Source: Flavobacterium psychrophilum
GTDB taxonomy: Bacteria; Bacteroidota; Bacteroidia; Flavobacteriales; Flavobacteriaceae
NCBI GenBank assembly: GCA_945897545.1
Contig: CAMDGJ010000003.1
Coordinates: 1 to 38,934 of the forward strand
Reading direction: 5' to 3'
DNA length: 38,934 bases
Part shown: positions 1 through 38,934 of the stretch, piece after piece
How positions within the stretch are numbered: the stretch's first letter is position 1
Layout: every line of letters starts with the position of its first letter
Notes under the pieces: generated by a model
Seen by the model: only the letters and a program-made list of their open reading frames with translations
Told to the model about the DNA's origin: nothing
Databases searched by the model: none
Translations under genes and position numbers: made by a program

Positions 1-1
1 A

Positions 2-127
2 TCCCTATTTAATTGGCTTATTCAAAAAACGGATATTCAAAGAGCTAGTAAAGTAAGGTCTGCAAAAGGACTGTTGATTCATATCTTTGGCAAAATCGCT
101 TCCGCTTTTTTAAACTTAATCTTTTAA
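2..127 (+). CDS. 3' end of an unidentified gene (partial)
   Basis: An open frame enters from the left edge and ends at TAA 125-127, giving about 41 residues ending in a basic and hydrophobic stretch (…AKGLLIHIFGKIASAFLNLIF). The next gene begins 3 bp later, so the two are probably co-transcribed. The fragment is too short to identify. A small membrane protein is possible, because DUF2752 genes in flavobacteria often follow one, but this is inference from context only. Confidence 0.4.
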   Translation, partial: SLFNWLIQKTDIQRASKVRSAKGLLIHIFGKIASAFLNLIF

Positions 128-130
128 CCC

Positions 131-586
131 TTGATTCGCATAATTAATATAAAATCTAAACGTAAAATTTACGGAATTATCGGCGCATTACTTACGCTGA
201 TGATTCCGTTTTTCTTGCTATTTTTCAATCAAAGTGATCATCTTGAAACGGATCAATCTTTATGCCCGTTAAAAATGCTTACTGGTTTTTCTTGTCCGGG
301 TTGTGGAATTACAAAATCATTGGTCTATTTCTATGAAGGAGATATATACAAAAGCGTGTATTATCATATTCTGGGACCTTTTGTAATTGGTTTTTGTATT
401 GTAACAATTGCGGTTCTTTCGACTGAATTAATAACGAAAAAGGAATATTTCAATCAACTTCTTTTTAATAAAAAATTGGCCTATGGACTAGCTATTTTTC
501 TGGCGACATACCATTTTATTAGAATTATTTATTTTATCAAAAATAATTCTTTTGATGATATTGTAAAGCAATCAATTTGGAGGTGA
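131..586 (+). CDS. DUF2752 family membrane protein
   Basis: This is a 151-residue small integral membrane protein. The family signature is the cysteine cluster LCPLKMLTGFSCPGCGITKS at about residues 43-62, that is a CPxCGxT motif between hydrophobic segments at about 13-35, 76-98 and 115-135. Length and layout fit DUF2752. The family's function is not established; the cysteines could bind metal or form disulfides. I use the TTG start at 131 because it lies 3 bp after the upstream stop and gives a basic N-terminus before the first membrane segment. The first in-frame ATG (199) would remove part of that segment. The gene converges on the minus-strand acyltransferase gene, with 39 bp of heptad-like repeat between them. 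Confidence 0.85.
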   Translation: MIRIINIKSKRKIYGIIGALLTLMIPFFLLFFNQSDHLETDQSLCPLKMLTGFSCPGCGITKSLVYFYEGDIYKSVYYHILGPFVIGFCIVTIAVLSTELITKKEYFNQLLFNKKLAYGLAIFLATYHFIRIIYFIKNNSFDDIVKQSIWR

Positions 587-625
587 AAAAATCTAAAAAT
601 CTGAAATCTAAATTATGCAATCTGA
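587..625. repeat. Intergenic 7-bp-period repeat, copy 1
   Basis: The gap between two convergent genes is filled by AATCTAA/AATCTGA-like words at roughly 7-8 bp spacing. It belongs to the same degenerate family seen near 20795, 31650, 32591 and 33079. No hairpin terminator is visible. Confidence 0.5.
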
Positions 626-2428
626 TTACTCCTCTTTCTCGGCCAATTTTCGCTCTAATTCAGCCTGAAATTCTTCCATAACTGGTTTTACCGTACTTTC
701 AGGAATTTCAGAAATTCGGATGTACATTAAGCCGTCAATTGCATTGTTAAACATAGGATCAACATTAAAAGCGACTAGACGAGCATTTTGTTTGATGTAT
801 TTTTTTATCAAAACAGGCAATCGCAAAGCACCAGGTTCCAATTCGTCAATCAACTTGTCAAATTTGTTCAAATCGGCTTCGGCTTCATCAAAAATAAAAT
901 CCTTGTCGGCATCTTTAAGTTTTACCTTGAATGCTTTGTCGGGATGAATATATTGTGCAATGTAAGGATCATAAAAATTAGATTTCATAAATTCAATCAT
1001 CAGTGATTTCGAAAAATCAGAAAATTGATTACTGATGCTCACACCACCAAGTAAGAATTTATGTTCGGGATAATGCAAAGTGATGTGAATAATTCCTTTC
1101 CAAAGCAGGAAGAGAGGCATAGGTTTTTGTTGGTATTCTTTGATGATAAATGCGCGACCCATTTCGATTGAATGGTGAAGCATATCGTGCAATTCAGGTT
1201 CAAACCGAAACAAATCTGTTAAATAAAATCCGTTAATTCCATATTTGGGATAAATTTCTGAACCCAAACCCATTCTATAAGCACCTGCAATTTTTTGGGT
1301 ATCAGCATCCCATAAAAACATATGACGATAATATTTGTCGTAGGAGTCGATATCTATTGACTCATTTGTTCCTTCGCCTACCGCTCTAAAAGTAACCTCT
1401 CTCAATCGACCTATCTCATGAAGGACGTTCGGTATATCTTTAGCTTTGGCAAAAAACACTTCATAGTTCTTGCTTTGCAAAAGGCGGCAATCATTTTCTC
1501 GCAAGCTGTTTACTTCCTTAATCATATTGTCCTGACTTGCGGCGATAACAATTTCTTTTGGATTCTTTGTGAGTTTTAAAGTGGGTGTTGGCAAAAACGG
1601 CGTGTCTTTTTCGAAAGGATTGGCCAACATATAGGTTTTTCGCCTTAAAAATTCGGAATAATCTTCGATAGAGATGTATTCATTTTGTTCCGCCACTGAA
1701 ATAGGTTTCCCGATACGTACTTTTATCGCGCGATGTTTTTGGCTAAACACTTCTGATGGTAATTTTGCAGTGCGCATCGTGCCGCTAATCTTAGAAAGTA
1801 GATAAAATAACCAGCTATTTTTGGCATGAAAATAAATAGGAACAACGGGAACTTGAGCTTTTCTAATGACTTTAATTGCTCCTTCTTCCCAGGGTTTGTC
1901 TACCATCAATTTCCCGTCTTTATAAGTTGAAACTTCACCAGCAGGAAACATTCCTAGTGGTTTCCCATCGCTTAAATGGCGCAGTGTTTCCTTGATTCCA
2001 ATCACGCTTGATTTAGCATCTTTGTGATTTTCGAAAGGATTGACAGGCATAATATATTGCTTCATCGGATCAATACGATGTAATAGAAAATTAGCAATTA
2101 TTTTGAAATTAGGCTCTTTCTCCAGCATCAATTTCAAGAGTAAAAGACCGTCAATTCCGCCAAGTGGATGATTAGAAATTGTGATGTATGCACCGTTTTT
2201 TGGTAAACGTTTAAAATCTTCCTCAGGAATTTCAAATTTTATTTGTAAATCATCTAAAAGAGCATTCAAAAAACCAAGGTCTTTTAAATGCTTGTTTCGG
2301 TCATAAATTTTGTTTATTGTTGAAATCTTCAGTACCTTCATCAGTAACCAGCCTGAAAAAGTACCTAAAATACCATACTTATCAGCGTTTATTACTTTTG
2401 CGACTTCTTTTGCGGTGACTAAACCCAT
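626..2428 (-). CDS. olsF: Bifunctional lyso-lipid acyltransferase / GNAT N-acyltransferase (OlsF/GlsF type)
   Basis: This 600-residue protein fuses two acyltransferases. The N-terminal half is PlsC-like: an acceptor-binding NHPLGGID at 86-93 (the usual HX4D with one extra residue) and FPAGE at 161-165. The C-terminal half (about 320-540) is the hemolysin/OlsB-type GNAT domain, with the REVTFRAVGEGT and IDSYDKYYRHMFLWD blocks at about 343-374. In this family (OlsF, described in Serratia and Flavobacterium johnsoniae) the C-terminal domain N-acylates an amino acid and the N-terminal domain adds the second, ester-linked fatty acid, yielding ornithine lipid. Related Bacteroidota enzymes make glycine lipids, so the amino-acid substrate here is uncertain. 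It acts at the cytoplasmic face of the inner membrane. It appears to be monocistronic. Confidence 0.85.
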   Translation of the reverse strand: MGLVTAKEVAKVINADKYGILGTFSGWLLMKVLKISTINKIYDRNKHLKDLGFLNALLDDLQIKFEIPEEDFKRLPKNGAYITISNHPLGGIDGLLLLKLMLEKEPNFKIIANFLLHRIDPMKQYIMPVNPFENHKDAKSSVIGIKETLRHLSDGKPLGMFPAGEVSTYKDGKLMVDKPWEEGAIKVIRKAQVPVVPIYFHAKNSWLFYLLSKISGTMRTAKLPSEVFSQKHRAIKVRIGKPISVAEQNEYISIEDYSEFLRRKTYMLANPFEKDTPFLPTPTLKLTKNPKEIVIAASQDNMIKEVNSLRENDCRLLQSKNYEVFFAKAKDIPNVLHEIGRLREVTFRAVGEGTNESIDIDSYDKYYRHMFLWDADTQKIAGAYRMGLGSEIYPKYGINGFYLTDLFRFEPELHDMLHHSIEMGRAFIIKEYQQKPMPLFLLWKGIIHITLHYPEHKFLLGGVSISNQFSDFSKSLMIEFMKSNFYDPYIAQYIHPDKAFKVKLKDADKDFIFDEAEADLNKFDKLIDELEPGALRLPVLIKKYIKQNARLVAFNVDPMFNNAIDGLMYIRISEIPESTVKPVMEEFQAELERKLAEKEE

Positions 2429-2515
2429 TTAGTTTTTGTTTGTTGAGCGAAAAACAAAGATAGCAAAAAACTCCATTTTCTTTCTTTTTGGGCAACCAAT
2501 CTTTGAAGTTTTTAT

Positions 2516-2523
2516 TACTTTTG
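2516..2523 (+). promoter_or_regulatory. -7 promoter element of xth
   Basis: TACTTTTG matches the Bacteroidota -7 consensus TAnnTTTG. Transcription would begin near 2530, downstream of the possible TTG start at 2488 and upstream of the ATG at 2542. It therefore decides the start codon. A TTTG at 2487-2490 is the only nearby -33 candidate, at a rather long spacing of 25 bp. Confidence 0.6.
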
Positions 2524-2541
2524 GAAAACAAAAAAAATGAA

Positions 2542-3306
2542 ATGAAAATTATTTCTTATAATGTGAACGGAATTCGTTCCGCAATTTCAAAAGGATTTAT
2601 AGGTTGGTTACAACAAGCAAATCCTGATGTGATTTGTCTTCAGGAAATAAAAGCAACTCCAGAACAAATTCCGCTTTTAGATTTTGAACTCGCCGGATAT
2701 CACTATCACTACTGGTTTCCAGCCACAAAAAAAGGATATAGCGGTGTCGCAATCTTGTCTAAAATAAAACCTAACAACGTAGTTTTTGGAACAGGAATTC
2801 CGCATATGGATTTTGAAGGAAGAAACATTCGAGTTGATTTTGACGATTTATCGGTGATGAGTTTGTACTTGCCATCGGGAACTAATATCGAAAGATTGGA
2901 ACATAAATTTATGTTTATGGATGATTTTCAAAATTATATTAATGAACTTAAAAAAGAAGTTCCAAATTTAGTAATCTGTGGCGATTATAACATTTGTCAC
3001 GAAGCAATTGATATTCACGATCCCATTCGCAACAAGAAAGTTTCGGGATTTTTGCCAGAAGAAAGAGCTTGGCTTGACGGTTTTATGAAAAGCGGATTCA
3101 TAGACAGTTTCCGATTTTTGAACAATGAACCCAATCATTACACTTGGTGGACGATGCGATTTCCCTCGGCAAGATTAGAAAACAAAGGATGGCGGATTGA
3201 TTACTGTTTAGTTAGCGAATCATTGAAACAAAGAATCAAAAGAGCCGTTATACTACCCGAAGCCAAACATTCAGACCATTGTCCGAGCTTGGTGGAGATA
3301 GAATAA
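2542..3306 (+). CDS. xth: Exodeoxyribonuclease III (AP endonuclease)
   Basis: A 254-residue EEP-superfamily nuclease that cuts DNA 5' of abasic sites and degrades 3' ends of duplex DNA in base-excision repair. Family motifs are in order: ISYNVNGIRSA at 3-13, CLQEIK near 32-37 (metal-binding Glu), SLYLPSG near 109-115, GDYNICHEAIDIH near 147-159 (GDFN in most relatives), the WWTMRF block, WRIDYCL, and the terminal HSDHCP with the catalytic Asp-His pair. The reading frame is open from a TTG at 2488, but the ATG at 2542 gives the family's usual N-terminus and lies downstream of the -7 element, so I start there. An out-of-frame ATG at 2537 is ignored. Confidence 0.93.
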   Translation: MKIISYNVNGIRSAISKGFIGWLQQANPDVICLQEIKATPEQIPLLDFELAGYHYHYWFPATKKGYSGVAILSKIKPNNVVFGTGIPHMDFEGRNIRVDFDDLSVMSLYLPSGTNIERLEHKFMFMDDFQNYINELKKEVPNLVICGDYNICHEAIDIHDPIRNKKVSGFLPEERAWLDGFMKSGFIDSFRFLNNEPNHYTWWTMRFPSARLENKGWRIDYCLVSESLKQRIKRAVILPEAKHSDHCPSLVEIE

Positions 3307-3308
3307 TT

Positions 3309-3340
3309 AATGGCAATATCAATTTCAATGGCAATATCAA
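3309..3340 (+). repeat. 14-bp direct repeat, period 18 bp
   Basis: AATGGCAATATCAA occurs perfectly at 3309-3322 and 3327-3340 in the xth-ompA gap. It is probably another short-word intergenic repeat rather than an operator. Confidence 0.55.
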
Positions 3341-3373
3341 AAATCAATAAAAACATTCCTAATAAAAATAAAA

Positions 3374-4315
3374 ATGATAAAAAGAATTTCCCTCGGATTG
3401 CTGCTTATAGCCCTTTCTACCTCTTGCGTTTCAAAGAAAATTTACAATGATTTAGAAAGTAAGTTTGCTGATTTAAAAAAAGAAAACAGAAGTATTTCTG
3501 ATGAAAATGCAGACTTGCTTAAAGCAAAAAGCCAACTCGAATTAGCCAGCGACGCCTTGAATAAAGAATTGGCGAAAGTAAAATCAGAACGCGAGAAAGT
3601 ACAGGCTGATTATGTAGCTTTAAACAAAAAAATGGATGTTTTGAAGGATTCTTATTCAGCTCTGGAAAAAAATAGCAGTGAATCCTTGAAAGCCAATATG
3701 GCTAAAAATCGTGAACTATTGGAACAATTGGGAGCCAAAGAAAAAGCATTGGCACTCGAACAAGAATTACTAAACAAAAACAACCAACGTTTGCAAGAGT
3801 TAGAAGCCTTGATTGCCGCCAAAGAAGAAAGTATGCGAAAACTCAAAGAAACGCTTTCAAAAGCCTTGAATGGTTTTGAAGGAAAAGGTTTGACAGTAGA
3901 ACAAAAAAACGGAAAAGTGTATGTGTCTATGGAAAATAAATTACTTTTCAAATCAGGGAGTTGGGCTGTAGGTTCCGAAGGTAAAACGGCCGTCGTCGAA
4001 GTGGGAAAAGTTTTGGGTGACAATCCTGATATTTCTGTCTTAATTGAAGGCCATACTGATGATGTTCTTTATGCTGGTTCGGGACCAATTGCTGACAACT
4101 GGGATTTATCTACAAAAAGAGCTACAGCAATTGTTGCCATTTTAATCGAAAACAAAGCAGTCAACAAGCAAAATTTAACGGCAGCCGGAAGAGGTGAATT
4201 TTCACCATTGGCAAGCAACACAACTGCAGAAGGAAAAGCCAAAAACCGTAGAATCGAAATTATTTTGACGCCACGATTAGACGAAATTGCTGAAATGTTG
4301 AAGGATATAAATTAA
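3374..4315 (+). CDS. OmpA-family peptidoglycan-associated lipoprotein with coiled coil
   Basis: A 313-residue lipoprotein. A signal peptide ends in the lipobox LSTSC (Cys18), followed by VSKK and no acidic export signal, so it should stay on the periplasmic face of a membrane. Residues about 25-165 are a charged heptad-rich coiled coil. The C-terminal OmpA/MotB domain (about 180-305) contains LIEGHTDD, the NWDLSTKRATAIVAIL helix, a GRGE turn and KAKNRRIEI, the residues that hold diaminopimelate of peptidoglycan. It likely tethers the outer membrane to the cell wall. It has its own terminator downstream. An exact substrate or partner cannot be read from the sequence. Confidence 0.9.
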   Translation: MIKRISLGLLLIALSTSCVSKKIYNDLESKFADLKKENRSISDENADLLKAKSQLELASDALNKELAKVKSEREKVQADYVALNKKMDVLKDSYSALEKNSSESLKANMAKNRELLEQLGAKEKALALEQELLNKNNQRLQELEALIAAKEESMRKLKETLSKALNGFEGKGLTVEQKNGKVYVSMENKLLFKSGSWAVGSEGKTAVVEVGKVLGDNPDISVLIEGHTDDVLYAGSGPIADNWDLSTKRATAIVAILIENKAVNKQNLTAAGRGEFSPLASNTTAEGKAKNRRIEIILTPRLDEIAEMLKDIN

Positions 4316-4334
4316 GAATTTATCAACTAAACTA

Positions 4335-4369
4335 AAAAAGGTTCGCATGAAAATGCTGAACCTTTTTTT
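4335..4369 (+). terminator. Rho-independent terminator after the OmpA gene
   Basis: An inverted repeat AGGTTCgCAT / ATGcTGAACCT closes a GAAA-type loop and is followed by seven T's. It begins about 20 bp after the stop codon. Confidence 0.85.
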
Positions 4370-4414
4370 ATGTAAAAAATTGTTAATGTTACGTCCAATT
4401 GTCAGACTAAACTT

Positions 4415-4422
4415 TACTTTTG
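4415..4422 (+). promoter_or_regulatory. -7 promoter element of tas
   Basis: TACTTTTG fits TAnnTTTG exactly and lies 28 bp before the tas ATG. A TTG at 4399-4401 is closer than a normal -33 element, so only the -7 half is well supported. Confidence 0.55.
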
Positions 4423-4450
4423 CATCCTGTAATTTTAGCACCTCAAATAA

Positions 4451-5488
4451 ATGAAATACACCACTTTACCCAATACCGATATAAAAATTAGCAAAATTTG
4501 TCTGGGTACAATGACTTTTGGAGAACAAAACACAGAAGCCGAAGGTCACGCTCAAATGGATTATGCTCTCGAAAATGGGGTCAATTTTTTTGATACCGCC
4601 GAAATGTATTCTATTCCTTCAAATCCAAATACTTATGGCAGTACGGAAAAAATCATTGGAACTTGGTTTCAAAACACGGGAAATAGAGACAAGATAGTTT
4701 TAGCTTCTAAAATTGCGGGTCCTAACCCAAATTTCGGTTACATGCGGGAAAATGTTGATTTTTCCCCAGCTAGTTTAAAATTTGCATTAGACCAAAGTTT
4801 AAAACGCCTGCAAACACATTATATCGATTTGTATCAATTGCATTGGCCAGAACGCAAAACAAATTTCTTTGGGCAACGCGGATTTAAAGTGCAACACGAT
4901 GTTTGGGAAGACAATATTCAGAATGTTCTTGAAACCTTGGACGGTTTTATTAAACAAGGTAAAATAAAGCATATCGGACTTTCAAACGAAACACCTTGGG
5001 GAATAATGCGTTTTCTGGAAGAAAGCAAATACCAACATTTACCAAGAATAAAAACCATACAAAATCCGTACTCGTTGTTGAATAGGCTTTTCGAAACTGC
5101 TTCGTCAGAGATTTGTGTTCGTGAAAATGTGGGATTATTGGCTTATTCTCCTATGGCTTTTGGAGTGTTGTCCGGTAAATTCTTAGCAGGCAAGAGTCAT
5201 CCCAAATCAAGGCTCAATTTGTTTCCACAGTTGGCTAGGTACAACAGTGCACAATGTGCAGAAGCTACGAAGTTATATAATGAAATTGCCCTTAAAAACG
5301 GATTAACATTAACAGAATTGTCTTTAGCATTTGTAACCCAACAAGCTTTTGTAACAAGTACTATAATTGGAGCTACGACGATGGAACAATTAAAAGAAAA
5401 CATCGCCACTATTGATGTCGTTTTATCAGATGAAATTCTGAATGAAATTAATACAGTTCAAGCTAGTATTCCCGATCCGGCTCCTTAA
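4451..5488 (+). CDS. tas: NADP(H)-dependent aldo/keto reductase, Tas type
   Basis: 345 residues, nearly the same length as E. coli Tas (346) and similar to it along its whole length, e.g. LGTMTFGEQN at 18-27, IQNPYSLLNR, and the STIIGATTM block near the C-terminus. The aldo/keto reductase tetrad is complete: Asp48, Tyr53 (DTAEMY), Lys87 (ASKIAG) and His131 (QLHWPE). It folds as a TIM barrel and reduces carbonyls with NADPH in the cytoplasm; the physiological substrate of Tas is not settled. It has its own promoter. Its stop codon directly abuts the stop of the convergent gene, with no terminator between them. Confidence 0.92.
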   Translation: MKYTTLPNTDIKISKICLGTMTFGEQNTEAEGHAQMDYALENGVNFFDTAEMYSIPSNPNTYGSTEKIIGTWFQNTGNRDKIVLASKIAGPNPNFGYMRENVDFSPASLKFALDQSLKRLQTHYIDLYQLHWPERKTNFFGQRGFKVQHDVWEDNIQNVLETLDGFIKQGKIKHIGLSNETPWGIMRFLEESKYQHLPRIKTIQNPYSLLNRLFETASSEICVRENVGLLAYSPMAFGVLSGKFLAGKSHPKSRLNLFPQLARYNSAQCAEATKLYNEIALKNGLTLTELSLAFVTQQAFVTSTIIGATTMEQLKENIATIDVVLSDEILNEINTVQASIPDPAP

Positions 5489-6862
5489 TCATTCAATAAG
5501 CAAGCGGTGAGTCGAAAGTTGTCCTTGGTCATTTTTAATTGTCATTATGTATAACCCCTTAGATAAATTATTGGTTTTGATTATGTTTTCGGTTTTATTC
5601 ACTGTTTTTTGCATCAGTATCATTTTGCCGTTCAAATCAAAGAGTGTGATTTCTGTTGGATAATTTTCATTTGATTTTTGGATAATAATTTCGGAATTTG
5701 TTGGATTGGGGTAAATTATAAATTGGGACATTTCAGGAGTATTTACGCCTAATGAAGTATCGATGATTTTGTATATTGTACTATTAACGGCAACATATAG
5801 TTCTCCGTTCATGTCTTCGCCAAAAGTGGTGATAACACCTTCCGCATCGTAGTTCCAAGTAATTGTACCGGAGGTATTTACCCATCCGATTTCGGCGGTA
5901 CAATAGTCGCCAAAGAAATACTTATTTTGAAAATTAGGATACGTTGTTCCTGTATAAACATAACCTCCCGTGATAGAGCATCTGCTCGCTCCATGAGTGT
6001 ATTGGTTTATGGCAGGTACCGTAGAGGCATAAGGCGGACATGTTAAGGAGGAAGTGTCATAAACTGCATTTCCTTCGTAACAACGCCAACCAAAATTCAA
6101 GCCTGCACTTAATGGACTGGTAACTTTATGAATTTCTTCAATTGCATTTTGGCCCACATCAGCAATCCACAAGTCACCGTTCAAGCGGTTGAATGAAAAT
6201 TTCCAAGGGTTACGCATCCCGACAGCCCAAATCTCGTCATTGCCTGCAATTCCGAAGTAGGGATTCGTTGGAGGAATGCCATAAGGCGAAGCCGAATCAA
6301 CATCAATGCGTAGCATTTTACCTAAATTTTCATTAATATTTTGCGCACGGTTTCCAGGATCGCCACCACTTCCCCCGTCGCCCATACCAATATACAAATA
6401 GCTGTCAGGGCCAAATTTTACAGACCCGCCGTTATGATTGGAGAAAGGCTGTGCAATGGTTAGTAAAACGCTTCCACTGGATGCATTGGCTACATTAGGA
6501 TCTGCAGAAACACTATATCTCGCGATCACCGTTGCGCCATCTCCAGCTCGAGTATAATTTACATAAAAATAACCATTGGAAGCATAATTTGGATGAAAAG
6601 TCAAACCCAACAAACCTCTTTCACCACCAGAAATTACAGTTGCGGTTGTTAAGGTTAGAAATGGAGTGGTGTTGACTGTTCCATTGGAATTCACCACTTT
6701 GATAATTCCTTCTTGTTGCACTACAAAAAGACGTGAATCGCCTGATGGATGTGAAATTTCAATGGGAGAAGTAAAGCCTGTAGCGAAACTTTGCAGTCCT
6801 ATAGTTTGTGAATTTGATACGCTAAAACAAAATAATGCGAGAAATAATACAGCTATTTTCAT
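5489..6862 (-). CDS. Secreted PQQ-type glucose/sorbosone dehydrogenase with T9SS sorting tail
   Basis: About 457 residues from the ATG at 6862; an ATG at 6883 would add seven residues. A signal peptide (MKIAVLFLALFCFSVSNSQ) precedes a six-bladed beta-propeller of the GSDH family at about 22-365, with typical strings RLFVVQQEGIIKV, GERGLLGLTFHPNY, NHNGGSVKFGPD, YIGMGDGGSGGDPGNRAQ, EIWAVGMRNPWKFSF and INFGW-like. Relatives oxidise aldose sugars with PQQ, but some only bind sugar. The last ~75 residues (YPNPTNSEIII … GLYIMTIK) are a Por/T9SS type A sorting domain, so the protein is exported across the outer membrane and released or surface-anchored. The -7 element at 6897-6904 fits either start. 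Confidence 0.88.
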   Translation of the reverse strand: MKIAVLFLALFCFSVSNSQTIGLQSFATGFTSPIEISHPSGDSRLFVVQQEGIIKVVNSNGTVNTTPFLTLTTATVISGGERGLLGLTFHPNYASNGYFYVNYTRAGDGATVIARYSVSADPNVANASSGSVLLTIAQPFSNHNGGSVKFGPDSYLYIGMGDGGSGGDPGNRAQNINENLGKMLRIDVDSASPYGIPPTNPYFGIAGNDEIWAVGMRNPWKFSFNRLNGDLWIADVGQNAIEEIHKVTSPLSAGLNFGWRCYEGNAVYDTSSLTCPPYASTVPAINQYTHGASRCSITGGYVYTGTTYPNFQNKYFFGDYCTAEIGWVNTSGTITWNYDAEGVITTFGEDMNGELYVAVNSTIYKIIDTSLGVNTPEMSQFIIYPNPTNSEIIIQKSNENYPTEITLFDLNGKMILMQKTVNKTENIIKTNNLSKGLYIMTIKNDQGQLSTHRLLIE

Positions 6863-6896
6863 GATTAAATTGGATTTATACATAATTTCAAATTTA

Positions 6897-6904
6897 CAAA
6901 AATA
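6897..6904 (-). promoter_or_regulatory. -7 promoter element of the sugar dehydrogenase gene
   Basis: On the minus strand this reads TATTTTTG (TAnnTTTG). A start near 6890 leaves a leader of about 28 nt to the ATG at 6862, but only about 7 nt to the ATG at 6883. This mildly favours the shorter start. Confidence 0.5.
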
Positions 6905-7262
6905 GATTCAAATTTATTTTAACCTGCTGTTAATTAAATACATAAATATTTATTATAAAACACCTAAGGCAAAAAAATGAGATACGGTTCCCCAACTGCT
7001 AGTGAATCTACAAAACAGGAGGCGGATTAGACGGATTTGCTAAAGCAAAAACCCGAAAGCCCAACAAAAGAAACATTTTTCACCTTAAAAGTACTATTGC
7101 ATTCGCTTGCTATTTTGAAAGAAACTTTAGGGATGGTTTGTTTCAATAATTCATTTCTAAAAAAAAAGCTATAATGATTGCCAAAAAAGGTATGACAATT
7201 ATTTTTAAAGCTAAAATTAATTTGTGTTTTCGGGATCGCAGAATTGGGATTCTATTTTTGAT
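6905..7262. other. Gene-free AT-rich region
   Basis: About 360 bp between the sugar dehydrogenase promoter and the 3' end of radA. I find no convincing open frame, tRNA-like fold or terminator. Short frames here run into the antisense of radA and have no homology I recognise. It may hold decayed sequence. Confidence 0.4.
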
Positions 7263-8624
7263 TTACGCAAACAACTCGCTCGCTACATCTTCAATTTTCG
7301 CCACCAAGCGGATTTTAATAATTGTGTTTTTCAAAGCAATTTTATTATATTTGGATACAAAAATGGTCGAAAACCCTAATTTTTCCGCTTCTTGAATGCG
7401 TTGATCCACTCGATTTACAGGACGAATTTCGCCTGAAAGTCCAACTTCGCCAGCAAAACAGAAGTCTTTATTTACCGGAATATCTTCATTTGAAGATAAA
7501 ATAGCGGCAACAACAGCCAAATCAATTGCCGGATCATCGACAGATATTCCTCCGGTTATGTTCAAGAAAACGTCTTTGGCGCCAAGTCTAAAACCGGCAC
7601 GTTTTTCTAAAACGGCCAAAATCATGTTTAGTCTTTTGGCATTGTAACCCGTGGTGCTGCGTTGCGGTGTTCCATAAACTGCAGTGCTGACCAAGGATTG
7701 TATTTCAATCATTAACGGTCTCATGCCCTCTAGGGTCGAGGCGATAGCGGTTCCTGATAATTCTTCGTCTTTGTGTGAAATTAGTATTTCCGAAGGGTTT
7801 GAGACTTCGCGTAAACCATTACCCAACATTTCATAAATCCCGATTTCTGCAGTCGAGCCAAAACGGTTTTTGTGGGAACGCAGAATCCGGTACACGTGAT
7901 TTCTATCACCTTCGAATTGCAAAACGGTGTCCACCATATGTTCTAGAATTTTAGGTCCGGCAATGTTTCCATCCTTGGTAATATGACCAATTAAAATCAC
8001 GGGAACATTCGATTCCTTGGCAAATTTTATCAGTTCCGCAGTGGTTTCCCGAATTTGAGAAATGCTTCCTGGAGTAGATTCAATGTAATCGGTATGAAGC
8101 GTTTGTATGGAATCGATGATTACTATTTCGGGTTGAATTTCTTCAATTTGCTTGAAGATATTTTGGGTTTTAGTCTCGGTCAGAATATAGCAATTATCAC
8201 TGTTTGGCGTGATTCTTTCGGCACGCATTTTAATTTGCTTTTGGCTTTCTTCACCTGAAACATATAAAGTTTTATATGGTAATTTTAAAGAAATTTGAAG
8301 CAAAAGTGTGCTTTTTCCAATGCCAGGTTCGCCGCCTAAAAGGATTAATGAACCAGGAACAATTCCGCCCCCAAGCACTCGATTGAGTTCGCCGTCACGA
8401 GTATCCATTCGAACTTCTTGAGACGAATCAATTTCGTTTATTCTCAAAGGCTTCGATACTCTTTTCGATTCAGAAACTGATGGTTTCCAACTTGATTTTT
8501 CTTCTTTTTGAATAATTTCCTCTGCAATAGTATTCCATTCTTTGCAGGAATTACATTGTCCTTGCCATTTTGAATATTGAGCACCACAATTTTGGCAAAA
8601 AAAGGAAGTTTTTACTTTTGACAT
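7263..8624 (-). CDS. radA: DNA repair protein RadA
   Basis: 453 residues from the ATG at 8624. N-terminal C4 zinc finger (Cys10, 13, 24, 27: FFCQNCGAQYSKWQGQCNSC), RecA-like ATPase with Walker A GGEPGIGKST at 97-106, Walker B IVIIDSIQT, the RadA-specific KNRFG motif followed by STAEIGIYEM, and a Lon-protease-like C-terminal domain (about 285-450) with no obvious catalytic Ser-Lys pair. RadA is a hexameric helicase that drives branch migration of recombination intermediates. An upstream in-frame ATG at 8648 is rejected because the -7 element at 8646-8653 places transcription start downstream of it. Confidence 0.95.
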   Translation of the reverse strand: MSKVKTSFFCQNCGAQYSKWQGQCNSCKEWNTIAEEIIQKEEKSSWKPSVSESKRVSKPLRINEIDSSQEVRMDTRDGELNRVLGGGIVPGSLILLGGEPGIGKSTLLLQISLKLPYKTLYVSGEESQKQIKMRAERITPNSDNCYILTETKTQNIFKQIEEIQPEIVIIDSIQTLHTDYIESTPGSISQIRETTAELIKFAKESNVPVILIGHITKDGNIAGPKILEHMVDTVLQFEGDRNHVYRILRSHKNRFGSTAEIGIYEMLGNGLREVSNPSEILISHKDEELSGTAIASTLEGMRPLMIEIQSLVSTAVYGTPQRSTTGYNAKRLNMILAVLEKRAGFRLGAKDVFLNITGGISVDDPAIDLAVVAAILSSNEDIPVNKDFCFAGEVGLSGEIRPVNRVDQRIQEAEKLGFSTIFVSKYNKIALKNTIIKIRLVAKIEDVASELFA

Positions 8625-8645
8625 TACTTTTAGCTTATTTAGCTT

Positions 8646-8653
8646 CAAAAATA
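8646..8653 (-). promoter_or_regulatory. -7 promoter element of radA
   Basis: On the minus strand this reads TATTTTTG. It overlaps the alternative ATG at 8648 and predicts a transcript start near 8640, so translation should begin at 8624. A TTTG at 8670-8667 lies 13 bp upstream, closer than a usual -33 element. Confidence 0.6.
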
Positions 8654-8726
8654 AGCTTTAAAAGTGCAAAAAAAAATTATTTGATTGGATTAAAAAAATA
8701 CCTCAAAAACACCGATTAATTTTTGG

Positions 8727-9077
8727 CTACATCAGTGAATTATCATTTTCATTCGGGAAAACGATCCAAGGCTTGAAAGTTTTGGCTTCTTCAAAATCTA
8801 GGGTTGCATAAGAAATGATGATGATGATATCGTCTTTTTGCACCTTTCTTGCTGCAGGTCCGTTGAGGGTAATTTCGCCAGAATTTTTTGCGCCAACAAT
8901 TACATAAGTATCAAATCGTTCGCCATTATTGATGTTTACAATTGACACTTTTTCGCCTTCTATAAGATTTGCGGCTTCCATCAATGCTTCGTCAATAGTG
9001 ATGCTGCCGATATAATTTAAATCGGCGCCAGTTACTTTTACACGGTGAATTTTAGATTTTACTACTTGTATTTGCAT
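8727..9077 (-). CDS. panD: Aspartate 1-decarboxylase
   Basis: 116 residues, the normal length. PanD makes beta-alanine from aspartate for pantothenate and CoA synthesis. The zymogen cleaves itself at Gly24-Ser25 (NYIGSITID) to create the pyruvoyl cofactor; Lys9 and the NNGERFDTYVI block around 50-60 (Arg54, Tyr58) are present. It follows panC after 14 bp, so the two form an operon that supplies and then uses beta-alanine. It has no promoter of its own that I can see. Confidence 0.96.
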   Translation of the reverse strand: MQIQVVKSKIHRVKVTGADLNYIGSITIDEALMEAANLIEGEKVSIVNINNGERFDTYVIVGAKNSGEITLNGPAARKVQKDDIIIIISYATLDFEEAKTFKPWIVFPNENDNSLM

Positions 9078-9091
9078 TGTGCAAAAGTAAA

Positions 9092-9940
9092 TTAATTTAG
9101 TGAAATGGTATCTATCAATCGAATATTGTTAACAAAAACGGCAATAAAAGCGCGGTATTTCTTGTTTTTATTTTTTCGCAAACATGGCAAAAGCGTTGTC
9201 TCGTCGGCAATTTGAAAATATTCTAGTTTGAAATCTGGATTTTTTTCGAATGTTTTTTGCGCCCATTCCGTCACCGTTTTGGAGCTATTTATTTTGAATT
9301 TTTCTTTTGCGCCAATTAAAACTTCATAAATTATGGAGGCTTTGTGTTTTTCTTTTGCGGATAAAAGTGCGTTTCTGGAACTCATTGCTAGATGGTTTAA
9401 TTCTCTATAAATGGGACAGCCTTTGACGTTGACTTTCAGATTATTTTTAGCTACCATTTTCTTTACAATTTGTAATTGTTGAAAATCTTTCTCCCCAAAA
9501 TAGGCATTTGTAGGCTCGACGATTTCGAAAAGCTTTTTGACTATTGTCGCAACACCATTGAAATGTCCGGGTCTGAATTTTCCTTCCATTTGATTTTCCA
9601 ATCCGTCAAAATCAAAAAATAGAGAGGAGGGTTTTCCTTCATAAACATCATCAATAGCTGGTGCAAAAACAATTATTTTAGTGCTTAAATTTGCTATTTT
9701 TTTGATGTCTTCCTCTAGTTTTCTGGGGTATTTTGCTAAATCTTCTTGATTGTTAAACTGGGTTGGGTTTACAAAAATACTCACAACAGTGGCTTGGTTT
9801 TCTTGCATTGACAGTTGCATCAACGATAAATGACCTTGATGCAAAGCACCCATTGTAGGAACAAAACCAATTGAGGAATGGTTGGTTTTAATAGATTTTA
9901 AATAATCTATCAAAGCTGCTTTTCCATAGAAAATATGCAT
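9092..9940 (-). CDS. panC: Pantoate-beta-alanine ligase (pantothenate synthetase)
   Basis: 282 residues from the ATG at 9940. PanC joins pantoate and beta-alanine using ATP. Motifs: FVPTMGALHQGHLSLM at about 26-41 with the HxGH-type nucleotide site, FVNPTQF, the FRPGHFNGVATIVKKLF block, FGEKDFQQ, and the MSSRN loop that replaces KMSKS. An in-frame ATG at 9970 would add ten residues, but the -7 element at 9964-9971 overlaps it, so the shorter start is preferred. It is first in the panC-panD operon and divergent from the glycogen-synthase-like gene. Confidence 0.95.
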   Translation of the reverse strand: MHIFYGKAALIDYLKSIKTNHSSIGFVPTMGALHQGHLSLMQLSMQENQATVVSIFVNPTQFNNQEDLAKYPRKLEEDIKKIANLSTKIIVFAPAIDDVYEGKPSSLFFDFDGLENQMEGKFRPGHFNGVATIVKKLFEIVEPTNAYFGEKDFQQLQIVKKMVAKNNLKVNVKGCPIYRELNHLAMSSRNALLSAKEKHKASIIYEVLIGAKEKFKINSSKTVTEWAQKTFEKNPDFKLEYFQIADETTLLPCLRKNKNKKYRAFIAVFVNNIRLIDTISLN

Positions 9941-9963
9941 AGGTGTTTTATTGAAATAATATG

Positions 9964-9971
9964 CAAACATA
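9964..9971 (-). promoter_or_regulatory. -7 promoter element of panC-panD
   Basis: The minus strand reads TATGTTTG (TAnnTTTG), with a predicted start near 9958 and an 18-nt leader. It is 31 bp from the divergent -7 element at 10003-10010, so the two promoters share upstream DNA. Confidence 0.55.
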
Positions 9972-10002
9972 ATATTTTAGTCTATAACTGCGTAAATTTT
10001 TG

Positions 10003-10010
10003 TAATTTTG
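10003..10010 (+). promoter_or_regulatory. -7 promoter element of the glgA-like / DUF4270 / glmS operon
   Basis: TAATTTTG fits TAnnTTTG; transcription would start near 10017 and leave a leader of about 32 nt before the ATG at 10049. This argues against the upstream in-frame ATG at 9935. Confidence 0.55.
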
Positions 10011-10048
10011 CATGGTTTTTATTGCCAATAAATCAAGTAATTTACAAT

Positions 10049-10855
10049 ATGGAAGATAAGAGAATATTATATGTATCATCTGAGGTGGTGCCTTATCTAG
10101 CTGAAAATGAGGTGTCTTCAATGTCTTATGAAGTACCCAAAATGATTAATAATCAGGGCGGGCAAATAAGAATTTTTATGCCGCGATATGGTAATATTAA
10201 CGAAAGAAGACATCAATTACATGAAGTAATTCGGCTTTCGGGGATGAATCTGGTTGTAAATGACTTGGATATGCCCTTAATAATAAAAGTTGCTTCTATC
10301 CCAAAAGAAAGAATTCAAGTTTATTTTATAGACAATGACGAATATTTTAAAAGGAAAGCCACATTTACTGATGAAGAAGGTGCTATGTTTCCGGATAATG
10401 ACGAACGCGCTATTTTCTTTGCAAAAGGAGTTGTCGAAACCGTAAAAAAACTCAATTGGGTTCCTGACATTATACATGTTCACGGATGGATGGCTGCTAT
10501 GTTGCCTGTTTATATGAAGCATTTTTATAAAAACGAAGCGTTGTTTTCTGAAACAAAAATCGTTACTTCCATTTATAGCCAGTCTTTCGAAGGTACATTG
10601 GATAAAGACATGGTCAATAAGGTGGCATTTGATGGTGTGCCTCTTGATGCAATTTTAGATTTGAAAAATCCGGATTACGAAAGCATTATGAAAGCCACTA
10701 TAAACCATTCTGATGGGGTTATCATTGCTTCAGAGAACCTGTCTCCAAGTTTAACAAAATTTATAGAATCTTCAGGAAAACCTTTTTTACCTTTCGCTCC
10801 GAAAGATAAATTCGCTGAGGCGTATTCAAATTTCTATAAAACGTTTGTTGTATAA
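10049..10855 (+). CDS. Glycogen/starch synthase N-terminal-domain protein (half-length)
   Basis: 268 residues. It matches the N-terminal Rossmann domain of GT5 glycogen synthases (ILYVSSEVVPYLAENEVSSM, IRIFMPRYGNINERRHQ, DIIHVHGWMAAMLPVYMKH, AFDGVP), but ends before the second GT-B domain, which binds ADP-glucose and carries catalytic residues. The N-terminal KxGGL motif is also missing (here AENEVSSM). A catalytic glucosyltransferase is therefore unlikely; a regulatory or structural role is inference. It leads an operon with the DUF4270 lipoprotein (21 bp gap) and glmS, and I recall the same order in other flavobacteria. An upstream in-frame ATG at 9935 lies before the promoter and is not used. 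Confidence 0.85.
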   Translation: MEDKRILYVSSEVVPYLAENEVSSMSYEVPKMINNQGGQIRIFMPRYGNINERRHQLHEVIRLSGMNLVVNDLDMPLIIKVASIPKERIQVYFIDNDEYFKRKATFTDEEGAMFPDNDERAIFFAKGVVETVKKLNWVPDIIHVHGWMAAMLPVYMKHFYKNEALFSETKIVTSIYSQSFEGTLDKDMVNKVAFDGVPLDAILDLKNPDYESIMKATINHSDGVIIASENLSPSLTKFIESSGKPFLPFAPKDKFAEAYSNFYKTFVV

Positions 10856-10876
10856 ATTAAATTTTTTCTTGTAAAC

Positions 10877-12490
10877 ATGCACAATAATTTTTTTTTTAAG
10901 ACCCTTTTATTGGTGGTTAGTATTTCCCTTTTCGTTTCGTGTGATAAAGAGTATAGTGAAATTGGAGACGCTTTAATTGGCGAAAACAACTTTGATTTAA
11001 GCAAGGAAAACTATAACGTAGTTGCTTATAATCAAAAAATTACTCCAATTCAGTCAAACAATCTCCCTATAAATGCTTTGGGAATTTATGACAATCCAGC
11101 CTTTGGGAAAACCACAGCAAATTTTGTAACTCAAGTGACATTAGCTAGCCTAAATCCAACAATTAATCCTGCGTTAAATCCCGTGATTGAAGATGTTTAT
11201 CTTGATGTACCTTATTTTAGCACCTTAGTTTCTGCGGACGCAACAAGTGGTGATCGTTTATATGAACTAGATTCTATTTATGGAGCAAGTACCGCCAAAA
11301 TAAAACTAAGTATCTTTGAATCAGGGTATGTAATTAATGATTTAGATCCTGCAACTGGATTTCAAAGCCCTCAAAAATACTATTCAAATCAAAATGCGGA
11401 TTTTGATAACCTTAAGATTGGTGATCGATTAAATGATGATGCTAGTACAGCTCAAAATGACGAATTTTTCTTTGATCCAAAAGAGTATAAATTTGAAACA
11501 AAAAATGCAGAAGGTTTAGTTACAGCGACCACAAGAACACCTCCGGGTATGAGATTGAAATTGAATAAAGCGTTCTTTACATCTAAAATATTTAATGCTC
11601 CGGCTGGCAAATTAGCAACTAATGACGTCTTTAAAGAATATTTTCGCGGATTGTATTTTAAAGTGGAGCAATTTGGAGCAGACCCAGGAGGTTTATGTTC
11701 AATAAATTTTGCCAAAGGTACAATTACCATTAAATATAAAGAAAACACTTCGCTGACTGTTGACACGAGAATCGATAAAACAATAGTGCTCAATTTATCT
11801 GGAAACACGGTAAGTTTGCTGAATCAAAGCAATACAAATTTAGCTTACGAAAGTGCTGTAAATTCACCAAATAGCGTGCTTGGAGACGAAAAACTGTACT
11901 TAAAAGGCGGCGAAGGATCACTAGCAATCATAGAACTTTTTGGTCCAGACATCAATAATGACGGTGTTCCAGACGAATTAGAAGCCATCAGAAATAACGG
12001 CTGGTTGATAAATGAGGCTAATCTCGTTTTTAATATTGACGCAAGTTCAATGGCAAACAGCTTTGAGCCGGAGAGAATCTATTTGTATGATTTTACCAAT
12101 GGCACTCCTGTTTTAGATTATTTAGTTGATGGTTCAGGTGCGGTTAAACCAAAAAGAGCAAAAGTAGTGTTCGACGGTAATATAAAAAAGGCTCCTGATA
12201 ATGGAACTGTAAAAGGTCGAGGGTTAACTTATAAAATCAGAATTACCAATCATATAAGAAACCTGGTCAACAAAAAAGACACAAAAAATGTAAAACTGGG
12301 ACTTGTAGTAACTGAAGATATCGCTATTGCAAATTTCAATTTCTTGCGAACGGCATCAGTTGCTCCAGCTTTTTCTGTAGCGCCAAGAGCAAGCGTGATG
12401 AATCCACTTGGAACAATTCTTCACGGAAGTAATTCAACAGAGGAAAGTAAAAGATTGAAACTTGAAATTTATTATACTAAACCTAATTAA
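10877..12490 (+). CDS. DUF4270 lipoprotein
   Basis: 537 residues. The signal peptide ends in a lipobox (SLFVSC, Cys22) followed by DKEYSE, whose acidic residues resemble the Bacteroidota lipoprotein export signal, so surface exposure is possible. The body is rich in beta strand and matches DUF4270 (IGDALIGENNFDL near the N-terminus, LGIYDNPAFGKTTANFVTQ, and a long Asp/Asn-rich middle with NNDGVPDELEAIRNNGW). The family's function is not known. It lies between the glgA-like gene and glmS with 21 bp and 9 bp gaps, so all three are probably one mRNA. A link with cell-envelope sugar supply is inference. Confidence 0.88.
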   Translation: MHNNFFFKTLLLVVSISLFVSCDKEYSEIGDALIGENNFDLSKENYNVVAYNQKITPIQSNNLPINALGIYDNPAFGKTTANFVTQVTLASLNPTINPALNPVIEDVYLDVPYFSTLVSADATSGDRLYELDSIYGASTAKIKLSIFESGYVINDLDPATGFQSPQKYYSNQNADFDNLKIGDRLNDDASTAQNDEFFFDPKEYKFETKNAEGLVTATTRTPPGMRLKLNKAFFTSKIFNAPAGKLATNDVFKEYFRGLYFKVEQFGADPGGLCSINFAKGTITIKYKENTSLTVDTRIDKTIVLNLSGNTVSLLNQSNTNLAYESAVNSPNSVLGDEKLYLKGGEGSLAIIELFGPDINNDGVPDELEAIRNNGWLINEANLVFNIDASSMANSFEPERIYLYDFTNGTPVLDYLVDGSGAVKPKRAKVVFDGNIKKAPDNGTVKGRGLTYKIRITNHIRNLVNKKDTKNVKLGLVVTEDIAIANFNFLRTASVAPAFSVAPRASVMNPLGTILHGSNSTEESKRLKLEIYYTKPN

Positions 12491-12499
12491 AGCAAAATT

Positions 12500-14347
12500 A
12501 TGTGTGGAATTGTTGGATATATCGGTTATAGAGAAGCTTATCCTATTGTTTTAAAAGGATTAAAAAGACTTGAATATAGAGGTTATGATAGTGCTGGTGT
12601 GATGTTATATGACGGAAACGTCTTAAAACTTTCGAAAACAAAAGGTAAGGTCACGGATCTTGAAGAAAAAGCTTCTAAAGAAATATCCACTAATGGGACA
12701 ATAGGAATGGGACATACGCGTTGGGCAACGCATGGCGTTCCTAACGATGTTAATTCGCATCCACATCTTTCTAATTCTGGAGATTTGGTCATAATTCACA
12801 ACGGAATTATTGAAAATTACGCTCCGCTGAAAGTTGAATTAATAAAAAGAGGATATGTTTTTCACTCAGATACCGATACTGAAGTGCTTGTAAATCTTAT
12901 CGAAGAAGTGCAAAAGAAAGAAAACATTAAACTAGGAAAAGCAGTTCAAATAGCATTAAATCAAGTGGTAGGTGCTTACGCGATTGCCGTTTTTGATAAA
13001 AAAAACCCTGATGAAATTGTTGTGGCTCGTTTAGGAAGTCCACTAGCAATAGGAATTGGAGATGGAGAATATTTTATAGCCTCAGACGCTTCTCCATTTA
13101 TAGAATATACTTCTAATGCAGTATATTTAGAAGATGGTGAGATCGCAAATATTAGGTTGCATAAATCGATGAAAGTTAGAAAAATCAAAGATGATTCTTT
13201 AGTTGACCCTTATATTCAAGAGCTTCAAATGAATTTGGAGCAAATAGAAAAAGGTGGTTACGAACACTTTATGCTTAAAGAAATATACGAGCAGCCTAGT
13301 GTAATTAAAGATACATATCGCGGAAGACTTCATGCAAACGAGGGCATTATTCAAATGGCAGGAGTGGAGGATAACCTAGAGAAATTCCTACATGCAGAAA
13401 GAATTATTATTGTTGCTTGTGGCACTTCATGGCATGCAGGATTAGTTGCAGAATACATTTTTGAAGAATTTACAAGAATTCCTGTTGAGGTAGAATACGC
13501 TTCAGAATTTAGATATAGAAATCCGATCATAGGCAGTAGAGATGTTGTAATTGCCATTTCACAATCTGGTGAAACTGCTGATACGATGGCAGCCATCAAA
13601 TTAGCTAAAGAAAAAGGAGCTTTTGTTTTTGGGGTTTGCAATGTAGTTGGATCCTCTATTTCAAGAGAAACCCATGCTGGTGCTTATACGCACGCTGGAC
13701 CTGAAATTGGAGTTGCATCTACAAAAGCATTTACTACACAAATTACGGTATTGACTATGATTGCCTTAAGATTGGCAAAAGCAAAAGGAACAATATCTAA
13801 CACTGATTTTCATCGGTATTTGCAAGAATTGGAAATCATTCCCGAAAAGGTCAAGGAAGCACTAGAAACTAACGATAGAGCAAAAGAAATTGCTGCGGTT
13901 TTTAAAGATTCACATAACTGTCTCTATTTAGGAAGGGGTTATAACTTTCCAGTTGCCCTTGAAGGTGCATTGAAACTCAAAGAAATCTCTTATATTCATG
14001 CCGAGGGCTATCCTGCAGCCGAAATGAAACATGGCCCAATTGCATTAATTGATGCCCAAATGCCAGTGGTTGTTATTGCTCCAAAACAAGGACACTACGA
14101 TAAAATTGTAAGTAATATACAGGAAATTAAATCCCGCAGCGGAATTATTATTGCTGTAGTTACTAAAGGGGATACTCAAGTTCGTGAACTGGCAGATTAT
14201 ATTATTGAAATTCCAGAAACATCTGATGCATTGTCTCCATTGATAACAACAATTCCTTTGCAATTGTTATCGTACCATATAGCAGTAATGAGAGGCTGTA
14301 ACGTAGATCAACCTAGAAATTTAGCCAAGTCAGTTACTGTAGAATAA
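12500..14347 (+). CDS. glmS: Glutamine-fructose-6-phosphate aminotransferase
   Basis: 615 residues, the standard length. GlmS makes glucosamine-6-phosphate from fructose-6-phosphate and glutamine, the first step to UDP-GlcNAc for peptidoglycan and lipid A. N-terminal class II amidotransferase with nucleophile Cys2 (MCGIVGYIG), RGYDSAG, GHTRWATHG, and NGIIEN. Two SIS domains follow, the first with CGTSWHAG and ISQSGETADT near residues 305-355 and the second with the SYIHAEGYPAAEMKHGPIALI block. The C-terminus NLAKSVTVE is the family's conserved tail. It is last in its operon and ends in a strong terminator. The 9-bp gap to the preceding gene leaves no room for a glmS ribozyme. Confidence 0.97.
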   Translation: MCGIVGYIGYREAYPIVLKGLKRLEYRGYDSAGVMLYDGNVLKLSKTKGKVTDLEEKASKEISTNGTIGMGHTRWATHGVPNDVNSHPHLSNSGDLVIIHNGIIENYAPLKVELIKRGYVFHSDTDTEVLVNLIEEVQKKENIKLGKAVQIALNQVVGAYAIAVFDKKNPDEIVVARLGSPLAIGIGDGEYFIASDASPFIEYTSNAVYLEDGEIANIRLHKSMKVRKIKDDSLVDPYIQELQMNLEQIEKGGYEHFMLKEIYEQPSVIKDTYRGRLHANEGIIQMAGVEDNLEKFLHAERIIIVACGTSWHAGLVAEYIFEEFTRIPVEVEYASEFRYRNPIIGSRDVVIAISQSGETADTMAAIKLAKEKGAFVFGVCNVVGSSISRETHAGAYTHAGPEIGVASTKAFTTQITVLTMIALRLAKAKGTISNTDFHRYLQELEIIPEKVKEALETNDRAKEIAAVFKDSHNCLYLGRGYNFPVALEGALKLKEISYIHAEGYPAAEMKHGPIALIDAQMPVVVIAPKQGHYDKIVSNIQEIKSRSGIIIAVVTKGDTQVRELADYIIEIPETSDALSPLITTIPLQLLSYHIAVMRGCNVDQPRNLAKSVTVE

Positions 14348-14373
14348 GTAAATTCATATAAATATTTTTATCT

Positions 14374-14404
14374 AAAGCGAGATTTTTTAATCTCGCTTTT
14401 TTTA
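14374..14404 (+). terminator. Rho-independent terminator of the glmS operon
   Basis: Perfect stem AGCGAGATT / AATCTCGCT with a T-rich loop, followed by eight T's, 26 bp after the glmS stop. Confidence 0.9.
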
Positions 14405-14623
14405 TTGAGTCTGATTTTTTATGATAAGTTCATGTTTTTTATTTTTTTTAAGATACAAGCATATAATTATTTAGTTTTTTAACTAAATAATTACTATTAA
14501 TTTAAAAATTAATATAAAATATAGCTGTTTTCAAATTGTGAATTATCAAATTAAAAATTCATTTATTTATTAATATCAAAATTATTTGTACTTTGGCATC
14601 ATTAACCAACAAAATTTAACCAA

Positions 14624-17470
14624 ATGAGAATGTATTTACTTATTTTGTCTTTGTTTTTTTGTGGCATTTCTTTTGCTCAAAACACAATTACAGGTTCAGT
14701 TACACAGAGTAACAACCAACCTATTCCTGGAGCCAATATAAAAGTCGTTGGTGACAAATCAGGAGCTGCCTCGGATGTCGATGGAAAATTTACATTAAAC
14801 ACATCAGCAAACCTGCCTTTTACCATCGAAGTATCTAGCGTGGGACACCAAACTAAAAAAGTTAGTATTACTTCAAACAATCAAAATGTGGTAGTCAAAC
14901 TAATTGATTCACAAACAACTTTAGACGAAGTGGTAGTTTCTGCCTCTAGAACACCTGAAAGAATTAAGGAATCCCCAGTGACTATCGAAAGAATGGGTAT
15001 TAAGGAAATTAAAAGAACAGCAGCCCCTTCCTTTTATGATGGCTTGGAAAACCTTAAAGAAGTACAAATGAATACTAGTAGTTTGTCTTTTAAATCTATA
15101 AATACTCGTGGTTTTGCCACTGTTGCTAACACTCGTTTTATGCAGTTGGTTGACGGAATGGACAATTCATCTCCCTTATTGAATTTTGTTCTAGGAAATC
15201 TTATAGGTATTTCTGAAATCGATGTTCAAAGTGTCGAATTATTGCCAGGAGCGTCTTCTGCTTTATATGGTGCTAATGCTTTCAATGGTATCTTATTTAT
15301 GACGAGTCAAAGTCCTTTTACAAATCAAGGCATTACCGCTTATGCAAAATATGGTAATACAAGTCAAAATGCAGCGGGTAGCAACGATTTTTCTGATTAT
15401 GGAATAAGAATGGCTCATGCATTTTCACCTCACTTTGCGGCAAAAGCTAATTTTTCAATTTTGAATGGAACCGATTGGTATGCTACCAATTATAATAGTA
15501 TCAATAAGAAGGGAAATGAAGAAGTTAGTGACAGAAGCAATCCTAGCTATAATGGAATAAATGTATATGGAGACGAGGCATTTTTAAATCTAAAAAACAG
15601 AAATGCGTTTGGATCTTCGGGTTACAATCTTTTGCCAAATATTGACATAACTCGAACTGGTTATAACGAAACTGATCTTACAAAAAGTGTTGTCAAAAAC
15701 ACGAAAATCGATTTTTCATTGCATTTTAAACCTTGGGCAAATACAGAAAGCCTCAAAGATGTTGAAATTATTTGGCAGTCTAAATTTGGTTTTGGAAATT
15801 CGGTTTATCAAGGAGCAAGTCGCTATAATTTGAATAATTTTTTTATGCAACAGCACAAATTAGAATTCAAAGGCAAAAACTTCTTTGTTAGAGGATACAC
15901 TACTACTGAGGATGGTGGAGAATCCTATGATATGACATTTACTGCTTTAAACATCAATAGAACTTGGAAATCAGATCAGCAATGGTTTGGGGAATATGGG
16001 GCTGCTTATGGGGCTGCATCTGTTGGAGCGGTTCCGGGCGTTGGCACCCTTCCTTCTGAAGCACATGCATTCGCAAGAGGTGTTGCTGATACAGGAAGAT
16101 TAATTCCAGGAACAGCAGCTTTTAAAGCAGCTTTCGACAAAGTGATTGCTGATCCTAATGTATTGACTGGTTCAAAACTTGTTGATAATTCACATATTTA
16201 TCATGCTGATGCTAATTATAATTTTAGAGACATCATCAAGCCAGTTGAAATTCAAGTTGGAGGCTCTTATAGATTATATGATTTGAATTCGTTTGGTAGA
16301 ATTTATACAGACGATATTGGAACGATACAATATAATGAATATGGTATCTATACTCAGGCCCAGAAAAAGTTAATGGATGATAAATTAAAATTAACAGGTT
16401 CTGTAAGATATGACAAGGCTAAAAATTTTGACGGGAATTTTTCACCTAGATTGTCATTTGTTTACGCATTAGACGAACAAAAGAATCATAATTTAAGAGG
16501 GTCATTCCAGACAGGATTCCGTAATCCATCGACACAAGATCAATATATAGGTTTTGACGTAGGATCTAGAGTTTTATTAGGTTCTGCTCCGGATAACTTA
16601 ACTCGATTTTCCGAAACATTACCCATTTCACCTGCTGGAATTGCTGCTGGAATTGCACCATCAAAAACAATAAATGGTGAGGGTGCTTATTATAATTCTT
16701 TTACGGAGGCATCTTATTTAGCTTTTGATGCTGCGTATAGATCGGGCCCTCCATCTGGTTTAAATGTGGCTGCTGATTTATTGGTTAAAACCAATGCTCC
16801 ATTGGTACAACCAGAACAAGTAAAAGCATTTGATTTAGGATATAGAGGAAACATCAAGGGATTTGCTTTAGATATTAATGGCTATTATAATACATACAAT
16901 GATTTTATTGGAGGATTTAATGTTATAAATCCTCTTTATGGAACTGCAGAAACTAATCCAACCGATATTTCGGCAACCTCGGCTGCTGCTGCTCTTGTTA
17001 ATAGAGACATCAGAACTTTTCAAGTTTATACTAACACAAGTCTTGTTGTAAAATCGCTAGGGTTTGGTCTAGGATTATCAAAAAAAATATATAAAGATTT
17101 CGAATTAAGCGGAAATTATAATTTTTCAGAATTTGATTTTGATCAAGCAGCAGATCCTGACTTCGAAGCTAGTTTCAACACGCCGAAACATAGAATTAAA
17201 CTATCATTAGGGAACGATAAATTGTTCAAAAACTTTGGAATTTCAGTTAGTGGAAGATGGAATTCAGAATATGAATGGGAATCTACCTTTGCAGACGGTA
17301 CAATCGCGGAAGCAACTGTAATCGATGCGCAAGCTAATTATAGCATTGCCGCTTTGAAATCAATTCTTAAAATAGGAGCTACAAACATAGGCGGAAAAGA
17401 ATACGGACAAGTATTAGGAGCGGGACTTATTGGTCAACAATATTTTGTTTCTTGGACTATTACTCCTTAA
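14624..17470 (+). CDS. TonB-dependent outer-membrane receptor
   Basis: 948 residues. Signal peptide MRMYLLILSLFFCGISFAQ, then a carboxypeptidase-regulatory-like domain (about 20-100: ITGSVTQSNNQPIPGANIKV, SDVDGKFTL), the TonB box/plug (TLDEVVVSASRTPERIKESP; NTRGF; ELLPGASSALYGANAFNG at about 205-225) and a long beta-barrel ending in YFVSWTITP. It imports a bulky ligand using the proton gradient via TonB. There is no SusD partner; instead an SGNH lipoprotein gene follows after 28 bp. A GTACTTTGGCATC string just upstream resembles a -7 element with one base missing. The substrate cannot be read from the sequence. Confidence 0.92.
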   Translation: MRMYLLILSLFFCGISFAQNTITGSVTQSNNQPIPGANIKVVGDKSGAASDVDGKFTLNTSANLPFTIEVSSVGHQTKKVSITSNNQNVVVKLIDSQTTLDEVVVSASRTPERIKESPVTIERMGIKEIKRTAAPSFYDGLENLKEVQMNTSSLSFKSINTRGFATVANTRFMQLVDGMDNSSPLLNFVLGNLIGISEIDVQSVELLPGASSALYGANAFNGILFMTSQSPFTNQGITAYAKYGNTSQNAAGSNDFSDYGIRMAHAFSPHFAAKANFSILNGTDWYATNYNSINKKGNEEVSDRSNPSYNGINVYGDEAFLNLKNRNAFGSSGYNLLPNIDITRTGYNETDLTKSVVKNTKIDFSLHFKPWANTESLKDVEIIWQSKFGFGNSVYQGASRYNLNNFFMQQHKLEFKGKNFFVRGYTTTEDGGESYDMTFTALNINRTWKSDQQWFGEYGAAYGAASVGAVPGVGTLPSEAHAFARGVADTGRLIPGTAAFKAAFDKVIADPNVLTGSKLVDNSHIYHADANYNFRDIIKPVEIQVGGSYRLYDLNSFGRIYTDDIGTIQYNEYGIYTQAQKKLMDDKLKLTGSVRYDKAKNFDGNFSPRLSFVYALDEQKNHNLRGSFQTGFRNPSTQDQYIGFDVGSRVLLGSAPDNLTRFSETLPISPAGIAAGIAPSKTINGEGAYYNSFTEASYLAFDAAYRSGPPSGLNVAADLLVKTNAPLVQPEQVKAFDLGYRGNIKGFALDINGYYNTYNDFIGGFNVINPLYGTAETNPTDISATSAAAALVNRDIRTFQVYTNTSLVVKSLGFGLGLSKKIYKDFELSGNYNFSEFDFDQAADPDFEASFNTPKHRIKLSLGNDKLFKNFGISVSGRWNSEYEWESTFADGTIAEATVIDAQANYSIAALKSILKIGATNIGGKEYGQVLGAGLIGQQYFVSWTITP

Positions 17471-17498
17471 TTAAACCAACAATTAAATTTAAAATATC

Positions 17499-18980
17499 AT
17501 GATAAAAAATATAAAATTGCTATTTTTGGTTTCGTTAACCTTTATAGCCTGTAACGATGACGAAATAGTTACTTACGACACCGCAGACGGATTACCACTT
17601 ACGGCAGGAACAGCCGATTTTTCTAAATATGTTGCTCTTGGCGATTCTTATGCCGCTGGATTTTCTGATGGAGCCTTGTTTATTGAAGGGCAAAAAGGAG
17701 CTTATCCTAATATTTTATCACAACAGTTTGCTCTTGTAGGCGGAGGGACATTTACTACGCCACTTATGGCAGATAATACGGGTGGATTGCTACTAGGTGG
17801 AACACCAATTCAAGGAGTTCGATTGTATTTTAATGGAAAAGCCCCAGTTACTGTAGCTGGCTCTCCAACGACTGAAATCACAAAGCATCTTACCGGTAGT
17901 TTCAATAATATGGGAATACCTGGGGCAAAAAGTTTTCATTTGTTAGCGCCAGGTTATGGCAACACAGCTGGCATAGCTTTAGGAACAGCAAGCCCTTATT
18001 TTTCCCGTTTCTCATCGAACACAACAACAACTGTTTTGGCAGATGCTATAGCACAAACCCCAACATTCTTCTCCTTGTGGATTGGTGGTAATGATGTTTT
18101 AGGATATGCGTTATCTGGTGGCGATGGCACTAACCCTATTACCCCAACGGCTACATTTAGTGGGGCTTACAATTCTTTAGTTTCTCAGCTTGCAGCTGGC
18201 GGTCGTAAAGGAGTAATTGCAAATTTACCGTATGTTAGTGCGTTACCGCATTTCACAACAGTGCCGTATAATCCTGTTCCGCTTGATGCCGCAACAGTAG
18301 CTAAACTTAATAGCGCTGCGGCGTATGGTGCTTATAATGCTGGTATTGCTCAAGCTTTTGCTTATTTGGTAGCTAATAACTTAATGACTCAAACTAATGC
18401 TGATGCAGAAAAAGCAAAGAGAACTATTACTTTTCGTGTAGGTGCAGGCAATGCTGTTGTAATGATGGATGAATATCTAACAAATTTAACAAATATAAAT
18501 CCAGCATTGGTAAGTATGAGACAAGCTACTGAAGAAGATTTAATTGTTTTACCAGCAAGTTCTTTTATAGGAAGTACAGTTGGGGGGAACCCAGAATTAG
18601 TTAATGGTGTTTCTGTTCCTTTGGCAGACAAATGGGTGCTTTCTAAAGATGAAATCAAGGAAACTAAAGCAGCAACTGATGCCTATAATGTAACTATTGA
18701 AACTGCAGCAAGTACAAACAACTTGGCTTTCGTAGATGCGAAAATGATAATGAATCAATTATCTACAACTGGAATAACTGCAAATAATTTTACAATTAAC
18801 GCCACTTTTGTGTCGGGTGGTGCTTTTTCGCTTGACGGCTTTCACCCAACTCCAAGAGGGTACGCCTTAATAGCTAATAATTTTATAAAAGCTATAAACA
18901 CTAAATATGGTTCTAATCTTAGTGGAGTTAATTTAGGAGATTACAGAATATTATTTCCTAGAGACGCTGCCAATTTTTAA
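17499..18980 (+). CDS. SGNH/GDSL-hydrolase lipoprotein
   Basis: 493 residues. The lipobox ends at Cys18 (FIAC) and is followed by NDDE, an acidic cluster matching flavobacterial lipoprotein surface-export signals. SGNH blocks are present: nucleophile VALGDSYAAGFSDG at about 46-59, a Gly in NMGIPGAKSFH, Asn in WIGGNDVLGY near 192-201, and the Asp-His pair in DGFHPTPRGYALIAN near 453-467. The enzyme should be an esterase, lipase or carbohydrate deacetylase acting on the cell surface. It is co-transcribed with the TonB receptor, which suggests that the hydrolase trims the substrate the receptor imports; this is inference. The central region (about 60-160) has a large insertion relative to simple GDSL enzymes. 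Confidence 0.87.
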   Translation: MIKNIKLLFLVSLTFIACNDDEIVTYDTADGLPLTAGTADFSKYVALGDSYAAGFSDGALFIEGQKGAYPNILSQQFALVGGGTFTTPLMADNTGGLLLGGTPIQGVRLYFNGKAPVTVAGSPTTEITKHLTGSFNNMGIPGAKSFHLLAPGYGNTAGIALGTASPYFSRFSSNTTTTVLADAIAQTPTFFSLWIGGNDVLGYALSGGDGTNPITPTATFSGAYNSLVSQLAAGGRKGVIANLPYVSALPHFTTVPYNPVPLDAATVAKLNSAAAYGAYNAGIAQAFAYLVANNLMTQTNADAEKAKRTITFRVGAGNAVVMMDEYLTNLTNINPALVSMRQATEEDLIVLPASSFIGSTVGGNPELVNGVSVPLADKWVLSKDEIKETKAATDAYNVTIETAASTNNLAFVDAKMIMNQLSTTGITANNFTINATFVSGGAFSLDGFHPTPRGYALIANNFIKAINTKYGSNLSGVNLGDYRILFPRDAANF

Positions 18981-19005
18981 ATAAAGTCGTCCACACAAAT
19001 AAATA

Positions 19006-19036
19006 GCCTTCTCATTTTTTGAGAAGGTTTTTTGTT
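19006..19036 (+). terminator. Rho-independent terminator after the SGNH gene
   Basis: Stem CCTTCTCA / TGAGAAGG with a TTTT loop, then a run of six T's. It ends the receptor-hydrolase operon. Confidence 0.88.
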
Positions 19037-19114
19037 TTATATGCATTTTTCTTGATTTTTTAATCCCGCAGTAAATTTTCAAATTTAACTGGCTGCTTTT
19101 TTATAAAAAAAGTG

Positions 19115-19145
19115 TTGATTTTTATATTTTAAAAATTTACCTTTG
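19115..19145 (+). promoter_or_regulatory. Promoter of atpD-atpC
   Basis: TTG at 19115-19117 and TACCTTTG at 19138-19145 match the Bacteroidota -33/-7 pair with 20 bp between them. The leader to the atpD ATG is about 75 nt. It is the best complete promoter in the window. Confidence 0.7.
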
Positions 19146-19225
19146 CGCACTGAAAGTGCATTCAGTCGATTAGTTTCGTTTAGATGCCAATCATAAATCT
19201 GAATAGCTATTTAATAAATACATAA

Positions 19226-20740
<1,515 letters not shown>

Positions 20741-20765
20741 TAAAGAGGGAACTTAGAAATGGGAA

Positions 20766-20823
20766 GTTAGAAGTTGTTTAAACTTTATCTCCACTTCTAA
20801 CCTCTAACCTCTAACCTCTAACT
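20766..20823. repeat. Heptad repeat and hairpin in the atpD-atpC gap
   Basis: CCTCTAA-like heptads run from about 20795 to 20823. GTTAGAAGT at 20766-20774 is perfectly complementary to ACTTCTAAC at 20793-20801, so the mRNA can form a 9-bp stem with an 18-nt loop between the two coding regions. No T-tract follows, so it is not a simple terminator. Confidence 0.6.
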
Positions 20824-20830
20824 TTAAAAT

Positions 20831-21112
20831 ATGTTTTTAGAAATAGTATCACCAGAAGCAAAATTATTTTCAGGCGAAGTAATCTCGGTTACCCTTCCGG
20901 GAGTCGATGGTAGTTTTCAAATATTGAATCATCACGCACCCATAGTTTCGATACTTCAAAAAGGAATCGTAAAAATTACGGCTCCAAGTTTCAATTTTAG
21001 CAAGGAAGTAGAGGATTTATTCACGAAAGTGAACGATCAGAATTATACTTTAGTTATCAATTCTGGAACTATTGAAATGAAAGACAATAAAGTAATTGTT
21101 TTAGCCGATTAA
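20831..21112 (+). CDS. atpC: F1F0 ATP synthase subunit epsilon (short form)
   Basis: 93 residues. The N-terminal beta-sandwich is complete (FLEIVSPEAKLFSGEVISVTLPGVDGSFQILNHHAPIVSIL is split over residues 2-42, ending in NHHAP). The C-terminal two-helix hairpin found in the ~135-residue bacterial form is absent; the protein ends at VIVLAD. Short epsilon subunits are usual in Bacteroidota, and lack the helix that inhibits ATP hydrolysis in E. coli. It follows atpD by 90 bp in the same transcript and ends in a terminator. Confidence 0.93.
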   Translation: MFLEIVSPEAKLFSGEVISVTLPGVDGSFQILNHHAPIVSILQKGIVKITAPSFNFSKEVEDLFTKVNDQNYTLVINSGTIEMKDNKVIVLAD

Positions 21113-21129
21113 TACGATTTCACGATAAA

Positions 21130-21166
21130 AACTAAAAGCCAAGCAGTACTGTTTGGCTTTTTTTTG
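21130..21166 (+). terminator. Rho-independent terminator after atpC
   Basis: Stem AAAGCCAA / TTTGGCTTT around a GCAGTACTG loop, then eight T's, about 20 bp after the atpC stop. Confidence 0.88.
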
Positions 21167-21294
21167 GCACTAATTAGTCACAGCTTAAAAATAGATCAAT
21201 AATCGGACTGTTAATAACTTAAGTTAAAATAACACTAAAAAAGGTTCTGGTAAATCGCCAAAAAGTGAATATTTCGGTATAAAAAAGCGGCAAT

Positions 21295-21510
21295 ATGTTA
21301 GGCAAAATAAAACCAGATTCACAGCAAAATTTATTTAAAACTAGACTGACAGACCTTATAAACCTTGGTCATCCCTTGATAAAATTGGCAGATGAGGTTT
21401 CTTTGGATAAAATGGAGTTGGAGTTCCAAAATTTATATTCAGAACAAGGAAGACCCCGCATTCCTATTCGAAAAATTGCTGGGTTATTGCTCTTGAAAGA
21501 AATGTTTAAG
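21295..21510 (+). mobile_element. IS5-type transposase, N-terminal remnant
   Basis: About 71 codons from ATG 21295 (MLGKIKPDSQQNLFKTRL … FQNLYSEQGRP … IPIRKIAGLLLLKEMF) match the N-terminal domain of IS5-group DDE transposases of Bacteroidota. All catalytic DDE residues are missing. Homology stops at about 21507, and by 21522 the sequence is aldehyde dehydrogenase in the +2 frame relative to the transposase frame; the frame stays open to 21645 only by chance. The left IS end probably lies shortly upstream, near the AAGGTTCTGG at about 21240, but I cannot fix it and no right end is present. It is a dead fragment. Confidence 0.75.
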
Positions 21511-21512
21511 CA

Positions 21513-22040
21513 CTTTCAGCCACTGACCTGCAGGCTGTTGAAATGTATGCCAATGCTTTATCAAAAGTCCTTGCCGAAGGCGGTAAACTTGTCGTTCAAG
21601 GCGGTGTCCTTTCGGGCGAAGGATATGAAAGTGGTTGCTATGTAAAACCTGCGATTGCGGAAGCCAATAATTCATTCACAATCGTGCAACACGAAACTTT
21701 TGCTCCAGTTTTATACCTATTGAAATATTCAGGTTCGGTAGAAAATGCTATCGAAATTCAAAACGGAGTTGCTCAAGGACTTTCATCTGCAATCATGACG
21801 AATAATTTGCGCGAAGCGGAACTTTTCTTATCAGTAACAGGATCCGATTGCGGTATTGCCAATGTAAATATTGGAACATCCGGTGCTGAAATTGGTGGTG
21901 CTTTTGGTGGAGAAAAAGAAACCGGTGGCGGACGTGAATCCGGTTCCGATGCTTGGAAAATTTATATGCGCCGTCAAACTAATACCATTAATTACACTAC
22001 AAGTTTGCCTTTGGCGCAAGGAATAAAATTCGATTTGTAA
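21513..22040 (+). pseudogene. Aldehyde dehydrogenase (ALDH7/AmaB type), 3' fragment, copy 1
   Basis: The frame reads back from the stop at 22040 to about 21513 (…TDLQAVE just before ATG 21543) and corresponds to roughly the last third of an ALDH7-family enzyme, L-aminoadipate-semialdehyde / piperideine-6-carboxylate dehydrogenase. Present are [29 protein letters not shown] and the terminal [21 protein letters not shown] block. The catalytic Cys, the NAD-binding N-terminal region and about 340 residues are missing, replaced by the IS fragment. An ATG at 21543 could give a 165-residue product, but it would be inactive. A full-length copy may exist elsewhere in the genome. Confidence 0.85.
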
Positions 22041-22052
22041 ATATACAATCCA

Positions 22053-22093
22053 TAAAAAAAGCGGCAAGATTTTATATCAAGCCGCTTTTTTAT
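22053..22093 (+). terminator. Terminator behind ALDH fragment copy 1
   Basis: Stem AAAAAAAGCGGC / GCCGCTTTTTT with a 15-nt loop. It starts 13 bp after the stop codon. The left arm of the same terminator is also present behind copy 2 near 26066, but the right arm is damaged there. Confidence 0.85.
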
Positions 22094-22277
22094 TTGTGGT
22101 AACTTTATTCGGCTACTATCCAGCGCCAAAAGCTTAGTACATTTTTTAAACCATTAAGAAATTAAGAAAATTAAGTTTTGGGTCTTTTGTAAAAAAATGC
22201 TACAGGAGCAGTCCTGCGCAACAAAGCAAACGAGAGGAATGAGACTGCTTGATTGCCCTATGCTCATTCTAAAACAA

Positions 22278-24269
22278 TTAGTTAAAATCTTTAATTCTTA
22301 TTTTATCATCTTGAACATAAAAGAAAATATTTGATTTAAATTCAAAATTATCAGGAATTAAAGTTGGAATAAATTCAATTCTTGTGCCATACTGATTCCA
22401 ATTATTATTTAAATCTTTCATTAATAAAAAATAACTTTTTTTATCTCCGTTTGCAAATGGCGACTCAATTTTATGAGCTACTATTAAATAATTAGAGCTA
22501 GAATCATAATCAAAAAAAGTAATTTCACCCCCTTGATTATTACTTCTAAAAACAAGTTCGTTGTTATATTGACTCCATAAATTTGATGAAGCGTTATAAT
22601 GATAAGTTCTTATATAACAAGGGTCAGTTGAGTCACCAGAAACAGTATCTCTTTGTGAAGAAATCCCAATTTTTGTTCCATCATCTGACAAACAAAGGCG
22701 ATAACCCCAACCTCTTGTATTTGGTCCTTCAATGAAATTACCTCTTTGAGTAAAAGTTGTACCATCGTAAAAAAACACCCCTATTCTTCCATTTGTAGGA
22801 AAACCACCTAACGCCCCTAAATTTTGTGCGGCATTACTTAGTGCAATAATGCTGCCATCATTACTTATTTGTAGGTCAGAATTGCCTAATATCCCATTCG
22901 CTAAAAACTGGCTTGAAACCCAATTATTTCCAACTAATTTATAAAAAGTAATTGACTGTGTAGTATTTCCTGAATTATCTAAACTTACAATTAAATTTGC
23001 AGCTGCATTCATTTTTGTTTTAATAAAGCCAATACTAGGAATCGTGCTATGTAATACCCAAGTATTGTTAACTAATTTATAAATATAACCATCGTTTGGT
23101 GTTCCTCCAGTAAAAAATATTGATAATCCATCGCCACTAATCCCTACTTGAAGTCCATATCTGCTATTAAGTGATGGTCCTATAAATTCTTGGCCAACAT
23201 TTTCAAAAGTGCCATTTTCATACTTCAATACAGATACTTTACCTGCAGAATTAATGTTATTGCCGCTATTGTCAATCCCAGTGTGTGACTGACACCCCAA
23301 TATAATAAATTTCCCATTATCACTCACTGCTATTGAGGTATAAGTGCCGCAAATTGAAATATCTCCATTGTAAGTTGTTATAGCATCAGAAAATGCAGCG
23401 TTAGCCCCAATAGAGTTTGAGGCTGGGCCTTGTATTCCTTGTGGTCCTGCAACCCCTTGTGCTCCATTACAAACATATTTAGTTTGCGCAACATTAATTT
23501 CACTATTTTCTAATAAACCATTGCTATTGCTGTCTAATCCCACTTCTATTTTGGTACCACCATTTGAACAGTTAACTCCTGCAGGTTCAACGGTTGTTTT
23601 TATTAAGGCATTTAAACCATTGTTTCCATTTGTTCCCGCTAAACCATTATCCCCCTTATCGCCTTTCAATCCTTGAATTCCTTGAGGACCAGACACTCCT
23701 GTATCGCCTTTCAATCCTTGAATTCCTTGTGGTCCTGTAAGCCCTACTGTGCCTATAGGTCCTGCTATTCCCTGAGCTCCAGTATCTCCTTTCAAACCTT
23801 GAATTCCTTGCGGTCCAGCAGGTCCTGGCGTGCCAGGTGTTCCTGAATTAGCAGCATAAAGCGCAAAAGGAACAGATGTAAAAGGTTGGTTACTGATTTC
23901 AAGAAAACTAGAACAATTTCCTGTAGTGTCTAATTCCACAACAAGATTTTTTGGATTCCCATCCCAATTCACAGCAGCAAAATTCAGTGCTGTACCACCT
24001 GTTTTTGTTCCTGTACCAATGATAACATTGACCATCCCAAATTCATCTGTGGTAGTAGTTAAAATTTCCTGATATTCTATTAGAGATTCACCCTTTAAAA
24101 TTTTAAAACGCAAACAAATATTTGTATTTACTAATGGCGCTCTGGAGTTATCAGCTCCCGGCAATTCCTCTCCTTTTGGATTTAGTATTACAGCCTGATA
24201 CGTAATTCCGTTTTGAGCGTTTGAGAATAATGCAAAAAATAGCAAAAATAAAATGTATATCTTTTTCAT
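22278..24269 (-). CDS. Secreted collagen-like / DUF7151 protein with beta-propeller-like C-terminus
   Basis: 663 residues. Signal peptide 1-18 ([18 protein letters not shown]); a beta-rich N-terminal domain about 20-138; a collagen-like Gly-X-Y region at 143-218 built from a [13 protein letters not shown] unit; a DUF7151 domain at about 219-269 ([34 protein letters not shown]); a short second Gly-X-Y stretch to 283; and about 370 residues of repeats such as [17 protein letters not shown] and [15 protein letters not shown] that suggest a beta-propeller. No T9SS tail is seen. It is third in a three-gene operon, 8 bp after the beta-barrel gene. A surface or matrix role is likely; the ligand is unknown. 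Confidence 0.85.
23657..23810. repeat. Coding tandem repeat in the collagen-like region
   Basis: A 28-bp string is identical at 23657-23684 and 23702-23729, 45 bp (15 codons) apart. A third, slightly diverged copy is at 23783-23810. It encodes the GIQGLKGD repeats and offers a site for slippage or recombination that would change collagen-arm length. Confidence 0.75.
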
Positions 24270-24277
24270 ATTAATTT

Positions 24278-24892
24278 TTAATTAAAGGCATAATGAACGC
24301 CAAATTGTAATTGACTGGTGCTAAATGATAATTTTTGTGCTGTAGCATTTGTTGGGTTAAGTCCTATGCAATAGTTATATCCAAAACTGATGAAGCCAGC
24401 AGAAGAAAGATTGTATTTTATTTGAACTCCTAATGAAGGGGTTACTAACAAACCAGAAAATTCCTTTTCTTTGGTCAAGTCATAATACGTTCCATTAATG
24501 CTCTCTTTACCACTTATTATAGTTGCGAGATTTAATCCAAACTTGGGAAGAATATCAAAATCACTTCTTTCGATAATAGAATAAGTAATTCCTCCTTGAA
24601 AACCGAGATATTCTGTGTTCCAGGAATAACTATTTACAGAATTACCTCCTACATTATTGTATTCATTCAATGCCAAGCCCAGAGAATAGCTGAATTTATC
24701 ATTCTCTAAAGGCTGAATAAAGCCTAACTCATAAAAATTTCCCGTTCCATTTTTAAGATTGGGATTTGAGGCACCACTTGAATCTTTAAAATTATAAGTG
24801 GTAAAGTTTTTCCCCACTGAGAAATAAACTTCTTGAGCGTGGGCATTTTCCAAGGACCAAAATATGGCAAGCAAAAAAATTAATTTTTTCAT
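24278..24892 (-). CDS. Outer-membrane beta-barrel protein
   Basis: 204 residues with a signal peptide (cleavage about residue 19, NAHAQ). Alternating hydrophobic/polar strands with aromatic ends ([72 protein letters not shown]) and a C-terminal [10 protein letters not shown] suit a porin-fold OMP of about eight strands. Its ATG overlaps the stop of the upstream T9SS-tail gene by one base (TAATG), so translation is coupled. It probably anchors or supports export of its operon partners; that is inference. Confidence 0.8.
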
Positions 24893-25383
24893 TATTGTTT
24901 TAATATTTGTGAATAATAAGTATAGTTAGGAGCTGTTAATCGAGCCAAATAGTTACTTGATGGTAATGAAGGTAAGTCGATAGTTAAGAGAGTTTCAGAA
25001 GCCTTTTTTTCGTCCTTAAAAACCAATCTTCCACGAATATCAAAAACCTCAATCAGTATCTTGTCTTTAACGGGAATCGAAAACTGAAAATTTATAGTAG
25101 TTACAAAAGGATTGGGATAAGTGATGGTCGAAATGGCAGTGGTTATCTTTATATTGATATATTTTCCCCAATTACTTTGTTGGAATCCCTGACCGACAGT
25201 ATAGCCATTTTTATAGTTTCCAATAGCGCTTTGTTGTCCAATCGACTGGCTTACGAGCATTCCATTAGCAATAACTACACTTTTCCCCTGTGCAGCAATC
25301 ATCTGGTGATGAAGTTCTTGACTATGCATCGATAAACTGATAAAAAGCAGTAATACGCATATAAGTTGTCGTCTTTCTCTCAA
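24892..25383 (-). CDS. Short secreted protein with T9SS type A sorting domain
   Basis: 163 residues. Basic N-terminus and signal peptide (MRERRQLICVLLLFISLSMHSQ), a middle segment SVVIANGMLVSQSIGQQSAIGNYKNGY common in small flavobacterial T9SS cargo, and a sorting tail from about residue 85 (ITYPNPFVTTINFQF, VFDIRGRLVF, YLARLTAPNYTYYSQILKQ). It should be secreted by the type IX system and linked to the surface. First gene of a three-gene operon with the beta-barrel and collagen-like proteins. Confidence 0.85.
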   Translation of the reverse strand: MRERRQLICVLLLFISLSMHSQELHHQMIAAQGKSVVIANGMLVSQSIGQQSAIGNYKNGYTVGQGFQQSNWGKYINIKITTAISTITYPNPFVTTINFQFSIPVKDKILIEVFDIRGRLVFKDEKKASETLLTIDLPSLPSSNYLARLTAPNYTYYSQILKQ

Positions 25384-25447
25384 AATATTCTATTTAAAAT
25401 TTAATAATTACTGTATAAACAAACCCATTATTTTTCATCTTAGATTG

Positions 25448-25455
25448 CAAACATA
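25448..25455 (-). promoter_or_regulatory. -7 promoter element of the island surface-protein operon
   Basis: The minus strand reads TATGTTTG (TAnnTTTG), with a leader of about 58 nt to the ATG at 25383. No clear -33 half is visible. It lies 125 bp from the palindrome at 25580-25597. Confidence 0.5.
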
Positions 25456-25579
25456 AAAAGTATAATTTTCATTACTTTACGGGAAACCTCATATGAGCAA
25501 AATATTTTTATTTTTTTTAATTGTGGCAATACTATTAATAGCTAAGATTTAATTTTTGACAGACAAATATATAAGAATT

Positions 25580-25597
25580 TTCGACTTATAAGTCGAA
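25580..25597. promoter_or_regulatory. 18-bp perfect palindrome, candidate operator
   Basis: TTCGACTTATAAGTCGAA is its own reverse complement over 18 bp. It lies 43 bp before the start of a small HTH gene and between that gene and the divergent surface-protein operon. This is the usual place for the binding site of a dimeric HTH repressor controlling itself and its neighbour. Confidence 0.55.
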
Positions 25598-25640
25598 TGA
25601 AAGAAAGTTTTTTGGTTTTGTACTTTATTTTCTTTGCTCT

Positions 25641-25874
25641 ATGCAGAGTTATTTTGAAAAAATAGAAGCAGAACTAGTAAATAGGCTGTACAAAGAATTT
25701 ATAATCAAGTTTGATGGAAACAAATCCAAATTTGCTAAAGCTTCATTATGTTCTGAAACTACCGTAAGAAGAGTATTCAGGAACGAGCAAAGGATGACCG
25801 TTGATTTGTTATTGAGATTCTGTTCTGCATTAGGAATGAAAGTTTCTGACTTATTTAATCGTCTTGAGCTCTAA
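25641..25874 (+). CDS. Small XRE-like helix-turn-helix regulator
   Basis: 77 residues. After an N-terminal helix ([18 protein letters not shown]), residues about 28-74 form a five-helix XRE-type domain: [20 protein letters not shown] supplies helices 2-3, with recognition residues in [11 protein letters not shown], and [21 protein letters not shown] supplies helices 4-5. There is no catalytic or ligand domain. A weak TTTG … CTTTG promoter-like stretch precedes it. It is the only gene of the inserted segment on the plus strand and is divergent from the surface operon, which it may regulate through the nearby palindrome. Confidence 0.75.
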
Positions 25875-25909
25875 CAGAGGGAGGGCTATCAAAGGTAAAA
25901 ATTAAACAA

Positions 25910-26053
25910 GGTGCTTTTGGTGGAGAAAAAGAAACCGGTGGCGGACGCGAATCTGGTTCCGATGCTTGGAAAATTTATATGCGTCGTCAAACCAATACAA
26001 TTAATTATACTACTAGTTTACCTTTGGCACAAGGCATAAAATTTGATTTGTAA
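25910..26053 (+). pseudogene. Aldehyde dehydrogenase (ALDH7/AmaB type), 3' fragment, copy 2
   Basis: The last 47 codons and stop of the same ALDH gene as copy 1 ([12 protein letters not shown] … [11 protein letters not shown]). It aligns without gaps to 21897-22040: 133 of 144 bases are identical and all 11 differences are third-position synonymous changes, so the peptide is identical. Similarity continues for about 35 bp past the stop, into the first arm of a terminator, and then ends. There is no start codon or upstream coding sequence; 36 bp earlier lies the HTH gene's stop. Confidence 0.9.
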
Positions 26054-26226
26054 AGAAAAAATCTATAAAAAAAGCGGCAAAATTTTCATCGAAGCGCTTC
26101 GTCTATTTTTTTGCCAAAAATTGCTTCGCCTGTTCGCAATTGCTCGGGTCACAGATTAATAAATGATATTTTAAAATCTGTGCATCCGTGGCTATTAGTA
26201 TTTATATGAGTTTGTCCCGTGCTATT
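26054..26226. other. Gene-free stretch with degenerate terminator and ATCTGTG arms
   Basis: It holds the left arm of a terminator (AAAAAAAGCGGC), a 12-bp palindrome CGAAGCGCTTCG at about 26090-26101, and CACAGATT at 26150-26157 paired with AATCTGTG at 26175-26182. The latter words recur as intergenic repeats in flavobacteria. No gene is visible. Confidence 0.45.
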
Positions 26227-26952
26227 TTAATTTCTCCCTTTTTCACTTGGGTACAAACTGGGCAAAGGTTCGCTTTGCCAAAATTCCTTCGAATCGATAT
26301 CCATTATTGTTAATGGTCCTTTAAATGCTGCGCCGGTGTCAACATTCAATACATTGGCCATTTGAATTGGTACAGTTTTGTTAATTCTCGAAACAGGTGT
26401 GTGCCCTATGAAGATTTCGCGGTATAAAGTCAATCGTTTTGGATATAATACATCATCTGTTTTCATCGTTTTATCTAATGCCAACGCGGTTTCCCAAAGT
26501 GTTCTATCCCAACAAAATAATCTCGGGAAATATTCATAATCTACCCCGCTCATATTAGTGAAACCAGCGTGAATAAAAAGCCTATTTTTTTCGTCGAGAT
26601 AATAATTCTCTAGTGATTGTATGAATTCGATATGTTTTTTAATCGTTTCGGCACTTACATTAGCATAAGCTAAAACTGTTGATTCGCCACCGTGTTTGTA
26701 CCATAGCAAATTATCCTTAGTTTTTGTAAGCCAATCTAATAATAATTCATCGTGGTTGCCAAGGATAAAAACACAATTGTGAGTAATTTTTAATTCCATC
26801 AAATAATCAATCACTTGCGGCGATTGGCTCCAGCCATCCACATAATCTCCCAGAAAAATTAAGGTATCTTTTGGGGTAACATTGGCTCTTTCCATAATTT
26901 GGTGCAGCGCCCGCAAACCACCATGAATATCGCCTATAACGAGTGTTCTCAT
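26227..26952 (-). CDS. Calcineurin-like metallophosphoesterase
   Basis: 241 residues. The dimetal motifs of the PPP/ApaH-type family are in order: GDIHG at 7-11, GDYVDG at 35-40, GNHDE at 65-69, FIHAGF near 125, and IGHTPV near 197. It is a cytoplasmic phosphatase; candidates are protein serine/threonine phosphatase or diadenosine-polyphosphate hydrolase, which this sequence alone cannot separate. It starts 23 bp after the AlbA_2 gene, so they probably share a transcript. In the original chromosome it probably lay directly behind the ALDH gene end. Confidence 0.9.
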   Translation of the reverse strand: MRTLVIGDIHGGLRALHQIMERANVTPKDTLIFLGDYVDGWSQSPQVIDYLMELKITHNCVFILGNHDELLLDWLTKTKDNLLWYKHGGESTVLAYANVSAETIKKHIEFIQSLENYYLDEKNRLFIHAGFTNMSGVDYEYFPRLFCWDRTLWETALALDKTMKTDDVLYPKRLTLYREIFIGHTPVSRINKTVPIQMANVLNVDTGAAFKGPLTIMDIDSKEFWQSEPLPSLYPSEKGRN

Positions 26953-26975
26953 TCTAATTTATTTAATTTGTTTTT

Positions 26976-28115
26976 CTACTGCATGTCATACTTCATTTTC
27001 CTCAAAATCCGCAACGCTTCTTTAAACGACAAATATACAGAAGTGAAGGGTTTCAGCAGCGGTTTGGCGTCAATCAATTTCTGTTTGGCCTCTTCAAATC
27101 CGTTGAGGTAACAAATCATAAATGTCGACGGTAAGTTTTCTAAATCTTTCTGTTCCCGTTCGGTTAACGAAAGCCCTTTTTGGAGTTTTTTGAGCAAAGC
27201 AATGTTGGAATTGTAAATATGAAACAGCATTTTCTTATTGAATTCCGGTGGTAGAAAAAGGAATTCTCTATCAATTTTATAATATCCATTATCATAAAAA
27301 TGCAGCGTTTGTTTCTCCAAAGGATAAAAGCTCGTTTTGTCATTTAAACCCAAAGGAACATATTCTATAATCGTAAAAGTATCCTCGTCAAAAGTAATTG
27401 TCACCACATCTTGCGCCGAATAAAAAAGTTTAATTTGCTCGTTTATCAGCTCAATATCCACCCGGGAAAGGAAAGTTTTGTCTCGCGATTTTTTAGGAAC
27501 TCCCGCCCAGCAAATAACAAATAATTCCTTGAAAACCTTGTACTTTGGCATCATATCTTTGTGCCGGAGATTCATAAAATCAATCACGCCGTCGAGTGTG
27601 TAACCTATGCTGTTTCTGGAATTATTTTCAATTCCTATAACGGTTTCCGTGTTTTGATAATTTTTCTCTATTTCCCCTTCAACAGGAACGGTATTGCTCC
27701 CACGACGAATAAAAACACTTTTGGCAGGAATCGTATGAATTCCTTTTTTGAAATGTGACGTCTTGCTTTTTGCCTTTATGCTTACCAATCCCAAAACTTT
27801 GTCTTTTGGCAAATTAGGAAAAGGCACATTTTCGTATTGAATTTTTGGTGGATTTTCGAGATAAGCGTTCACTAGATTCTGGATGTGACTGTCGTCAAAA
27901 AAATCATCGCCCACAATTTCGTTATCCTGATCTTCGACGCCCACAACAATATAGGAATTATTCGCTGGATTCGAATTGGATAAGGCACAAATATGTTTCA
28001 AAAATTTAGCTTTTCCCTCTCGTGTATGCAGATTCAACTGACGTTTTTTGTCATAAAAACTACTCTCATCATTGTGAGCTAAAAGATTTTTGACTAGAAG
28101 ACGCTTGTTAATCAT
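26976..28115 (-). CDS. AlbA_2-domain (Schlafen-type) putative DNA/ATP-binding protein
   Basis: 379 residues. The N-terminal ~140 residues match the AlbA_2 domain: ESSFYDKKRQLNL, KFLKHICALSNS, YIVVGVEDQDNEIVGDDF, and KSVFIRRGSNTVP. The rest (about 150-379) has no motif I recognise, apart from a central beta-rich segment and a helical end. AlbA_2 proteins are usually annotated as ATP-binding transcription regulators or nucleic-acid-binding proteins. It lies upstream of the metallophosphoesterase in a probable two-gene operon. A terminator immediately precedes it, so its promoter must lie inside the toxin-like gene or be read-through. Confidence 0.75.
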   Translation of the reverse strand: MINKRLLVKNLLAHNDESSFYDKKRQLNLHTREGKAKFLKHICALSNSNPANNSYIVVGVEDQDNEIVGDDFFDDSHIQNLVNAYLENPPKIQYENVPFPNLPKDKVLGLVSIKAKSKTSHFKKGIHTIPAKSVFIRRGSNTVPVEGEIEKNYQNTETVIGIENNSRNSIGYTLDGVIDFMNLRHKDMMPKYKVFKELFVICWAGVPKKSRDKTFLSRVDIELINEQIKLFYSAQDVVTITFDEDTFTIIEYVPLGLNDKTSFYPLEKQTLHFYDNGYYKIDREFLFLPPEFNKKMLFHIYNSNIALLKKLQKGLSLTEREQKDLENLPSTFMICYLNGFEEAKQKLIDAKPLLKPFTSVYLSFKEALRILRKMKYDMQ

Positions 28116-28120
28116 TTTTT

Positions 28121-28156
28121 AAAAATAAAAAAAGAGCAATGTTTAAATTTGCTCTT
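28121..28156 (-). terminator. Terminator of the toxin-antitoxin pair
   Basis: On the minus strand, AAGAGCAA / TTGCTCTT forms the stem, followed by a run of seven T's. The first arm lies within the last codons of the toxin-like gene, so stop codon and hairpin overlap. Confidence 0.75.
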
Positions 28157-28490
28157 GTGATTTCAAATAAAGCCATTTGGTTTCTTCACAATGGCTATTT
28201 ATGATGTTGGTAATTAAATAATTGTTGTTTTTATTTTCAAAAAAAACATACCAAGTTGTTCGTTGATTCGATTTATTGAAAATATATCTTGATCCAAAAC
28301 TCTTTAATGCTATAGGAGTTTTTTTGGAAGGGAATGTAGCAATATCACTTTCTATGAAATTGATTATTTTGTCTTTGTATAGAATAGAATTTTCTAGATA
28401 ACTAAAATATTTTTCTTTAAACAAAACGCAAATCAATTCATTCAAATAGGTTTCTACTTCGGGTTTGTAAAGAATATTTATTTCTTCCAA
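28143..28490 (-). CDS. RelE/ParE-like toxin (putative)
   Basis: 115 residues. The pattern of an N-terminal helical hairpin followed by strands with SFGSRYIFNKSNQRTTWYVFFENKNNNYLITNIINSH resembles a Bacteroidota branch of ParE/RelE-fold toxins, in which the TTWYIFF and YLIxYIxNNH strings are conserved. It overlaps the upstream small gene by 13 bp, as toxins often do with their antitoxin. The target (ribosome-bound mRNA or gyrase) is not deducible. Identification rests on remembered family similarity and gene arrangement. Confidence 0.6.
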   Translation of the reverse strand: MEEINILYKPEVETYLNELICVLFKEKYFSYLENSILYKDKIINFIESDIATFPSKKTPIALKSFGSRYIFNKSNQRTTWYVFFENKNNNYLITNIINSHCEETKWLYLKSQEQI

Positions 28491-28675
28491 GGGAGTGTTT
28501 TTAAAAACTCAGTAGTTCGTATTTTTAATTCTTCTCCAGAAATTCCTTTTTTAAATTCTTCATCAAAATTGAAACTAGTTTGTTTTTTGAGAATTTCAAT
28601 TTCATTTAAAACCGTTTGATCTTGAAGTGATAAAATCCAATCTATAATTTCTTTTTTTTGTGTTGCGATTTCCAT
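28478..28675 (-). CDS. Antitoxin-like small protein
   Basis: 65 residues: a helical N-terminus (KKEIIDWILSLQDQTVLNEIEILKK) and a charged C-terminal tail (ISGEELKIRTTEFLKTLPWKK), the typical layout of short antitoxins with a dimerising part and a toxin-binding tail. No clear ribbon-helix-helix motif is visible. It is the first gene of the pair, has its own -7 element at 28693-28700, and overlaps the toxin-like gene by 13 bp. Confidence 0.6.
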   Translation of the reverse strand: MEIATQKKEIIDWILSLQDQTVLNEIEILKKQTSFNFDEEFKKGISGEELKIRTTEFLKTLPWKK

Positions 28676-28692
28676 TTTTATAGAATTTATTT

Positions 28693-28700
28693 CAAAGTTA
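28693..28700 (-). promoter_or_regulatory. -7 promoter element of the toxin-antitoxin pair
   Basis: The minus strand reads TAACTTTG (TAnnTTTG), 17 bp before the antitoxin ATG; the leader would be about 11 nt. A TTG at 28728-28726 is 25 bp upstream, slightly far for a -33 element. Confidence 0.5.
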
Positions 28701-28730
28701 CTGATTTTATTTATCTAATATAAAACAATC

Positions 28731-29492
28731 CTAACTAATTGATTCTCTTTTAACAATAGTGGCTGAGGCCTGCGCTGTTGGCATAACAATCAAATCAGCA
28801 ATATTCACATGATATGGTCTGGAAACCACAAAATGAATAATATCGGCAATATCCTCTGGGGATAAGGGTTGTAATCCTTTGTAAGTATTGGCGGCTTTTT
28901 CTTTGTCGCCTTTGAAACGCACTTCACTAAACTCAGTTTCAACCATTCCCGGATGAATGGCACCAACCCGAATTCCGTATGGATTCAAATCCATTCGCAT
29001 CCCTTTGTTCAACGCATCAACGGCAAATTTTGAAGCACAGTACACATTCCCGTTTGGATATACTTCTTTTCCTGCAGTAGAACCTATGTTGATGATATGA
29101 CCTGATTTTTGTTCGATCATCCTTGGAATTATTGCTTTTGAAACATATAAAAGTCCTTTTACATTAATGTCTATCATCGCATCCCAATCGTCTAAATCCC
29201 CATTTTGAATAGCATCTAAACCTTGCGCATTTCCAGCATTATTAATTAAAACATCAATTTTAGAAAAGTCGGAAGGCAAAGAATTGATGCTTTCAAAAAC
29301 CGCTTTTCTATCCCGAACATCAAATGATAATATACAGATTTCCGTGAATTCAGAAAGTTCTTTTTCGAGTTCCTTTAATCGATCTTCTCGTCTTCCGCAG
29401 AGAATTATTTTATAGTTATTTTTGGCCAATATTCTTGCTGTGGCTCTACCAATTCCACTTGTTGCGCCAGTAACTAAGGCTATTTTAATCAT
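28731..29492 (-). CDS. SDR-family oxidoreductase (YdfG type)
   Basis: 253 residues, classical short-chain dehydrogenase length. Cofactor motif TGATSGIG at 8-15 with Arg34-Arg35 (CGRRED) favouring NADP(H); NNAG at 84-87; catalytic Ser138, Tyr151 and Lys155 (VYCASK). The C-terminal IHPGMVETEFSEVRF and the RPYHVNIADLIVMPTAQA tail match YdfG-type 3-hydroxy acid dehydrogenases. It is 64 bp downstream of an aldo/keto reductase on the same strand, so both may be co-transcribed and act on carbonyl metabolites. Confidence 0.92.
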   Translation of the reverse strand: MIKIALVTGATSGIGRATARILAKNNYKIILCGRREDRLKELEKELSEFTEICILSFDVRDRKAVFESINSLPSDFSKIDVLINNAGNAQGLDAIQNGDLDDWDAMIDINVKGLLYVSKAIIPRMIEQKSGHIINIGSTAGKEVYPNGNVYCASKFAVDALNKGMRMDLNPYGIRVGAIHPGMVETEFSEVRFKGDKEKAANTYKGLQPLSPEDIADIIHFVVSRPYHVNIADLIVMPTAQASATIVKRESIS

Positions 29493-29556
29493 TTTTATTA
29501 TGGTTTTATTTGGAAATTGTTACTATACAATTTCATTTTTTTAAAGATTTTCCCAT

Positions 29557-30432
29557 TTAAGGAATAGGATTTCCAGCACTTGCTGTCCAAAAAGCAAACC
29601 AATCTTCAAGTTCCATTTCCATTGTTGTAGCCTTCATTAAATTGGCAATTCTACTCTTGTCGGCTGTGCCAAAAACCGGTAAAATTCCCGAAGGATGTTT
29701 CAAAATCCAGGCGAGAAGTAATACGTCTATTTCGACATTGTATTTTAGCGAAAGTTGGTCTGCCAGTTTGTTGATTCGATTGGATGTATCATCGGCCTTT
29801 TTGAAAACGCTTCCCATTGGCGACCAGCACATTGGTTGAATTCTGTTGAGTTGCATATGGTCTAAACTCCCGTTGAGCATCGGTTCAAAATGGGTGAGAG
29901 AAAACTGGATTTGATTGTAATTTATTTTTATTTTTGTCTCAATTAAATCAGTTTGACTCGGACTAAAATTAGAAACACCAACATCCAAGATTTTCCCTTC
30001 TTTTTTCAGTTTTTCAATTGCTTCGACAATCTCTTCAACTTGCATAAGCGGACTAGGTCTGTGTAATAAAAGCAAATCAAGATAATCTGTTTTTAAATTT
30101 TTCAATGATTGTTCTGCTGACCAAATAATATGCGATTTCGAATAATTGTAATGGTGAATTTTAGTGCTTCTGTTTTCTGAGGGTAACTGTATGCCGCATT
30201 TCGAAATCAGTTGAATGTCTTCTCTTTTAATCTGGCTTTCGCCAAAAGCGTTACCAAAAGCAGCTTCAGTTGTATAACTACCATAAATATCGGCCTGATC
30301 AAATGTAGTAATTCCTGTTTCAAGACAGGAATGCATTAGGTCAATCATCTGGTTTTTGTCCAGGTTTTTGCCCCAAGTTCCCCAGGTCATCGTACCGGCA
30401 ATAATTTTAGAAAAAGGTGTTTTATTTATCAT
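29557..30432 (-). CDS. Aldo/keto reductase, YdhF type
   Basis: 291 residues. N-terminal IAGTMTWGTWG, then the tetrad Asp45 and Tyr50 (TFDQADIYGSY), Lys78 (ISKCG) and His124 (LLLHRPSP). LGVSNF-like VGVSNFSPSQ and the FGTADKSRI block near the C-terminus bind NADPH. Similar along its length to E. coli YdhF, whose natural substrate is unknown. It differs clearly from the Tas-type reductase at 4451, which belongs to another branch. Upstream 211 bp separate it from the divergent Bat operon. Confidence 0.92.
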   Translation of the reverse strand: MINKTPFSKIIAGTMTWGTWGKNLDKNQMIDLMHSCLETGITTFDQADIYGSYTTEAAFGNAFGESQIKREDIQLISKCGIQLPSENRSTKIHHYNYSKSHIIWSAEQSLKNLKTDYLDLLLLHRPSPLMQVEEIVEAIEKLKKEGKILDVGVSNFSPSQTDLIETKIKINYNQIQFSLTHFEPMLNGSLDHMQLNRIQPMCWSPMGSVFKKADDTSNRINKLADQLSLKYNVEIDVLLLAWILKHPSGILPVFGTADKSRIANLMKATTMEMELEDWFAFWTASAGNPIP

Positions 30433-30643
30433 TGTATTTTCGTTGATTTATATTCTAGGATCCTCATTTTTTGGGCATATATTTTTAAAATTCTAAATTT
30501 ATGAAAATAGTATCACAAAACATCCTTAAAATTCAGTGTTTGTCGGAAGTTTTAACCATTTTTTAACATCCTACTTCTAAAAAAAAATTGAATTTGCACC
30601 GTCAAAAATAGTGAAGGCAATTTATAGTAATTAAAATACGAAA

Positions 30644-31648
30644 ATGGAAGAAAATACAACAACTTTGGACATTAGGGCAATCAACGAAAAAATTGAAAGA
30701 GAAAGCGCTTTTATCGATTTGCTTACTATGGAAATGAATAAAGTGATCGTGGGTCAAAAGCATATGATCGAGCGTTTATTAATTGGACTTTTAGGACAAG
30801 GACATATTTTGCTGGAAGGTGTTCCAGGATTAGCAAAAACATTAGCAATAAACACTTTAGCACAAGCCGTTCAGGGTTCATTCAGTCGAATTCAGTTTAC
30901 TCCAGATTTATTGCCTGCCGATGTTGTGGGAACAATGATTTACAACATTAAATCCAACGAATTTTCTATAAAAAAAGGTCCAATTTTTGCCAATTTTGTT
31001 CTTGCAGATGAGATCAATCGGGCTCCAGCCAAAGTGCAATCAGCATTACTCGAGGCGATGCAAGAAAAACAAGTAACCATTGGCGACACTACTTTTAAAT
31101 TAGATAAGCCGTTTTTGGTTTTGGCAACTCAAAATCCAATCGAACAAGAAGGAACGTATCCTTTGCCAGAAGCGCAAGTCGATCGTTTTATGTTGAAAAC
31201 CGTGATTGATTATCCAAAAATGGAAGATGAGAGAATGGTAGTACGTCAAAATCTAAAAGGAAATTACGAAAAAGTAAACCCAGTAGTTTCAGTAGAACAA
31301 ATTTTACGAGCACAAGAAGCTGTTCGGGAAGTTTATATGGACGAAAAAATCGAAAAATACATTCTTGATATCGTGTTTGCAACTCGGTATCCTGAAAAAT
31401 ACAAATTGGCCGATTTGAAACCATTAATTAGTTTCGGAGCTTCACCACGTGGAAGTATTAATCTTGCCAATGCTGCAAAATGTTATGCTTTTATCAAACG
31501 TCGTGGTTATGTAATTCCAGAAGACGTTCGCGCCGTGGTGCATGATGTATTGCGTCACAGAATTGGACTTACTTATGAGGCTGAAGCAGAAAATATCACT
31601 TCGGTTGACATTATCAATAAAATTGTAAACGAGATTGAAGTACCTTAA
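30644..31648 (+). CDS. moxR: MoxR-family AAA+ ATPase of the Bat operon
   Basis: 334 residues. Walker A GVPGLAKT at 59-66, Walker B with ADEINRAPAK at 121-130, sensor ATQNPIEQEGTYPLPEAQ-type loop (TQNP near 165), and the GASPRGSINLANAAK arginine-finger/sensor-2 region near 266-280. MoxR ATPases act as chaperones that load or remodel von Willebrand A domain proteins; the partners here are the DUF58, BatA and BatB proteins encoded downstream. A TGAATTTG about 40 bp upstream is one mismatch from the -7 consensus. Confidence 0.94.
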   Translation: MEENTTTLDIRAINEKIERESAFIDLLTMEMNKVIVGQKHMIERLLIGLLGQGHILLEGVPGLAKTLAINTLAQAVQGSFSRIQFTPDLLPADVVGTMIYNIKSNEFSIKKGPIFANFVLADEINRAPAKVQSALLEAMQEKQVTIGDTTFKLDKPFLVLATQNPIEQEGTYPLPEAQVDRFMLKTVIDYPKMEDERMVVRQNLKGNYEKVNPVVSVEQILRAQEAVREVYMDEKIEKYILDIVFATRYPEKYKLADLKPLISFGASPRGSINLANAAKCYAFIKRRGYVIPEDVRAVVHDVLRHRIGLTYEAEAENITSVDIINKIVNEIEVP

Positions 31649-31727
31649 AAAGATTTTAGATTTTAGACTGCAGATTTTAGATTTTAGATCTGAAATCAGC
31701 AACCGTTAATCAATAATCACCAATCAA
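31649..31727. repeat. Intergenic 7-bp-period repeat, moxR-DUF58 gap
   Basis: The whole 79-bp gap is built of heptads: GATTTTA, GATTTTA, GACTGCA, GATTTTA, GATTTTA, GATCTGA, then ATCTGAA/ATCAGCA/ACCGTTA/ATCAATA/ATCACCA/ATCAAAT. The second half is similar to the right-hand repeat at 33079-33123 in the same orientation. Confidence 0.75.
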
Positions 31728-32591
31728 ATGGATACAAAAGACCTCTTAAAAAAAGTACGAAAAATAGAAATCAAAACCCGAAGATTGAGCGATCACATCT
31801 TTTCAGGGGAATATCATACGTCGTTCAAAGGACGCGGAATGACTTTTAGCGAAGTGCGTCCGTATCAATATGGCGACGATATTCGTGCGATTGACTGGAA
31901 TGTAACTGCTCGTTACAATGAAGCTCACGTCAAAGTTTTTGAGGAAGAACGCGAATTGACGATGATGTTGATGGTGGATATTTCGGGTTCAGAAAGTTTT
32001 GGTTCGAAAAGCCAATTCAAGAAAGATATTGTTACCGAAATTGCGGCTACAATGGCATTTTCGGCAACACAAAATAATGACAAGATTGGTTTGATTTTGT
32101 TTTCGGACCAAATCGAATTGTACATTCCACCAAAAAAAGGGCGTTCCCACGTTTTGAGAATCATTCGTGAATTGATAGAATTTCAACCTAAAAGCCACAA
32201 AACGGATATTGCACAAGCCTTGAAATTCTTGTCAAGCACTCAAAAGAAGAAAGCGATCGTGTTCGTGATTTCTGATTTTATTTCCGAAGATTACGAGCAT
32301 ACATTGAAAATAGCTTCCAAGAAACACGATATTACAGGAATTCGAGTGTATGATATTCGCGAAGAAAAAATGCCAAATCTAGGAATGGTTTCTATGCTAG
32401 ATGCCGAAACAGGTGAAACACAATTGATCAATACTGGTTCAAAATCAGTACGAATCAATTACGAAAAATATTATTACGAAAAAGTGAAATATTTCAAGGA
32501 AACTTTTAGTAAATCAGGCGCAGGAGTTGTAAACACAAGAGTTGACGAAAGTTATGTAACGAAATTATTAGGGTATTTTAAATCGAGATAA
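31728..32591 (+). CDS. DUF58 / vWA-like protein of the Bat operon
   Basis: 287 residues. The DUF58 core is at about 35-62 (KGRGMTFSEVRPYQYGDD, IRAIDWNVTARYNEAHVK), followed by a vWA-like fold with MIDAS motif DISGS at 84-88, the conserved acidic and Thr positions downstream (HKTDIAQAL), and VFVISDF. DUF58 proteins are always found with MoxR ATPases and are presumed their client. It has no signal peptide and is probably cytoplasmic at the membrane. Confidence 0.92.
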   Translation: MDTKDLLKKVRKIEIKTRRLSDHIFSGEYHTSFKGRGMTFSEVRPYQYGDDIRAIDWNVTARYNEAHVKVFEEERELTMMLMVDISGSESFGSKSQFKKDIVTEIAATMAFSATQNNDKIGLILFSDQIELYIPPKKGRSHVLRIIRELIEFQPKSHKTDIAQALKFLSSTQKKKAIVFVISDFISEDYEHTLKIASKKHDITGIRVYDIREEKMPNLGMVSMLDAETGETQLINTGSKSVRINYEKYYYEKVKYFKETFSKSGAGVVNTRVDESYVTKLLGYFKSR

Positions 32592-32605
32592 AGATTTCAG
32601 ATTGA

Positions 32606-33105
32606 AGATTAACGATTTTTGATTTCAGATTTGGTTGGAGTGGAAAATTTGATTTTTTGATTTAGTAACGAAAAAAACAAGGAAAATGAACAAACAAGAA
32701 CTTGAAAATAGATTGATAGATTTTGCAGCAATGATAATAATCGCAGCGAATAGTTTTAAAAACAATTATGCTGGAAATCATTTAGCGGGTCAAATTATTC
32801 GTTCAGGAACATCTCCAGCTTTGAATTATGGAGAAGCCCAAAGTGCTGAAAGTAATAAAGACTTTGTTCATAAAATGGGAATTTGTTTGAAAGAATTGAG
32901 AGAAAGTTTTGTTTGTTTAAAAATTATTGAAAAAGCGAATTTAAGTACAGATTTGAACGGATTGTCAATTGCAAAAACTGAGGCCAACGAGTTGATTTCA
33001 ATTTTTGTGTCAAGTATTAAAACGGCTAAAACGAATATGAAATGATTTTGAAATAAAAAGTTGAAACATTCTACAGAGAAATCTGAAATCAAGAATCGTT
33101 AATCT
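32606..33105. repeat. 27-bp inverted repeats bracketing the four-helix-bundle gene
   Basis: The 27 bases at 32606-32632 are the reverse complement of 33079-33105 at 26 of 27 positions. They enclose about 445 bp including the four-helix-bundle gene. Each arm also shows the 7-bp period of the dispersed family. In the polycistronic transcript the arms could pair into a long stem with the gene in the loop. Confidence 0.8.
32686..33045 (+). CDS. Four-helix-bundle protein (23S rRNA intervening-sequence protein family)
   Basis: 119 residues, all helical. Family blocks: LIDFAAMIIIAANSFKNNYAGNHLAGQIIRSGTSPALNYGEAQ is divided over residues 10-52, with the diagnostic QIIRSGTSPALNYGEAQ near 36-52, and ICLKELRESFVCLKII near 66-81, plus the NELISIFVSSIKTAK end. 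Members are encoded in intervening sequences of 23S rRNA in several phyla, in diversity-generating retroelements as Avd, and as stand-alone genes in Bacteroidota; they may bind nucleic acid. Here the gene interrupts the Bat operon and is bracketed by inverted repeats. No reverse transcriptase is nearby. Confidence 0.88.
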   Translation: MNKQELENRLIDFAAMIIIAANSFKNNYAGNHLAGQIIRSGTSPALNYGEAQSAESNKDFVHKMGICLKELRESFVCLKIIEKANLSTDLNGLSIAKTEANELISIFVSSIKTAKTNMK

Positions 33106-33139
33106 TAAATCAAAAATCAAAAGTTTCCAAAAATAAAGA

Positions 33140-34768
33140 ATGAAAAAAATATTACTATACTTTCTGTTTTCCACCACCGTTTTTGCGCAACAAAAACAAG
33201 TGACAACCAGCATTGATACTACCAAAAATAAAATTGGAGCCGAGTTCAAACTGACGTTGAAAACAAATGTCGATACTTTGTCGAAAGTGGTTTTTCCTTC
33301 TGCAAGAAACTTTGGTGCTCTTGAAGTAATTCAATCTTATCCAATAGATACTATCAGGAAAAATGATCGTTATGAATTGATCAAAAAATACGGTCTGACC
33401 CAATTTGATTCAGGCAGATATATGATTCCGAGCATAAAAATCCTGATTAACAACAAAGCATTTTTATCGGATTCCATAAAAGTTGAGGTGGCAAACGTAC
33501 AAGTTGATACGTTAAAACAAAAAATGTACGACATCAAGGACATTGTAAAAGCAAATGAGGGAATTGGCGATTGGTGGAAATATCTTTTGGCTTTAATATT
33601 GTTTGGCGGAATTGGAGCATTTGTTTATTGGTACTTCAAAAAAAGAAAAAAGGAGAAAACAGAAGAGATAATTTATAAAACTCCAATAGAAAAAGCGACG
33701 AGTTTGCTTAATAACTTGGAAAAAAAAGAACTTTGGCAACAAGGTGAAATTAAAGAGTATTATAGTGAATTAACGGAAATTGTAAGGAATTATATTGAAG
33801 AAGCCATTGAAATTCCGGCTATGGAAAGCACAACTTCGGAACTAATTGAAGGACTTAAACTAGCTTCACAGAAAAAGAAAATGAAGCTTTCAAAAGAAAC
33901 TATCGATAATTTGTTCGTGGTTTTAAAACAAGCCGATTTAGTGAAATTTGCCAAATCAAAACCACTAGATTTTGAAATTACAGAAGATCGAAAAAAAATA
34001 GAAAGAGCGATTGTTACTTTAGACAAAGCCATTCCTGTAGTTGTTGAAGCTGAAGACGATATGTTGCTCAATGAAATGCAGCGTCAGGAACAACTGAAAA
34101 AAGAACTGCAAAAACAAAGAAAAAAACGCATTGTCACAGCGGTGGTTTCTGTTTTCCTATTGTTTTTTGTTATAACATCTTTTTTTGTTGTCACAAAAGG
34201 TTTTGATTATGTAATAGATAACGTCTTCGGAAATTCATCAAAAGAATTGCTAGAAGGCGAATGGGTAAAAAGTGAATACGGGAGTCCAAGTATAAGAATC
34301 AATACACCGGAAGTTCTAACAAGAACAGACTTTAAAAAGATTCTCCCAAAAAATGGCACAGCATTGATTAAGGATATGCAATCTTTTACTTACGGGAACT
34401 TTAATGATAATTTTTATATTATGGTGTCGACTTTGCATTACAAACAGGATACAAAAATTGACTTAGCAAAATCATTAGATGCTGCATTGCAATCCCTCGA
34501 AGCGCAAGGAGCACAAAATATGATTGTCAAACAAGAAGATTTCGAGACCAATGAGGGAGGAATAAAAGGGATAAAAGGATATGGAACATTCTCAAAAATT
34601 GATGCAGAAAATCAAAGCAGCACTAAATTTTATTATGAAACATTGATTTTTAGTCAAGAAGGCGGTTTGCAACAAATCATTATCGTTCACGAAGAGGGAG
34701 ATAAATACGCAAATGAAATTTCCGATAAAATACTAAGCTCTGTTGAACTTCAAAACACAAAACAATAA
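33140..34768 (+). CDS. BatD-like / DUF4381-like membrane protein of the Bat operon
   Basis: 542 residues. Signal peptide (MKKILLYFLFSTTVFAQQ), a periplasmic beta-rich domain about 20-125, a membrane segment at 146-165, a cytoplasmic helical part about 166-330 with EYYSELTEIVRNYIEEAIEIPAMESTT-like residues (split around 207-232) typical of DUF4381 proteins, a second membrane segment at 331-352, and a C-terminal periplasmic domain. It occupies the position between DUF58 and BatA found in flavobacterial Bat loci. Its stop overlaps the batA start by one base (TAATG). I do not recognise the C-terminal domain, which is unusual for DUF4381 proteins. Confidence 0.8.
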   Translation: MKKILLYFLFSTTVFAQQKQVTTSIDTTKNKIGAEFKLTLKTNVDTLSKVVFPSARNFGALEVIQSYPIDTIRKNDRYELIKKYGLTQFDSGRYMIPSIKILINNKAFLSDSIKVEVANVQVDTLKQKMYDIKDIVKANEGIGDWWKYLLALILFGGIGAFVYWYFKKRKKEKTEEIIYKTPIEKATSLLNNLEKKELWQQGEIKEYYSELTEIVRNYIEEAIEIPAMESTTSELIEGLKLASQKKKMKLSKETIDNLFVVLKQADLVKFAKSKPLDFEITEDRKKIERAIVTLDKAIPVVVEAEDDMLLNEMQRQEQLKKELQKQRKKRIVTAVVSVFLLFFVITSFFVVTKGFDYVIDNVFGNSSKELLEGEWVKSEYGSPSIRINTPEVLTRTDFKKILPKNGTALIKDMQSFTYGNFNDNFYIMVSTLHYKQDTKIDLAKSLDAALQSLEAQGAQNMIVKQEDFETNEGGIKGIKGYGTFSKIDAENQSSTKFYYETLIFSQEGGLQQIIIVHEEGDKYANEISDKILSSVELQNTKQ

Positions 34769-35769
34769 TGGGAAAATTATCATTTTTAAACCCAGAGTTT
34801 TTTTGGTTGTTTCTTTTGATTCCAATTGCTGTTGCTTGGATTTATTGGAAAAGAAACGAGCAAACAGCCACATTAAAGATTAGTTCAACGCAAGGATTTA
34901 AGGGTTCAAACTCAGTTGTAACAAAGCTCAAACCTCTTTTGAACGTGATGCGATTATTGGCTTTAAGTTCTTTAATTATAGCAATGGCTAGACCAAGAAC
35001 GGTTGACATTAGCAATCAAACCAAGACGACAAGAGGAATTGATATCGTCATTGCAATGGACGTTTCGGGGAGTATGCTCGCCAAGGATTTGAGACCTAAC
35101 AGAATGGAAGCGCTTAAAGATGTTGCCGCTGATTTTGTCGAAGAAAGACCAAATGACAGAATAGGATTAGTTCTTTATGCATCAGAAGCGTATACAAAAA
35201 CACCAGTTACCAGCGACAAAGCGGTAGTTTTAGAAGCTATAAAAAGCGTAAAATATGACCAAGTTTTGCAAGACGGAACAGGAATTGGAATGGGATTATC
35301 AACGGCAGTAAATAGATTAAAGGACAGCAAAGCTAAAAGCAAAGTAATAATCCTTTTAACTGATGGTGTTAACAATGCCGGTTTCATCGAACCAGAAACA
35401 GCAGCCGACATTGCTAAACAATACGGGATAAAAGTATATACCATTGGTGTTGGAACAAATGGAATGGCCGAATCGCCTTATGCCTTGGCACCAAACGGAC
35501 AGATTATGTTTCAAATGATGAAAGTTGAAATCGATGAACAGTTAATGAGAAGTATAGCCCGAAAAACAGACGGAAAATACTTCAGGGCTACAAGCAACAG
35601 CAAATTGGCCGAGATTTATGCTTCTATCAATAAACTAGAAACTACTGAAATCGAAGAATTGAAATTCTATGATTACGACGAAAAATACAGACCATTCGTA
35701 TGGTTAGCAGGCTTTTTAATTCTGTTGGAAATTGGATTACGAAACACAGTTTATAGAAGTTTTATATAG
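34768..35769 (+). CDS. batA: BatA: membrane-anchored von Willebrand A protein
   Basis: 333 residues. Hydrophobic segments at about 10-27, 57-75 and 310-330 anchor a central vWA domain with MIDAS motif DVSGS at 98-102, TGIGMGLSTAV, and LLTDGVNNAGF. The N-terminal FLNPEFFWLFLLIPI is the standard BatA start. The Bat proteins were linked to aerotolerance in Bacteroides fragilis; biochemical function is still unclear. It is translationally coupled to the gene before it and precedes batB by 175 bp of repeats. Confidence 0.93.
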   Translation: MGKLSFLNPEFFWLFLLIPIAVAWIYWKRNEQTATLKISSTQGFKGSNSVVTKLKPLLNVMRLLALSSLIIAMARPRTVDISNQTKTTRGIDIVIAMDVSGSMLAKDLRPNRMEALKDVAADFVEERPNDRIGLVLYASEAYTKTPVTSDKAVVLEAIKSVKYDQVLQDGTGIGMGLSTAVNRLKDSKAKSKVIILLTDGVNNAGFIEPETAADIAKQYGIKVYTIGVGTNGMAESPYALAPNGQIMFQMMKVEIDEQLMRSIARKTDGKYFRATSNSKLAEIYASINKLETTEIEELKFYDYDEKYRPFVWLAGFLILLEIGLRNTVYRSFI

Positions 35770-35772
35770 TTT

Positions 35773-35944
35773 AAACACAAAGAGCACAAGGAATACGCTA
35801 AGAACACAAACAGAATTATATAAATTAAGAAATTAGAGTCAAACATCAACCGCTGTTAAAAGAATAATAAACAAAACATTAAAAATAAAGTTTGCAATTA
35901 ACTTTGTGAACTTAGTGAAAAAACTTAGTGACCTTCGTGGTTAA
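35773..35944. repeat. Opposed CTTNGTG-type repeat arms between batA and batB
   Basis: The left arm (about 35773-35811) read on the minus strand and the right arm (about 35902-35942) read on the plus strand both consist of CTTTGTG/CTTAGTG/CTTCGTG-like words at about 9-13 bp spacing and both end in TTTAAA/GTTAAA. About 90 bp of AT-rich sequence separates them. The right arm ends at the batB ATG. Confidence 0.65.
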
Positions 35945-36982
35945 ATGATAATGGAATTAGACGAATCAAAATATTTATACCTTCTTTTTATAGTGCCCAT
36001 TTTGGTATTACTTTTTCTATACAATCAATATTGGAAAAGAAGAAAACAGCGTGAATTTGGCGACTTGAATTTGATACAAAAATTAAGTCCTGAAAAATCC
36101 GTTTTCAAACCTGTATTCAAGTTGGTTGTAATGCTTTTAGCATTAGTTGGATTGATTTTAGGCTTGGTAAATCCAAAAATTGGAACCAAAATGGAAACCG
36201 TAAAACGCGAAGGAATCGACATCGTTTTTGCAATGGATGTCTCCAAAAGTATGCTCGCCGAAGATGTAGTGCCAAGCCGATTGGAAAAAAGTAAACAAAT
36301 CGTTTCGCAACTTATCAATCAGTTAGGGAATGACCGAATAGGGATCGTGGCTTATGCCGGAAGTGCTTTTCCTGTATTACCAATCACTACTGATTATAGC
36401 GTGGCCAAAATGTTTTTGCAAAGCATAAACACTGATATCGTTTCTTCACAAGGAACTTCGCTGGATGAAGCCATCAAATTAGCGGCAGCTTACTTTGACG
36501 AAAAAAGTAAAACCAGCAAGCTGTTGATTATGATTTCAGACGGTGAGGATCATTCAGAAGGAGCAGAATCAGCTGCGGAAGAGGCAAATAAACTCGGAAT
36601 GAAAATCATAACAATTGGCGTTGGAACTGAAAAAGGAAGTACAATTCCTTTGAGGGTAAACGGTGTTATCGAAAGTTTTAAAAGAGACAATAACAACGAA
36701 GTGGTGATAACAAAATTGAATAAAGAAGGGTTAACGTCAATTGCAAAAGCAACAAAAGGAGGATATGTTAGCGGAAATAACACCAAGGAAGTTATTGATT
36801 ATGTAAAAAATGCGCTAGACAATATCCAAAAAACCGAATTCGAATCGACTCAAATGGCCGATTTTCAATCCCAATTTCAATGGTTTTTGGGTTTTGCTTT
36901 TGCCTTATTATTTTTGGATGTTTTCCTTTTGGAAAGAAAGACAAAATGGGTGCGAAAGCTGAATTTATTTAACGAAAAATAG
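35945..36982 (+). CDS. batB: BatB: membrane-anchored von Willebrand A protein
   Basis: 345 residues from ATG 35945, or 343 from ATG 35951; the latter begins MELDESKYLYLLF, the usual family start, and either is possible. Membrane segments at about 10-27, 57-75 and 314-332 surround a vWA domain with MIDAS motif DVSKS at 98-102, GTSLDEAIKLAA and MISDGEDHSEG. BatA and BatB are paralogues and probably form a complex with BatC. The start lies directly at the edge of a CTTNGTG repeat, which thus supplies the ribosome-binding region. Confidence 0.93.
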   Translation: MIMELDESKYLYLLFIVPILVLLFLYNQYWKRRKQREFGDLNLIQKLSPEKSVFKPVFKLVVMLLALVGLILGLVNPKIGTKMETVKREGIDIVFAMDVSKSMLAEDVVPSRLEKSKQIVSQLINQLGNDRIGIVAYAGSAFPVLPITTDYSVAKMFLQSINTDIVSSQGTSLDEAIKLAAAYFDEKSKTSKLLIMISDGEDHSEGAESAAEEANKLGMKIITIGVGTEKGSTIPLRVNGVIESFKRDNNNEVVITKLNKEGLTSIAKATKGGYVSGNNTKEVIDYVKNALDNIQKTEFESTQMADFQSQFQWFLGFAFALLFLDVFLLERKTKWVRKLNLFNEK

Positions 36983-37012
36983 AGCCCCCAATCCCCGAAG
37001 GGAGAGTTAGCA
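36981..37012. repeat. GC-rich intergenic repeat, degenerate copy
   Basis: GCCCCCAATCCCCGAAGGGA followed by GAGTTAGCA. It is the same family and orientation as 37798-37822 (both have CCCC…AAGGG…TTAGCA). It starts at the batB stop codon. Confidence 0.7.
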
Positions 37013-37047
37013 ACTATATTTAAAAGTTATAAAACAAATAATTACAA

Positions 37048-37797
37048 ATGATTAAAAAATATTTCATATTCATTTTCTTATTCCCCCTTTGGGGGTTAGG
37101 GGGCTATGCCCAAGAGAAAGATAAGACAATGCCTAAAGCTAATGAGGAATATTCCGAAAAGAAGTTCGCTGAGGCTGAAGCCAATTATAGAATTTCTAAT
37201 TCCAAATTTCCTAAAAGAACCGTTGCACCTTTTAATTTAGGGAATTCCATTTATAAACAAAACCAGAATGCGGAAGCAAAATTTGCTTATGCGAAAGCGA
37301 TTGAAAACACAAAATCAAGAACTCAAAAACATAAAATCTATCATAATTTAGGAAATGTTTTTATGAACGAAAAAAATTATACTAATGCGGTTGAAGCCTA
37401 TAAAAATGCCTTACGCAATAATCCTTCGGATGAAGAAACCAGGTATAATTATGCTTTGGCCAAAAAGAAGCTGAAAGAAAATCCTCCAAAAGACGATAAG
37501 AAAAAAGACAAGAAGGACGATAAAAAGGACGGAGATAAAGAGAAGAAAGACGACCAAAACAAAAAAGACAAGGACAAAGAAGACGATAAAGGAAAAGATA
37601 AACCATCGGATAAGGGCGAGAAAAAAGATGATAAACCAAAAGAGGAAGGAAAACCTAAGCCAATGCCAGGAGGGATTTCAAAGCAACGATTAGAAAATCT
37701 TTTGGAAGCCGTAAACAACGAAGAAAAGAAGATTCAAGATAAAGTAAATGCCCAAAAAGTAAAAGGAAAACCAACACCAGCAGAAAAGGATTGGTAA
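37048..37797 (+). CDS. batC: BatC: TPR protein with repeat-derived signal peptide
   Basis: 249 residues. Signal peptide about 1-21 (MIKKYFIFIFLFPLWGLGGYA), TPR repeats at about 25-145 (NEEYSEKKFAEAEANYRIS, PFNLGNSIYKQNQNAEAKFAY, YHNLGNVFMNEKNYTNAVEAY), a Lys/Asp-rich low-complexity linker at about 148-205, and a C-terminal segment RLENLLEAVNNEEKKIQDKV ending in KDW, which is conserved in BatC. It is thought to scaffold BatA and BatB in the periplasm. Part of the signal peptide, FPLWGLGG, is encoded by a copy of a 25-bp intergenic repeat. Confidence 0.9.
   Translation: MIKKYFIFIFLFPLWGLGGYAQEKDKTMPKANEEYSEKKFAEAEANYRISNSKFPKRTVAPFNLGNSIYKQNQNAEAKFAYAKAIENTKSRTQKHKIYHNLGNVFMNEKNYTNAVEAYKNALRNNPSDEETRYNYALAKKKLKENPPKDDKKKDKKDDKKDGDKEKKDDQNKKDKDKEDDKGKDKPSDKGEKKDDKPKEEGKPKPMPGGISKQRLENLLEAVNNEEKKIQDKVNAQKVKGKPTPAEKDW
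37081..37105. repeat. GC-rich repeat within the batC signal-peptide codons
   Basis: A 25-bp element starting TTCCCCCTTTGGGGG and ending TTAGGGGGCT, read in frame as FPLWGLGG. It matches the reverse complement of 37798-37822 at 24 of 25 positions. Confidence 0.85.
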
Positions 37798-37822
37798 AGC
37801 CCCCTAGCCCCCAAAGGGGGAA
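37798..37822. repeat. GC-rich intergenic repeat after batC
   Basis: AGCCCCCTAGCCCCCAAAGG then GGGAA, beginning at the last base of the batC stop region and followed by TTAGCA. Its inner CCCCC/GGGGG can form a short hairpin. It is the inverted partner of the element inside batC. Confidence 0.85.
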
Positions 37823-37852
37823 TTAGCACAAAATAAATGATTTAAAATTAAA

Positions 37853-38934
37853 ATGAAAAAAATTGTAGTATTACTTTTTTTAATTACCCAAACGCTATTG
37901 GCTCAAGTACAATTTGAAGCAAAAGTCAGCAAAACTTCGCTTGCACTAAACGAAAGACTTCGCATTGATTTCGTGATGAATATTGACGGGGACAACTTTA
38001 GCCAACCCTCCTTTGATGGATTCAAAATTATTGCTGGGCCAAGTCAGCAAGTGAGCCAGTCCTGGATAAATGGGAAAAGCTCTTTCGAAAAAGTCTATTC
38101 GTATTATCTATTGCCAACTCAAAAAGGAAATCTGATTATCAAACAGGCTTCTATAGAATACAATGGTCAAATTTATAAAACCGTACCATTAAAAATCAAC
38201 GTTACATCGGCAGTAGAACAACCAAAAGACCCCAACGATACACAAATTTCCGCCGATGATAATATTTATCTAGTAGCCGATATTTCTAAGACAAATCCAT
38301 ACATCAACGAACCCATTACAGTGGTTTACAAACTGTATTTCAGCTATAATATCGGAATTACCAATTGGAGAGAGTTAGACAAACCTAAATACAATGATTT
38401 TTGGAGCCAAAACATCGACATCAAGCAACTCGTGGGTGAAGAAGGAATGTTCAAAGGAGAAAAGTACCGTTTTGTGGTGCTCCGAAAAACAGTTTTATAT
38501 CCGCAAAAATCGGGAAAACTAGTTATTGAACCTTTGTCTTTGGACATTGATGTACAATTACCTACAAACCGTAGAGATATGTTTGGCCGAGTTCAAGTTA
38601 CTAATGGGAACAAAAGAGTGTCTGCCGGAGCCAAAACAATTGCTGTAAAAGCACTTCCTGAAGCTGGAAAACCTTTAGATTTTTCGGGTGCCGTGGGTAA
38701 ATTTGATTTTAAGGTAACCCCTTCGAAAACGAATTTAAAAAACGGAGAAAGTCTTGATTTGATTGTTAGCGTGACTGGAAACGGGAATATGAAATTATTC
38801 AATTTACCAAAACCCGTGGTGCCAAATTCACTCGAAATGTATGATCCTGTTCATAGCGAAAAAGTAAATACTACGTTATCAGGAATGTCTGGAAAAATAT
38901 CCGACAGTTACACTATTATTCCCCAATTCAAAGG
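37853..38934 (+). CDS. batD: BatD (oxygen-tolerance family), 5' part, cut by window end
   Basis: 360 codons are visible and the frame is still open at the window end. Signal peptide MKKIVVLLFLITQTLLAQ, then the beta-sandwich repeats of the BatD family: VQFEAKVSKTSLALNERLRI, NFSQPSFDGFKIIAGPSQQ, YSYYLLPTQKGNLII, ISADDNIYLVADISKTNPY, and RFVVLRKTVLYPQKSGKLVI. The second repeat begins around FDFKVTPSKTNLKNGESLDL (residues about 282-301). It is a periplasmic protein, probably with a C-terminal membrane anchor outside the window. Fifty-five bp separate it from batC. Confidence 0.93.
   Translation, partial: MKKIVVLLFLITQTLLAQVQFEAKVSKTSLALNERLRIDFVMNIDGDNFSQPSFDGFKIIAGPSQQVSQSWINGKSSFEKVYSYYLLPTQKGNLIIKQASIEYNGQIYKTVPLKINVTSAVEQPKDPNDTQISADDNIYLVADISKTNPYINEPITVVYKLYFSYNIGITNWRELDKPKYNDFWSQNIDIKQLVGEEGMFKGEKYRFVVLRKTVLYPQKSGKLVIEPLSLDIDVQLPTNRRDMFGRVQVTNGNKRVSAGAKTIAVKALPEAGKPLDFSGAVGKFDFKVTPSKTNLKNGESLDLIVSVTGNGNMKLFNLPKPVVPNSLEMYDPVHSEKVNTTLSGMSGKISDSYTIIPQFK

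Follow-up and report, generated by a model that had tools for sequence, protein, structure and literature searches.

Our analysis suggests that an adhesin cassette at the end of an aldehyde dehydrogenase (ALDH) gene in Flavobacterium psychrophilum is sister-species DNA captured by recombination, with no integrase of its own, and that the site also carries an IS-associated scar. We put the probability of this reading at roughly 40%. It is favoured because the differences between the two gene-end copies flanking the cassette are exclusively synonymous and species-level in number, which points to two functional genes.

Organization of the locus

The window, meaning the whole 38,934-bp stretch analyzed, contained the following features around the cassette:

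21169..21509, + strand: IS5-family element, left 341 bp, comprising the terminus and the first ~72 transposase codons and cut inside (77-81% to the copies in genome G270)
21510..21524, no strand: junction J1 between the IS fragment and the ALDH fragment (IS match stops at 21509; ALDH match from residue 5, at 21525)
21525..22040, + strand: 3' fragment of an ALDH7-type gene, no internal stop, containing the copy 1 tail (PF00171; NF050084 positions 307-475; 88% nucleotide identity to genome G247)
21897..22073, + strand: repeat copy 1, ALDH tail with stop and terminator start (direct-repeat comparison)
22278..24269, - strand: 663-aa predicted surface protein, collagen-like (Collagen, DUF7151; hits to collagen-like adhesin models fall below cut-offs)
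24278..24892, - strand: outer-membrane beta-barrel-like protein, 204 aa (NF049866 below cut-off)
24892..25383, - strand: 163-aa protein with a T9SS type A sorting domain (PF18962, TIGR04183)
25580..25597, no strand: perfect 18-bp palindrome TTCGACTTATAAGTCGAA, putative HTH operator (16-bp core conserved upstream of HTH)
25641..25874, + strand: 77-aa HTH_26 (Cro/C1-type) regulator, oriented divergently to the operon (PF13443)
25875..25909, no strand: 35-bp link ending at junction J2 (ORF lists)
25910..26086, + strand: repeat copy 2, the 144-bp ALDH end and part of the terminator (direct-repeat comparison)
26227..26952, - strand: metallophosphoesterase, which in near relatives usually follows the ALDH locus (PF00149; 93% amino acid identity to G247)

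The 144-bp end of the ALDH gene occurred at 21897-22040 and again at 25910-26053, and the interval between them (22041-25909) was 3,869 bp. The copies differed at 11 of 144 bases, every difference fell at codon position 3, and their 47-residue translation was the same, reproducing the coordinates and counts of the initial annotation in full. The repeat extended 33 bases beyond the stop, giving 177 nt at 91%, and this pair was the top direct-repeat family within 18000-30000. Over its first 38 bp copy 2 was identical to copy 1, and copy 2 started exactly at this identity block. On the cassette side of J2, the copy comparison found no ALDH homology.

The predicted products mark the insert as an adhesin operon of T9SS, outer-membrane and collagen-like proteins, next to a divergently transcribed HTH regulator. 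The 204-aa protein had matches in 55 of 398 genomes and the HTH_26 regulator in 46 of 398, and the 16-bp palindrome core was found, exact, upstream of HTH in 17 of the 20 fetched HTH loci. Pfam scanning of the insert's four ORFs recovered no recombinase or transposase, in agreement with the initial annotation that an integrase is absent. The window contained no tRNA genes. The GC content of the insert was 32-36%, the same as in the rest of the window, and composition gave no sign of foreign origin. A narrow literature search found no paper linking type IX secretion, collagen-like proteins and Flavobacterium, and none on the cttataag palindrome in Flavobacterium; being narrow, it shows no more than that.

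The repeats bear out the earlier description of a duplicated ALDH gene end flanking a cassette, but on the copy 1 side the gene has lost its 5' part and abuts an interrupted IS. What remains there is an ALDH fragment of ~172 codons (match from about 21525) with copy 1 at its 3' end; a complete ALDH gene surrounds neither copy in the window, and both reading frames are truncated. NF050084 identifies the gene as an L-piperidine-6-carboxylate dehydrogenase; its full-length homologue in G140 scored above cut-off. The IS5-family copies of G270 align with each other over ~1,490 bp, and transposase NF033578 was matched in a G270 IS copy. A composite transposon requires an IS at both ends; here there is one, truncated, on the left side of copy 1. 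The atp genes left of copy 1, including one that we take by eye to be atpD, lie 289-389 kb from ALDH in G001, G293, G326, and G140. With the copy 1 gene cut short at an IS fragment and the atp genes distant from ALDH in these four relatives, we regard the region as a multi-junction patchwork.

Such a locus could also derive from a genome in which ALDH was once present as two complete genes of distinct origin. Two IS-aided deletions or rearrangements would have cut both short and joined HTH-side DNA to the second, so that the gene end would be a leftover and not a target. J1 is an illegitimate junction of this kind, the distant atp genes agree with it, and 37 of 398 genus genomes had two ALDH matches (a count from a table scoring two candidates per genome). 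However, a large deletion or translocation would be required, the 38-bp identity run would be chance (1/45, below), and the G140 locus described below would be left unexplained. We consider this origin unlikely.

Divergence of the two copies

About 0.25 of random changes in the tail are synonymous, and the probability of 11 out of 11 is ~3e-7. Decay of a dead local duplicate is therefore disfavored, as the initial annotation had argued in excluding it. The eleven synonymous-only differences look like the outcome of selection acting on two functional genes apart from each other; such a pattern is common between functional orthologs, and was found in 28 of 45 comparable inter-species pairs. In size, the divergence between the copies is species-level: they differed at 11 positions per 144, compared with 10 between copy 1 and the nearest genome, G247, and 12 between copy 2 and G247. 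At its left edge the repeat has the 38-bp run of identity that is expected if exchange occurred there; these 38 bp were free of differences in 1 of 45 ortholog pairs with 9-13 differences and in 2 of 519 pairs with 9-20 differences, in a statistic chosen after the data were seen and on pairs that are not independent.

In the free 144-bp tree, G247 was the partner of copy 1 (98/92) and G001 that of copy 2 (97/80). A tree forcing copies 1 and 2 together had a log-likelihood 1.11 above that of the free tree (p-AU 0.517). Because the joined tree fits as well (p 0.52), the 144-bp tree settles neither the origin of the copies nor which of them is native. The earlier claim that they were shaped in functional genes of different lineages is in keeping with their species-level divergence (10-12/144), but separate origins gain no support from the tree, and this also weakens the capture reading. 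Clustering of the two copies, named in the initial annotation as evidence against its reading, was not rejected.

An old tandem duplication in one lineage, with both copies under selection until recently, would agree with the joined tree, which fits no worse than the free one, and with the position of copy 1 as the sequence nearest to copy 2 in the set (11 differences; all others 12 or more). The distance between the copies is nevertheless not below that between copy 1 and G247 (11 vs 10), and a full gene is now present around neither copy; we hold this history to be improbable. If sister species occurred together and an assembler merged two of them into a chimera, copies resembling the alleles of two species would come together, and the source of the window may be a metagenome. 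Both flanks, however, were about equally close to G247 (89% over 7,249-9,970; 87-90% over 26,225-28,115), and no searched genome was closer to either. By eye, there was no shared sequence on the cassette side of J2 to mislead an assembler, and a like pattern lies inside a 4.5-Mb contig of G140. We rate misassembly as very improbable.

HTH relatives and integrases

According to ORF lists, a tyrosine recombinase gene lay directly downstream of the HTH gene, within ~40 bp of its stop, in 8 of the 20 fetched HTH loci; the three that were Pfam-checked all carried PF00589, PF17293, and PF13102. Seven of these eight loci were beside tRNA-Asn, and in one (L269) a 30-bp exact direct repeat overlapped the tRNA-Asn end, as att sites would. 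The closest HTH relative (G238, 91%) had no adjoining integrase, and its neighbors, read by eye, are presumably rpmA and rplU. Four HTH-linked integrase queries gave no match at 1e-6 in loci L001-L120, which are most of the fetched ALDH loci and of which many are short (L081-L111, ~2 to 3.5 kb each).

These results bear on a site-specific integrative element at the ALDH 3' end, in which copy 1 would be the substitute tail, copy 2 the displaced old tail, the 38-bp identity the att core, and an integrase gene, once beside HTH, would have been lost. The recombinases directly after HTH sit approximately where copy 2 begins in the window, the start of copy 2 coincides exactly with the identity block, and L269 offers an att-like repeat. 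Yet the sites of the recombinase-bearing loci are, in seven of eight cases, tRNA-Asn and not ALDH, the closest HTH relative has no adjoining integrase, and the ALDH loci searched gave no match to the integrase queries; the 38 identical bp at both copy starts could also be an exchange tract. The element targeting a gene end that the initial annotation proposed was not established, with no recombinase in the four insert ORFs and no match to the four integrase queries in L001-L120, and we do not think it likely.

Related loci in other genomes

In G247, a related species other than that of the window, the site is free of the cassette and the order is ALDH, a DUF6646 gene, metallophosphoesterase. 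The empty site anticipated earlier thus exists, but with a DUF6646 gene between ALDH and the metallophosphoesterase. Since the window lacks this gene, copy 2 is not simply an undisturbed native end. For the 5' part of ALDH in G247, the match was limited to the contig's own first 99 bases.

In G140, a related operon lies between two whole SMR gene copies (93.75% over 368 bp) on a contig of 4,503,648 bp. The SMR copies were 91% and 93% to G298 and differed at 4 of 108 residues; in G293, SMR and the next gene, which we take to be an MFS gene, are contiguous. G368 has a third operon, bounded on each side by a 94-bp copy of a gene tail with terminator (94.7% between the copies), and the second copy contains a stop; we presume the doubled gene to be cytochrome-biogenesis-like. 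Recombination fits these loci better than one site-specific enzyme because the target genes differ (ALDH, SMR, and a third gene end).

Among the operon loci, 5 of 54 had flanking repeats; the ALDH loci gave 1 of 60 and the HTH loci, scanned for repeats of 50 bp or more at E 1e-6, gave 0 of 20. The straddling repeats of L220 and L222 were set aside as dispersed intergenic repeats, and after their removal the comparison was 3/54 vs 1/80, which was not significant (p 0.30). The control match, L018, was also apparently intergenic.

Proposed origin of the cassette

If the cassette was captured by recombination, a fragment with the adhesin operon, the divergent HTH gene, and an ALDH 3' end would have met the resident ALDH tail. 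One joint would have formed by homologous exchange within the tail and the other, J2 at 25910, by end-joining, through either single crossover of a circularized fragment or homology-facilitated illegitimate recombination. Two ALDH tails, diverged to species level, would have been left as direct repeats. In a separate event, an IS5-family-linked rearrangement would have cut ALDH at J1 and placed the fragment beside the atp genes. The two diverged copies, the truncated reading frames, the cassette content, the cassette-free G247 site, and the second case in G140 are observed; which way the DNA was transferred, how it recombined, and what happened first are inferred. The capture reading is weakened by the infrequent flanking-repeat pattern with no significant excess, by the protein differences between the G140 SMR copies and the stop in the second G368 copy, and by the missing DUF6646 gene and the further event required at J1.

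A broader proposal, which we regard as quite doubtful, is that regulator-plus-adhesin cassettes of Flavobacterium move between species enzyme-free, with a neighboring gene end as homology handle. Each entry would leave two diverged end copies, any locus with a matching gene would be a possible target, and HTH with its palindrome would form a swappable control unit for secreted cargo. Direct repeats with species-level, synonymous-only divergence would record gene transfer without an integrase in a form that can be read from sequence and, unlike identical target duplications, would reveal flanking copies from two lineages. If the pattern at ALDH, SMR, and the third gene end is general, it offers a means of finding recombination-borne accessory genes missed by mobile-element searches.

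Comparison with known systems

Some integrative elements, such as SGI1 at trmE, enter the 3' end of a gene and replace the gene end. As there, the gene end is doubled here at the two ends of the insert, with one copy supplied by the element in those systems. The present insert differs in carrying no integrase, no element was found at ALDH here, and the gene is not complete at the attL position, as the copy 1 gene is cut at J1, possibly later. In the minimal mobile elements of Neisseria, accessory genes between conserved genes are swapped cleanly by homologous recombination. The exchange of accessory genes between conserved genes is alike, whereas a diverged direct repeat stays behind here.

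Insertion with long target duplication is known from restriction-modification genes of Helicobacter pylori (Nobusato et al. 2000, as cited in PMC1643837 and PMC3031569). As far as these citing papers describe it, the likeness lies in a gene block within a long direct repeat of the target (here 177 nt at 91%) and in an insert-free site in a related genome (here G247, another species with an extra DUF6646 gene). Unlike that case, the present repeats show species-level, synonymous-only divergence, and the cargo is an adhesin operon and not a restriction system. Synonymous species-level divergence speaks against duplication of the target itself, although common origin of the copies is not rejected by the tree.

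In the relevant passages of PMC3240628, 14 sequenced Escherichia coli clones carried gene-end duplications of 109-950 bp, ascribed to a single crossover with a circular molecule that carried a deletion. That case involved a laboratory plasmid in E. coli, whereas the present one would have occurred between species, as read from sequence. The two share gene-end duplications and would share one joint via homology in a gene end, by single crossover or homology-facilitated illegitimate recombination; one homologous and one illegitimate joint would suit the absence of ALDH homology on the cassette side of J2. An insertion scar of this sort is unusual but not unprecedented.

Two ALDH tails around an adhesin cassette

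The initial annotation described two 144-bp tails of an ALDH7-type gene that differ at 11 bases, all of them third codon positions, with identical translations, and we reproduced every part of this. The full repeat takes in the stop and part of the terminator, giving 177 nt with 91% identity. Between the tails lies a cassette (within 22041-25909) consisting of an adhesin operon and a divergent HTH gene. Copy 1 is the end of a non-intact gene, as the ALDH match begins only at about 21525. It is preceded by a broken IS, identified by comparison with copies in genome G270 that can be aligned to one another for about 1,490 bp; this fragment has at least 30 matches in G270 alone. The domain scan identified atpC to the left of the IS, next to a gene that we take by eye to be atpD. 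The atpD-atpC gap (20785-20825) holds a short tandem array with a CTCTAAC-like unit.

Order, left to right: atp genes; broken IS; ALDH 3' fragment and terminator; operon (- strand); HTH gene; ALDH tail; metallophosphoesterase gene
21169-21509: piece of an IS5-family element, 341 bp, directly before the ALDH fragment
21897-22040: copy 1 of the ALDH tail
Operon, - strand: T9SS-sorted protein, 163 aa
Operon, - strand: outer-membrane-barrel-like protein, 204 aa
Operon, - strand: collagen-like protein, 663 aa
25580-25597: palindrome TTCGACTTATAAGTCGAA, ahead of the HTH gene start
25910-26053: copy 2 of the ALDH tail

The ALDH locus in related genomes

We scanned contigs with the ALDH fragment as query and used the best 80 of at least that many loci; in the genus search (398 genomes, taken out of a larger group), 380 had a match. 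Near relatives carry a metallophosphoesterase gene and a DUF5929 gene downstream of ALDH, at most 0.7 kb away in two loci (L005, L022). The nearest genome, G247 (2.1 Mb), matched the ALDH fragment at 88% nt, the metallophosphoesterase gene at 87% nt (93% aa) and the DUF5929 gene at 90% nt. The stretch 7,249-9,970, in the window's left half, was 89% identical to G247; five other genomes reached no more than 85% in their long matches, and a sixth, G298, matched over only 23 bp. Because similarity to G247 is alike on both sides, both halves appear to come from one kind of organism. The initial annotation proposed to look for an empty site in sister strains; a cassette-free site exists in the related genome G247, where the order is ALDH, DUF6646 gene, metallophosphoesterase. 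The DUF6646 gene was sought in the window and is absent; the corresponding stretch is 26054-26226.

The atp genes and ALDH lie 289-389 kb apart on one contig in G001, G293, G326 and G140, so the left junction of the window (21510-21524) is, judging from gene order, a rearrangement. The G247 contig begins within ALDH (L112 1-42), about 40 bp upstream of the equivalent of the IS junction, and the ALDH 5' part was not found in the rest of that genome; this contig start may reflect chance or a common breakpoint. When the best two candidates per genome were scored, 37 of the 398 genomes had two ALDH matches; in the five genomes listed with both, the pair was far apart or on separate contigs.

Divergence of the two tails

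The argument that neutral decay would not spare the protein was supported: about 25% of random changes in the 144-bp stretch are synonymous, giving about 3e-7 for 11 of 11 by decay. Among 109 distinct tails, 28 of 45 pairs with 9-13 differences and 199 of 519 pairs with 9-20 differences had no amino-acid change. The synonymous-only pattern is therefore ordinary for functional orthologs; it argues strongly against decay and is in itself unremarkable, being shared by many functional ortholog pairs of neighbouring species.

The initial annotation had further assigned the copies to two lineages. The copies differ from each other at 11 of 144 bases, and from G247 at 10 (copy 1) and 12 (copy 2); the next nearest sequences have 13 differences. 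In the free tree search (47 rows, the two copies plus the 45 nearest of 108, with copy 2 filling 144 of 516 columns), copy 1 grouped with G247 (98/92) and copy 2 with G001 (97/80). Yet the best tree with both copies forced together had a log-likelihood 1.11 higher (AU p 0.517) and was not rejected, a result that an old duplication also fits. The equal mutual distances are the better argument for two lineages.

The first 38 bases are the same in both copies, and this block starts exactly at the cassette/copy 2 joint (25910). Only 1 of the 45 and 2 of the 519 ortholog pairs showed no difference there. Since the comparison was made post hoc and the pairs share ancestry, the block lends moderate support to exchange, or an att core, at that repeat edge.

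Operons between repeats in other genomes

Relatives of the 204-aa protein were found in 55 of 398 genomes, and relatives of all three operon genes lay side by side in the 13 loci fetched first (13 of 16 top-ranked matches). We compared 54 operon loci, namely the window and 53 of 73 match rows for the 204-aa protein (L181-L193, L215-L254). A divergent upstream gene of 76-86 or 343-400 aa was present in 27 of 54. Domain scans of five of these and of the window's gene found an HTH in 6/6 (AraC-type 3, HTH_26 3); the operon's divergent regulator seems exchangeable, with both AraC-type and HTH_26 represented among those five.

Two further operons sit between gene copies:

L185 5367-5734 and 11895-12260: whole SMR-family gene copies, G140
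L188 5500-5592 and 10882-10975: a gene tail with terminator, two copies of 94 bp, G368

In G140 (operon 47-52% aa), the copies differ at 14/327 bases and 4/108 residues (93.75% over 368 bp) and match G298 at 91% and 93%; in G293, SMR directly adjoins the following gene. An assembly fault is unlikely because the contig is 4.5 Mb. The G368 copies are 94.7% identical, the second with a stop. As in G368, the same pair of genes flanks the operon in G006, G118 and G148, each with at least one tail match among the matches listed. A deletion that fused two ALDH genes would account for the junctions of the window, but would leave the identity block and the G140 arrangement unexplained.

Straddling direct repeats of at least 50 bp occurred in 5 of 54 operon loci (40 of which had 1.5 kb of left and 5 kb of right flank), against 1 of 60 ALDH loci (60 of 80 being long enough) and 0 of 20 HTH loci (p 0.039 for 5/54 vs 1/80). 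Two of the five are dispersed intergenic repeats; 3/54 vs 1/80 gives p 0.30. A general flanking-repeat pattern is suggested.

The HTH regulator and linked recombinases

The HTH family has members in 46 of 398 genomes. The closest relative, in G238, is 91% identical (DNA 85% over 25477-25869), with no integrase next to the gene, and its neighbours are by eye presumably rpmA and rplU. The 16-bp palindrome core matched exactly upstream of HTH in 17 of 20 fetched loci (L255-L274), at a constant distance from the HTH start in 14 of these. Because the core is exact while the divergent cargo varies, the HTH gene and palindrome would form a conserved unit of regulator and putative operator with swappable cargo. 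By eye, much of this cargo is secreted or lipoprotein-like.

A tyrosine recombinase gene directly follows HTH in 8 of the 20 loci (three of the eight domain-scanned), and tRNA-Asn adjoins 7 of those 8. Besides the HTH and recombinase genes, these islands (L255, L256, L257, L259, L260, L263, L269) carry a variable cargo of small genes. In L269, an exact direct repeat of 30 bp overlaps the end of the tRNA. An integrative element whose integrase has since been lost would be an equally good explanation of the att-like block and of the HTH kinship, but among the fetched loci the relatives with a recombinase are mostly at tRNA-Asn.

Proposed mechanism and known systems

We favour recombination-borne arrival of sister-species DNA, in which one joint would form via homology within the ALDH tail and the other via end joining at 25910. 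All readings except old duplication agree that the two tails were shaped in two functional genes and joined recently. In E. coli, events attributed to single crossing-over are reported to leave gene-end duplications of 109-950 bp (PMC3240628). The window shows the same scar as "insertion with long target duplication", as described in PMC1643837 and PMC3031569. The scar type is thus already known; the window case is set apart by repeats diverged at species level and by its different cargo.
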